64,000 nt of DNA, from positions 16,073,501 through 16,137,500 of the forward strand of contig JAYKKT010000086.1 in NCBI GenBank assembly GCA_036023115.1, written 5' to 3'. Under the pieces are notes generated by a model. The model had not been told where the DNA came from, did no database searches, and was given only the letters and a program-made list of their open reading frames with translations. Within the stretch, counting starts at the first letter, position 1. Every line of letters starts with the position of its first letter. This DNA comes from Brasenia schreberi. Lineage: Eukaryota; Streptophyta; Magnoliopsida; Nymphaeales; Cabombaceae. Shown one piece after another: positions 1-64,000 of this stretch. The translations under genes and the position numbers were made by a program.

Positions 1-640
1 TCTTTGATTTTGACTCACCTTGATCGAACTCAAGTCTTGATTTATGCCTTGGTCATATGGCGCGCTTGACTTCTTAGGGGCGGCCTTGGCCTTGGTTCAT
101 CCTAACCCGCAACTTGACCATGGGGGTTCCTTGACCTTGCCTTGATTTGATTTGATGCAACCACTTTAGCTTGAACTTGGGTCTAGCTTTGTTGTGAATT
201 GAATTGGATCGAGCCCTACTTGACTGGGTCTTGAATTGAACTTTGCTTGACTCGGCCCTGACTTGATCACTTGGCCTCCTTGGTGCCACTTTTGACTTTA
301 CCTTAATCTTTATGTGTCTTGGTCGGTTTGGTAAATCCTTTAACTTGATTGAATTTGTATTTGAATTGGGCTTCTTGATGTGGCCCTTTCTTGACTTGAG
401 CTTGTCTTAGGCTTGGTCGTGTACCCATGTTAATTTGATTTGATTTCAGGTTAGTGGCATGTGCCCATTTGATTTGGTTTTTGGGCTTGATCATGGGCCT
501 AATTTGAATTGGTTTTAGGCTTGATCATGAGTCTATCTTTGATTTGGTTTTTGTCCTTGACCATGATCCCATCTTTGATTTTATTTTGATTTGATTTAAT
601 CCGTTGGTGGAGAACCTCTATTTCTTCAAGGCTCTCCTAC
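1..640. repeat. degenerate tandem repeat, T/G-rich
   Basis: A low-complexity stretch in which variants of 'cttgatcatgggcct' and 'tttgatttggttttt' recur every 40-50 bases, most clearly at 400-590. I see no conserved protein on either strand. It resembles decayed LTR or satellite-like sequence of a plant retroelement, but the family cannot be named. Confidence 0.45.
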
Positions 641-689
641 TTTCATCTTAGACTTTAGGAATTCTGCTTTGCTTGATTAATGTTTCAGG

Positions 690-1260
690 TATAGTTTGAA
701 ATGTTTTCTTTAAAACTATTTCTTTTATATTTGAAAACATTGAGTTTAACGAAATCTTTAAATACATTTTGGAGAACAACTGAGTCTCATCCCCAATTTT
801 TGTTTGCATGGGTGACCTGCTTTTGCTTCGTGAGTTATTCTTTACTGTTTCAACCATTTTAACCCTTTAATGGGTGTAGGGTGTTAGACAACTTTAACCC
901 TTTTGATAGATGTAAGGTCTTGCACATCTTTAACCCTTGGGTGTGAGTTCTTGGATCGCTTTAACCCTTTGGATAGGTATAGGGTCCTAGAGTAGGACTA
1001 TCTTTGATTGGGCAAATTTTGAGGTCTTTATGTTGGACTTGATTTGGTTTTGAATTTCAAAGGTTTTTATAATTTTGACATTTTGTAATCATTTTGTGGG
1101 TTTAATTCTCAATGTCTCATTTTCATTTGTTTCTTTGAAAAATTTGTTTGAAACAATTCTTTCTTTAAAGACAATCTTTTGAAATAGCAAAATCCTTTCA
1201 TTTTGGTCTTAAGGGCAGAGTAGTTATTTTTTATTTCTTTTCAAAATTGGATTTTTTTGA
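690..1260 (+). repeat. dispersed repeat, copy 1
   Basis: Non-coding segment that recurs in diverged form at 3440-3985. Shared landmarks in the same order are 'tatatttgaaaa', 'gggtgacct', 'cttttgct(t/a)cgtgagt', repeated 'ctttaaccc...gggtgtaggg' blocks, and a final 'aaaattg(g)attttttt(g)a'. Inside it, 840-1000 is a short array of 'ctttaacccttt...ggtgtagggt' units about 40 bases long. Probably remnants of an LTR-retrotransposon; no coding domain is visible. Confidence 0.5.
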
Positions 1261-3439
1261 GAGGAGTGCAAAGTACCATTATTTTGAGTCTCCTACAAAA
1301 TTTTGGCAAGAAAATGGGGTTCATTTAAGGTATCTTTATTTGGAAAACCTTAAAAGACCCAAAATGCAATTTTGCCTGGAAATGGCAGAAATTTTAAAAG
1401 ACCAATTTTTTTGGGTGTTTACAACTGTCCAAAGGAAATGCCCAACAGTCTTCCCCTTTGCAGTCTGGCTCTACCAACGGTGGCTTAAACAGTAATGGGG
1501 CAAGCCCAAGGAGACTTGTCGTATCCAACTCCTTGTCTTTCCTTACTAAACTCTTCACATCCTTAAACTCTATAGATGTGAATTTTTATTTTGAAGTCTA
1601 TATGGAGATTCAAAATGAAATTCTCAAACTATGTTGTATGCGCGAGCGTGCCAGTTCGTTTACTCAAACTAACAAAGTTGATTTCTAACTTCATGTAGAC
1701 AATTGTAGGCAAGTGAGTTCTTTTCGTCATAGGCCTTCTTGAACCGATGCTCAAGGGTCAGCCTAGATGCTTTGAAAATCGTTTGAGATTCGGTATGTTT
1801 TCAAAAAACAAAATTCCAATTTCAAAGGTTTGACAAAATCGTGATTTTAACTTCTAAACTCAAAAACATCCCAAGTTCTTGAAAAAAAGAAACCAGTTAT
1901 GTTTTCAGTAACTCGTGTATGATTTTTTTAGAATAGTTTTGTATCTCTAAAAATTTTAAAAAATCTACAAAAAATAGATTTTGATGTACAGATTCAAAAA
2001 ATATTTTTATTTTTATTTTATTTGCAGTAGATTTATATAATTAACTCCAAAAATACACCCCATTAAGACTCTCGGGACAGACCTATGCCAAAAAGTCAAG
2101 GGTTTAGAAAAACTATTATATTTTTATGATAAGACCTCCAATTTCTATGAAATTAGTATTTCTAGAAAGATATGGATTTCAGCTTTTGAATAAGACCATT
2201 TTAAATCAAATTGATTCACTGTGTACAAAGATATTGGGTAATAACCTAATCTCTATTGCAAGAACTTCTGATTTTTTAGAATCTTTTATAATTTCAATAA
2301 AACTTCTCCGATTTTATTGGTGATATTTAAGAAGCCTAAAATTCTTGAAAACTTGTTGAAAGTGTGTTAGTATGTGTAGATTAAACATGCAAAGTTTCAG
2401 AACATTCAGGGCATGGTACCCTAAAATAAAATTCACTCATCAGACATGTGTAGAGTGTAGAAAAATAGGTTTTTCGATTTTCATATTCATGCATTAATTT
2501 TCATCTGAATTAAAATTTAATTTACAGCTATTCAAAATAAATAAAATCCTAATTATCACGTAAGGATAGGGGAATGAAGAGGTTTATAATCTTATATTAT
2601 GTTATGGAGATAAAAGAATCAAAATTAAAATATATAACGAATAACATATGAATGAAAGAGAGACAGGCAGCGTATAAACCTTGATTAATACATCATAATG
2701 GTGAGACATGAGATCCTTAATTACAACCGCATAAAGCTTAATGAAAGAGGAGATATAATTATAAAAAAAATAAAGAAAGAATGGACATGTGGCGGAAGGA
2801 TTGGAGGGTAACCAATGGTTAGTGGCGGCGCACCTTTTTCTTCCTCTCTCTCTCTCTCTTGCTTTGGTCATGGGATGCTAGATGAGTGGATGAGGTAATG
2901 GATGATTGAACTCAGATTGATGATTTGCAGCCCCTTTTATAGGTAAAGGGCTGCCTCTTTGCTGCAGATTTTTGTAATGTAAGTTGCCTTATTGAAGGTA
3001 GCTGAAATTGGTAGGTAAATACTAGCCCTTCTTGCCAAAAATCTGCTCCATTGGATATAGTAAGTGAAACTGTTCGTTTGATGAAGCTTGATAAGGTAAG
3101 TTGCTTAATCCTTCAATGTTGAACTCCGAAATTGCTAAGTTTCCTCATAATGGCTTACCAAATTAAACATCACTACTTGCCAAATACAGCATCACTTTCC
3201 TTTTGCATGGATGATGCCGACCTTCAGTTCTAGATGCCGACTTTCCTTCTTCAACATCGACTTTTCTTTTTCGACGCCAACCTTCCTTTCTAATACCTAA
3301 AAGTAAAAATGATAAGTTACCTTCCCAACAGTGTTGAAATTGACAGGTACTCGGTCGTTGCCTTTTTGGTTCATACCACTTCCTCTTTTAAGGGAATTTG
3401 CCTCCTTCCGATCCAAATTTTATAAATGACAGGTATGGT
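1261..3439. other. intergenic, no gene recognised
   Basis: Only short open frames without recognisable domains or conserved composition. The sequence is AT-rich with poly-T/poly-A runs and a small CT-repeat near 2845-2860. I cannot support a gene here. Confidence 0.5.
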
Positions 3440-3985
3440 CTCAAACACTTTATATAAAGAAAATATTTTTATATTTGAAAAAATCAAATTTAATGAAATA
3501 TTCAAATATTAGTTTGGAAAAGCATTGGGTTTCATTCCTAGATTCTATTTGCAAGGGTGACCTACTTTTGCTACGTGAGTCGGTTTATAACCACCTTGAC
3601 CATTTAACCATTTTCATGGGTGTAGGGTATCAAACCACTTTAACCACTTCAGCGGGTATAGGGTATTGAACAACTTTAACCCTGAGTATTAGGTATCGGA
3701 ATGAGACTATTCTCGACCGGGCGAATTACTGAGGTCTGATTTGAATTTAATTTGTTTTTTAATATCAAGGGTTTTAAATTTTCATAAATTTATCAATTTG
3801 CAAACATTTTTTGGTATGATTCCCAATGTTTTCTTTTTCATTTATTTCTTTAAAGGAAAATTGTTTGAAATCATTTTTTCTTAGAACACAATCATTTAGA
3901 AAGGCAAAATCTTGCCAATTTGTAAGGGCAAAATAGTCATTTTTATAAAATTTTGTACAAAATTGATTTTTTTGATGAAATTTTT
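3440..3985 (+). repeat. dispersed repeat, copy 2
   Basis: Diverged direct copy of 690-1260, with the same blocks in the same order, including the '...ccatttaaccattttcatgggtgtagggta' type units at 3595-3700. The copies differ at roughly a third of positions by eye. The 2.75-kb spacing could reflect an old LTR pair or two insertions of the same repeat. Confidence 0.5.
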
Positions 3986-4096
3986 TCCAAATCTTGCAAA
4001 TCAGTTTCTCACGGTCCCTTCCGAAGGGTCCCATGATATAAGACAAAGAAATGTTTGATGAAAATTTGCTCTTTTGAGCTTCTTTTTTTCAAATAG

Positions 4097-4157
4097 GACC
4101 TCTATATTGGAGGGTTTTATTTTTGTTTTTGTTTTTGAAAGACCTCTATATTGGAGG
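4097..4157 (+). repeat. 17-bp direct repeat, 44-bp period
   Basis: GACCTCTATATTGGAGG occurs at 4097-4113 and again at 4141-4157, separated by a T-rich linker. It looks like a local tandem duplication in non-coding DNA. Confidence 0.7.
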
Positions 4158-6580
4158 TTTTGTTTTTCTTTCTTTTCTTTTAATTTTTGTCAAATTTTCT
4201 TTTTGGAGAGAAATGAAGTGGGGGAATACAACTCATCCCTTTAGATACTCGATTCAACCAAGAACATCCCATTTCTTAATAGCACCTATCATTTGAAAAT
4301 ATTTTGCTATTTTGAACTAGGCCTCATTTTATAAGTCAAAGATTTTTGAAATGTCACCAACTGATTTTGAAGACTCTATTTTTCATAAAACATTAATTCC
4401 CTAATTCAGGGTCACATTATTATTTTGGTCCTTCTTTCAAGAAATTCAAAGGAGATCTATTTTTAAAATATTTTCAAAATAATTTAAAGTAGACCCTATG
4501 CATAATATTTCTTTTCAAGTATTGGACATTTATAGGGCTTGTTAAATTTCTTCCCTCGGCATAAATTAAACAATATGGCATTATTTGGACCTCTTACAAC
4601 GTAAGGACCATCCCACTTGGGCCACTACTTTCCAAATGGATGTTGGCCTCTTATGGGTGAATGATGACATGTAAAATATATTCCATATGATATGGTGGAT
4701 ATACATGTTTTATGAAATGATGAATATTATTCAATCTCCATGAAATGAATGTAATTTACCTGCCCCTAGTTTGGAGGAGATGACATGAGCATTCATACAC
4801 TATGGCCGACCCTATTGTGGCATGCAATGAATGATTTTCAATGTGATGCATGAATGAATGCACGATCTTGGTTTTTGGCATTGCATGATATGATCCTAGC
4901 CTTTGATGCATTTTGAGTTAGGCTCACTCCTTAAATTGACCTCTAGGAAATCTCCTCCAACGAAATTTGAAGGTTTTTCCAAATCAAAGATTTTATTAAA
5001 TTCAATAAGCTCAGAGGCTTGATCATCCTTGTGGATGAGGGGATCTTCTTTCTTGCTTTGATCAATCTCAAGTTCTTTAATTTATAGGGAAGTATTATGC
5101 ATAAGAAAAGGGTTGTGCACAAAAGACAATATTTTTAGAATTTTTGACTTTTTCAATTTTTTTGAGGTTTTCCCAAACAAATCGAGAAGGAAAAACATAA
5201 AAGACTTTCTTTTTGGAATTTTCAGATTTTCTAAATATTTTTAGGTTTTGTAAGTTTTTTAAATTTTTTGGTTTTTTCAAAATATATACTTTTTTGGATT
5301 TTTTTTTCAATAAAAGGGGTCTTCCATCAAACCTGCAAAGAAAACACCATGAATTGGACTCCAAACAGGAGGTCTAGCCCATAGGTTTCTATTTTAGTCA
5401 ATTCTACCGCACCCTTTACCCAATTGGTCTTAGGTGGTAGCTCAGGGATTATGGGTGGGCATCCTAAGCCATATCGACCCATATTAGGTAGAGGTAGGAT
5501 GGGTTCTAACTTACCTTAGTTTTTGGCTCTTAGACCCTGGTATGGTGTTGTAAACACCCAAAATAAAAATATTTCCAAAACTCCCAAATTCAAAAAATCC
5601 ATTCAAAACCTTTATGATGTTCCAAAAATGAAAATTCCAACTTTTAAAAGTCTTCAAAATAAAGGTTTTAAATTCAAGTTAAAACAACTCATGAGTTTCA
5701 AAACAAATCAGACAAATAGGTGAGATCCAATCCAAATCCGAATCAAGACCAATTCCAAAAGCAAAGGAGGGACCGAGTCAGAAGCCTATCCAGATAAAGC
5801 AAGTAAGATACGAAGATTGGAGCTCATAAAAAACGGATAAAGATTAACAGATGGATAAGATTGGGCCGAGATTATGATGGATCATTTCAAATCAATAAAG
5901 GCAATTCAAGTTCAGATACATGGCTGAGATGAATCGTATTGTATTAAGTGAAATAGGTTTGAAATGTTGCAATTAAATCATCACCAAGGTTTCATCATAT
6001 GATCGAGCCAAAACAAATCAAGTTCATATCATGGGTCGGCCAAGCAAGAGCACCCGATGGATAACCAAACTCACCTAGGGACCAACCCACATGGGATTGG
6101 TCCATATCATCATAGAGGGGACCACTTCCATGGATCAAGAGCTGGACTTGAAGACCCATCCAACCCGCCCCAATGAAGGGCCTAGAACCAGCCCTTGGCC
6201 TATAAATAGGGTCATGTGTGCTAAGGTTGATAGCATAGGCTAATAAGGACCAAGTCAACATAGCGGACATGATTAGACCCAAGCTTTTACCAAAAATTCT
6301 TCAACAAGATTAAGTATGTGGCTTAGGACAATTCTCAATGAATCGAGCAGGGTAGCAGCTTCTGGTGGAGCCAATTGGTGATGCCCACCACGATGTCATG
6401 TTTCCTTCATGAGTCGGATCTTACCTATCCAATTCGGTTCATCATAAAAACAATTCCGAACTTTCTTAATAAATATTCCGCAATCCAAGGTTTACAAAAT
6501 TATTTTACATGTTTTAAAATTGAATATTTAAAACAAATTTGATGAACCAAAACAGATTTTTCGGAAGAAAAAATTTAGAT
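4158..6580. other. intergenic, no gene recognised
   Basis: AT-rich sequence with frequent mononucleotide runs. A 'gttgtaaacacccaaaataaaa' type stretch near 5545 resembles (inverted) the 'tttgggtgtttacaac' at 1411-1428, suggesting LTR remnants around 1.4-5.6 kb. No protein domain is recognisable. Confidence 0.4.
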
Positions 6581-7139
6581 ATTTACACTGATTTTTTTTA
6601 TTTTTTAGGTTTGGCTAGTTATGGATGACTAGAAGGACAATACTTTGGAAAGGTCGAAATATGGTAAGGCGATTGTATATAGGGGATACATTTGTGGTCC
6701 AAATCAAAGAAAATAGACAATTAGACCATTTCAAGATAATGATGTCCAATTGATGCTTGACTTTTCTATAGCATTTGCTATTACATACATTAGCACATGA
6801 AAATAAGGTTAGTTTTCCACATCATCCTTTGGATCAACATGATGAATTCAGCTTTCATGTCCTATCGAACAACATTATGAATAAAGATTTTGATGCAGTA
6901 GAGAGTAAAAGTGATCATGTTGATTCCATAGGGGATGATAAGGTTGATATCTCTCCTATTCTCAGTTCACTTTCTAGTTTTGTACGTCACATTTCACATA
7001 AGGTATGGTAAGATCGGGTAATCTTAATATAAGTTTGATTATAATTAAGATTATTCTACTTTCTTCAATATGATTGTAATTGATGTCTTTTATCAATATA
7101 GAAAGTTTGTTGAAAGTGATTACCACTCATTCAAGATTC

Positions 7140-8420
7140 AAAATGGTGTGGAAATCGAATATTGACGATAGCTAATAGTGACATAAAGATAGTCTATTGG
7201 AAGGAGACCATCAACTAGTTTGGACTGCATATGCTGAGAGAGTTGGTTTATGAGGTGTTAGACCACTTATTGTTTAGTATTTTTATTGAGTATTGGCAGT
7301 CAGGCACCAACAACTTTCATATGTTGTGGGTGAGATGAACATCACCCTATATGATATCCATGTGATCCTTGACCTTGAGATAGATGGCAACATTGTTACG
7401 CTCACGTGGCATATAGAGGTGTAAAGAGTGAAGTTATTTTAGTGAGTCTTATAAACATGAGCATCAAGGATGTGGATGTGTAAAGAATGAAATTTTTTTA
7501 TCGAGCCTTATCAATATGAACATGATGCAGAGGCATAGACGAATTTTGGAGCTATGAAGCTTCAAAAAGAGCTCAAAGACCTCATACATACTAGATACAC
7601 ATACATTATTGTGTCATTTGTACCATATCATATACACACTATCAAGACAAGTTGAGAGATAGAGTGTCAGTTGTGATTATACAATTATTAGCTGACAATA
7701 TTCATAGAACCGATGAGCATAGTTAAAATGATCTATTGCTCTTTTATTTGTATAGACAATCGGAAAAAGCTTCTCACACTAAGGTACAATGACTTAGCAA
7801 TCATAGTACTCTACTTCAAGTAACAATTGTCTTTCCTATATTGATTTGAGTTAATCCCATAACTTTTCTAATAATATTTTATATAAGATTTAATGTGTGT
7901 TGTATACATGTACTTTTGAGCACTTTCTAGTCTTTAGAGTGAGTAGGTGAAAAAAGTGGAGGGAGGGGCAACCGTGAACAACTAGATGGATAGGAAATGT
8001 TACTCATAGGCAGTATCATATATTTCATCTTTCCGAGTAGAGTAAGATGTTGTACTTGATGACAAAAGATGAGGTATAGATGATAGATATATGATTAAAA
8101 TTTATTTTATACAAGTTACATATTTGACAATTATAAAAATATCATTTTTCTCATTCATTGTAGATTGATTGACAAACTTATTTTTGAGTAAACTGTATCT
8201 CTTATAAATGTCATGGTATCATGAATGTATCCATTGTTTAAATATCATGGAGGCATATACGTCTGATCAAATCACTCGTCAGTTTGGTTATCAATTGTAC
8301 ATCCCTCTTCCTCTACTCAGGTTTCTCATTGCGTATAGGCCAAATAAGTCATATGCTTACCTAGTAGAGTGCAACCTACAATACGAGTGTTGTGAGGTAC
8401 ATGTCTCATAATGCTTAGAT
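7140..8420 (+). pseudogene. plant mobile domain (PMD/MAIN-like) relic
   Basis: Broken remains of a plant mobile domain protein, the domain of MAINTENANCE OF MERISTEMS-like genes that is also carried by some transposons. Near 7270-7390 two frames together give a tryptophan-rich 'YWQSG.NNFHMLW' segment followed by an 'ITLYDIHVILDLEIDG'-like segment, matching the family pattern of W..T.TFH followed by T..D...LLGL.IDG. Near 8208-8411 an open stretch contains 'DQITRQFGYQLYIP', which matches the conserved R..RQFG..Q.IP end of the domain. Frameshifts and stops separate the pieces, so this is a dead copy. The spacing also suggests deletions or introns. Whether it was a host gene or a transposon passenger cannot be told. 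Confidence 0.6.
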
Positions 8421-8655
8421 CCATTATAGTATTTTGGCGTTAGAATAGCCCACCCACATGAGTGTGCTAGATTGTACATGAATTTGTACATAATTTGCAC
8501 TCATTGATTTTTACTAAGAGATTCGATACATCATTATAAATAGTTGTCCTCTCTACCAAGCAGTCTTTTGTTATTTTGTTAATAGTCATAAAAAGGGTAC
8601 CCTTTTTGTTATTTTGTTGATAGGGTTGATTGAATAAAGATTAATTTAAACTTAA

Positions 8656-10200
8656 CTATTGTTTGTGGTGCCTCATGAAGGTGGTAGCATGATGAAACTT
8701 GTGATGCATCAATTGGAAGAGTGTATGACTATTGCCACTTCCTTGAGTAGTTCTGCCAACATATATATCTTTCAACTTCTTCACTTTATTGGCATCTTCA
8801 TTGTCAAGTATATGAGGCCATTTGTTCTTCATACCAATCTTTATGCATAATGGTTCACTATATGACAATTGTATTAGTAGGCATGCTTTCAATAAAATGA
8901 ATAACTTGTGAGTGTATAGTAACCCATGTAAATGCTTCAGCAAGTACCCACATGTCACTAGGTCCAAACTAATAATTTCTCCATAATCTACTTCTTTTAT
9001 AATCAAATCAAATACATTGCATAGAACTTTTTCTTCAGCATCACAACAAGCTCAAAGAAATCTCTAAGATGATGTCTATTGATTGACGCTTCAAGATTCC
9101 TCAAATGATTCCTTTAATTTTGTAATTTGTACCTCAGTCAATAAATGGAGTTGTGTTCATATCATATTAAACCTCTTAATCGAGCTGCCAATAAAATCTT
9201 TCAACCTTGTGTGTGCACTCTTGACTCTATACACCACCATAATCAATATCATTAGGACATATGCATGTGTATATGTATGTATGTATGTGTATTTATATAT
9301 AAGCATGTATTAATATATGTAAATATATAGATATATGAGTGTATATGTATATATACATACATACATACATACATCTATATAGACATTTCATACCAATTAG
9401 TTGTGGGAGCGTCATAGTTTATAATCCCATCAATCCAGATACTATATTTTTCTTATAGAGACTCAAACACTACTAGACTCAATCACTACTATTTAATATA
9501 GGGTGATACAGAGAAAGAAAAAAAATCTCCCACTTCACCCAAATGCTTGGCATTAAATCCTTTTATCTCCATACTCAATTTTCTTCCAACTAATACCAAA
9601 TGCAATGGCATATTCTTTTGCTTCAATCGAATAATATGTCTTTCATATTGCAATATATTGTCTACGTAATAAATGTATTAACTTACGAAAAATAATGTTG
9701 ATTGCATTCATCAGTGCAAGCTTACAATCCATATGTATTATATTAAGAAAATTGCTTGGGACAAATAACTCTTTCAAAGACCTCAATGCTCAAACATAAT
9801 TTTTTTCTTTCTTCAAACTTATGAAAACAAATAAGACAAAAAATATTTTATTAGTATATGTAAATCTCATGACCTCAACAAAAAGGCATCTTATGCCTAT
9901 TCATCTTGGAAGTGCAATCAATATCCAACACATTAAAAAATGTATGTAAAAGTTGAAATGAAGTAAGATTTGCAAATGCAATATCATTCACATATTCCAT
10001 TTCGGTATCCTCTAATGTCATGTGTAATAATAATGTTGATCTATTTCATATAAGAGTTGCTTAAGAATGATTAGAATGCCAATTTCTTCCTGCTTTATTT
10101 TTATTCTCATATTATAAATGTATTTGGCTATGCCAATATTTAAGTTATCACTTAGTTTCAACTGTGTTTCGGCTTGCAATAACTTTTTATCACCTCCTTT
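8656..10200 (-). pseudogene. MULE (MuDR/FAR1-class) transposase relic, copy 1
   Basis: Decayed Mutator-like transposase read on the minus strand. Near 9882-9930 it reads 'VLDIDCTSKMNRHKMPF', matching the family pattern VL.MDCTYKTNRY.MPL around a catalytic aspartate. At about 9700-9830 follows a stretch like 'KEKNYV.ALRSLKELF...LALMNAI', matching the E.(D/E)NY.WAL..L..L ... ELALMNAI block. At 8656-9006 is a 116-codon open frame holding 'CGYLLKHLHGLLYTHKL', a degraded SWIM-type C-x-C...HGLPC-x-H motif with its second cysteine pair lost. Many frameshifts and stops lie between, so it cannot make transposase. A related copy in the same orientation lies at 15150-17220. Confidence 0.7.
9262..9375 (+). 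repeat. (GTAT)n / (ATAC)n microsatellite
   Basis: Runs of 'gtat' at 9270-9290 and of 'acat' at 9352-9375 flank an AT-rich core. Simple repeats inside the MULE relic. Confidence 0.8.
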
Positions 10201-10619
10201 GTCAAATTGAATTTAGTACCAACCAATTTTCCTACAAATTCATGTCCTAAATAGAATCCAAGAGGATAATTATATATCCTATTGATCACAATCAATTTTC
10301 ATAATACATCTGCATCTCCAGTTCCTTAAAGTAAAAAATGATAGCTTACATTTTTTTGTACCAGTATCTTTACTTTCAATATTAACTAATATTCACTACT
10401 TTTATCTTATCCAAGCCACATTTTAGTCCTTCTATCTTTTTGTTTCAAACAAATTATTACAGTCACAATATTATAATCCCTTTTAATCAAAATCAACTTA
10501 TACTAACAACAAAACGCTTCGTCTATTTCATATAGAAATAAATAATCAACTCCAACATCCTCACACTCAATCAATACAATATTTAGTGCACAACAATTGA
10601 TTTCTTCATTCGTAGCATC

Positions 10620-11330
10620 CTAGATTCTTGGACCATTTGTTGGACATGCTTCCTTTAGATGATCGTAACAGCCACATCCATATCATATCTCAGGCCGACC
10701 CTCATATGCAACCCTTTGCTCAGCATCGTCTACTAGGATCTTCAGCATTAATGGTTTGCTCATATCTATGACTAGAACAAATAAGGTGAAACTACCTCTC
10801 ATGCTTGCATCAGCGTAGATGTCAAGTCGTATCACTCTCCCTACTAATGCAAGAACTTTCAGTACACTTAGGTTGTACTATTGAAAAGGAAGACCTGGGA
10901 AGAGGATCCAAACCACTACCATCAAGGGAAATGCTTTCCTAGTCGAGAAGCTTGGTTGAACAATGATATATTTTCCTTACACCATTCTTGGATTGTTTAG
11001 CGCAGCATGCATGTAATATGTGCTTTTATTGAAGCTTACTAGAAAATAGTCACAAGTTGGATTTCACCTTCGAGTTTTCACAAGTGTAGCCTTTTGAGAA
11101 GGGCATGTTAACCTATAGTTCGACCCAACACTTTAACCATTATTTTTCTTTCCATGGTTTTCACCATCTCCATGTGTTCTGACTTAGAAAAGACAATGCT
11201 TAGATACGGCCCTATATTATCAATCAACATATCACCCTCCTTGAGGCTCTTGCACTTAAGAGCTTCTCTGCGAAAGACTTTCAAAGAGGCTTTCTCACCC
11301 TCCATCATTACTACATCTTTGGATTTATGT
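10620..11330 (-). pseudogene. L1-type LINE, first-ORF end (DUF4283 + CCHC) relic
   Basis: On the minus strand this reads as the N-terminal DUF4283 region and zinc knuckle of plant L1-type LINEs. At 11090-11310 an open frame ends in 'VKVLGRTIG', the usual (V/L)VGK(L/V)LG start of the domain. Lower down come 'VVWIRFPGLP' (about 10890-10930) and 'VIRLDIYADASMRG' (about 10800-10840). It ends in a CCHC-type knuckle 'CGCYDHLKEACP' at about 10645-10680. Stops and frameshifts interrupt it. It lies downstream, on its own strand, of the RT fragment at 12290-13110, the reverse of normal LINE order, so it is a second copy or a rearrangement. Confidence 0.7.
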
Positions 11331-11869
11331 CCTTTCTACATGTCATATTAATTCCTCTCGTTTGCTGGATCTAGTATAGGGGATTTCTACTCCGTCAAAC
11401 ACTAATGTTGCCCAGTTATACATCATGTCTCTTCCGGCTACCTACCTTGTTCATGCTAGAGATGCTATGGTGGTGTTCAGTAGTTCCCACAAACACTTAG
11501 AGTGCATCCCCTTCACACTTTAGGGGCAGATTTTTGCCCTGGTCTCTTTCCTAAATATTGATTCCGCCACCCTTCAGTTATCGTATACTTGCAAGCATTG
11601 AGGCTACACTTCCCTTAAATAATTTTTCTTCTTCACTTTTCTCCAAGAAAATTGTAGTTGCATGCAGTGTGGACAAGCGCCTTTCAATACCAACATACGA
11701 TCAACAAAGCATGCTTTGAGGTAAATGAGTGCATGAACCATCACATAGTTCGATCATCTAATTTGATCTCCACCAACCCACCTGATGATCTCCCTCTAGG
11801 TGAGAGACATACTCTTTCCATCCATCCATCTACATACCCGCAAAAGAAAAAAGTTAAATGTAAATGGTT

Positions 11870-12075
11870 CTCTTTCAAGATTCCTATAAAAAATTGATGC
11901 TTTTCTTTATTACTAATATACAAGAAGAATGCCACAATGCTTGCAACAATATTTTGGTACGACAAACACCATATGTTGACGCAAATTTCAAGACAGTTCT
12001 TCCATATTATTGAATGGGGAATATTGTCCGAGAACAGGATCAGCTCAATATTAGCCTTATCATTCTTACTTTCTA
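11870..12075 (+). repeat. dispersed repeat shared with 17360-17600
   Basis: Contains 'ttactaatatacaagaag' followed by 'atgcttg..(a/g)ca(a/g)tattttggtac', then about 40 bases later a 'ttgaatggg(g)aatat...aactggatcagct(c/g)aatatta' block. The same blocks occur in the same order at 17360-17600. Each lies beyond one of the two MULE relics, so MULE plus flank may be one duplicated unit. Confidence 0.6.
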
Positions 12076-12289
12076 CAAGCTCATATGCTGATTTCGTTGA
12101 GAAGTCTTCTCTATTGTCTACTACCCATCTCCACGTATCTTGTCACCAATGTTCTTAGGGTGGAGCAATAGCTGTCAGCTTCTTGATGACAAAGGGAGGT
12201 AATGAGACCTATTTCTACCCAGTTCCATTCACCATCTTTGATTGTCATATCTGCTATTGTAGCTTAGTCATTCACCTAATGCCTACCTT

Positions 12290-13110
12290 GTTGGAATTGA
12301 ATGAGGACCAATGCTGTCGACCCAGATATCCTGCCAAAATTTAATTCCTATGCCATCTCCAACATGCCAACCTATGCCCTCCACCATTCTCAACTAGATC
12401 ATTCCCACATCAACCATGCATGGCATTTGGAATGTCATCTTCAACACCATTCCAATTATACTTGTTCTTTATCACTTCCACCAATAGTAGAAATTATTTG
12501 TTAATCTTGTTGTACGCAGCCTTCATAAGGATGGCTTCATTTAGAAACTCCATTTTGATTCCCAAACTATCGACCACCCAAGGCAGACACACTTCCGCCA
12601 ATTATCTCCTTACAAATATTTGGAGGTAATGTCATTGTTTGCATGGCACCAATGATAAGAGTTTGCCTTACATTGAAGTTGGTTGATGATTATTGCAGTT
12701 GCTGATGTCACTCTTTCATAGAGTAATGGCACTCCCAAGTACCTCCCAAGATTATGCACTTGGTTGAACTCCATGCCTTCATTTACGGATTTCACAAGGC
12801 CTTATCCCGTGTTCTTTGAGAAGAATACTTTTGTCTGATGGCATTATCCTTATGTCCAGAGCTTAGGCATAATTCTAATATGATTTCTCTCAACGCTTGA
12901 ATTTGTTTCACGGTCGCTTTTGAAAAAAAAAATCGTCAGTGAAAAAGAGATGGGAAATTGTAGGACCATTCTTACGCAATTTGATTGCCTTTGAGCCACC
13001 TGTCTCCACCTCCTTTTGAATTCGACGAGCAAGTCTCTCCATCCATCCATCCATAGCACGAAATATAAGGGGGTAGGGGTCCGCCTACCTTATGCGTCTA
13101 GATGGGGTAA
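12290..13110 (-). pseudogene. L1-type LINE reverse transcriptase relic
   Basis: Minus-strand remains of a plant L1-type reverse transcriptase. In order they are: a 'PYPLIF..MDGW' piece matching (L)SPYLFVLCMERL (about 13030-13080), then 'ISHLFFTDDFFF' carrying the F-x-DD catalytic box (about 12925-12960). Next is 'LGRYLGVPLLYERVT' matching the KYLGVPL...R.T block (12700-12760). Last is 'GDGIGIKFWQDIW' matching the G.GRSI.FW.D.W segment after the RT (12305-12345). Several frameshifts, one just after the DD box, make it non-functional. Confidence 0.75.
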
Positions 13111-15150
13111 AAGACTCAAACAATGAGGTTTCCATTCCATGCCACAGAGCACCATATTTGAGGTTGAAGCTTATATAGAAAACTGGAATCCCTCAATGTA
13201 TCTTTGTTAAACTCCTAGGAAAGTTTGGACCTTCCCTAAGTCTACTTTCACTGTCATTAATTCTTTCTTGTTGTATGTAAATTTTTGGTCGGGAGAACTT
13301 CGACCTAAAATACGATTTTCTTAAAAGGAAATAGATGAGAGAGAGTTAAGAGATGAAACTCGAAAAAGGAGAATATCTCTTAATGCTCTCCTTTTTGTTC
13401 TTAAATAGATGAGAGAGAGTTAAAAGAATTCAATTGCATCCAACCCAAATGGGTCTTTGAGTTGTGGACCTCAAATGGATTTGAATTTAGACTTTAAGTC
13501 GTGGGATTGAATTGGGTCCAATTTAAAAGGGGTTTGGATACAATATGTATCATAAGGATTACTTGATCCCTTTTGAAATTTCCTGAGCTTATATTAGATA
13601 GCAATCTAAAAGGGAAGGGAGAATAGAACTTTGTTTTACTTTTTACTCTATTTTTTGTAGAACCTTTGACTCATCTTTTCTCTTTTTTGGGAGGGGGATC
13701 ATTGGCCCTTTTTACAGTTTTTTGGCTTTTCCAAATAAAACTTTTCAGCACATAATGAAAATATATATCAATGAAGCATAAATATGAAAAGAATACTTAA
13801 AAATATATTACATCAAGTATAAACATCACAACGTCCAACAAAGAGGTAAGAAAACACTAATAGATCTATAAGCTAGCATATCCCAAGGATAAGTTATTTT
13901 AGTATTTTAAAAACCAAGATAGTATTACTAAAATATAGATATTGATGATTTTCTAGACTTTCTCAAGATATGAAAATCAAGTAAATGATTTGTCAAAAGG
14001 GATTTAACTCGAAGTAGTTCAAAACAAAACAAAATCCACATTTTCAAAATCAAATCCTAAAATGGCATAAGTAGGTAAAGTAGTATTGCCATGCTAGAAT
14101 ATCAAAGTGAATCTAAGAAGGATATTCCCAACTATGAAAGCAACTCGAAGAAAATCAAATCACGGGTGTGTATTGCCAAAAGCATCACAAAAATCCCTAC
14201 TTTCATATCATTTTTAAGAAATAGCATCTTATACCCATACAAAATAAGTTCTAAAATACAAGTCAAGATCCAATAACATCATAGACAATATCTCTTTAAA
14301 TACTTGATGTTTATTGGGTCTGATAAATCTCAACATCAAGGAGCAAGTAATGTAATCAAGTGATTAATCACCTACTAAGAATTTTATTGCATGTAGACAT
14401 GGACGGGGGTAGATTTACTAAATGAACCTAAATACTAATGACTAGATGAATGTAAAGACTGATGTTTGAATATGTGTCAAAGTGTATGTATCATTGTCGA
14501 GATGGAAAGATAGGAGACTTCATATAGACATCAACAATGTGCATCTGCAAAAAAAAAAAAAAGGATTACAAGATAAGATAAATCATAAATTAGATAAATT
14601 GAATGCTTAAATAACATAAATCACAAATTGTGATTACTATTAGAAAATATCGTACCTCATAATGATATTGCATGTATCATACATCCCTTACAGTTGACTC
14701 CTAATTGTTTGACGGTCATGTTAGAAATGTTATTGACTCTCTTATAGAGAGAAGTACCAATGCAATGCCCCATTGAGTAGTGATTACCAAACAAATATAT
14801 GGCATGAACATCTAATAATCAATGAGACAAGGTATATCCTTCATGTATGCAATATGATAAATAGCAACATCAACACTATCATCCTCAATGAAAACTTATA
14901 TATATATATATATATATATCAAACCTACGTGTCACTTCCTTCAAGAACTCTTTACGAGTTTCATGCCACTACTCCTCCCCTATTCCTAAAGTACCTCAAT
15001 TACTTGATACCCACAATTTTCATCCCTAATAACATTATTCCAAGCATTTACAAAGATGCACATAAAATATAGTATCACTATCTCATATGATGGTTCAAAG
15101 TTTATCTATTTTTCTTCTTAAAAAGAGACCCAATACAAGAACCAGGAATG
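13110..15150. other. intergenic, no gene recognised
   Basis: AT-rich DNA with scattered purine runs and a duplicated 'atagatgagagagagttaa' (19 bases) near 13331 and 13405. No recognisable protein domain on either strand. It could contain old LTR fragments. Confidence 0.4.
14897..14919. repeat. (TA)n microsatellite
   Basis: Uninterrupted TA dinucleotides, 23 bases long. Confidence 0.95.
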
Positions 15151-17220
15151 CCAATATTTGAAAAAATATCACAACTCCTTGATGAGGAATGACCCATCCC
15201 TCGAGAGGCCTCACACTCTCGACCACGTCTATGCCCATGCCTTCTTCTTAGAAAGGTATTCTTGTTTGCATGCTCTTAAGTTGACAAATTTCTCTTCGTC
15301 ATTCGTTACATGGTCTTCCTTTACAACAATGAATGGGTGGCTCTTGAGGAATCAACTACTCCTTCAATATCATAACAAATTTGTCCTGATGTAGATGGTA
15401 TATTAATTTCTTCCAAACGATCTTCATCATATATGTTTATGCATCCTCTTTTGTGTAATTGGTAGTGTATGGTATGTCCACCTTCGTATCTAGCTTCCTC
15501 CAAAATAGATCAAATGCTAACAGTTACGTCAATTCACTACATTTAATAAAATAGATAATCTCATAAGCAAACGGCAACCCATGCAAATGACACAATCTAT
15601 ACTAACATTTGGTTAGATCTTAACCTACTAACTCAACACTATTGTACTTCCTTGTAATCAAATCAAGAGCATGTCAAGATACTCTTACCTGTAAATTTAC
15701 ATCATCTTTTTTAACATTAATGTAATGTCTAGGAATAGTTCAAGATTCCTCAAATGACTTCTTTTGTAATTTGCAACTCATTTAATGAAATAATTTATTT
15801 CCAAATTGTATTGAATCTCCTAATTGAGCTACCGAGGAACCCTTTCAACGTTGTGTATACTCTTTACCCTACTCATCATTTGAAAAATAATTACTATAAT
15901 TTCAAAAACTATAAGTGATATACATACACAATAACAATCAAATTTACATATCTATTAGTTGTATGAGTACCATAATGAGTCATCTTATCTATCTATGTTG
16001 AGACAATTCTCTCTTTATACGAATCCAACCATTACCTCTAGTGCCTCCTTAATAGGACAAGAAATTTTTTTCACTTCAATTTCATTACCTCCGATGCCTC
16101 TTTATAGATGCTCTTATGTGATAGTGAAGGACCTTCCTCCAACTAGCACCAAATGAACCCGTTATATCTTTGTTCCCTGTTAATTTCACAATGAATGCTT
16201 CAATAATTTCACAATGTGCCTTCTACGTAAGAAGTATACAACATCAAGAAATATAAATTGAATGACATTCACCAACACCAAATCACAATCACTATATATT
16301 ACACATGGAAATTTGTTTGGAGTGCATAAGTCTCTAACACACCTCAATACCCAAACATAATTATCTTCCTTCTATGCACTTTTAAAAGTAAAGGCCATAA
16401 AAAAATTCTTACATATTTGTCTTATGTATATGATATCAAACTCTAATACCCATGAAAATATATGTAATAGTTACACTAAACGATGATGTGCAAAGACAAT
16501 ATTGTTGATAATATCCATAGCAAGTATCTTACGATGTCATGTGTGATATCGATGAGCATCTAGGTTATGTAAAAACCAATAACGAACACTTCGAGAATCC
16601 TTATTTCTTTTTAATTTTTATCCTTGTATTGTAAATATATCTTACCCTACAAACATTTGGCTCATCAACCCGTTTCAAATGCATCAAAATATCTTTGAAT
16701 TTGCAAAAACTTTTTATGAGTTTTTTTGCCACACTATACTAAGATTCACTTAATTTACCAGCAAAAGCAAAAGCATAACCTTCAAGATATAAGCTTAGAG
16801 GGTGATTATGTGCATCCTTCACTATATTCAATGTTTAATAACTATCGACTACACCATGCACTCTCTCATGTAAGTAAAAATGAGCATATGCCTTCTTTGT
16901 ACCCTTGCACTTAATATTTTCAACATCAATATTTTTAATACACCTTACTTGTTATGTCTTTATTCTTCAAATGAAGAAGAAGAATATTATACTTTCTTCT
17001 AACATTTTAAACTCATTACGACCGCAAAACACTTAATCTATTACAAATGCAAATGAATAATCAACTTCATCCCCCGTAGTTAACAAACGTATCTTCTGCT
17101 TCATGAGCCAACCAATCAAAGAATATACCATTTGTCGCACTACAATCAAACTACTTTCCTTATCCATGGTATAACAAATATTTTCATGATGTCTTTTCAA
17201 AATATATTCCATCATAAGTG
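15150..17220 (-). pseudogene. MULE transposase relic, copy 2
   Basis: Second decayed Mutator-like transposase on the minus strand, related to 8656-10200. The clearest piece is at about 16270-16390, where one frame reads 'KEDNYVWVLRCVRDL' and continues into 'VIYSDCDLVLVNVI'. This matches the family block E(D)NY.WAL..L..L followed by VIVTDRELALMNAI, with the catalytic-region aspartate kept. The stretch at 15720-15870 ('caagattcctcaaatga' and onward) aligns with 9090-9230 of copy 1. The segment at 16960-17080 aligns with 10430-10560, so the two copies share about 2 kb. Stops are frequent; it is dead. Confidence 0.65.
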
Positions 17221-17359
17221 CTTTTACTCGAGTTTGTCATTATGCAATAAAGAGATATAAAATATAAAGCATATGGAGAGAAGAGAAAAAATGTTGAAAG
17301 GGTAATTTTGGTATTTTTTAAAAATAAGAATGTGTAGATAGTAAAATGGATGTGCATAT

Positions 17360-17600
17360 AGTAATACCCTAAAAACATTGTGCTTTTCTCTCTTACTAAT
17401 ATACAAGAAGCGTGTGACAATGCTTGTGGCAGTATTTTGGTACAACACAATATTACAGACACGAAGCTCAGGACACTAATTTAAGAAAATGAAGTCCCCA
17501 GCCATACATAATACATGTGACCCCAGTTCATCCATCTTGTTGAATGGGAAATATAATCTGGGAACTGGATCAGCTGAATATTAGCTTTACCATCCCATAT
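17360..17600 (+). repeat. dispersed repeat shared with 11870-12075
   Basis: Same ordered blocks as 11870-12075. It ends about 160 bases from the stop codon of the TBC gene, so the repeat reaches the region where that gene's 3' UTR should be. Confidence 0.6.
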
Positions 17601-17757
17601 TAACGAATCCTGAAGTTAAACCAATATAAATGATTCTGCCAGCATGTATATGCTTTTTCTTTTCCTCGCTACGTTCAAGAGCTTCTCAATGTCAAAAAAT
17701 CGCAATCCAGCAGCAGCGGAAAAGGTAAAGCTAATCCCTGTATTCATAGCTACAACA

Positions 17758-17796
17758 TCATAGTATCCCCGCTTGGACCGGTTGATTCTTCTTGGC
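17758..17796 (-). CDS. TBC gene, terminal coding exon
   Basis: Thirteen codons from 'AKKNQPVQ' to TGA at 17758-17760, preceded by 'ttatttcatttcag'. Joins in frame to 17883-17966. The 3' UTR should lie below 17758, but I see no clear polyadenylation signal and a dispersed repeat begins within about 160 bases. Confidence 0.75.
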   Translation of the reverse strand, partial: AKKNQPVQAGIL

Positions 17797-20177
17797 CTGA
17801 AATGAAATAAAATAATGCTTGATCTCCACAGCTTGTAAAATATAAGTTACTGTAAATATAGTTAATTGCAGCAGGCACTGACCTTCCGCAGGTAGGACTT
17901 GTGAAGCTTCACGGCGGAGCTGCATGCCTTTCTTGCATCCAAGTTGCCGGTAAGATCATTCAAAATCTGGTCAGAAGAACATGTGAGAGAGACACACATA
18001 CACACATAGAAGACAAATCCGTGCATTGAAAATCATCGACATGTTCAGCAGCGTACAGCAGATGACACATCACTGATAAGATGCTAGGACAGTACCTTCA
18101 GAACGTCGTCCAGCCCGTGTGCTTCCTGCAAAAGCTTTGCACTGTTCCCCTTCAGAATACTCGCGACAAGAAAGACAGATATAGGAGTAGGCTCAAGACT
18201 CTTGGAACCATTCTTCATATTCTCCCTTTCAAACTTTCCAAACTGTTTCCTTGAACTCAATTTTCCTCTTGATCCCTCGTTTTTCTCATTCGCTAACTCA
18301 GGCTCTTCATACATGGAGAATAAATTAGGACTGTACTCCAATGCCCACATCATCTGCACAATAAGTGCCAGTAGGTAAGTCATAGGAGGTGGCCACGGGA
18401 GAAATTAACTGGTTATAGAATACATCGAAAGTACAACTTGAGCATGGTGGATATACATTTATGCAGAAACTCAGGCAGAGGCTTTGAATGTACATGCTGG
18501 AATGCTGGAATGAAGAATGTGTACGCTCCTAAACATGCAAGCAGTATCATCCCAATCCGTATGAGATTCAAACACACAAGCACGCAGCTAATCATACAAA
18601 TACACACACAAGCAAATGAGATTCATGTCACACGCAAACAAAATGTATGCCAATGTAACCATGAATGACGCTACAATGTGATTCTATACTACCTATGTAC
18701 CAGACTGATACGGTTCGGGTACCTCTAGTGTAATTATCCCTTTCACCCACTTGTCACAGAATCCGCATTGTATCAGATGGAAAAATATTTTGTTTTTGCT
18801 TCTTTTGTGAACTTTTGGACTTTTGTTCTTTCAAGTTGATTTTTTGCAATTAAATAAAGAAATTAAATTATTGTATCATGTCACTTGATACAGTATGGTA
18901 TGTGAGTACCTGTGTTCTATATAATACAGGGTCAGATACGATATTTACAACATTGCTCTTTAGGGTTCAAGACACAACACATGCAACAAATTGTAGTATC
19001 CCCATGCAAGTCACTATAGGGGCCTGCAGATGAGCTAGTACGTTGACAGATCTAGAGACGTCTTGAACTGTAACCATGGAAGTCACTATAGGGGCCTGCA
19101 GATGAGCATGCACATACACACAGACACGTGCAGACAGCATAATAGTAGTATCCCCATGCATATACATATAGGCATCCGGTACAATGATCCTAGACGCATA
19201 CAAATGAGGAAAGCACAGAGAAACAAAATTGGATCAGTTACAAGAGTTTTTCTTCCAAGTTCTATGAAACAATTGTATACCTCCCAAAGAAACAATGAGT
19301 CCCCAAATGAAAACTCCCTACGGAATAGTACCATCAGCATGCGGAACGCAAATAGGTAGTCTCCACCACCGAGTGTTTCTGCAGTCAACAAATTGTGGTC
19401 TATTATTTAATGCGCTATTGCAACCATCAATCCATTTACCAAGTTAAAGATATCTTTTGCATTAACATCGTATAGAATCACATCTAAAACAAACTTGGTG
19501 AAAACGTGTGACATACTGCTTGAGTTATTATGTACACCCTTGTAAAAATCCTCAGACTATAATTATCGCAGTTTAGCGTGCCTTTCATTCGATTTGTTTT
19601 GAATGTCTATTATTCAGAGCCAAACTAATGAGCTAGTCAATTCAGCCTTACAAATAAGCATCTCACATATGCTTAAACATACCTATCAAGTCGTGCACAA
19701 AGCTGTCATTCTCAGGATTCAGACAACACGGTCAACATCAAGTATATATTTTTCCTCGGGAGACACAAGATAAATGTATAACCTCATAAAAACTGAGGGA
19801 TTTTCCACTAGTAGCATGCATCTTTAGTAATTCCAGGAGGATCAGAAACATTAGCATGCACTAAACATAACGTGCCACTATTCAAAACATTTAACTATTT
19901 GATCCAAAGGTAACAGATTGACATGATGGTATGACTATTAGATTTGAATACATGAAGACAAGTGCAAAGAACGGAGGAAAGCCCCCAAGAATGAAGAAAA
20001 GGACTTAATGTACCTATATGTTGATGAAGCTTTGGGACAACAACTTGAGTTATTGATGCCAGCCTATGAAGCTGCTGCTCCACACCCACTGAGCTCTCTG
20101 TGCATCTAAAATTTCTCCTCTTTAATTTCACATGCAGAAAATGAGAAGCATAAGTAATAATACAGGAACAAACTCTT

Positions 20178-20256
<79 letters not shown>

Positions 20257-23200
20257 GCATACAAAAAGCAAACATTGCACTGCAAAATTTATTGGCTGAC
20301 AGATGTGGTGACTAATACCATATAGAGTATAGACATACGTAAGTCATATGATGACGGGATCACTTTCAACAGGTCCTACAATGATGAAACATAACCCATT
20401 GCAAATGCATTTTCATTATCTTTTTAGGTCCTCCATTGATGAGGGGATGCCTTTCAATTACTATAAAAACCCTCCCATGCCTAAGTTTTATCATCAAAAG
20501 AAGAAGAATGACTTCTGGCGTTCCCCACCTTAAAATAATAAAAATTTTAGTAACATAATTCTGATTGCTCATTTATGTCCAAAGTTCAAATTATTTTGCA
20601 ATTCCATAAGGAATGATTGTAGATTCTCCAAGCAACCATGGAGAACGCCGAACTTATAAATTAAATGCACGATGTCTGTCATTTGTATAATTTTGTGACT
20701 GAATTGAAACGAACTCTGCTCATGCAAGGGATTACCCTTGCATGATCAGTCCCAAGCTCAGATAAAGGAAGAGGGTTGTGTTAGGCTTCCAACAACCAGC
20801 GTAAAACATGTCGGATTTATCTATCATGGATTCTAGACATTATGAGTTTTGCGTTGAGACATCCACTTTTAACAACGAACTGCAGAGCCCAAATGTAGTG
20901 AAAAGTAAGCAAGGATCTCTATATATTCGCTCGAATATATTGAATCAATTGCAAAGAGGGTTTCTGTTAAAGACTAGATAGAATTTATATTTTTATCTTT
21001 AATTGTGTATTGGATAGATCACTTATCCAATAGGAGTCGGTTGTCCCCTTAATTACTTATCAAGGATATCTCGTTCTTAAGTTATAAACCTGTAAATTAA
21101 TACCCTAACTGTAATGCTGAAAGTTAAGAATAGAAAATAAGAGAGAGAGGATGGTTGAGGCGCCACCCCTCATTTGGAACTCGAGTTTCACTTCCTTTGG
21201 TATTTTCTGATTTTCTATCATTTGGGTTGTTAGTCAACATGATATCAAAGCCTAATCTATGAGATTAGAGCGATTTTTGGTGGTGTTGCAGTTTTTTTAA
21301 AGGTAAAAAGGTGTTTAGGGCAGCGTGGATCAGTTGTAGATTGAAGATAATCCAATCCGGTCAGTGTTACTTCAAGATATATTCATTACGAAAAAGAATT
21401 TCAGCAAAAGAAAGTAAAGAAATACATTAATCCTAGAGAAAGGCAATGTTTGTCATGTAACACAAAAGGAAAATGGTAGACAGTGGATAAAACATTATGT
21501 TAGACAAGGGAGAAAGATTTAAGATCACGAATTTAAAGTTAGATGGCAAAAAATAACTTCAATGGGCTAGATTTATCAAACTAGCTATAATGGAGAGAGG
21601 CCGATGGGATTATTTCACTGGAGACATTCCTACTCCCCATGTATCGGATCCTTCATACCCTAAATCATGTAGGAAAAACGTCCTCGTCAATGCGTGACTC
21701 ATCCAATCCATGACACCATTTATCGAGAGTACAATTATGTTTCTAGAGTCGGCCATATATATTTGGTTGGTTGTCAAGAATATAGCCAAGAAATATGAAA
21801 TTATCGAAAAGATTCGAAAATACAGACAAGGAGGAAGGTTAATGAGTGAGTACTACGTTGAACATTGTGGTTTATGGGAAGAAGTTCAATTTTACTATAA
21901 ACCAAATGTCAAAGTTGTATGAAAGAACAAAATAATGAGTTTAAAGAACGAAAAGTGTTTGCTCTTTTATAGGGTATCTCCTTAAGTACGAGGTTGTCAA
22001 AAATAATATCCTGAGCAGAGAGTTTCTAAAATTAACAAACTTTATTGATGTAAATATAAAAGAAAAACTTACAGATGGTGGCCGATTGGAGGCATTCCTC
22101 CAATCTGCCCTAAAGAGAGAACACACTGTTGAAGAATATGAGTTTAGAGTCGTTTGTAGTACATATAATGTCTTAGAACAGTAAAATTGATGTTTAGAGT
22201 ATTATTGTAATTGTCCGAAGTCGTAAGGGCATTTTGGTAATTTTATGTACTAGGGGGTATTTCGGTCATTTTACGTTTTACAGCTCCTTATATAAGGGCT
22301 GATAGACTGTATTAGGGTTTAAGTCATTGTGAGTAAGATAGAGAGAGAAAGAGGGGGGTTCCGATCTCCATTATTACTCTTCTTTTTTATTAATATTTTC
22401 TATTGTTTATTATCAGCTGCGTTTCTCAGCAATTACAACATGATATCAGAGCCTATAAGGCTGTTAGATCGAGTTTTTAAAGAAAAAAAAAATCATGTTG
22501 AGAGGGCGGCCAAGTTCTCTTTATGGTGGTTGCGATCGACGAATATGCAGTTGGGTAGCTCAAGAAAGTTTTGCACATCAGAGACAATATGCGGAAAGAC
22601 TATTTGCCTGCCAAGTCTGTAGGCATGCACGCCATGCTGCTGGACAGGTTCAAGACACCTGTTGCCAAAATCTGGAGGAACTCAGGTGCTCATGTTGTTC
22701 CTAATCTTGTGGTTGTTCAGGCATTTCTTACTGAAGAAGAGGTTTTGCATGAGCCTGCTAATGCAATATGATATGATTCATGTTCTTCATACTGCTTAGA
22801 GAGTTCATATTATAATGGTGAACCTGATTTTATTGGTAGAATAGTTGAATTTTTTAAAGGAATTGACAGCAAGAAATATTTTATGGCACTATGGTTTTAT
22901 AGAGCCCAAGATACAGTTATAAAGGAACATGCAAACCTCATTGATGATAGGCGTATTTTCTTATCTGAGATCAAAGATGAAAATTTAATGGACTGCATAG
23001 TCTCGAAAGTGAAGATTGTACAGGTTTCTCCAAATGTAAATTTGCAAGCCAAAGAGAGGAAAATTCCCACATGTGACTTTTATTATGACATGTTCTATTC
23101 GGTGCCATATTCAATATTTTCCACAACCTTGCCTGAGAATTTAGAGTCAAGTAAGTGGTTCATGTTCATCAATAACCACTGAAAGTGAAGGGAAGTAAGA

Positions 23201-26200
23201 TTCTGAGGGACAATCAAATAGTTCCAATGCCTATAGGTCTGAGCTAGCTTTGTTAGACTTGTATTCATGTTGTTGTGGTGCAATGTCTACTGGGCTTTGT
23301 CTCGAAGCTGGACTATTTGGTGTAAATCTTGTGACGAGGTGGTCTGTGAATATCAATGAATATGCTTGCCAAAGTCTCAACTAAATTATCCAGAGACATA
23401 TGGAAGCGATGGTGAACCTGAGGTGAACACGATAACTCATTTTCTGGAGACCCTACACATCCTGAAAATTGAAAAAGGAAGTTCTCAAGGAAGACAAAAA
23501 AAAAGAAAGGAAAGTGTTGGTTACCAGAAATTTTGGAAAGAAATATTTGATGTCAATCTTTTGAATATTAAATAATGGAGCTGGGAAAAATAAGATAGAT
23601 TACTTTCCTGATTTTATGGGACAGAAAACGAGAAAGGTAGTTATGTAATACCATCTTCCTGATTTAGTAGAGAAGATATAAAAAAGGAAAACTTATCTCC
23701 ACGTTTTTTTAGAAAAGGAAGAAAAGTGTAACTGCTGCCCATCTTCCTGATTTAGTGTAAATGATAAAATAAAAAAGGAAGACTTATCTCCACGTTTTTT
23801 AGAAAAAGAAGAAAAGTGTAACTGCTGCCCATCATCTTAATAAAGGAAGTATAGAAAAAGGAAAAGATAGAAAAATTGAGAAGGTGACAGAGAAGGCGTG
23901 CAGCTTTATCCATGATGCAACAACGGAAGGAACTTGTTTGCCAAACAACTATTGATCAATCACCTGGCCAAAGGAAGAAAGCACAAGAAGTTCATGTTGA
24001 AGTCTGAGATCAAGCTAAAGTGGAAACACACGGCCTGGAAAATGCTGCAATTGAAATTGACTCTGGTACACAAGAGTGCTCATGTATGAGCTCAATGCTA
24101 TCTAATAAAACCTCAGTTGAAGAGACTTGCTTACGTCAGCTTCAAGATGCGATCACACAGTTGAGTAATGCGACAAAACTGTGCATCAAAGACAGTTTAC
24201 ATCGTTAGCCAATTATTTACTCTTCCATCTTTTATATTGGGGTGTTGTCATCCGAGGCAACCAGTATAGAAGCATGTGAGTATCTGAAAATTATGGAAAA
24301 TGGTCGTTCCATAATAAAACCAAAGGATCTAGAGGATGCTGACATGCATCTAGTCATGAAAAATAATGCAGAATAGGCAGTATAAAGCGTCTGAGTAGGC
24401 AGACAATGAGTATGATTATGATGATGTTTCGGCCATTAAATCAAAGAAGAAACAGATGGCCATGAGAGATCATGTATCAATTAAACATCAAAATGTACTG
24501 AAGATGGTCTCAACTCAAGATGAAACAGAAGTTGCTGATCGAAAAGAAACTCAAGTATTGAAGAAGCATAAATATCAAAAAGAGATTGGAAGGATGAGAA
24601 GGGGAGAACAACGGCCTCTTATAGTTCTGACATAAATTTTTTGAAAAATGGAACCATAGAATTCATTTTTTTCTCCGTATCTTTCTTGTGGCTTCTATAT
24701 TAGCTATATGGTTACAATAGCTTTCCGCTCATTAGTTCTACCCTAATGAAATTTTAAATCTCTTACAATTGTAATGGATGACAACAGTAGTTCCATGGCA
24801 TCACAGTTTTCTCCTAGAGCATTCAGACGTCCTCAAATTTGCATTTCACCCACGTGAATTCTTAGGACAATGGCAGAATTTTGTTTTGTTGTTGGTGGAA
24901 TTAAATGCCCTGTTGGTGGAATTAAATGCCCTCAGATTACTCAGGAGCAAATAGTGAATGCATGCGGAGTGGAAGATGTTCATGATGGAACCAACTATTT
25001 CAGGATTGCCTGTGTTATTGTAGTTACAAAAGCCTGTGACACATTTGAGCCTTTTCTTCATCAGTTGGGTTTCAGACTGCTATACATTTTTGAAGAGACT
25101 GCTTCCCATCTCTGTATATCTACTGCAAAAAGGATAGAGAGCATTTAAGTGCTCACAACTTGTTTCTGAAGCGTGTTGAGTCTGCATCCAATACTTTTGC
25201 ATAATCTATTGAAAGAGCATGTCGCAGAAAATAAAGATGGATGATAAGGAAGGAACCAGGCTCTAGCTGGATTGAAGTCAATCAAGGGTTCATGTGCTCC
25301 TAGTTGAAGACTGCTCACACCCACGAACAACAGAAATCTATGGTAAATTAAAGAAGTTATCGACCTGGATGAAGGAACAAAAATATGTTCCAGACATGCA
25401 TGTGTTGCATGAGGCAAAAGAGGATATGTCTAAAAGTCTTTTTTTTTAAGGGTGATGACAATTGTCCAAGCAATTTCAACAGTGAAGAGGTGTTCCAATT
25501 AAAAGCAAATGATTGCAAGATTAAAACAACAGCGACTTCAATCTAGAGTTACTATAGTAAAGAGAAAAATATAAAGCAAGAAAGAAAAGGCAGCAGTGTA
25601 GGGCCCCAACGTTCAGTTGTGGACAGATTGGATGGAATGTCTCCAATCAGCTAATTCTTGAAAGTTTACAGAAAATAGGTAAATGCTAAAGGTTGCAGTC
25701 ATGAGGACTGCTGAAATGATTATATTTGCAGCCATTGAAAGTGCAGAAATTTACAGCTATGAAAGCTGTTGGAAAAGACAGTTGTGAAGGCAAAATTAAA
25801 TAGTTATTGCATCCATGAAACTGCTGAAAATGAAAAGCCAGGAAGGCTAAGTGTTGTAGCAAAGAAGATTGCTTGGAAAATGGACAGCTAAGGGGCTAAA
25901 AAAATTCAGAAAATGCATAAAATCAGTCTTTTTCACTACATATGCATGAAAATTAAATCATTGAAGAGGCCAGTGGAATTTGTTGATATAGAATGTGGCA
26001 GTATCACAAAGAATCATGAAAGTTAAGACCTTGAGTTGCTGAAGTAAACAGCCAAGAGGATTGGAAAAGCGGCTGCAGTCACCATGTGAAGAGGCGCAGA
26101 CCGACTAGTATGAGCAGATGTCTGTATTCTGCTATTTGAGTGGTAGAGAGAGGGCACCCAACCAACACACCGGCTGCAGCCACCATGTGAAGGGGCATAG

Positions 26201-29200
26201 AAAAAGCCGTGTAAAGTGTGTATGGTGGAGGAGTACCTCCTATCACAAAAGATCAGCTTTCTTAAGAACAGAAGAAACATGATTTTTAAGTGTAGCTGTC
26301 AAATCACTTTATGGAGAAGAAGAAAGAGAGGGGGAGCAATCGACACCCATAGAAGGGTCGGGTTGTTACCCATGTGTTCTTAATTGTTCAAATTGTTTTA
26401 CAGAAGCCTCAAAGAAATTACTAGTGCACGTGTGATAAAGAAAGTCATGAGATGATCAGCCAACAAGAAGGCTGAGTTGATGTTGCAGCTATAGATGCTG
26501 CTTGAGATGATCATTCAGGAGGGTTGAGTTGATGTTGCAGTCAGAGATGTTACTTGAGATGATCAGCCAGGAGGGCTGAGTTGATGTTGCAACCAGAGAT
26601 GCTGCTTGAGATGATTAGCCAGGAAGGCTAAGTTTATATTGCAGCCAGATATGCTGCTTGAGATGATCAACCAGGATAGCTGAGTTGATGTTGCAGCCAG
26701 AGATGCTGCTTGAGATTATTAGCGAGGAAGGCTAAGTTTATATTGCAGGCAGAGATGCTGCTTGATATGATCAGCCAGGAAGGCTGAGTTGAAGATATTG
26801 CAACCAAAGAAGTTGTTGAAAATTAAACCAGTGATGAAAACAGATGAAGAATGTTGCAGACAGATAGAAGATTTTTGGCAAGTTTGGAGTTCGAAGTATC
26901 TCACTCCCAACTTGAGGGGGGCGTTGAAGAATATGAGTTTAGAGTCGTTTGTAGTACATATAATGTCTTAGAACAGTAAAATTGATGTTTAGAGTATTAT
27001 TGTAATTGTTTGAAGTCGTAAGGGCATTTTGGTAATTTTTTGTACTAGGGGTATTTCGATCATTTATGTTTTACAGCTCCTTATATAAGGGTTGATAGAC
27101 TATATTAGGGTTTAAGTCGCTGTGAGTAAAATAGAGAGAGAAAGAGGAGAGGCGGCCTCCATTGGAGGTCCGCCCCCTCTCCTCCGATCTCCATTGTTAC
27201 TCTTCTTTTTTATTAATATTTTTTATTGTTTATTATCAGCCGCGTTTTTCAATAATTACAACACACACGGCTGCTCCTGTGCACCTTTTTCCAAAACACG
27301 TTTTTTGACTTGGACACCTATTTAAACCTAATCTAACTTGAATGACAAAAACACCCCTAATTAATCTTATCGATAACTAAGTGGACTGATACTACACTAG
27401 ACCCATATAATGACCCATTACACGACCCATTATCAAACTTTATAAAAGTTACATATACTTTATAAACTCTTCTAACACTCCCCCTCAAGTTGGGTGAAAG
27501 ATATTGAGAACACCCAACTTGAATAGTGTATCCTTGAGTTGTCTGCTAGCAATGGCTTTAGTCAAAAAATCAGCTCGATTTAACATACTCCAGTTGAAAC
27601 TCTTGAAGAGCAATCTTCTCTCTAATGAAGTGGCAATCAATTTCTATATGTTTTGTTCTTTCATGATATAGAGGGTTGGAAGCCATCTGAATTGCTGCAG
27701 TACTGTCACAGTATAGTGATATAGGATGTATAGGGTTGAATCCAAGTTCACTGATTAGAGAAGCTACCCATTTGCCTTCACACATTCCTTGAGTTATAGC
27801 TCTGTATTCGGCCTCAGCTGTAGACCTGGTGACTACTGTCTGTTTTTTTCTTTTTCATGATATAATATTTCCACCAAGTAAGGTTACATATCCAGAAGTT
27901 GATTTGCGATCATCTTGAGATCCAGCCCAATCTGCATCTGAATAAATTTTAATAATAAGCTGTTGATTATGTGATTTGGAATAAAGTAGGCCCATACCAG
28001 ATATTGATTTGAGATATCTTAGAATTTTATACACTGCATCCATATGTCTCTTAGTAGGAGAATGCATATATCCTCAAACCAAGCTCTTGGTGACCGCTTA
28101 GTCCATAAAGAGATTTCTGCAGCAAATATACCATACCTTCTCGATTGAACTTCCTTCAAAACATGGGGAACATCCATATACACTTCCTCCTCCAAATCAT
28201 TATTTAAAAATACATTCTTCACATCTAGTTGTTGTAAAGGCAGGCCTAGGTTTGTGGTAAGAGATAAAAGTACTCCGATAGTGTTCAACTTTACAATAGG
28301 TGCAAATGTCTCTAAGTAATCAATGTCATAGGTTTGAGTAAAACCTTTGGTAACCAATCGAGCTTTTATCTCTCAAGTGATCCATCCGACTGTATTTAAT
28401 GGTAAACACCCATTTGCATGCATATTCACGTTTACCTTTACGAATAGCAATAGGAATGTCTAAATCTTCTGTTGCTTGAGGATCTGAATTAGGGAAAATC
28501 TCTTTGGTGGTTTGATGTTGTATTGTTCTGTCTTGGAGATAAATAATGTTCCTTGATCCTCTCTTATACATCAGAATCTCTTTAGATTGATCTGATTCTT
28601 CTTCATTATCTCCAGCAATACTTTCTGTTTCACTAGGAATTAAAGGAAGAACATGCGGAGAATGATGCTGAGATATACTTGACTCTCCCTTGGAAGAATA
28701 ATATGGAGTAGATTCACTGAAGGTGACATCCAATGGATACATACAGTTTTTTAAGGATAGGATCATAGCATTTATACCCCTTTTGAGCATTTGATTAACC
28801 CAGAAAAATACACTTGATAGATCTAAGATCCAGTTTATCACGGTTAGGTAAATGAATATGTACAAAACATGAGCAGCCAAAGATTCGAGAAACTAGATGA
28901 AAAGGTTTTGAATTTTGATCCAGATATTTCATTGGACTTTCACCTTTGAGAACATTACTGGGCATCCTATTAATAAGTGAACAGTAGTAAGAACAACTTC
29001 TCCCCGATAACATTTAGAAACATTGCTTTGGAGTAGTAGGGTCCTGACAACTTCTAGAATATGACGATTCTTTCTTTCAGCAACACTATTTTGCTGAGGA
29101 GTATAAGAATAGGAAGTTTGATGAATAATACAATGTGTGTAAGTATGCTTGTAACTGTCTGCCAATATACTCCCCCCATTATCAGAATGTAATATTTTCA

Positions 29201-32200
29201 CAGAGGAATTGAATTGAGTAAGAATAAATTTATGCACGATTGAAAAAATAGTAGAAACTTCAAACTTTGAATTTATTAAATAAACGATTGTGAGATGAGT
29301 ACAATCATCAATAAAGGAAACAAAGTATTTATGACCAAAAAGTGAAGTAATTGGACTGGGACCCCCATATATCAGAATAAAGAAGTTCAATTGATTGAGA
29401 TCTCCTAGAGTCACTCAAAGGATAAGAGGCTCGTTGATGTTTTACAAGCTGACATACATCACATTCAAAATGTGGTTTATTTGACTCGACTTCTAAGATG
29501 AGGAATAACATAATGAAGTTTTGTCACAGGAAAATGACCCAGACAATAATGCCACAGACGAATTTCTGCATCCTGAACTGCTAGAGCTGAAGTGCTATAA
29601 GTTGCTGCATGCTGCAAATTATCCTCCAAGATGTATAATCCCCTTTGTAATCTACCACGACCAAAGATTTTCTTCGTCTCCAGATCTTGAAATACACATC
29701 CAGTAGAATCAAATGTTACTCTACAGTTTATAGTACGGGTTAATGCACTGACTGAAAGTAAGTTTATGGAAAAACTAGGAACATAGTAAACTGATTTTAA
29801 GTCTGAAAAACATATGGGTACACTTCCCTATCCAACCATATAAGTATTAGACCCGTCTGCCAGCTTAATCAGTTCATGTTTTTTAAGTGATCTGTATTCT
29901 GAAAAATATGATAAATTTCCCATGATAAATCTCCCACCATATGATCTATAACCCCTGAATCAATAATCCAAGCTTTGGAATTAGAAGGAGATGAATTATT
30001 ACCCTTCTCTGTATGAGTTGCTTGAACTACTGTAGCCTGTGATAAATGGGATGACGATGATTGAGAGTTTTCTGATAGCTTTGATTCCAGTGTTTCTATC
30101 CTTTTGATGATCTCTTGAATACCTTCTGTACAAGGAGTGGGAATTTCTGCAGAGTGTGCTGAGTAGTTTCGATTTCTAGTAAAATCAGGTCTCTCATTTA
30201 ATTCCCAACAATATTCTTTGGAATGTCTCGTTTTTCCACAATGAGAGCATACAAGCTTGTCTTTATCATCAAAGTTAAATCTTCATCGTCAGCGTCCTCT
30301 ATTGTGTTGTCCACCTATTCCACGATAATAAGTGTTGTCTTTTCTTGTTTGAATAGCATGTTGATCTGTAGTTGAAATACTATCTCTTTCAAGGTTTCTG
30401 CGATCTTCTTCTCTGATTAATAAAGAATATACTGAAGAAAGTTCTTCTCTACCCAAAATATTTAGTTTTATTGACTCAAACTATGAGTTGACACCCCACA
30501 GTAAATCAAAAACTTTCTTCTTTTCAATTTCAGCATATCTTTTTTTGTAACAAGAAGAGCACTTTATATTAGTAAAATAAAGAAGTTCATCCCAGAGTCC
30601 TCGTAAATCTGCATAGTATTCACTGATAGACTGCGTGCCTTGTTTACATTTTCTAATCATTTCTAATATTTCATATTCCTTTGCAACATTTTTCTTCTTT
30701 GAATACGCTTCTGAGACAACACACCAAATCTCATGAGCACATTCAAGAAACATAAAAGTCTTGGCAATTGATGGAATCATCAACTGTAATAACTAAGATG
30801 ATATTAAAGCATCATCTCTTCTCCAGGTAGGGTCAAGTGCATCATGAGTCTCTGGAATTGGTATTTGACCCATTAGGTGAGCCCATCTCCCCCTTGCAAT
30901 AATAGCTAGTTCTACTGATCTAGACCATTCCAAATAATTTCTGCCATCTAACTTAGTAGTTGTAATCCGAAAATTTTCTATTTTTTCCAAAGAAAAGGAT
31001 TGTTCACCAGTGTGGAAGGGACCAGTGTGGAAGGGATTGTCAATTCCTTTCCCTTTGCCAGCCATTGATCAAAATATAATGAAGATAATCTGATAGGCCT
31101 CCAATAATATGGTTAGTTTAATCAGCCGAATCAACTCAATATCTCGCCCTTTTGAATGTTAAACATACATCAATTTCTGAATCGGCAAGCCACACGAATC
31201 AGTCACACGATTTCCTTTTGAATGTTAAATATACCTCGATTTTCTGAATAAGCAAGACACAAGATAATCTGCACTTCAAAGAATCAGCCACAATCTCAAT
31301 GACTTAGCCACATAAAAGTCTATTTTCTGAATAAGCAAGTCACACGATAATGTGCACTACAAAGAATCAGCCACGATCTCAATGACTCAGCCACATAAAA
31401 GTTTGCACGACAATGAGTCTGCCACGATCTCAATGACTCAGCCACATAAAAGTCTGCACAACAAACAATCAGATGCACGATCAAGTATGCACGATAATGA
31501 GTCTGCCACGATCTCTTATTATAATTATCTATATTTCTGAATCAGCCACACACTCTCAAGTTATTATTCCGTCTGCACTATTATATTCTACACAATCATA
31601 ATGAATATCCAATCTCATATTCATCCACACGCCCTTCTGTTTCCTTCGCATCATAGTGATTCAAGGCGCTGATTTTCTTCTTCTAAACGATCGATTTGAG
31701 TGTTGTATAGGCTATGATACCATATTATAAAATTAACAAACTTTATTGATGTAAATATAAAAGAAAAACTTACAGACGGTGGCCGATTGAAGGTATTCCT
31801 CCAATCTGCCCTAAGGAGAGAACACATGGTTGCCCCTGTGCACATTTTTCCAATACACGTTTTCTGACTTGACGCCTATTTAAACCTAATCTAACTTGAA
31901 TGACAAAAACACCCATAATTGATCTTATCTATAACTAAGTGGACCGATACTACACTAGACCCATATAATGACTCATTACACGACCCATTATCAGATTTTA
32001 TAAAAGTTACATATACTTTATAGACTCTTCTAACAGAGAACTTTTATCGTTGAGTACGGTATACTCTCTACTCCTGCATGAAGAGGATAGAATTTAGAGA
32101 AATAAGGAAAAATCAGCCAAGAATTTATTGCATTTGTGGGCAAGAATGTTACTAATTCTTCAGGATCCAGTGGTAGAGGCATATCTCAATTTACTCCAGA

Positions 32201-35200
32201 TAAAAAGGATAAGTAACCCGACATACGAAAGAGAATTGTTAGGAATTAGTGGACAAGCCTAACTTTAATTAGAACACACCGAATAAAGCATATTTCAGTG
32301 ATCCAATTGAAAAACATATTATGAAAATGGGTTGAATTCATTGGCTGATATGAAGAAAAATTTAAGAGCTCAAAGCTAGACTCGTTGAATCACAAACTGC
32401 TTCAACTTCTTCTGTTGCTGATTCCCTAGCCATCACGACGTATCCCTTTTCATTCATGGCTTTGGGTAACTCACTTACACCTAATTCAAAGATATGGGTA
32501 GTTGATTCAGACGCAACAAATCATATGGTTGGTCATCGAGAATTTTTCTATGACTATGAGTTGACTCAAAAAGGGATTTGCACTCAATTGGTCGATGGTT
32601 CTAATACTTCCATTGTGGGAAAAGGGAGTATAACTATTTCATTTAGAACTCTTAAACATGTTCAAAATATTTTTGTCAATCTCTTATCAATGTTATAACA
32701 CAAGACTTGGATTGCATTATAACCTTTAACTCTATTTGCTATAATTTTAAGGAACTAAGGATGAGGAAAATCTTTAGTCTAAGGTAGCTTGAAGAGAGGA
32801 CTTTATTTTTATGAGGAAACCAATACGACAATTATGCAGTCTACTCTCACTGCAGAAAAGAGGAAAGAAGAGCTGACGTTATGGAATCAACAATTGGGCC
32901 ACCTACCTATTTCTAAAATTAGGATGTTATTGCATGAATTTCCCAGTTGTAGTGATTTGATTTTGTAACGTGAAACTTACCAAAAGGTCAAACATCATCA
33001 TGTGTCATTTCCTTTGAATGAAACTAGAGATTCTAAACCAGTGTTGTCTGACGCGTATCGTATCATGTATCGTTGGGCTCCACGATACAAGCGTATAGTA
33101 TCGTATCATAATTTAATATTAAAATAATGTAAAAAATAATTAAAAATCAATAAAAATTAGTAAAAATCCGAAAAAAATCAGGAACAATTAAGGAAAAATC
33201 TGGTAATTGCTTTAAATTCATATACTGTAAGTTTAGTACAGATTGAGCATTCAACATTGAACAATTGCATTCAAATTTATATATTTTGAATCCAAAAAAT
33301 GAAATACAGATTACAGACACATTTACATTTTACAAATTGTAATCAGGATCATCAACTAAATAATCTTCATCTTCTCCTTGTTATAGATCCTCATCATCAT
33401 CATCAGCGACACCTTCTTCTTGGAAATCAAATTCTTCATCTCCTTGATGTTGTTGTTGCGCTCCTTCCAAATTAATCCAAGCAACGTCTTCTTAAGTTAG
33501 GAGGGCATTTTCTTCAGTGTCTTTCATAACCCAATCTTCTAATATATCAAAATTATCCAAACTTATTGGATCGAACTGATTTTCTTCTCTATTTACTTTT
33601 TTTAATTGCCTACGACAAACAAAGATAAACAATTAGTAAATAATATTAACAATTGAAGACTGAAGTTAAACAATATTGAATTGAAAATTTGAAAGTAATA
33701 CAACATTACCTTTTACGAAGACGCATGTTACAACGAATATAAACTAAATCATTTAGTCTTTTGTGTTTCAACCTGTTGCGCTTCTTTGAATGGATGTGTT
33801 CAAAAATACTCCAATTTCTTTCACAACCTGTTGCACTACAAGTTTGGCTTAAGACTCTCACTGCAAAATGTTTAGACAATCAGTTTCAAACCTGTTCTAC
33901 TAAACGTCTGTAGAAAAAGACAAACATTATAGACATAATCTTCAGTAATGTAAGATGAAACTTAAATATGAAAATAAACAATTTACCTTGACGCATCGTA
34001 GTGCGGTTGCGAATTGCAACAGGCAAACCCATCAAGTGAAGAGCATTATCATATATCTCCATCTCTCGATGTATCGCATCTGCTATGCTCTCATCAGGGA
34101 CTAATCTGTCGATACATTCAATGATTCCTCGATTAACCTCACCGTCCCTTTTGAAGGTTGCTGAGTGTTGTGAAAAAACCAAGTTGACTTAGTGTTAGAG
34201 TATAGGTTGTAATCTGCATTTTTTTATGCATACAATAGTCCGTGTATGATTTGGATCCCAATGGATCAGATTCTGATCCATTGGGACCCAAACTTTATTA
34301 GTTACTTATTAAGGGTAAAGTAGTCTTTTAAGTTAGATTAGCAGTATTTAAAGAGTCTTGTAATTAGGGTTAGAAGGTTAACAAAAATCGTGGACAGCAA
34401 GTGTGCAGGAAACAGCTGCCTATGGCGCCGACCTGCATCCTCTTTCTCTTGGTTCCAGTCTTCGTCAAGGAATAAAAATGTTTGTTTGAGTGCATAAAAT
34501 CAACATGGTATCAGAGCCTATCATGGCTATTTCTCGCCTAAGACGATCACGAGAAAGTTGAGGAAAAACAGTGCCAAGAACGATCCCAGGTGACAGATTT
34601 TTTGTTTATCGTTTTTTGTTCATTTTCTCTCCAAAATAGAGACGTGCAGTGTAAAGGGTATTGCAAGTATATCGCTGGCCAGATATCTTACACACTATTC
34701 TTCGTGCATTTCAAGGAGCACAATTTGTTTGAACACGCTTATTGAGGGTGTTGAGAGGCAATGAGTTTGTGTGCAAAGAGTGCACACGGCATATGTGAAG
34801 AAAAAAATACTTGGTGGGTGTATTTGTTTGGTGAAAATACTTGGTTTTTCAACGGTCTTCTCATCTAAATGGAAAGAACAAAGATGGTTGATGGAAATGA
34901 CTAGAGTTCTATAGACAAAGGTGACTCATTTCAAATTACAAATTTGAAGCTGGATGGAAAAAATTATCTTCAATGGGCCCGTTCAATTGAATTGGCTATC
35001 ATGGCCAGGGGGCGTTGGAATTACTTAACTGGTGAAGTAACTCAACCCTCAAGTACAGATCCTCTTTATTCTAGATGGAGAAAAGAAAATGCACTGGTGA
35101 GTGCTTGGTTGCTTCAGTCTATGTTACCCTCCATTGGCAGTACCTTTATGTTCTTGGAAACAGCTAGAGAGATATGGTTAGCAGTACATGAGGCTTAAGC

Positions 35201-38200
35201 TCAAAGGAAAAACACTGCAAAGAAGTATGATCTTATAGAAAAGATTAGGAAGTGTAGACAGGGAGGAAGAACTATCAGTGAGTACTATGCAGAACTCAGA
35301 GGTTTGTGGAAGGAATTACAATTCTATTCCAAAACCAAATGCCAGAACTGCACACTTGAGCGCAATGAAGAATTTGAGGAACGAAAGGTATTTGATCTTC
35401 TTTGGGGAATTTCTTCTGAATATGAGGCAGTTAAGAATAATATTCTCAGTCGAGAGGAGCTCCCAACCTTGAGCACAGTATATTCTCTCCTACTTCGTGA
35501 AGAGGACAGAAAACAGCTAGAAAAGGAGACCAAAGTGAACATATCAGAGACTTCAGCATTCGTAGGAAGAGGTACGTCTACTCCCACCTTTCCTAGGGGG
35601 AGAGGAGGTTATAGACGAGGTAGAGGCAGATCTGGGATCACTTCTGAAGACAAGGACAAGTTACTCTGTTCACATTGTGAAAAATCACGCCATACGAAGG
35701 AGACATGTTGGAAATTAGTTGGAGTACCTATTCAGTTTCAGAATCAAAATCGATCCAACAGGGCTTACCTCAGCAGTGATCAGACAGAAAGACCAAGGAA
35801 TGATAATAATACAACCTCCTTGTTAGCGGACATGAAGAAAGAAATTGAACTTCTTAAAGCAAGATTAACTGATTCACAATCTGCTTCTACATCCTCCCAC
35901 AGTGATCCTCAGGCCACGGTTGCATATCCTTTCTCTTTCTTGACACAGGGTAATATTAGCTCTTCTTCTTCAAGAGTTTGGGTTATTGATTCTGGTGCAA
36001 CAGATCATATGGTCAGTCAAAGAACCTTTTTTGATGATTATGAATTGTCTCAAGGCAGTCTTAATATCAAACTTACAGATGGCTCCTATACTCCTATAGC
36101 TGGAAAAGGGAGTATTACTACTTCGTTTGGTATCTTACAGAATGTTCTGCATGTTCCACATATCTCAGTCAACTTATTATCTGTTTTTGCTATGACTCGA
36201 GATAAAAAATGTAGCATAATATTTGATTCTACTGGATGTTACTTTCAGGAGGTGCAGACGGGGAGGATCTTTGGTCAGGGTAGAGTGCGAAGAGGCCTAT
36301 ATTTCTGTGAAGATCATAAAGGAGCAGTACTACAATCGATCGTGTGCACCAGAGAACATAAAGAGGATGTATCTCAATGGCATCAAAGACTGGGACATTT
36401 ACCGTTATCTAAGCTCAGAATGTTACTACCTAAATTTAAGGATTGTAATAATTTGTTTTTAAGTTGTGAGACTTGCCAAAAGGCCAAGCACCATCGTGTT
36501 TCTTTCCCTTTAAGTGAAGACAGATCTATTGTTCCGTTTGAGATTGTTCATTCAGATATTTGGGGTCCTTGCTCTACTATGTCTGTTCATGGATATAAGT
36601 ACTTTGTTTCCTTTATTGATGACTGCACTAGATTCACAATGATATATCTTATGAAAACCAAAGATGAAGTGAATAATATTCTCCCAATATACTGCCAATT
36701 TGTACAAACTCAATTTCAACGTGTTATAAGAATTTTCCCCAGCGATAATGGGGTATGTTTATGTCTCAATCTCTTAATTCTTACTTTCTAGCACAGGGAA
36801 TCTTACATCAGACTTCATGCGCCTATTCTCCACAACAGAATGGAGTTGCAGAGGGAAAGAATAGACATACACTATAAGTAGCAAGGACACTTCTTATTGG
36901 ATGTAATGCACCTAAATACTATTGGGGTGAAGCAGTTTTGACTGCAGTCTTCCTGATAAATCGCATGCCTATCAGTGTTCTCCAAGGTGATACTCCATTT
37001 CATTTATTATGTCCTTCTCAGAAACAGTTTCATTTGCTCCCAAGAGTATTTGGTTGCACTTGTTTTGTACATGTTCATCATGGATTGAGGGATAAGTTAG
37101 ATGCTAGATCTATTAAATGTATTTTTTTGGGTTACTCTTCCACCCAAAAAGGGTATAAATGTTATGATTCACTCAGAAGAAAATTATATGTTATGATGGA
37201 CGTTACATTTCATGAAGATACTTCATTTTACAAGTCATCAGAGATTGACCATTCATCGATGCAGACTCCCTATGTCACGCCACTTCCACCAGTTGAAGAA
37301 CATTCTATATGTGATGACGAAGAGGAAGAGATACCATCCTCTCAAGCAGAAAATATAAAAGCGTATACTAGAGGGGAGAGGAAGGTTGTTGCTCCTCAGC
37401 TATCAATTATTCCTGATCATAATTCCATTCCAGAATCAATTCCACATTAGATTCAAGAAGCCTCTCAATACTCAAATGATGGATTGGATGAGTTGCCTAT
37501 TGCTGTCAGAAAAGGAAAACGGACAACAGCGCGATATTCTTTAGAGAAAATGGTATTTTACTCTCATTATCCCAGAGAATATCAAGTGTTTGTTATGAAT
37601 GCAGACTCTACTCTTATACCAAGAACATATGAAGAAGCAAGACATCACCCACAGTGAAAAACAGCAATGGAAGACGAAATTGCAACCCTTGTAAGAAACA
37701 ACACATGGGAACTAACAAATCTGCCTGCAGGACGAAAACCAGTGGGATGTAAGTGGGTATTTTCTGTAAAGTATAAAGCTGATGGTAATATTGAAAGGTA
37801 TAAAGCTAGATTAGTAGCTAAAGGATATAGTCAGTCATTTGGCATAGATTACACAGAAACATTTGCTCCTGTTGCAAAGACGAACACTATTAGAATTATT
37901 CTGAGCCTAGCAGTTAACCGAGGATGGCAATTATGGCAGTTAGATGAAGAAGTCACTTTATGGACTAAAATAATCTCCACGGGCATGGTTTGAAAAGTTT
38001 AGTGATGGAGTCATGAAGTTGGGTTTTAAGCAATGTGTGAGTGATCAGACACTCTTTATTAAATGAGATCAGAAGACCATTGTACTCCTAGTATATGTGG
38101 ATGACATTATCATTACAGGAGATGATGCTGAAGGCATAATTCATCTAAAGAAGAGACTGAATGCATTATTTGATCTGAAAGATTTATTGAGGCTGCATTA

Positions 38201-41200
38201 CTTTCTGAGAATAGAAGTAATTCATAAAGATAATGGGCTATTCCTAAGTCAAAGGAAATATATCCTAGACTTACTAAAAGACACGAAAATGGAAGATTGT
38301 CGAATATGTTCCATCCCTATAGAAATCCTTAAAGAGGATACTCTTGAGTCTGCGGAACCCTATGAAGATATCAGTAAATACTAGAGACTAGTAGGAAAAC
38401 TGATATATGCGACTATCACAAGACCAGATATCAGCTTTGCAGTTGGATATGCAAGTAGGTGGATGCATAATCCTTCTAGATATCATATGAGTATGGTGTT
38501 TCATATTATCAGATATTTGAAATCCTCTATCACATACGGCTTGCTATATACTCCACAACCTAAACTGGATATAGAGATCTACTCAGATGCTGATTGGGCA
38601 GGTTCGAAGACCGATCGAAAGTCAACATCCAGATATGTAATACGCGTAGGAGGGAATATTGTATCATGGAAAAGCAAGAAGCAGTCTGTGGTAGCCAGAT
38701 CAAGTGCAGAAGCTGAATACCGAGCTATTGCTCTAGGTATGTATGAGGGACAGTGGATTATATCACTCCTAGAAGAAATTGGGTTCAAAGAACACTCTCC
38801 GATTACATTTTTTACGGATAGTAAAGCTGCTCTGCAGATAGCACAGAATCCAGTTTTTCATGAAAGAACTAAGCACATTGAGATTGACTGCCATTTTATC
38901 AGAGAAAAGATTTCCAAAGGGACTTTCAATCTTGTTCATGTCCGTTCTGAAGATCAACTTGTTCATGTCCGTTCTGAAGATCAACTGGCAGATATCTTTA
39001 CCAAACCAGCTTCAGTAAAAAGCCTTCAGAAAGCATTGTCACAGTTGAGAATCACAAGTCTTCCAGAGTCAACTTGAGGGGGCGTGTTGTGAAAAAACCA
39101 AGTTGACTTAGTGTTAGAGTATAGGTTGTAATTTGTGTTTTTTTATGTATGCAATAGTCGTGTATGATTTGGATCCCAATGGATCAGATTCTGATCCATT
39201 GGGACCCAAACTTTATTAGTTACTTATTAGGGGTAAAGTAGTCTTTTAAGTTAGATTAGCAGTATTTAAAGAGTCTTGTAATTAGGGTTAGAAGGTTAAC
39301 AAAAATTATGGACAGCAAGTGTGCAGGAAACGACTGCCTATGGCGCCGACCTGCATCCTCTTGTAATCTCCCTTGGTTCCAGTCTTCGTCAAGGAATAAA
39401 AATGTTTGTTTGAGTGCATAAAATCAACACTCAGTACCTGAATGATGGGTTTAGATAATAGGTTGTTGCATGAATAGGCTGATACAACAACAACAACTAA
39501 GCCTTTTCCCATACTAGACATGAATAGGCTGATGCAATTGTTTATTCCATCTACTATCAATTATTTTCCACACGGGCACATAATCTCTCTTTTTCCATTA
39601 AAGTTATTTCTGATCGCTTCTTTTTCCCTGTCCATGGCTTCATAAAGGTAGCCCATAGATGGTTTCTCCTCGCTGTCAGCCAATCTCAAAACTTTTACTA
39701 AAGGATAGGTAATTTTTAATAATCTAATACATGCATTCCAAAATGAACTTCTAAAAACTATTTCTGCAATCTCATTCAACTTTCTATTCCTTCTATTTTG
39801 AGGCAACTCTATAAATTGTTGCCACTCATCTGAGGAGAACATTCTCTTTAAAGCTTGCTTCTGTCTCACAATACTCTGTACAGATAAGAAGTTTGTTGCG
39901 AACCGAGTTGCAACTGTGCGAAGAAGCTCTGCACCTTCTCTGTATCTCCTCATTATACACAAAACAAATGCATGGTTGTAAATGAATTTTGTAATATCTT
40001 GGCAACACTCAATTGCTACCTTTATTTCATCCATCTCACCAATGTCCTCGAGAATGAGATCTAAACAATGGGTTGCACATGGTGTCCAGTAGAAAGTCCC
40101 ATAAATATCAGCTAACTCATTCCCAGCTGCTTTGTAGTTAGTTGTATTATCTGTAATCAATTGGACTACATTTTCTAGTCCAACCTCCTGTATAACCTTA
40201 TCAAATTCCTGTCGTAGGATCTCTGCAGTGTGCCTCTCATCTAACATATCTAGAGATCTTAAAAACATGAGTCCTTTAGGACAATATACAAGAAAGTTTA
40301 GCAATGTCCTTCCTCTCCTATCGGTCCATCCATCTGCCATGATAGTGCATCCCGTTTCCTTCCACGACTGTCTCAAAGTCGAACAATATTGTTGTACTTC
40401 AATGACGGTCTAATCTAATATCTTCTCTCTCAACTTCTGATAAGAGGGCATCCTGTATCCTGGACCAATGTTAGCAATTGCATCTGCCATTGTTTGAAAA
40501 TGAAAATTGTTTGCTGCATTAAATGGAATGCATGCATCATAAAACCATCTTTCCACTGTAAGGTCTGCCTGATCATGGAGTTGTTCTGAAGCTATAGCAG
40601 CACGAATTCTAGGTTGACCACCAGGTGTAGTGGAAGGAGGAAAGAACGAATGTATGGTAGAAGAAGTTCTTCTTCTACTCCTTCCTGAACTTCCTCTTCT
40701 GCCACCTCCAAAGTCTTCAGCTGCAACCCTTTTTTCCCTGCTAGGTGCTCGCAAACTGCTACTACCAATCTCTGTTTTAGCATCTGAAGGCAAACTATCA
40801 GAGAATCCAACTCCAGTGGCAGTAGCATCATCAACTTCTTTACACATCTGGAAATCATCCTTTTGTTGTCTCATTTCCTGTATGCTCTCAATCATAGCAT
40901 TGCCATTTAATACCTTCTGGCACACTTCTAACTCTGCCTGTGCATGGAGCAACTTCTTTCCTGGTTCCTTCTAGGTGGTGTTTCAATCTTGAAATTCCAC
41001 CACTAACCACCTTTTCACAAAATAAGCATCTAATCTTTAACCTGGAACCCTCAACTGGTATACCCCAGTGCCATGTCGGATCATCAGACCGATAATGGGA
41101 GTCTCTATCACCCCTTCCTGCCATCTCAATCGAGTACTTTAATTCAAGCAAAAACCTGAAAATAAAAGCACTTCGTAAACACCCAAATCTTCAAATAACA

Positions 41201-44200
41201 CTCAAATCGAGTGTCTCCCACTTCATGAATGCAATAAAAATCATATACACACACTTAACTTCATATTTTGTCATTCAAAAAAAAATGAAATAACACAACA
41301 AATATAAAGGAAAAAAATGAAAAAACCATTAAAAATATACCTAAATCTGAGTTTGGAGGCTTGCACGGACACAGTAAGGCACGATTTTTGAGCTTTAAAC
41401 AATAAAGAAGCGAAAACTGGCTCTTAGGGAGCTTGAAAAACCCAAGAGGAGAGAAGAAACCCGCGAGAAAACACGGGTTTCGTGCGGCCGGGGACCCTTT
41501 ATAATGGTCATGCACCGTATCGTGCGATACGGGCCCTCGTATCGTATCGTGGTGTATCGTACAATACGGTGCGATACGGATAACACTGTTCTAAACCATT
41601 TGAAATTATCGATTCCAATGTTTGGAGCCCATGTTCAATTACTTTATTGCATGGTTATAAATACTTTATTTCATATAATGATAACTGCACTAGATTTACT
41701 ATGGTCTATCTTATGAAAACCAAAGATGAAGTGAAGGATATTCTGCATGTATATTACAAATTCATCAATACCCAGTTTCACATACCTATTAAAATCATTT
41801 GTAGTGATAATGGAGGTGAATTTATGTCTTAATCACTACATTCTTATTTTCTAAGTCATACATCATCAACCAAACGTCCAGTACTCATTCTCCGTAACAA
41901 AATGGTGTCTCAAAAAGAAAAAATAGACACATATTAGAAGTTGATAGTGATTATTTATGTGATAAGAGATACTAATGTTGAAACAATCATCTACACTACA
42001 TAGGAAGACTGAGGTGGAGGGTGGCGCCCAGTTGGTTGCCGCAACCTCTAATTCTTATTCATCTTCTCTTAACCCTAACAAACTTGTTTAGGGTTATATA
42101 GTACAGATGACTTAACTTGAAAGACACATTTACCCTTACTTAAAGACACTAAACAGATCTTATTTCCAATGGATCAGATATTGATCCATTGAGACCCAAA
42201 TTACCAAAGACACTAATTACAAGTTGTAGAAATAAAAATAAAAGTCTTCATCTTCAGCTTGATTTTCAACACGCCCCCTCAAGTTGAGTCTTGAAGCCTT
42301 GAAACACCCAACTTGAGAAGAGTCCTCTTTAACCCATTAACAGAAATTGGTTTAGTAAGAATATCAGCCAATTGGTCTCCAGAACGTACATAAAGGAGAT
42401 TGAAGATCCCTTTGAAAACTTCATGAAAAACTGGATTGGCAACAATCAATAGCACTGGTTTGATTATCAGGATATAGAGGTGTTGACTCTTGCCACAGCG
42501 GAACCCAAGCTCAGCCAAAGACCACGTAGAGTCAAATTATTTCAGTAACAAGTTGCCGGTAGACATGGCTCGTACATCAGATTCGGTGGAGGACTTAGAG
42601 ACTTGCTTCTTACTTTTCCAAGAAATCAATGCAGTAACCAAGAAACATGCACCAACCAAGAATGTAGATCTATCAAGCGAGTATCGTAGACATCCTACGC
42701 CTACCAAGATCACTATAAGCAATCAATTTAGGGACTCCCGTCCAAGGGGAAATAATAGACCGCATGTGAGAGGTGCCTTTCAAGTATCGAATTATGCGAC
42801 GAAATACGGCCAAATGAAGATGGCGAGGTGAGTGCATGAATTGACTTACTTTGCGAATCCGCAAGAGATATGTCGTGCCGTGTAATAGTCAAATAATTAA
42901 GACTACCCACGAGCCGACGATACAACAAAGGATCAGGGCAAAAGATCACCGTCATCACGCCCGTATTTAACATTAACCTCGAGAGGAGTATCCACGGATT
43001 AGCCGATTGAAGACCGGCCAAAGAAATTAAATCCTCTGTACTTTTCTCGATGTAGGAATATGCCCTTGGAGGTATAATGAACCTCAAGTCCGAGGAAATA
43101 AGGTAAATTACCAAGATCTTTCATATGAAATGAGGCCTCGTAATTGTTGTTTAAGCCGTCAGGATGAGGTATGATCGAACCAGTAATGACCATATCATCA
43201 ACATAGAGAATAAGAAGAACAATACCAAAGTAGGCGTGCGATGAATGAACAAAGATGAGTCATATTGACTTTGAGTAAAGGAAAACCCAAGAAGAAAGTA
43301 GAACGAAATTTCTCATACCATGCTCTAGGAGCCCGTTTCAAACCATATAAGGATCGCTTTGAGCTTGCACACACCCTAGATGATGAAAAAAAGATCCGGA
43401 GGGGGAGTCATATAAATATCTTTCGTCGATCACCATGAAGAAATGCATTCTTTACATCCATTTGATGGAGGGACCACCATTAGAAGCAAGCAATAGAGAG
43501 TACCGTTTCCGACAGCTTGTCATCTTTGCCACAGCGCAAACGTTTCATCATAATCAATCCCATATTCTTGCTTATTCCCTAAGGCAACTAGTCGAGCCTT
43601 GTAACGGCTGAGGGAACCATCGAATTCAATTTCACGTAATACACCCATTTGCTCTCGAGGAATTACCTGAGGAGGAGTCAAATCTGATTTAGGGTGAGGA
43701 TCTTGATTCAAAGTAGTAGATTGATGCGGAAGGAAGGCCTTTCTCTCACCTCTAGTATAAACTTGTCAATTATGTCCTTGTGGAGGGTGAGTTTCCTCTT
43801 CTTCCCTTTCAATCTCTGGTTGATTTTCAGATGGTGGAAGTGGTATCACATGGGGTGAATAGTTACCTGATGATTGATCTTCTTGTTTGCTATAAAATGG
43901 TGTATCTTTATTAAAAGTAACATCCATAGTAACATATGACTTTCTTTTTATAGGATCATAACATTTATACCCTTTTTGAGTAGCAGAATATCCCAAGAAA
44001 ATGAATTTCACGAATCTAAAATCTAATTTATCTCTCATACCATGATATATATGAACAAAGCAAGTACATCCAAACACTTTTAGTAGTAAATGAAATTGCC
44101 TTTTTGAGGGACATAATGAGTGAAGAGAGGTATTACCCTTGAAAACCCTGCTTGGCATACGATTGATGAGATACACCATTGTTAAGACTGCTTCACCCCA

Positions 44201-47200
44201 ATAAACCTTTGGAACTTTGTACTAAGTAGAAGAGTTCTGACAATCTCTAGGATATGTCTATTTTTCATCCCAGAAACACCATTTTGTTGTGGAGAATGTG
44301 ATCATGAAGTTTTATACAAAATACCCCGATCTAAGAAATATGAATGGAGTGAGTGAGACATATATTCTCCTCCATTATTGCGAATAATTTTAACATTGTG
44401 CTGAAATTTGTTGTGTATAAACTGACAGTAAATGGGAAGGATGTCTTTCACTTTCTCCTTAGTTCTCATAAGATATATCATAGTAAACCTCGTGCAATCA
44501 TCAATGAAAAAGATAAAGTACTTGTGACCATGTAATGAAATAGTAGAGCAAGGCCCCCAAACATCAGAGTGAACAATCTCAAAAGGTTTAGAGGATTTTT
44601 CTTTATTCAAAGGAAATGAAACACGATGATGTTTTGCCTCCTAACAGGTTTCACAGTTTATATTTAAATCATCATAAGAAGTAAATTCAGGCAATAACAT
44701 CCTAATTTTTTATAACGTTATCTCTGGTTCCATAAAGATAACTCTGTCTTCTGCTTTTCTGTAATCATTGTTGAATGCATTGTTGCTCTCCTGACTTCAT
44801 TATAGAAATAAAGACATTTCCGCATACTACTCTGACCAAAGATCTTCCCCATCCTCAGTTCCTGAAAATAGCATCCAGAATAAAAAAATTAGACGACAGT
44901 TTAGATCTTGTGTCATGGCAAATACAGACAATAAATTTACTGAAATATTTGGAACATGTAGGATATTCTTCAATACTCTAAAAGGTGTAGTGATACTTCA
45001 TTTTCCAACTATTGGTGCATGAGATCCATCGGCCAATCTAAATTAATTTTTTCTTGAGTCAACTCATAATCATCAAAAAAATCTCAACAACTGACCATAT
45101 GATCTATGGCACCTGAATCAATAACCCATGTTCTGAAGTTGGAAATAAATGCATTCCCTCAGCTATAAAAATGAATGGATATGCCATTGTAACTTGAAGA
45201 TCAACACTTAAAGAGGTAGAAGGAGTTTGTGAATCACTTAGACGAGCCTTAAGCATCTTAATCTCTTTCTTCATGTCAGCTAACGAAATTGCATTGTTTT
45301 CCACATTTTGCTTATCACCTTGGTCGCTGCTGAAATAAGCTTTATTAGACCTATTTTGATAGTAAGTAGGTTTACCAACCAATTCCCAGCAAATCTCCTT
45401 TGTATGTCTTGATTTTCTACAGTGAGAACAAGTTAGTTTGTCCTTGTCTTCCGAAGTAAGTGAGGTCATACCTCTGCCACGCCCATATCCTCCTCTTCCA
45501 TGAGAGAATGAGGAATTAGAGGGATTCCTGCCAACAAATGCAGATGTCTCTGAGCTAATCTTGGTTTCCTTCTCTAGATGTTTCCTATCTTCTTCTCGAA
45601 GTAAGAAGTACACGGTGCTAAAGGATGGAAGCTCTTCTCTACTGCTAAGAATATTATTCTTTACTACCTCATACTCTGAAGAGATACCCCATAGGAAATC
45701 AAATACTTTTCGTTCTTCAAACTCTTCATTTCGCTCTTGTGTGCAACTTTTACATTTTGTCTTGAAATAGAGTTGCAATTCTTCCCATAAACCTCTCAGT
45801 TTTGTATAGTACTCACTGATCTTCCTCCCTGCCTGCATTTTCTAATCTTCTCTATAAGATCATATTCTTGGTTATATTCTTTCGTTGGGCATAGGCTTCC
45901 TATATTGCTAGCCAAATATCCCTAGCAGTTTCTAAGAACATGAATGTACTACCGATAGAAGGTGTCATAGATTGAATCAGCCATACACTCACTAGTGTAT
46001 TCTCCCTACACCATCTTAATAAAGTGGATCTGTAACTGGAGGTTGAGATATGTCGCCAGTTAAGTAGTCTCATCGCCCCCTCACCATAATAGTCAATTCT
46101 ATAGATCGAGCCCACTAAGGATAATTCTTGCCATCTAACTTTAGATTTGTGATTTGAAACACCTCGCCTTTGTCCAAGGAGTTGTTGTCGCAACCCTCTG
46201 CCATCTTATTTTTGTCCATTACTTATTCAATCAGTATCTGATCCTCTTTATCTTTGATGTGCAGGTTAACAGAGTAATGTATAGTTGTATTCAGTACTAC
46301 ACGTGAATCCTCTTGTTGTTGAATCCACTTGCTGTTTTGATGTGCAGTGGTGTTCAGACTTACACGTGAATACCAATAAATTGGTGCATCTAATTCTAAT
46401 TTACTTGAATGGGACGTCATCTTCATACGTCACTTTGCAAAACCTAGACTTGATGACTTTTCCTGCGATTCACCAATAACTTGGTAAAGCCAAGTCTGAT
46501 TCAAGTTGACGATACAGTCTCTTCTAGACTTGCACGTCTGAACTTTATTTTTGGTATTAGATATCTTGATATCTTAAAGTAATAAGGAAGACTCCACACT
46601 CACCGAATCATTCATCCAAGACTGTTCCACAGTCTGTCTTCATTCCACTTTAGGACTTAAAAACTTCTACTTACTCTTGTACTTTTGTTTGATATAGATT
46701 GCGGCAACAACTTTCCAGGGACAGATTGTTTCAGCTGGCAGCTACGTCTTCACAGAACGCTCTGATACCATGATGATTTATGTGATAAGGGATACTAATG
46801 TTGAAGCAATCATCTACACTACACAGAAAGACTGAGGTGGAGGGCGGGGCCCAATTGGCTGCCGCAGCCTCTAATTCTCGTTCATCTTCTCTTAACCCTA
46901 ATAAACTTGTTTAGGGTTATATAGTACAGACGACTTAACTTGAAAGACACATTTACCCTTACTTAAAGACACTAAACAGATCCTATTTCTAATGGATAGG
47001 ATATTGATCCATTGAGACCCAAATTACCTAAGACACTAATTATAGGTTGCAGAAATAAAAATAAAAGTCTTCATCTTCAGCTTGATTTCCACCAACTAGA
47101 ACCTTGATCATTGGGTACAATGTCCCTAAATTTTATTAGAGTGAAGCTATCCTAACTGCAGTATTTCTTATAAACTGAATGTCTAGCCGCGTCCTTAATG

Positions 47201-50200
47201 GCAACTCTTCCTTTCATTCCTTATGTCCTACAAAAAGGCAATTTCACGTACCTTTGAGGGTGTTTGGGTGCACATGTTTCGTACACATATATAGCAGTCC
47301 TAGAGATAAACTTGATACGAGAGTTGTCAAGTGTATCTTCTTGGGTTATTCTTCCATTCAGAAAGAGTATAAATGTTATGATCCTGAAAAAAGAAAATCA
47401 TATATTACTATGGATGTGACTTTCCATGAAGATATGTTGTTTTATGGTGGTAATGACGGTCATTTATCAAATCAACCTACACCAATTGTATTACCAATTC
47501 TACTTTTCGAAGAGCATCATAAGATTGACAAAGAAGAGGCTACCGTACCTCTAGAAGAAAGAAGATGGCAAACGTATTCTAGAGGTGAAAGAAAGATGTT
47601 TCTCTCAAGTCTTAATGTTACCCTAGATCTGAATTCTCACCCTTAATTAGCTCCTATTTCAACCAAGGTCTCCTTTGATCTCTTCTAGTGGTAATGATGA
47701 TTTACCTATTGCTCTTCGGAATGAAAGCGTGAAGCTGCAAAATAATCTATACAGAAAATGGTTTGATATACTAATTATCCAAAAGAGTATCAGTTGTTTG
47801 TGATGAATACAAATAATACGTATATTCCCAAAATATTTGAAGAGGCCAAACAAAATTCATATTTGAGAGCAGCAATGAAAGAAGAAATCAGAGCATTAGA
47901 AAAGAATCAAACTTGGGAACTTACAGATCTACCACGAGAAAGGAAAATTATGGGTTGCAAATGTTGGAATTAATGAGAAACGCAGCGGATAATCAATAAT
48001 AGGAAACATCGATAAAAGATAAGAGTAAACAATGGAGATTTGAATGGGGGCAGGCCCTTCAATAGAGGTCACCCCCGTCTCTTTCTCTCTCTATATTAAT
48101 CATACTCTTAACCCTAATACAAACTTCCAGCCCTTATATAATGGGTTGTAAACAGAAAATTACCAAAATGCGCTTAGTATTCCAGGCAATTACAATAATA
48201 CCCAACTATTAGAAATTACCGAAATAACACTTAAAACACAACATATATATATATATTCTCAACACCCCCCCTCAAGTTAGGAGTGAGATACTTCGAACTC
48301 CAAACTTGCCGAAAAATAGGTTCTTTCTTCACCACAAGTGCACTAATGATCTCTTCGAGGCTTCTTTAAATCAGCTTGAACAATCAAGAATACTTGGGTA
48401 ACACACGACCCTTCTATGGATGTCGGTTGCTTCCTCTTTCTTCTTCTCAATGAAGTGATTCGGCAGCTTTACTTCAAAAGTCATGTTTTTCTACTTTTGA
48501 GAAAGTTGATCTTTTGTAATAGGAGGTACTACTCCACCATACACACTTCACACGACTTTTCCTGTGCCCCTTCACATGGTGGCTACAGCCAGTGTGTTGG
48601 TTGAGTGCCCTCTCTCTACCACTCAAATAGCAGAATACACACGTTTGCTCATACTAGTCGGTCTGCGCCCCTTCACATGGTGACTGCAGTCGCTTTTCCA
48701 ACCCTCCTTATTGTTTACTTTAGCAACTCAAGGTTTTAACTTTCATGCTTCTTGGTAATACTGCCACATTCCATACCAATCAATTCCTCTACCCTCTTCT
48801 AAGATTTGATTTGTCATGCATATGTAGTGAAAAAGACTAATTTTTCTGCATTGTATCTTTCTCTTCTATTTCAAATTCTCCTGTTTCACCAAATAAGAAG
48901 ACACTTACTACGTACGACTTCATATTTTTTGCTCTTTTTTTTTTGAATTTTTCAGCCCCTTGGCTGTCCATTTTCCAAGCAATCTTCTTTGCTGCAACAC
49001 TTTTTCAACAACCTTCATGGTTGCAATATTCTTCAACTTAGCCTTCCTAGCTTTTCATCTTCAGCAGCTTCATGGATACAATAATTTTCAACAGTTGCTT
49101 GACTGCAACAACTCTTGAATTCAGCTTTCATGGTTGTCTTTTTCAGCAGCCTTTATAGCTGCAAATTCCTAAAACTTCAATGCCTGCAAATACAATCATT
49201 ACTTTTGTCTTCATGATTGTCATCTACCTTCTCTTCAGCGGAGCAGTCGAGTCAGAAAAATTGTCATCCCTCTCTTTCCTCAGGCGTGCAGTTACAACGC
49301 TTGGGGAATGGCCTGTACTAGCCACTTCGTCATTACCAGCATCGTCATCTGAGCATAGAAGAGCTTCTAGATCTTCAGTGTTCTCATGCATCTCACTTTC
49401 TTCGTCATTGGGCACCAAAAATTTGCTTTCCTCCCAACTAGTTTGGTCTGATGTATGATTAGCAATAGCGGGCACATCTTGGTTGAATCCAAGAGGTGGA
49501 GGCATAGGGCCATTGGGTGAAGTTTGGTTTGTTAATGTGTTGTGTTAATGTGCTTTGTGTTAATGTGTTGTGTCGTGTGAGTCATGTCAAGTCTAAATGA
49601 TTAATGGGTTGTGTCATGTATCGTGGAGTTGAGTTTGTGGCCCAATGGATCTGGATCAGATCTATTGGGAACCGTATTCATGCTTAGGGTTAATTATGTC
49701 TTTTAAGTTAGATTAGGTTTAATATAAAGCCAGAGAGTCATTAGGGTTAGAGTAATAAGAAAAATCTTGCGACAGCCAGAATCAGTGGCCGAGTATGTCA
49801 GAGATTCAAAGGATGATTAATAAAGTTCTTTTCTTCAACTTTCATCAATGAAATATGTGCAAAAGAAGCAATATGGTATCAGAGCATAGGACGTGAATAC
49901 AGAGGCCTGCTTAATCACAAGTAAGTTGATACATTAGTTTTCTGCATAGTTAATGAAAAGAAGACTATAAATTCATCACACAGTGTGTCAATATCAAGAG
50001 GAGATCAGTGACAGCGGGTGATAGGAAACCCTAATCAGTCATTGAAACTGAGTGACAGACGTTGATTCACATTTGAGAATCGTCAATATCATCACTAATC
50101 GCAAGTCAGATTAGTGACAGACATTGATTCACAAGCCACAATCATATTCTAGTTGGTTATTATCAATCGGCCACTGAAGAGAATCGTTAATATGAATAGA

Positions 50201-53200
50201 CAGCAAAATTTTGAATCACAAGTTGTTGTGGAATGTTGTAAGATATTGACTGAATCATCAATATCACCACAAGTAGCAGTGGAAAGTGTTGTGAGACATT
50301 GATTGAATTGTCAACATCACCATCCACCATTGATAACAACCTGCAAAAACAAAAGGGAGTATTAGAAATATCAAGCAAAAGTCGGCTGAACAAATATAGA
50401 GATATTACTGAAACGTGTACAGCTATCATCATCAAATAGAGTATCAAGAAATCAAACCCTAATACCCGCAAGTCTTGATCAAGATGGATGACAAATTGAA
50501 AGAGGAAACTATGTCAACCATTTATGGACAGGATCAGAAGATTGAACCATTCCAAATCACAAACATTCGGTTAGATGGAAGAAATTATAGGGAATGGGCC
50601 AGGTCTATTGAACTTTTATTACGATCCAGAGGAAAATCTTAGATTATCAGATAAAATTCAGCACCTCTAGAAGGAAGCAGTGCAGACTATGAAAAGTGGG
50701 TTAAAGAAGATGCTCTTGTAAGTTTATGGCTAATTTAATCCATGAACCCATCTATCAATAAAACTTTTATGTATATGGAATCAGTTGCTGACATTTGGAC
50801 TGTAGTAGAAGAAGCTTATTCTAGACAGAAAAATATTGCAAAAGAATACGAGATTATTGAGAGGATTAGAAAATATCCTCAAGGAACCAGATCAATAAGT
50901 GAGTATTATGGGAAACTGCATGAACTATGGAATGAACTATGGAAAACAAATGCAGTCATTGTGTAAAAGAGAACAACTGAAGCTGAGATTCGAAAAGTGT
51001 TTGATCTGTTATGGGGAGTTTCATCAGATTATGAATCTATCAAATTAAACATTCTAAGCAAGGAAGAACTTCCGTCACTAGGAACAGTATACTCACTTTT
51101 ATTAAGGGAAGAAGACAAAAAGAATTTAGAGAAAGGCGAACATATACAAGTTAAAAAATTTGTATTTGTTGGTAGAGGACAGAGTAATTATCAGAGAGGA
51201 AGAGAATCATTCAGAGGCAGAGGAAGAGGCAGGAATCAATATTATGATGATAGAAGCAAACTCCAGTGCACACATTGTGGAAAGAAGAGATACACAAAAG
51301 AACAATGTTGGAAAATTATTGGAAAACCTACAGAATATAGAGATTATGGCAGGAAACCAGAGATTATGGTAGTCATGTGGCAACCATATCTGAAAAGAAG
51401 GCTGAAATGAAACCAATAAATGAAGTGGCAGAATTAAAGAAGCAGATTGCAGAAATTGAAACACGTTTGTGAGATCAACCTTCAACTTCCTCATCAAAAA
51501 CATAATCAAGTCCTCCTACTTCATACAGTATCAGTGGTAATTACTCATTTAAAGATTCTTCAGTCCTTTCTAATTGGATAATATATTCAGGGGCTACTGA
51601 TCATATGGTAGAAAACAAATCTAAGCTCATGCAGTATGAAGCAAATTCAAACCCTCAATATGTAAAAGTTGCAAATGGTTCGTTGATTCCTATGGCAGGA
51701 AAGAGAATATTTCAGAAAGATAATCTCAGACTTAATTCAGTGATATATATTCCAGAGTTTCCTATAAATCTACTTTCAGTAAGTTCATTGGTTAGAGATA
51801 TGAATTGTACAGTTACATTTTCTCCATATTGCTGTGTTTTTCAAGATTTTAAGACAGGAAGAATCTTTGGTCGTGGTGAACTATGCAATGTACTATATAT
51901 ACTATCTGGAGATCAGATTCCAAAACATCAAAGAGCATTGGCAACTTGAAGAAGAAATAAAGATTTGGCATAGTAGAATAGGACATTTGCCTGTTTCAAA
52001 ATTGAGAGAACTTATTTCTATTCCAATTCCTAATGATGTGGTAATTCAATGCGATGTATGCCAAAGAGCAAAACATCATAGAGCTACTTTTCCTAGTAGT
52101 AATTCAAGATCAGTTGTTCCTTTTGAGTTGATACATTCAGATGTTTGGGGGCCATGTGTGATACCTTCTGTTAGAAATTTTAAATACTTTGTTACATTTA
52201 TTGATGATTTTTTCAGACTTACATTTGTTTATTTAATGAAGTCTAAGTCAGAAATCTCTTCTATTTTTCCTCTGGTTCATAATCTTATCGAGACTCAGTT
52301 TGGATATACTTTTAAAACACTCATATAGGATAACGGTGGAGAATATTGTAATACTCAATTGGAATCGTATCTTCAATCTCATGGTATTTTACATCAGACA
52401 TCTTGTGTTTATACACCATAATAGAATGGAGTAGCTGAAAGAAAGAATCGACATATTTTGGAGATTGCTAGAACTTTACTCTTTGAGCATAATGTTCCAA
52501 AATATTTCTTGCCTCAGGCAATTCTTACAGCAGTATATATCATGAACAGAATTCCAACTGTTACTCTTACAGGAAAGTCACCGTTCAAGATGATTAAGCC
52601 AGAGGATAATCCATTCCATATTATTCCAAGAATATTTGTATGTGTCTGCTATGTGCATGTTCACCAGCAGTTTAGAGATAAACTTGATCCAAGAGCGATA
52701 AAATATATTTTCATTGGATATTCTTGTGAGAAGAAAGGATATATATATATTATGATCCTAAGTCTCATAAAAGATATATTTCTATGGATGTAACTTTCTT
52801 TGAAACTACTTACTCCATACTACAACAATCATAATGATATTTCCAATTCTACTCTCAAAGAATAAGTTGTTCTGCCCAGGATCAGTGGAAGTGAAGAATC
52901 AGAGGAAGGAAACTCTCTTACTGGAACAGATCAAATTCAAGAAGACAAAGGAATACAAGTATACCGAAAGGGGGAGAGAAATATTTTTATGAAACAACAA
53001 ACTCAGATGATGAATCAAGGGGGAGAAACAATATATGCTTCAAATGACAGTATAGAAGGTTCAAATAATGAGAACCTAGATGACTCAGATGTTCCCATAG
53101 CACTCAGAAAATGAAAGAGATCATGTCGTAAATATCCAATTTCGTAGTTCATATCTTATGATCGATTATCAAAAGGTTATCAGAAATTTGTGTTAAAGGT

Positions 53201-56200
53201 TGAGATGTATCAAATTCCAAAAAATTATTTTGAAGAATCTAAAGACAAGCAGTGGGTTGAAGCTATAAAGTCTGAAATTCAAGCATTAGAAAAGAATCAA
53301 ACTTGGGAACTCACTGATCTACCATAAGGTAAAAAAGCAGTCTCATGCAAATGGGTATATACAATAAAATATAAAGCAAATGGTTCATTAGAAAGATACA
53401 AGACAAGGCTAGTTGCACGAGGATATAGTCAAGCATATTGGATTGATTATGAAGAGACATTTGCACCAGTAGCTAAACTCACATCGATACGAGTTATTTT
53501 CAGTATCGCAGCTCAAAGAAATTGGGTAATGTGACAACTAGATGTGAAAAATGCTTTTCTACAGGGAGAACTCAAAGAAGAAGTCTATATGGAATTACCA
53601 CCAGGATATCCAAATCCAACGAAACAGGTATGTAGATTAAGAAAGGCTATCTATAGGTTAAAACAATCTCCAAGAGATTGGTTTTAAAAATTCAGCAGAA
53701 GTATTATAAACTTAGGATATAAAAAGAGTGTAAGTGAGCATACGCTTTTCTTTAAGAAAGGAGACAAATTAGCTTTACAATTAGTATATGTGGATGATAT
53801 TATTGTAACAGGTGATGACATTGAAGAAATTCAGAAATTAAAGAAGGAACTTCATCGGTTATTTGATATTAAGGATCTTGAAAGATTATACTATTTTTTA
53901 GGCATTGAAGTAGCCTATTCAGGATGTGATATATTTTTGAATCAAAGAAAATACACACTAGATCTTTTGCAAGAAGTAAGAACGGAAAATTGCAGACCCA
54001 CATATACTCCAATAGATGTGAATCACAAGTTACAACTGGAGGATGGAGCTGAGAGAGTAGATGTGACCAAATATCAGCAATTGGTTAGAAAATTAATATA
54101 TTTGACCATCACACGTCCAGATATAGCGTATGCAGTGAGTATAGTAAGCAGATTTATGCAATCTCTATCTACGCATCACATGGATGTTGTGTTTCACATA
54201 TTAAGATATCTGAAAACAACTCCTGCACATGGAATCACTTACAAAGTTAATGGTCACACCAATATTGAAATTTATACAGATGTTGATTGGGCAGGTTCAG
54301 CAGAAGATAGAAAGTCTACCACAGGATATATAACATTGATTGGAGGTAACATAGTTTCATGGAAAAGTAAAAAACAGTCGGTAGTAGCTAGATCAACAGC
54401 TGAGGTGGAGTACAGAGCAATAGCATCAGGTACATGTGAAGGAAAATGGTTGAAATCTTTACTGATGGAAATGAATTTATTTACTGGAAACACTATACCT
54501 ATATTCTATGACAGCAAAGCAGTTATTCAGATAGCGTCAAATCCGGTATACCATGAAAGAATAAAATATATTGAGATAGATTATCATTTTATTCGGGACA
54601 GTGTACATGCAAAAGAATTTCAGTTAGAACATGTGCAATCAGGACATCAATATGCAGCCATGTTGACTAAAGCAGTTATCAGAGACATACTACAGAGATT
54701 GTGCAGCAAGTTGGGTGTAACATCCATCTTTCACCCAACTTGAGGGGGAGTGTTAATGTGTTGTGTTAACGTGCTTTGTGTTAATGTGTTGTGTCGTGTG
54801 AGTCATGTCAAGTCTAAATGATTAATGGGTAGTGTTATGTATCGTAGAGTTGAGTTTGTGACCCAATAGATCTGGATCAGATCCATTGGGAACCGTATTC
54901 ATGCTTAGAGTTAATTATGTCTTTTAAGTTAGATTAGGTTTAATATAAAGCCAGAGAGTCATTAGGGTTAGAGTAATAAGAAAAATCTGGCGGCAGCCAG
55001 AATCAGTGGCCGAGTATGTCAGAGATTCAAAGGATGATTAATAAAGTTCTTTTCTTCAACTTTCATCAATGAAATCTGTGCAAAAGAAGCAATATGGTTG
55101 GCATATTCAAGTGGCAGCGGTGGAGACAGTGAGTTAATTGAACTGGTAAACATGCTTCTATGGCTTCCTGATTGATCAAACACTATGAATTTCTTCTCCG
55201 AACTTGATGGTCCGAATAATGGTGCTCCTAAATCAAGCTTCTTGAGTTGTAAACGGCAATCATAAGAAGATGCTTTGAGACCCTCCTGATGAAATGCACC
55301 TGAAGGCCGAACACATGGGTTATGGCATTGACTATGCAACGACTGAAGCTGCCCATTTAGAATCTGATGAGAATCAGTTGCAAAACCATGAATTGCACAT
55401 AAAGCTGGACCTAAATTGGAATAACAACAGGCATCGCCAGCAGGATAAACGGTGCCATTGATCGATCTGAGCTCATGATCAGATGGCAAGCCTATGTAAC
55501 TCCACGCAGGAAACTGCCATGGAGAATGGCCAAATAGTCCTGAACAATAGTCCTTTGACATCAGATCCGATAAGGTGGAGGGGAATAAAAAATGGTCGTT
55601 GTGTAATTGAAGGAATTGAATGAGGTGATTAAAAGTTCAGAACTCCCATTGTGGTAGAGCTTTGCGTGATGTATGGCTTCCTTATTATTCGTTCAGAAAT
55701 ATAAGCAGAGCATAACGGACTGGTTTCAACAAATGGCAGAAGTACTCAGCCTGACAGTCCTGAAGAGGTTGAAAGCAAGCTATTACTCTAACAATGATAG
55801 TTGCACTCCCCGAGGCTGCAACCTTTCCACTGAGGAGTAGATTCGCCTGTGAGAATTGCTTCATTTACCATTGCACTTTCTGTGAGCAAAAGCATATCAA
55901 AATGGCATTGTCTACGTGGCATGCACAAATCATTGTCCACATGGCATGCACAGATCACTGTCTTATATGGAAATTGAGCAGTGAATCTATCCATCGTAGG
56001 ATTTTTAGGATAGGGCGGCCTTCCTTTTTCACGACAGCCCATAAAATCTGGGATAGACTATACTTTCTATCATTTCTTTTTCTATAACAACTTTCTTTAT
56101 CCGGGTCCCTTTTATCTTATCCTTTCCACCAAATCAGGAAAATAAGTTTTCATAACTATCTTTCTGGTTTACTTTCTCATACAATCAGAAAAGGAAGTTT

Positions 56201-59200
56201 TCATAACTACTTTCTGGTGTGTTGTCCCACAAAATCAGGAAGTAATTTGGAACTTTACTTTTCCAGCATTTGATTATTAAAAAAATTGAAATTACCTTTC
56301 GCAAAAGATTAAAATCTTCCTTTCTAAGATTTTGTGTAACTTCTCTTTTGAAAAAAAAATATAGGCACCATCATTATTTTTTGGCATCCAATCACCTTCC
56401 CTTTTTCATCTTCTTCTTCTTCTTTCTTTTGCATTTGCATCCTCCTCCATGGCTCCACGAACAGACCCTTTGGGCGAGAAATTCCCCGCTGCTGAAACAG
56501 ACAGCCATTCTTGTTGATTCTAGGTCCATTATTGTGTGGAGAAGAGTCTGCTTCAGTTCTTCCGTATTCTCCTGATAAAACCATGGAAAGGCTGTAGCAG
56601 CTTGAACCACCATCCCTTCCATGTCTTTCTTCCTCTCACACCAAAAATGTCGTATCAAATCTAGGTAATCCAAATCAAGACTATTCCCCAACCACTTCTA
56701 TAAAGAGAGCTACACCGACCTAGACAGCAAAATCATGGTCCAAATATAGCATACATCTGCACTGCCAAGATAACCATAACAAAATGTAACAACTAAAACG
56801 TTGCAGGACATCCTTCCCACCACGATGCACCATAATTGTCTGACTGTCCACCCTTACTCGCCTAAGCTCACTAAGTGTTTTCAGTCGACTCTTGGCCATT
56901 GTTGACTCAAACATAAATAGCATGAACAAGGTGAACAGACTATAGTACCAATATTCATCTAGGCACCAAAGACCCACACAAAAGACCTGGAATACAAAGA
57001 AAGGCTCCATACAATGCTCTTTCATCGATTTCTGGAATGTTTCATCAGCACTCTGGTCTAGAAGAAACTTTCGCGTTGGCTAACGTCTCTTTGATAATGA
57101 TGTTCAACTCCTCAATGGGACAGCAACAGGAAGTACACAACATCACCCATGGTCAGCTGCTCCTCTCAGCAGCACTGTCAGACAAAAGTAGCATCACATA
57201 AACATTGGCAGCAACCAGCCGACACATCTTTGTTGTCATACGACAGCCGTAACAACATGATATTTCCTTCAAAACATGATCTAACAGCCTTATAGGCTCT
57301 GATACCATGTTGAAATTAACGAGAAACGCAGCGGATAATCAATAATAGAAAACATCGATAAAAGATGAAGAGTAAACAATAGAGATTTGAAGGGGGACAG
57401 GCCCTCCAATGGAGGCCGCCCCTCCTCTCTTTCTCTCTCTATATTAATCAAACTCTTAACCATAATACAAACTTCCAGCCCTTATATAATGGGTTGTAAA
57501 CAAAAAATTACCAAAATACCCTTAGTACTCTGGGCAATTACAATAATACCCAACTATTAAAAATTACAGAAATAACACTTAAAACACATATGATACATAT
57601 ATTCTCAACAGCAGATAGGTGTAAAAAGTAAAATAAAACGCTGATAAAAATATAGAAAGATACAATGTCAGGTTGGTAGCTAAGGGCTATAGTCAATCAT
57701 ATTGTATTGACTCTACCGAAACATTTGCACCGGTTGCTAAAATGAAAACCATTAGAATTCTTCTAAGTGTGATAATTAATAAATGATTGGAATTATGACA
57801 ACTGGATGTAAAAAATACATTTCTTCAAGGAGACCTTATTGAAGATATTTACATGAACTTACCTCTAGGCTATGATCAAGGGAAGATGTCACAGAAGGTA
57901 TGCAAACTAAAAAATCTATTTATGATTTAAAACAATCACCAAGAACCTGGTTTAAAAAATTTATTGGTGGTATTCTTGGTTTGGGTTTAAAACATTGTAT
58001 TAGTGATCACACGTTATTCATCAAGCAAGATAAGATCATTCTCTTAATCATGTATGTCGATGACATCATTATTATTGGTGATGATGTGGAAGGAATTGCT
58101 TCCTTGAAAAAACAGCTATATGTCTTATTTGTTTTAAAAGATTTGGGAAAATTATACAATTTTTTGGGATTGAAATTGTTCGAAATAAAGGTTGGTTGTT
58201 CTTAAGCGAAAGAAAATATATCCTCGATTTGTTGGATGAGACAAAGATGAAAGATTGTCGTGTATAATCTATCCCTATTGAAATTCAAAAAGAAGTTGCT
58301 AGAAATTCTAATGAACCCTGCGAAGATGTGGGCATATATCAAAGATTAGTGGGAAAACTTATATATCTCACGATTACAAGACCTGATTTATGCTTTGTAG
58401 TAAGTTATGTTAGAGATGGATGCATTCACCATCTAGACACCACATGAATATTGTTTTCCATATCATTAGATATTTGAAATCATCCATCACTTGATATTGA
58501 AATTTATTCCGATGTTGATTGGGTTGGTTCTACAGATAATAGGAGATCTACTTCAGGCTATATTGTATGCCTGGGAGGTAATGTTGTTTTATAGAAGTGT
58601 AGGAAACAATCTCTCATGGCTAGATCAAGTGCAGATGTTGAATACCGTGCTATTGTCCTTGGTATGTCTAAGGGTTTATGAATATTATCATTAATGGAAG
58701 AAATTGGCTTTAGGAGAAACTCTCCAATCAATTTCTTCATTGTTAGCAAGGTTGCTCTTCAAATAGCTTCTACTTTAGTCCTTAACGAGAGAACAACACA
58801 TTGAAGTGAATTGTCATTTTATTCGAGAGGTGTATCAAAGAATTTTCAACCTTATTCATGTTTGTTCAGAAAACCAATTGGCATATATTCTTAGCTGCAA
58901 ATGGGCTAAAGAGAGCCCTTGTCAAGTTGTGTATTTTCATCATTCAAGACCCAACTTAAGGAGCATGTTAAAGACTAGCTAGAATTTATATTTCTGTCTT
59001 TAATTTTTTGTATTGGATAGATCAACCTCATTCATGTTTGTTCAGAAAATCAATTGGCAGATATTCTTAGCTGCAAATGGGCTAAAGAGGGCCCTTGTCA
59101 AGTTACATATTTCCAGCATTCAAGACCCAACTTAAGAGGCATGTTAAAGGCTAGCTAGAATTTATATTTCTGTCTTTAATTTTTTGTATTCGATAGATCA

Positions 59201-62200
59201 GCTCCTATTGGATTGGAATCTGGTCCAATAGGAGCCGATTGTCCTCTTAATTACTTATTAAGGGTATTTTGGTCTTTTAAGTTATAAACCTTTAAATTAA
59301 TACCCTAATTGTAATGTTGAAAGTTAAGAATAGAAAATAAGAGAGAGAGAGAGAGGATGGTTGCAAAGAAAGAGGTGTCGCCCCTCATTCGGATCTCGAG
59401 TTTCACTTTCATTGCTATTTTTTTATTTTCTATCATTTGGATCGTTAGTCAACAGTTTCCACATCATGAACAGATGTGAGTAAAGAAGTTAGTCTGCTAT
59501 ATTGTCGCCCTAATGTGGTGAATAAATTATAGAAAAGGCTCCCCATTTTCATCATGCATGGATGCGGGGGTTAAGGAAGCTAGTTCTAAATAATAATAAT
59601 TGTATTAGTACGTGGAATATCGGAACATTAACTCGCAAGTTAATGGAGGTTGTAGATACTATGATTAGGAGAAAGATTTATATTCTATGTTTACCAGAGA
59701 CAAAGTGAGTTAAAAAAAAAAGCAAAAGAGATTGTGAAAAAGGTTTTAAATTTTAGTACTTGGTAAAGCCGTTTGTGAAGCAAAACCTAAAATTTGGGAG
59801 GATTTATATAAAAAGTTTACTCAAAAGAAGATGAAAGAGATATTTTGAGGATAACTAAAACTAGAGATAAGAAAGTAAGAATCTTACTTTTGTTAGATGT
59901 ATGAAAGATGAGGATAAAAAGATTCTAGTGGCAAGTGATGATAGAAAAATAGGTAAAAAAAAATTTACAAGCTTTTTAACAAAAATATAGGTGTTAGTAT
60001 CGGGAAAGTTAACCAAATAAGAATAGTATATGAACCGCAATTTCTATCAATGTATTCATAAGCTTCATATAGTATTTATTGATCTAGAAAAAGCTCATGA
60101 TAGGGTGACAAGAGATATTCTTTGGAGAACCTTGGAAAAGAGAGGAATTCCTTTGACATACATCAATCTTATAAGAGGCATGAATGATAGTGCACAAACA
60201 TGTGTTAAGACCCATGAAGGAATAACAAATTTCTTTGAGGTTAACATTGGATTACGTCAAGGATTAAGTCCATATTTATTTGTATTGGTTATTAATGAGC
60301 TAGCAAAATATATTTAAGATGAAGTCCCTTGGTGTATTTGTGTATATTAATAGCAAATAATATTATATTAGTAGATGAGTCTAAGGAAAAAATTAATAGA
60401 AAATTTGAACTATAAAGAGAAACATTAGAATGTAAAGGCTTTCAACTTAGTAAAACAAAGACAAAATATATAAAATGCAAGTTTAATCATTTGGTTATGT
60501 CATCTGACATAGAAATTAATATTGACACACAATGCATCCTTCATAAGGAAAGTTTCAAATATTTAGGTTCAGTTTGTTAGAGTGATAGAAAATTTGATGG
60601 AGATGTTACGCATAGAATTAGTGCAGGTTGATTAAAAAGGAGAGGGCATCTAGTATTCTATGTGACAAGAAGATACCATTAAAGTTGAAAGGTAAATATT
60701 ATAGAATAGCAATTCGACATGCTATGCTTTATGGTTTTGAATGTTAGGCAATTAATTATCAACATGTATGTCCATGACAGGAATAAAGATGCTGAGATGG
60801 ATGATTAGTCACACAAGAAAAGACCATATACATAATGAGGTTATTAGAAACAAATTGAGAGTGGCACCAATAGATGAAAAAACAAGGAAAAATCGTTTAA
60901 GATGGTTTGAATACGTAGAAAGATGACCAAAGGAAGCTCCGATAAGAAGGTACGAGAAACTAGGGTGTGAAAATGTTAAAAGAGGAAGAGGAAGACCACA
61001 AAAGTATTGCAAGGAAATAATAAAGAATGATTCAGCTTATATTGAGTTAAATGTTAGCATGTCACATAATCGATCTCTATAGAAACAAAGAATCCATGTA
61101 GCTTACCCCATCTAGTATGGGAAAAGGATTAGTTGTTGTTGTTGTAGCGATTGAATTGAAACGATTTACACTACTTGTAACTTGTTTGAGGCCTCCAAGG
61201 ACCATCTGTTGGTTTTCAGATTGACCCGTGTAATGTTTTAGAGCACCAGGAAAACATTTTTGGACTATATATTGATGATAGGTTAAAGAAGTGTATAGAG
61301 TACCAGTCTGCACATTAAGCGCTCAAAGCACCAGAACGCATCTGCTTCATCCTCGAGGAGAATTATCATTGGAGAACAGAGATCACTCATCCCTGCATGG
61401 AATATCAAGGGAAAACCTGTAAGAAACCATCAATATCCATGACAAGGTCATAAGGACAATAAACTAGCTAATAGGATCATTGTCTGCCTTACAACCACAA
61501 GATAATCTTATATGCATTTAGATGAAAAGAAGTTCAGAGAACTTTTCTACTCCAGAAATAAGCATAAAAATTTAAAGAATGGTCACATACCTTGGCAATA
61601 ACCAACATCCTTATCAATCCACGCATAAACAGCCAAAATATCCCACAGCTTTGACAAATTTTCTTGCTTCTCATAGAATACTAGTGCTCTATCAGTGCGA
61701 ACAACATCCAAACCTGATAAAAAGGTTAGGCAATAAAAGAATCACCCAAAATCATGCAGTATATGAATGTTACCAGCATACTAATCTTCATTAATTCGAC
61801 CATCATAAAGCCAAAAGGCTATGATAAATTATAATATTACATTTCCATGTGATGGATAAACCTCTAACGACCACAAACATCAACGTATTGGCATATGATT
61901 CTTTGCCAATAAGCCAATCAGAGAAAGGTTAAGGGTTCTATGGTCATGAAAATGTTCATGATTCCGCAAACTAACCAACACTATAGTTAAAGAACTGGCC
62001 AGAACACCATCATGAATAGAAGAAAGAAGAAACAGATCTGAAAATAACAATTGAAGAGCATTAAGAGTCAACAGTTCACATGAAAATTCAATCTGATTGA
62101 GGGTTTTGTTGCAAATCGAATTATGGTTACATTTAAGAAGAAGGTTGTTAATCATGTGAAAGGGGACAAAAATCCCTCGCAGATCAACAGCAACAACTAC

Positions 62201-62770
62201 AACTAAGCCTTTCCCCAAACTAGATGGGGTCGCTACAAAAATCCCTCACAGATATGTGATTTTTTTCAGTTCTCCTAAAAGGCATATGATAATGAATTAA
62301 GATAAACATTTTTCCATATAAGCTGCTACCTATTGATGGTATAATCAGATAAGCAGAACTACTTACCACATAGGTCTAGAACTCTGAAACATCATGCAAG
62401 TTAGAAATAAGAAAACAAACGTATACCTATTTGGTGCAGGGTACGGTTCCATTGGATTTCTTTCTTGTCCATTGGCCGTTTCTCAGTGGATCCAATTTTA
62501 CTCAACCCAGAAGAACCACTTTCTGATCTCAAATCATCAATTACTGTACCATCCAGTTCTTCTCGATGAGTATTATTACTCTCACTCTCAACAGCACCAC
62601 TATCATGCTGCCACAAGGACAAATCTTTCTCAACGTTGGCTTTCAAAAGTACTACAGGATCCTGAATCGGTTCACCATCTTCAGTGACTATTGGTGCAGT
62701 TATAATCCTTCCACTACCAATGACAGAATTCATCTTTCGACATTCTTCTTTCCAGATAGCATATTTCTCC
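17758..62770 (-). CDS. RabGAP/TBC-domain protein, C-terminal eight exons (5' part outside window)
   Basis: Activates GTP hydrolysis by Rab/Ypt GTPases in membrane traffic (family knowledge). Coding exons on the minus strand: 62427-62770, 61591-61713, 61304-61392, 20014-20119, 19281-19378, 18096-18353, 17883-17966, 17758-17796 (TGA). Each junction has GT-AG and compatible phase, giving one open frame with no stop. The TBC signature is present: 'IGLDVVR' across the first junction is the I-x-x-D-x-x-R arginine finger, and 'YCQG' at the end of 61591-61713 is the Y-x-Q glutamine finger. '[20 protein letters not shown]' and 'MMWALEY' follow, as in plant GYP7/TBC1D15-like proteins. The intron between 61304 and 20119 is 41,184 bp of nested mobile elements. 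N-terminal exons, promoter and start codon lie beyond 64000. The coding frame looks intact, so the gene may be expressed if this intron is removed. Confidence 0.85.
17883..17966 (-). CDS. TBC gene exon
   Basis: Twenty-eight codons starting '[15 protein letters not shown]', lysine-rich toward the end. Acceptor 'ttcttctgaccag', donor 'gtcagt'. It lies after the TBC domain. Length is a multiple of three, so both flanking introns are phase 0. Confidence 0.8.
18096..18353 (-). CDS. TBC gene exon (end of TBC domain plus linker)
   Basis: Eighty-six codons beginning '[17 protein letters not shown]', the conserved last helix of the TBC domain in this plant subfamily. A charged linker rich in E, K and S follows, then a hydrophobic helix '[11 protein letters not shown]'. 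Acceptor 'ttattgtgcag', donor 'gtactg'. Confidence 0.85.
19008..19107 (+). repeat. 28-bp perfect direct repeat in a TBC intron
   Basis: Identical 28-base segments at 19008-19035 and 19080-19107 (core CACTATAGGGGCCTGCAGAT), a 72-base period. Just outside, 'agtatccccatgca' also occurs twice (about 18995 and 19148). A small minisatellite-like duplication inside an intron. Confidence 0.85.
19281..19378 (-). CDS. TBC gene exon (domain core)
   Basis: Encodes '[16 protein letters not shown]' and '...[13 protein letters not shown]', a highly conserved part of the TBC fold. Acceptor 'gttgactgcag', donor 'gtatac'. The first codon is completed by the last base of 20014-20119, giving E as the family expects. 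Confidence 0.9.
20014..20119 (-). CDS. TBC gene exon after the 41-kb intron
   Basis: Encodes '[17 protein letters not shown]' and '[15 protein letters not shown]', matching the segment that follows the F-W-C-F-E-R-L-M block in plant TBC proteins. Acceptor '...gaaattaaag', donor 'gtacat'. This acceptor must pair with the donor at 61303 across the nested elements. Confidence 0.9.
20181..20252. repeat. (TC)36 microsatellite
   Basis: Seventy-two bases of pure TC, 60 bases upstream (gene sense) of the exon at 20014-20119, so on the gene strand it is a long GA tract near the 3' end of the giant intron. It produces an apparent Arg-Glu repeat protein that is not real. Confidence 0.97.
20713..20964 (+). 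mobile_element. RTE-clade LINE, 5' part (split by element Z)
   Basis: Left part of a LINE whose right part is 59460-61151. It holds a 5' segment including 'tgatcagtcccaagctc' and 'gggttgtgttaggcttcc', typical of plant RTE LINE 5' ends. The 13-bp TSD TGAATTGAAACGA lies at 20700-20712 and again at 61152-61164, which pairs the two parts. Z splits it with TSD GTTTC. Without insertions the LINE is about 1.9 kb, so it is internally deleted relative to full RTE LINEs. Confidence 0.8.
20965..21239 (+). repeat. element Z 5' LTR
   Basis: 275 bp, starts TGTTAAAG, ends GTCAACA, directly followed by the primer-binding site. Shorter than the 3' LTR because part of an internal palindrome ('ctcctattgga...tccaataggag') has been lost. 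Confidence 0.92.
21474..22022 (+). pseudogene. element Z gag, N-terminal part
   Basis: Gag (UBN2-type) of copia Z. Frames carry 'ITNLKLDGK' (about 21520), '[19 protein letters not shown]' and '[16 protein letters not shown]' (21790-21838). Stop codons and frameshifts are present. The sequence breaks off where element Y is inserted and resumes at 32036. Confidence 0.8.
22023..22126 (-). repeat. element Y 3' LTR, distal part
   Basis: End of the LTR, separated from the rest (27269-27477) by element X. Contains the perfect hairpin GATTGGAGG-CATT-CCTCCAATC at 22084-22105. Confidence 0.88.
22127..22440 (+). repeat. element X 5' LTR
   Basis: 314 bp, TGTTGAAG...ATTACAACA. It contains a possible TATA region 'ccttatataaggg' near 22290 and shares extended similarity with the LTRs of U. 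Confidence 0.93.
22571..22771 (+). pseudogene. captured fragment: HAD-like hydrolase C-terminal part
   Basis: One frame reads '[20 protein letters not shown]' then '[13 protein letters not shown]', ending in a hydrophobic '...[12 protein letters not shown]'. This resembles the last conserved block of plant haloacid-dehalogenase-like hydrolases (G(D/N)..(R/K)KDY.PA...GM.A.L.DRF). Only about 65 codons are present and upstream motifs are missing, so it is a fragment carried by X. No ATG begins it. The family call comes from memory of conserved motifs, not a search. Confidence 0.6.
22780..23430 (+). pseudogene. captured fragment: chromomethylase (BAH domain + methyltransferase motif I)
   Basis: Chromomethylases are plant CHG/CHH DNA cytosine methyltransferases. 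Here 22800-23180 reads as a BAH domain: '[17 protein letters not shown]', '[20 protein letters not shown]', '[20 protein letters not shown]' and '[14 protein letters not shown]'. After a frameshift, about 23235-23390 carries '[20 protein letters not shown]', matching methyltransferase motif I (DLYSGCGGMSTGL), then '[18 protein letters not shown]'. The second glycine-rich position is changed (CC for GC). The catalytic PC motif IV and chromodomain are absent. No introns are visible across the BAH region, consistent with capture from a spliced transcript. It cannot be an active enzyme. Confidence 0.75.
23675..23850 (+). repeat. tandem repeat inside element X, two units of about 90 bp
   Basis: The block 'aaaacttatctccacg' plus poly-T, 'agaaaaggaag' and 'gtgtaactgctgcccatc' occurs at about 23685-23745 and again at about 23777-23833. 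It belongs to filler around 'cttcctgattt', which also occurs (inverted) in element U at 56100-56270. Confidence 0.7.
23880..24370 (+). pseudogene. captured fragment: LNK-like (night light-inducible clock protein)
   Basis: An open stretch at 24020-24208 reads '[20 protein letters not shown]' followed by '[10 protein letters not shown]'. This matches a conserved motif of plant LNK proteins, (E/D)...RQLQD.I..L...TKLCIRDSL(Y/F)R. LNKs are co-regulators of circadian transcription. Upstream and downstream frames are broken by stops. The call rests on this one motif, so confidence is moderate. Confidence 0.5.
24846..25225 (+). pseudogene. captured fragment: DRP5A-like dynamin-related protein
   Basis: First frame, 24870-25080: '[20 protein letters not shown]' then '[15 protein letters not shown]'. 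After a frameshift, about 25100-25220: '[19 protein letters not shown]', '[14 protein letters not shown]' and 'SIERACRRK'. The order and motifs match the C-terminal half of plant DRP5A-type dynamins (cytokinesis and organelle fission). A 21-bp perfect tandem duplication at 24891-24932 repeats 'VGGIKCP'. A stop and a frameshift make it non-coding. It runs straight into a PPR fragment at about 25225. Confidence 0.65.
25225..25430 (+). pseudogene. captured fragment: DYW/E-type PPR protein C-terminal part
   Basis: Reads '[10 protein letters not shown]' near 25245-25275, matching the (K)KEPG(C/S)SWIE(V/I) start of the E domain in organelle RNA-editing PPR proteins. After a frameshift follow '[20 protein letters not shown]' and '[14 protein letters not shown]' at 25315-25425, matching HP...EIY..L..L...MKE.GYVPD...VLHDVEE(E). 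The DYW deaminase core with its zinc ligands is missing. Directly adjacent to the dynamin fragment. Confidence 0.75.
25431..26445 (+). other. element X 3' non-coding filler
   Basis: No protein recognised. It is shared with element U on the opposite strand: the block at about 26090-26280 (around 'gtgaagaggcgcagaccgac' and 'gagtggtagagagagggca') corresponds to 48470-48670 of U. This is family backbone rather than captured gene. Confidence 0.65.
26450..26800 (+). repeat. 52-bp minisatellite, about 6.5 units
   Basis: Tandem units of about 52 bases, each with 'atgatcagccagga', 'ggctgagttgatgttgcag' and 'agatgctgcttgag'. Units differ at several positions. It sits just 5' of the polypurine tract of element X. 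In U the matching position (rc of about 48960-49180) has only loosely similar 'gcagccttcatggctgcaa' motifs. Confidence 0.85.
26922..27263 (+). repeat. element X 3' LTR
   Basis: 342 bp. It starts CGTTGAAG (the expected T is changed to C) and ends ATTACAACA. Longer than the 5' LTR mainly because it keeps a GC-rich block at 27147-27180 that is shortened in the 5' copy. Confidence 0.92.
27269..27477 (-). repeat. element Y 3' LTR, proximal part
   Basis: Continues the LTR begun at 22023-22126 after element X and its TSD are removed. Compared with the intact LTR at 31723-32035, the junction restores an uninterrupted alignment. It ends (plus strand) CTTCTAACA beside the polypurine tract. Confidence 0.88.
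27485..31065 (-). pseudogene. element Y gag-pol
   Basis: Copia polyprotein on the minus strand, starting ATG at 31065 ('[12 protein letters not shown]'). Gag 30481-31065 has the LDGRNY...W and GRW motifs. A CCHC knuckle '[14 protein letters not shown]' lies at about 30208-30250 and a protease-like '[12 protein letters not shown]' near 29940-29975, where the usual DSGA is DSGV. Integrase is 28795-29414, with the D and SDNG landmarks. RT 28085-28357 ends at 'SPRAWFE' and jumps directly to '[19 protein letters not shown]'. The stretch with YVDD, roughly 200 residues by family comparison, is therefore deleted. RNase H 27570-28067 has '[19 protein letters not shown]'. Several frameshifts and stops. 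Not functional. Confidence 0.85.
31150..31530. repeat. element Y leader tandem repeats
   Basis: Imperfect repeats built from 'gccacgatctcaatgact', 'cagccacataaaagtctgcac' variants and 'tgcacgataatgagtc', repeated four to five times between the primer-binding site and gag of Y. Confidence 0.75.
31723..32035 (-). repeat. element Y 5' LTR
   Basis: About 313 bp; on the minus strand it starts TGTTAGAAGAG. Intact copy used to rejoin the split 3' LTR. The hairpin seen in the other copy is present with two changes (about 31786-31807). Confidence 0.88.
32036..33038 (+). pseudogene. element Z gag end, protease and pre-integrase
   Basis: Continuation of Z after Y. The protease region at 32456-32698 reads '[12 protein letters not shown]', where the catalytic DSGA is changed to DSDA, so the protease would be inactive. 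Then about 32830-33038 carries the GAG-pre-integrase pattern '[18 protein letters not shown]' and a degraded zinc-binding segment (one CxxC cysteine pair is lost). Ends at the hAT insertion. Confidence 0.8.
33345..34165 (-). pseudogene. hAT transposase, C-terminal part
   Basis: Downstream part of the transposase after copia W is removed. 33975-34165 contains '[20 protein letters not shown]'. About 33725-33880 reads '[20 protein letters not shown]', matching the hAT dimerisation domain (S.(A/T).(A/C)..ERN(W/F)S....(H/I)SK.RN.L). About 33345-33605 is an acidic tail. Non-coding gaps with GT-AG-like edges between the blocks suggest original introns. Confidence 0.8.
34166..34505 (+). repeat. element W 5' LTR
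   Basis: 340 bp. Contains a near-perfect palindrome at 34256-34286 (TCCCAATGGATCAGA, one base, then its reverse complement). Confidence 0.93.
34869..39077 (+). pseudogene. element W gag-pol
   Basis: Starts ATG at 34869 or 34884 and ends TGA at 39075-39077 before the polypurine tract. Gag: '[18 protein letters not shown]' at about 34950, with a TAA stop at 35197-35199. The longest open stretch, 35304-36791, holds knuckle '[14 protein letters not shown]', protease '[12 protein letters not shown]' (about 35976-36011) and '[14 protein letters not shown]'. It then holds integrase through 'IDDCTRF', and 'SDNG' is followed by a frameshift. RT: 37667-37993 reaches 'WQLWQLD' and then, after a deletion, continues at '(E)EVTLWTK'. 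The section between QLDVKNAFL and SLYGLKQSPRAWF is lost, while 'YVDDIIITG' survives at about 38094. RNase H 38463-39077 carries '[16 protein letters not shown]' and a 27-bp in-frame tandem duplication at 38931-38984. Confidence 0.88.
39085..39429 (+). repeat. element W 3' LTR
   Basis: 345 bp, nearly identical to the 5' LTR, with the same palindrome. It differs by a few substitutions and a short extra 'ttgtaatctccc' type segment near 39361. Confidence 0.93.
39484..39518 (-). mobile_element. 35-bp RTE LINE 3'-end insertion
   Basis: On the minus strand it reads '...agtatgggaaaaggctta' ending in (GTT)n, the 3' end of the same RTE LINE family as 59460-61151. It is flanked by perfect 15-bp direct repeats CATGAATAGGCTGAT at 39469-39483 and 39519-39533, the mark of target-primed insertion. 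It lies inside the hAT transposase, so it post-dates the hAT. Confidence 0.85.
39561..41123 (-). pseudogene. hAT transposase, BED finger and DUF659 part
   Basis: From ATG at 41123 ('MAGRGDRD'). The BED-type zinc finger includes 'DPTWHWG', 'CLFCEK' and '[20 protein letters not shown]' (about 40970-41100). A frameshift near 40945 leads into 40410-40952, rich in Arg/Ser, then '[20 protein letters not shown]'. A single TAG at about 40407-40409 interrupts the frame. 39561-40376 is the DUF659/RNase H-like core with '[19 protein letters not shown]', '[13 protein letters not shown]' and '[14 protein letters not shown]', all conserved in hAT transposases. It stops at 39561, just before the RTE tail insertion. 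Only a few lesions, so it is a rather young copy, but inactive. Confidence 0.88.
41589..41947 (+). pseudogene. element Z integrase fragment
   Basis: Z resumes after the hAT: '[20 protein letters not shown]' and '[12 protein letters not shown]', the integrase core landmarks (the first catalytic D region reads YNDN instead of FIDD). A TAA follows at 41830-41832 and the frame is broken before element V. Confidence 0.85.
41948..42271 (-). repeat. element V 3' LTR
   Basis: 324 bp; minus strand TGTTGAAAATCAAG...AATCA. Contains a palindromic 'ccaatggatca...tgatccattg' near 42168-42194, like that of W and T. Confidence 0.9.
42279..46219 (-). pseudogene. element V gag-pol (mosaic)
   Basis: Starts ATG at 46219. 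Gag runs to about 45240, with knuckle '[14 protein letters not shown]' and '(K)[15 protein letters not shown]'. Protease near 45100 has 'DSGA(I)DHMV'. Integrase at 44302-44610 and 43766-44179 includes '[19 protein letters not shown]'. From about 43650 to 42440 the sequence changes lineage: '[20 protein letters not shown]', '[10 protein letters not shown]' (about 43190-43220), '[19 protein letters not shown]', '[18 protein letters not shown]' and '[14 protein letters not shown]'. It returns to the W-like lineage for '[14 protein letters not shown]' at 42279-42400, joining at the conserved 'NPVFHE'. Many frameshifts and stops. Confidence 0.82.
46771..47094 (-). repeat. element V 5' LTR
   Basis: 324 bp, closely similar to the copy at 41948-42271. 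Its outer end reads CCACCA (plus strand) instead of CAACA, so the usual TG terminus is mutated. Confidence 0.88.
47095..47961 (+). pseudogene. element Z integrase end and RT start
   Basis: Z resumes after V: '[18 protein letters not shown]' in broken frame, then open 47179-47646 with '[20 protein letters not shown]', '[17 protein letters not shown]' and 'TYSRGERK'. About 47860-47955 gives '[13 protein letters not shown]' and '(G)CK', the RT entry. Cut here by element U; the next residues resume at 57611. Confidence 0.85.
47962..48264 (-). repeat. element U 3' LTR
   Basis: 303 bp, plus-strand TGTTGGAATT...TCTCAACA, with an extra AT-dinucleotide run near 48242-48255. A TATA-like 'cattatataaggg' motif (minus) is shared with X. 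Confidence 0.9.
48265..49220 (-). other. element U non-coding filler shared with X
   Basis: Reverse complement matches 25600-26920 of X, for example 48470-48670 against 26090-26280. Short 'gcagcc.tcatggctgcaa' motifs recur at 48990-49170. No protein recognised. Confidence 0.65.
49222..49529 (-). pseudogene. captured fragment: SAC51-like bHLH protein, second part
   Basis: Continues 55095-55561 after copia T is removed. Reads '[18 protein letters not shown]', '[19 protein letters not shown]' and '[11 protein letters not shown]', ending 'APLKRR' and TAG. The acidic E(M)HE(D/N)TE..(D/E)ALL.SDDD...DEV.STGHSP block is typical of the SAC51/SACL-type plant bHLH family. The bHLH domain that normally follows is missing, so the capture took only the N-terminal half. 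Confidence 0.62.
49530..49873 (+). repeat. element T 5' LTR
   Basis: 344 bp with 'ttaatgtg(t/c)' repeats at its start and a palindrome CCCAATGGATCT...AGATCTATTGGG at about 49641-49669. Confidence 0.95.
50484..54743 (+). pseudogene. element T gag-pol
   Basis: Starts ATG at 50484 ('[10 protein letters not shown]') and ends TGA at 54741-54743, one base before the polypurine tract. Gag to about 51400 has '[17 protein letters not shown]', stops near 50640 and 50738, and knuckle '[14 protein letters not shown]'. Protease 'SGATDHMV' lies at about 51590-51612 and pre-integrase '[18 protein letters not shown]' at about 51963. Integrase 52080-52500 has 'FIDDFFRL', a TAG before '(D)NGGEYC', and '[11 protein letters not shown]'. 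RT about 53270-53840 has '[13 protein letters not shown]', '[11 protein letters not shown]'-like text with changes, and '[11 protein letters not shown]'. RNase H at about 54265-54740 has '[19 protein letters not shown]' and '[13 protein letters not shown]'. All domains are present and the lesions are mainly point stops and small frameshifts, so this is the least damaged copia element here, but still not functional. Confidence 0.88.
54751..55094 (+). repeat. element T 3' LTR
   Basis: 344 bp, same length as the 5' LTR. In its palindrome the mismatch falls on the opposite arm compared with the 5' LTR. Confidence 0.95.
55095..55561 (-). pseudogene. captured fragment: SAC51-like bHLH protein, first part
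   Basis: ATG at 55559-55561 begins '[20 protein letters not shown]', then an unstructured stretch, then '[17 protein letters not shown]', matching the (Q/E)K(R/K)F(L/I)(I/V)FDQSG motif of SAC51/bHLH143-type proteins. SAC51-type factors link thermospermine to vascular growth in Arabidopsis (family knowledge). The frame is open until copia T. Across T it rejoins 49529-49222 in the same frame. It lies inside element U, so it is a carried copy rather than the native gene. A parent gene elsewhere is expected. Confidence 0.62.
55824..55895 (-). pseudogene. captured fragment: P5A-type ATPase, TGES exon piece
   Basis: Reads '[20 protein letters not shown]' then 'PQWK', the actuator-domain region with the TGES phosphatase loop of P5A ATPases (PDR2/MIA in Arabidopsis, endoplasmic reticulum). 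It lies downstream, in element sense, of the larger piece at 56720-57045 with unrelated sequence between, so the captured gene has been broken up. Confidence 0.7.
55896..56719 (-). other. element U filler between two P5A-ATPase pieces
   Basis: 56100-56270 holds three copies of a 'cttcctgatttt(a/g)tggga' type block also found in X at 23590-23760. 56390-56690 has open frames on the minus strand ('[19 protein letters not shown]') that I cannot assign; possibly another captured gene piece. Confidence 0.5.
56720..57045 (-). pseudogene. captured fragment: P5A-type ATPase (PDR2/MIA-like), membrane region
   Basis: Reads '[19 protein letters not shown]', '[19 protein letters not shown]', '[19 protein letters not shown]' and '[12 protein letters not shown]'. 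These are the first transmembrane pair and following loop of plant P5A ATPases, nearly unchanged. The frame is open for about 100 codons, then enters non-homologous sequence after 'VHRGGK'. The catalytic DKTGT region is absent. The high similarity to my memory of the family suggests recent capture. Confidence 0.78.
57308..57610 (-). repeat. element U 5' LTR
   Basis: 303 bp; minus strand TGTTGAGAATATATG...TTTCAACA followed by the primer-binding site. Similar along most of its length to the 3' LTR and, more distantly, to the LTRs of X. Confidence 0.9.
57611..58965 (+). pseudogene. element Z RT and RNase H
   Basis: Z resumes after U with a disturbed 'W' codon (TAG) and '[20 protein letters not shown]'. 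'[20 protein letters not shown]' (about 57800) and '[13 protein letters not shown]' follow. '[11 protein letters not shown]' lies at about 58048-58080 and RNase H text such as '(Y)[18 protein letters not shown]' at about 58505-58560. Stops and frameshifts are frequent, as expected for the oldest copia of the nest. Confidence 0.85.
58846..59204 (+). repeat. 176-bp tandem duplication at the 3' end of Z
   Basis: 58846-59021 and 59022-about 59200 are near-identical direct repeats. Each contains the end of RNase H, the polypurine tract ('acccaacttaag...gcat') and the first 56 or so bases of the LTR. The first unit therefore holds a truncated LTR start at 58966-59021, ahead of the true LTR at 59142. 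Confidence 0.88.
59142..59454 (+). repeat. element Z 3' LTR
   Basis: 313 bp, TGTTAAAGG...GTCAACA. Contains the inverted repeat CTCCTATTGGA (59202-59212) / TCCAATAGGAG (59224-59234). Confidence 0.92.
59460..61151 (+). mobile_element. RTE-clade LINE, main part
   Basis: Continues 20713-20964. Endonuclease start: '[20 protein letters not shown]' and 'LCLPETKWV' (about 59610-59710), then a deletion. RT: 60030-60317 with '[20 protein letters not shown]', '[15 protein letters not shown]' and '[18 protein letters not shown]'; just past it 'DEVPWC' has the following FADD box lost. Tail: '[20 protein letters not shown]' and '(T)RKNRLRWF' (about 60790-60910). The 3' end is 'ctagtatgggaaaaggatt' followed by (GTT)n at 61131-61145, the RTE hallmark, then the TSD at 61152-61164. 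Inactive. Confidence 0.85.
61304..61392 (-). CDS. TBC gene exon before the 41-kb intron
   Basis: Encodes '(G)[18 protein letters not shown]' and '[11 protein letters not shown]', the conserved TBC segment after the glutamine finger. Acceptor 'tattccatgcag', donor 'gtactc' at 61303-61298. The next exon is 41 kb away. Confidence 0.92.
61591..61713 (-). CDS. TBC gene exon with both catalytic fingers
   Basis: Encodes '[14 protein letters not shown]' (arginine finger, completed by I-G from the previous exon) through '[15 protein letters not shown]' (glutamine finger). Acceptor 'cctttttatcag', donor 'gtatgt'. Confidence 0.92.
62185..62234 (-). mobile_element. 50-bp RTE LINE 3'-end insertion in a TBC intron
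   Basis: Minus strand: 'agcgaccccatctagtttgg', then 'ggaaaggctta' and 'gttgtagttgttgctgttg', the tail of an RTE LINE. Flanked by 19-bp direct repeats ACAAAAATCCCTCGCAGAT (62166-62184) and the same with one G-to-A change (62235-62253). Confidence 0.85.
62427..62770 (-). CDS. TBC gene exon, start of TBC domain
   Basis: Encodes '[19 protein letters not shown]', '[20 protein letters not shown]', an acidic/serine-rich loop of about 70 residues, and '[10 protein letters not shown]'. Acceptor 'cttgtactccag', donor 'gtatac'. The long loop between the first and second TBC helices is normal for this plant subfamily. Upstream exons, including the usual RGG(V/I)HP...R..VW.FLLG(C)Y block, are not in the window. 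Confidence 0.9.
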
Positions 62771-64000
62771 CTGGAGTACAAGAACAGAAGATACAAGAAG
62801 GCAGAATCATTAAAAAACTATAGCCTACCATAAATTTCAACAATTAGCAAATTCTGATAAAGTTTTTAAAACTATAAAAGGAAATTACAGTAGGAAACAG
62901 GTCTGGAACCACTTCCCGAGCTGATTAGGTTTATAGAAATAAAATGTTAACCATAGGAAGGCCTTCTGTAGATCACAATAGCAACATGACAAGTCTGAAG
63001 ATGAACTACATGGTTTTACAAGTTTATCTGCGGTTTTGACAAAAGAAGGTATCTGAAAATATTATCCCTAAAGAAACTATATTTATGCATCCAGTGAATA
63101 GACCATATGAAACTAATGATCCCTGTTTGTGGGGAGAAAATCAAATAGAAAAACTGCAAGAAAGAGAAAACAGCTTTATCAAGTTTTCATCTACATTAAC
63201 ACAGTAAACAAAGAAGAATAAGAATGAAATAAACCCAAAAGAAGTGTAAAGGGTAATAGAAAGAAGATATTTCACGTGTACCATTATTGCAGCAATACAA
63301 TTATCTCAAAGGTACTCTAAAGGAGTGAAAGGTACTTAAAGAACAGGATAAAATAAATGCACACACGCAAACTTGAAGTAAGAGGAATCCAGCAAAGGCT
63401 CGTTATTGCTATGATGCGTTCAATTATAACAGGATAAACCACAATTATATGACAATCCTTAATGAGGAAAGGAAATAGTTATTGAGAAGAATAATAATCT
63501 TATTGATTAAAAGATAAAAGCAACTTACAGTATATGGCAGATTGGAGGCATTCCTCCAATCTGCCCAATACAAGAAGACTCTCGGCTCCACACTGCTGCC
63601 GCCACTTTCTCTTTTCATCTCTTCTAACTAATCCCTAATTAGCTATTAATACCCTGTAGCCTTCCTACCGACATGATTTTCTCAAGTGGTTCGAGCAAAT
63701 ACGTCAAGGTTCCATTTTTTTCATTACACACTGCACTTTCATGCTTATCTCTCTCACTACTTCATCCCTTGTCCCTTAGGTTCTGATCTTGATGCATCCC
63801 ATCACATTTCAAGTACAATGTTTTGTTCTTCAACTTTACTTCAAGTTATTTTCCGGTTACTTCAATAATGGTTCCTTAAACACAACCTCGCGGATCGGGC
63901 ACTGCTAATCTCCCTTCCTTCATCAAGGCAGTCAATTTCTATATCCTTGGTCCTTTTCATAAAAACAGCTTTTGGATTTTCAGAAGCTATATGCAAATTG
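62771..64000. other. TBC gene upstream intron, no exon found
   Basis: I find no further TBC exon on the minus strand before the window ends. Part of the interval is an LTR-like sequence (63478-63700). Confidence 0.5.
63478..63700. repeat. LTR fragment related to element Y
   Basis: 'cttattgat...taaaagataaaagcaacttacagt' followed by GATTGGAGG-CATT-CCTCCAATC-TGCCC at 63540-63566 closely parallels the Y LTR at 22040-22110, including the perfect hairpin. Beyond about 63570 the sequences diverge, so this is another member or a fragment of a related LTR; any internal region would run past 64000. Confidence 0.6.

Follow-up and report, generated by a model that had tools for sequence, protein, structure and literature searches.

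Pieces of host genes within LTR pairs are common, the published counts being 425 elements in maize, 672 genes in rice and 1,343 in sorghum (PMC2774510, PMC3726574), while the available passages of the maize survey mention no LTR element with more than one gene (PMC2774510). The Bs1 element of maize is described as carrying pieces of three unrelated host genes (PMC13317346), which consist of exons only (PMC4717578), and the gene-carrying TRIMs of soybean, such as GmaRetroS15 with three genes, also have exon-only pieces, both LTRs, and 5-bp Target Site Duplications, or TSDs (PMC4717578). In pepper, around 72% of the NLR retrocopies are reported to lie in elements that lack the capacity to encode gag or pol, and the authors proposed the capture of spliced mRNAs with help provided in trans, two or three genes being found in some single elements (PMC5664825). 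Among these papers, LTR elements that have captured several genes seem to be rare, with three genes in Bs1 and in a soybean TRIM, and two or three in pepper.

The element analyzed here, designated X, occupies 5,137 bp of the plus strand (22127-27263) of a 64-kb stretch of Brasenia schreberi DNA, referred to as the window. It resembles Bs1, as described, in being an LTR element with several unrelated host-gene pieces, and differs from it, in a comparison made by description and not by sequence, in carrying other genes (at least three, probably five) and in having a sister copy, Y, with swapped cargo. The published gene-carrying TRIMs of soybean are only 1,172-1,449 bp long (PMC4717578), so X exceeds the miniature size of a TRIM and was not classified as one, and it also has a repeat array near its 3' end and probably more cargo genes. 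Whereas the NLR genes of pepper are reported to be under purifying selection as a group (PMC5664825), X contains short, decayed pieces of unrelated genes. The initial annotation considered the element unusual and perhaps a new family, and Y does show that a family exists, although its kind is known, given that LTR elements with three host genes and LTR elements without gag-pol are already in print, as cited above. What is new relative to the known gene-capturing LTR elements is the amount of cargo in X and the recurrence of the same frame with swapped cargo in Y.

The 5' LTR of X (22127-22440, plus strand, 314 bp) begins with TGTTG, ends with AACA, has a TATATAAG box at 22289, and lacks a 30-nt stretch of the 3' LTR (26922-27263, plus strand, 342 bp). 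The pair is 93.6% identical over 312 aligned bases (19 transitions and one transversion; divergence K 0.068), and its alignment is broken by the 30-nt indel and by two gaps of one base each. The direct LTRs with TG...CA ends and the short TSD are those expected of an LTR retrotransposon, except that the first base of the 3' LTR is C rather than T. A 15-base word around the TATATAAG box, searched with up to two mismatches, occurs four times in the window against 0.11 expected, and all four occurrences are in the LTRs of X and Y. The TSD, CACAC, is identical in its left (22122-22126) and right (27264-27268) copies. When the flanks of X are joined with a single copy of the TSD, they match a contiguous LTR at 31725-32035 over 311 bases (93.6%, one gap), which holds a single CACAT at the insertion point, so X has landed in an LTR that belongs to an older element on the minus strand.

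As expected of an LTR retrotransposon, the 5' LTR is followed directly by a primer binding site, TGATATCAGAGCC, which we take to match the initiator tRNA-Met, and by a leader (22441-22507, plus strand) in common with Y at 80% over 64 columns. The last part of the interior (26862-26921, plus strand; 90% identity to Y over 63 columns) contains a polypurine tract, GAGGGGGG, adjoining the 3' LTR. The LTRs, primer site, polypurine tract, and CACAC duplication had all been recognized in the initial annotation, and the empty-site paralogue at 31725-32035 gives the duplication additional support. The neighbouring element at 21240 has a primer binding site nearly identical to that of X.

The interior had also been described as devoid of retrotransposon proteins, and none was detected here. 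A tblastn search with 12 presumed gag-pol ORFs of other elements in the window returned a single match in X, at E 0.25, and none in Y at E ≤1; two control loci were hit, although one of these hits was in part that of a query to itself. Among the frames of X with at least 25 residues, Pfam was run on 20 of 47 in the sense direction and on 11 of 66 in antisense and showed no retroelement domain, a scan that a very diverged gag could escape. Over the frames scanned (20 of 47 sense), the interior without detected gag-pol fits a non-autonomous, LARD-like LTR retrotransposon. Foreign Pfam names in X at E 0.03-0.2 (Gemini_mov, PSMalpha, and others) were taken as chance, as was a likeness to Gag_p12 in Y (49227-49529, minus strand; Pfam E 0.11), and a search of the entire window with Rfam at gathering scores gave no matches. 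Copia-type domains do occur in several ORFs that belong to other elements of the window, but none of these elements has the LTR of X, and neither a pol in X or Y, nor a Copia-order pol with this LTR, nor any helper element bearing it was found within the 64 kb. The family is probably of the Copia type.

Sequence comparison identifies at least three captured host genes in X, encoding a chromomethylase (CMT), a dynamin, and a DYW-type PPR protein, which places more than one unrelated host-gene piece inside its LTRs; the count is probably four or five. The CMT piece (22781-23440, plus strand, its outer ends read by eye) spans the BAH domain, the linker, and the start of the methyltransferase domain, with PDB matches at E 1e-32 and 2e-12, and E 3e-47 to a Victoria protein that has the set of domains typical of a chromomethylase. 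Its 568 nt at 22814-23381 are co-linear with residues 146-331 (186 residues) of the Victoria cruziana homologue P0001, with one frameshift, one stop, one extra residue, and no insertion longer than one codon. The dynamin piece (24864-25231, plus strand) aligns over 368 nt to residues 456-570 (115 residues) of the Victoria protein P0014 (tblastn E 1e-30), and is co-linear apart from a 21-nt tandem duplication (24890-24931), a frameshift, and stops. It ends a few nucleotides before the PPR piece, from the E+ region (25234-25446, plus strand), whose start was read by eye and whose database match covers 25282-25440 (PDB 9kfx, E 1.6e-8; Pfam PF20430, E+ motif, E 2e-4, under the cut-off). No host function is suggested for the cargo of X, given that both parent-aligned pieces, CMT and dynamin, have frameshifts and stops.

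The other two pieces are less certain. A REG-2-like HAD hydrolase piece (22559-22768, plus strand) corresponds to the C-terminal end of its model, positions 178-203 of 203 in TIGR02252, with NCBIfam E 4e-4, far under the curated cut-off, Pfam Hydrolase_like at E 0.14, and a best PDB match at E 0.72. A possible LNK (night-light-inducible) piece (23888-24205, plus strand) is presumed from the resemblance of a motif, and has no Pfam or NCBIfam match. Of the five or more genes initially proposed, the chromomethylase and DYW PPR calls thus held on database evidence and the HAD call has moderate support; the dynamin call stood with its subfamily changed, the best identity being ARC5/DRP5B and not DRP5A, while no search confirmed the LNK call.

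The sister element Y runs along the minus strand from 57610 to 47962, with a 5' LTR at 57308-57610 (flank TCTGC), a 3' LTR at 47962-48264 (flank TTTGC), and a primer binding site, TGGTATCAGAGCC, with a leader (57246-57307) that is the counterpart of the leader of X. Its cargo, also on the minus strand, includes a P5A-ATPase, while the evidence is weaker for two further pieces, from a SAC51-like bHLH and from a DUF1635 protein. The first P5A piece (56813-57040; residues 193-268 of 8op3) matches PDB at E 1.8e-24 and TIGR01657, an NCBIfam family named after ATP13A2, at E 2.5e-27; chains of the P5A type, or ER helix translocases, scored E 5e-20 to 2.5e-22, against only 2e-5 for P5B-named chains. 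The second (55824-55910; residues 296-321 of 8op3) matches TIGR01657 at E 1.1e-7, Pfam E1-E2_ATPase at E 7e-4, under the cut-off, and PDB at E 0.08-0.65. The possible DUF1635 N-terminal piece (56500-56568; Pfam PF07795, E 0.022) is treated as unproven, as its score is no better than those of antisense chance matches (E 0.017, 0.036, and 0.08). The mRNA piece at 55100-55864, which resumes at 49529-49227 past a nested element, has open frames of 154 and 101 codons, an upstream ORF frame at 55688-55864, and the start of a coding region from 55561; it is presumably SAC51-like, judging by its uORF and protein motifs, and has no Pfam or NCBIfam match. A text search with the LNK and uORF peptides gave no papers, and the peptide letters were also absent from a uORF paper (PMC2075485). 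The younger nested element (49530-55098, plus strand, its outer borders approximate by a few bases) lies inside the cargo of Y, with LTRs 96.8% identical and reverse transcriptase and gag-pre-integrase domains.

Four interior blocks are common to X and Y, namely the leader, a central tract, a 3' tract, and the polypurine end, while the cargo of X does not match that of Y at E 0.01; given these common blocks and the different gene sets, the two copies represent one non-coding frame with different cargo. The central tract of X (23550-23836, plus strand) contains a tandem repeat of approximately 90 nt, and its part at 23550-23725 matches the central tract of Y (56292-56074, minus strand) at 67-70%. 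The 3' tract of X (25696-26444, plus strand) corresponds to that of Y (49219-48323, minus strand), with 86% identity over 536 columns at 25912-26444, and is followed by an array in which a 52-bp unit is repeated 6.6 times (26448-26792, plus strand), and to which a short stretch of Y is related. A protein in the 3' tract was rejected, as every sense frame of the tract has 7-13 stops in both X and Y, and RNA structure as the cause of its conservation is unsupported in a core some 230 nt long (z -1.46 in X and -0.83 in Y); a word from this tract had no matches in viral contigs. As the LTRs of X and Y are more diverged (K 0.32) than their 3' tracts (K 0.155), the frame itself may be recombinant.

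The reading that we consider likely is that X belongs to a non-autonomous family of LTR retrotransposons, probably of the Copia type, in which a fixed non-coding frame (the LTRs, the primer site and leader, the central tract, the 3' tract, and the polypurine tract) is combined with a replaceable cargo of spliced host-mRNA pieces. The RNA of the element would be packaged in the particles of a helper element, together with host mRNAs, and the reverse transcriptase may jump between these templates, which would leave mRNA pieces in the cDNA. The cargo would then be recopied in later rounds, while the pieces decayed. A difficulty for this reading is that the two P5A pieces of Y flank the central tract, one on each side, an arrangement that one simple insertion of an mRNA piece does not explain.

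The best-surviving alternative, which we regard as unlikely, is that the cargo goes back to a single old chimeric transcript or retrogene, taken up one time and passed on since, X and Y being distant relatives that reflect one or two captures and no habit of capturing. The family is known from two copies, both within the one window, and two copies give no count of capture events. In addition, the CMT piece is just 73-74% identical to its Victoria and Nymphaea counterparts, compared with a K of 0.068 between the LTRs of X, so the cargo probably predates the insertion, as such an inheritance would have it. However, supported pieces of X lie both before (CMT) and after (ARC5 and PPR) the central tract, with unrelated pieces at the corresponding places of Y, which requires that one frame has had two or more cargo histories independent of each other.

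Much less probable is capture at the DNA level, through a Pack-MULE, CACTA, or Helitron with genomic gene fragments that was inserted into an ordinary LTR element, which later lost its gag-pol. In maize, such elements collect genes more actively than LTR elements do, the survey attributing 1194 captures to Helitrons and 462 to other DNA elements, compared with at least 189 to LTR elements (PMC2774510). In X, however, none of the three inverted pairs of at least 20 nt listed at 21000-28500 has both arms in the element, as would be expected of a Pack-MULE or another TIR element, and the cargo lies on both sides of a central tract in common with Y. As initially noted, the pieces are in the sense of the element, which holds for every gene that the databases support, four in X (CMT, ARC5, PPR, and HAD) and one in Y (P5A), while the best antisense Pfam match was E 0.017 in control scans of 11 of 66 frames in X and 10 of 21 in Y. 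Moreover, the aligned stretches, 568 nt of the CMT piece and 368 nt of the ARC5 piece, contain no insertion of intron size, and their co-linearity with proteins, together with the intron counts of other species (20 introns in CMT3 of Cyclocarya, PMC10226219; 10-24 exons in the CMT groups of cotton, PMC11036760), suggests a loss of introns. The proposal of intronless pieces captured from mRNAs would fit these two stretches, with template switching as the reading that fits best.

Finally, it is scarcely credible that the gene likenesses are spurious or X misassembled. The HAD, LNK, and DUF1635 calls are weak and the antisense strand also yields Pfam matches at E 0.017-0.2, but the scores of CMT (E 3e-47), ARC5 (E 1e-30), PPR (E 1.6e-8), and P5A in Y (E 2e-24) refute for these four genes the possibility of chance matches, which the initial annotation had named as a ground for refutation, and the LTR pair, the TSD, and the empty site agree with one another.

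A stronger form of the preferred reading, that of a fixed frame with replaceable mRNA cargo, is put forward tentatively, as a possibility falling somewhat short of an even chance. In this form, the conserved non-coding scaffold, consisting of the leader and the central and 3' tracts, would be kept for the recruitment of helper proteins, and the two intervals between its blocks would be repeatedly refilled with spliced mRNA pieces, so that each copy is a different multi-gene cDNA mosaic. If true, this refilled-scaffold (“Pack-LTR”) lineage would be the LTR counterpart of the Pack-MULEs and the gene-collecting Helitrons, on a multi-gene scale. Two related elements with a common frame and different cargo in one 64-kb window would provide a direct test bed for the template-switching model, in which junction microhomology, sense bias, the abundance of the captured mRNAs, and the part of the frame needed for packaging can be tested. 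X and Y would likewise represent one more source of chimeric gene mosaics in Brasenia schreberi.

The anatomy of X (22127-27263, plus strand) as an LTR element is real. Its LTRs (22127-22440 and 26922-27263, plus strand) are 93.6% identical over 312 aligned bases. They differ by 19 transitions vs a single transversion, an excess of transitions that would be expected of methylated, silenced DNA, and by an indel of 30 nt and two gaps of one base each. The 5-bp duplication CACAC is present on both flanks, and X sits within an LTR that belongs to an older element on the minus strand: the flanks (22024-22131 and 27263-27477) match the uninterrupted stretch 31725-32035, and when X and one copy of the duplication are taken out, a 311-base alignment to that stretch is restored, with one gap. 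Directly 3' of the 5' LTR lies TGATATCAGAGCC, which we take to be the usual plant tRNA-Met primer site with one mismatch, and a G-rich polypurine tract precedes the 3' LTR. The landmarks of the initial annotation (LTRs, primer site, polypurine tract and CACAC TSD) are borne out.

The interior had also been described as free of retrotransposon proteins, and none were found. With 12 presumed gag-pol ORFs of the window's other elements as queries (four with a retroelement domain in Pfam and one without, the rest assigned by likeness), a single match was obtained in X, at E 0.25, and none in the sister element Y; strong matches were obtained at two control loci, in one case partly through a self-match. 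Pfam likewise returned no retroelement domain in 20 of 47 sense and 11 of 66 antisense frames of X. Elsewhere in the window, an ORF of 271 codons (39561-40376, minus strand) carries a DUF659 domain (Pfam E 6e-51), presumably marking a hAT-type transposase.

As to the cargo of host-gene pieces, the chromomethylase (CMT) fragment stands firmly. Its aligned part (22814-23381, plus strand) is co-linear with residues 146-331 of P0001, an unnamed Victoria cruziana protein carrying the chromomethylase domain set, whose nearest listed relative is a Nymphaea colorata protein named CMT3-like; the BAH part is 72% identical, the linker and the beginning of the methyltransferase domain 64-65%, and the alignment is interrupted by one frameshift, one stop and one gap of a single codon. 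The solved plant enzyme 4fsx, which we take to be maize ZMET2, is matched at E 1e-32 and 2e-12. Among 48 candidates scored, 11 CMT proteins were found, the closest being those of V. cruziana (74%) and N. colorata (73%), followed by five at 60-62% and four at 43-53%; the source plant is thus probably a water lily or related to one, though still closer plants may lie outside these 48. Since the piece is equidistant from the Victoria and Nymphaea homologues, which are 84% identical to each other, the capture would be old, or its source a paralogue.

The dynamin piece (24864-25231, plus strand) aligns with residues 456-570 of the unnamed Victoria dynamin P0014. It had been called DRP5A, an identity that we replace by ARC5/DRP5B, because the specifically named dynamins among the best 120 of 366 matches to a joined query are all ARC5; these 120 are filled by dynamins and have no bearing on HAD, LNK, DUF1635 or SAC51. 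All seven of the matches aligned to X fall on this piece, and among these seven Victoria is closest by a small margin (83% vs 78-81%). Within a few bases, by eye, it adjoins the DYW PPR piece (25276-25446, plus strand), which is supported by a PPR-DYW structure match (E 1.6e-8). A moderate case may be made for the HAD-like piece, which matches the C-terminal end of TIGR02252 at E 4e-4, far below the curated cut-off, with Pfam at E 0.14 and PDB at E 0.72. The LNK likeness is our presumption, and none of the libraries used supports it. Given this, three of the five unrelated genes first proposed are retained outright (CMT, ARC5 and PPR), HAD moderately, and LNK lacks library support. The intervals 24205-24860 and 25446-25696 lie outside the assigned pieces, and are possibly untranslated or unrecognised captured pieces.

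A blastn search of X against the window revealed Y (57610-47962, minus strand), whose LTRs (57308-57610 and 47962-48264) are 91.4% identical over 302 aligned bases, with flanks TCTGC and TTTGC (one mismatch), and which is split by a younger nested element (49530-55098). Four interior blocks are common to X and Y: the leader (80% over 64 columns), a central tract (67-70%), a 3' tract (64% over 282 columns, then 86% over 536) and the final 63 columns ahead of the 3' LTR (90%). The cargoes, on the other hand, share no match at E 0.01. A 52-bp tandem array (26448-26792) reaches 6.6 copies in X, and Y has only short related stretches. A hairpin-like stretch of 30 nt in the 3' LTR of X (27150-27180), similar to one in the LTRs of Y, is absent from the 5' LTR (about 22358), a difference at odds with the LTRs of one insertion starting identical.

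Y carries a P5A-ATPase piece (56813-57040, minus strand; PDB E 1.8e-24; NCBIfam E 2.5e-27, in a family named after ATP13A2), for which P5A-named PDB chains score far above P5B-named ones, and a second, short one (55824-55910, minus strand; NCBIfam E 1.1e-7; Pfam 7e-4; PDB only 0.08-0.65). These are nearby parts of one protein, yet they flank the central tract and a possible DUF1635 piece (weak, Pfam E 0.022), an order that a single capture does not explain. A long open frame of 154 + 101 codons (55561-55100, minus strand, onward past the nested element to 49227) is presumably part of a SAC51-like bHLH mRNA, in which case the cargo would include both the conserved upstream ORF (55688-55864, minus strand) and the first part of the main reading frame.

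All five database-supported genes (CMT, ARC5, PPR and HAD in X, P5A in Y) are sense to their element, which a coin-toss model would yield once in 32, or once in 256 if LNK, SAC51-like and DUF1635 are added; in Pfam, the antisense frames scanned as controls (11 of 66 in X and 10 of 21 in Y) gave nothing better than E 0.017. The pieces had also been held to be intronless, and the 568-nt CMT piece appears to have no intron, as judged from its co-linearity and from intron counts in other species. CMT3 of diploid Cyclocarya paliurus has 20 introns (PMC10226219), the four CMT groups of cotton span 10-24 exons, with 21-24 in two of them (PMC11036760), and the range for eggplant cytosine methyltransferases is 9-21 (PMC6785084). 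Twenty introns per 860 residues amount to about one per 125 nt, and therefore several would be expected in a genomic piece of this length. DNA-level capture is not favoured, given the sense bias and the apparent lack of introns, which together point to capture at the RNA level, in which pieces of host mRNAs would enter the element during minus-strand synthesis.

Under a rate of 1.3e-8 substitutions per site per year, which was used in PMC5664825 and is not measured for this plant, X would have inserted about 2.6 million years ago (LTR K 0.068) and Y about 3.5 million (K 0.092), and the split between their 3' tracts (25912-26444 in X, 48323-48852 in Y) would date to about 6 million years ago (K 0.155). 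The LTRs of X and Y diverge more (K 0.32) than these tracts, which implies constraint on the 3' tract or else a recombinant origin of the copies. The conservation is not accounted for by an RNA fold (no signal in a core of about 230 nt) or by a protein (no ORF).

Finally, published accounts describe three host genes in maize Bs1 (2026 review, PMC13317346), pieces of three genes in the soybean TRIM GmaRetroS15 (PMC4717578), and, in pepper, non-autonomous LTR elements with NLR retrocopies, two or three genes being noted within single elements (PMC5664825). Neither an LTR element with at least four host genes nor a common frame with swapped cargo was found in the literature searched, in the parts available, with few subscription papers and supplementary tables excluded. 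The phenomenon is already known from these sources: X is a real, somewhat extreme case of it, to which the sister element Y adds interest.
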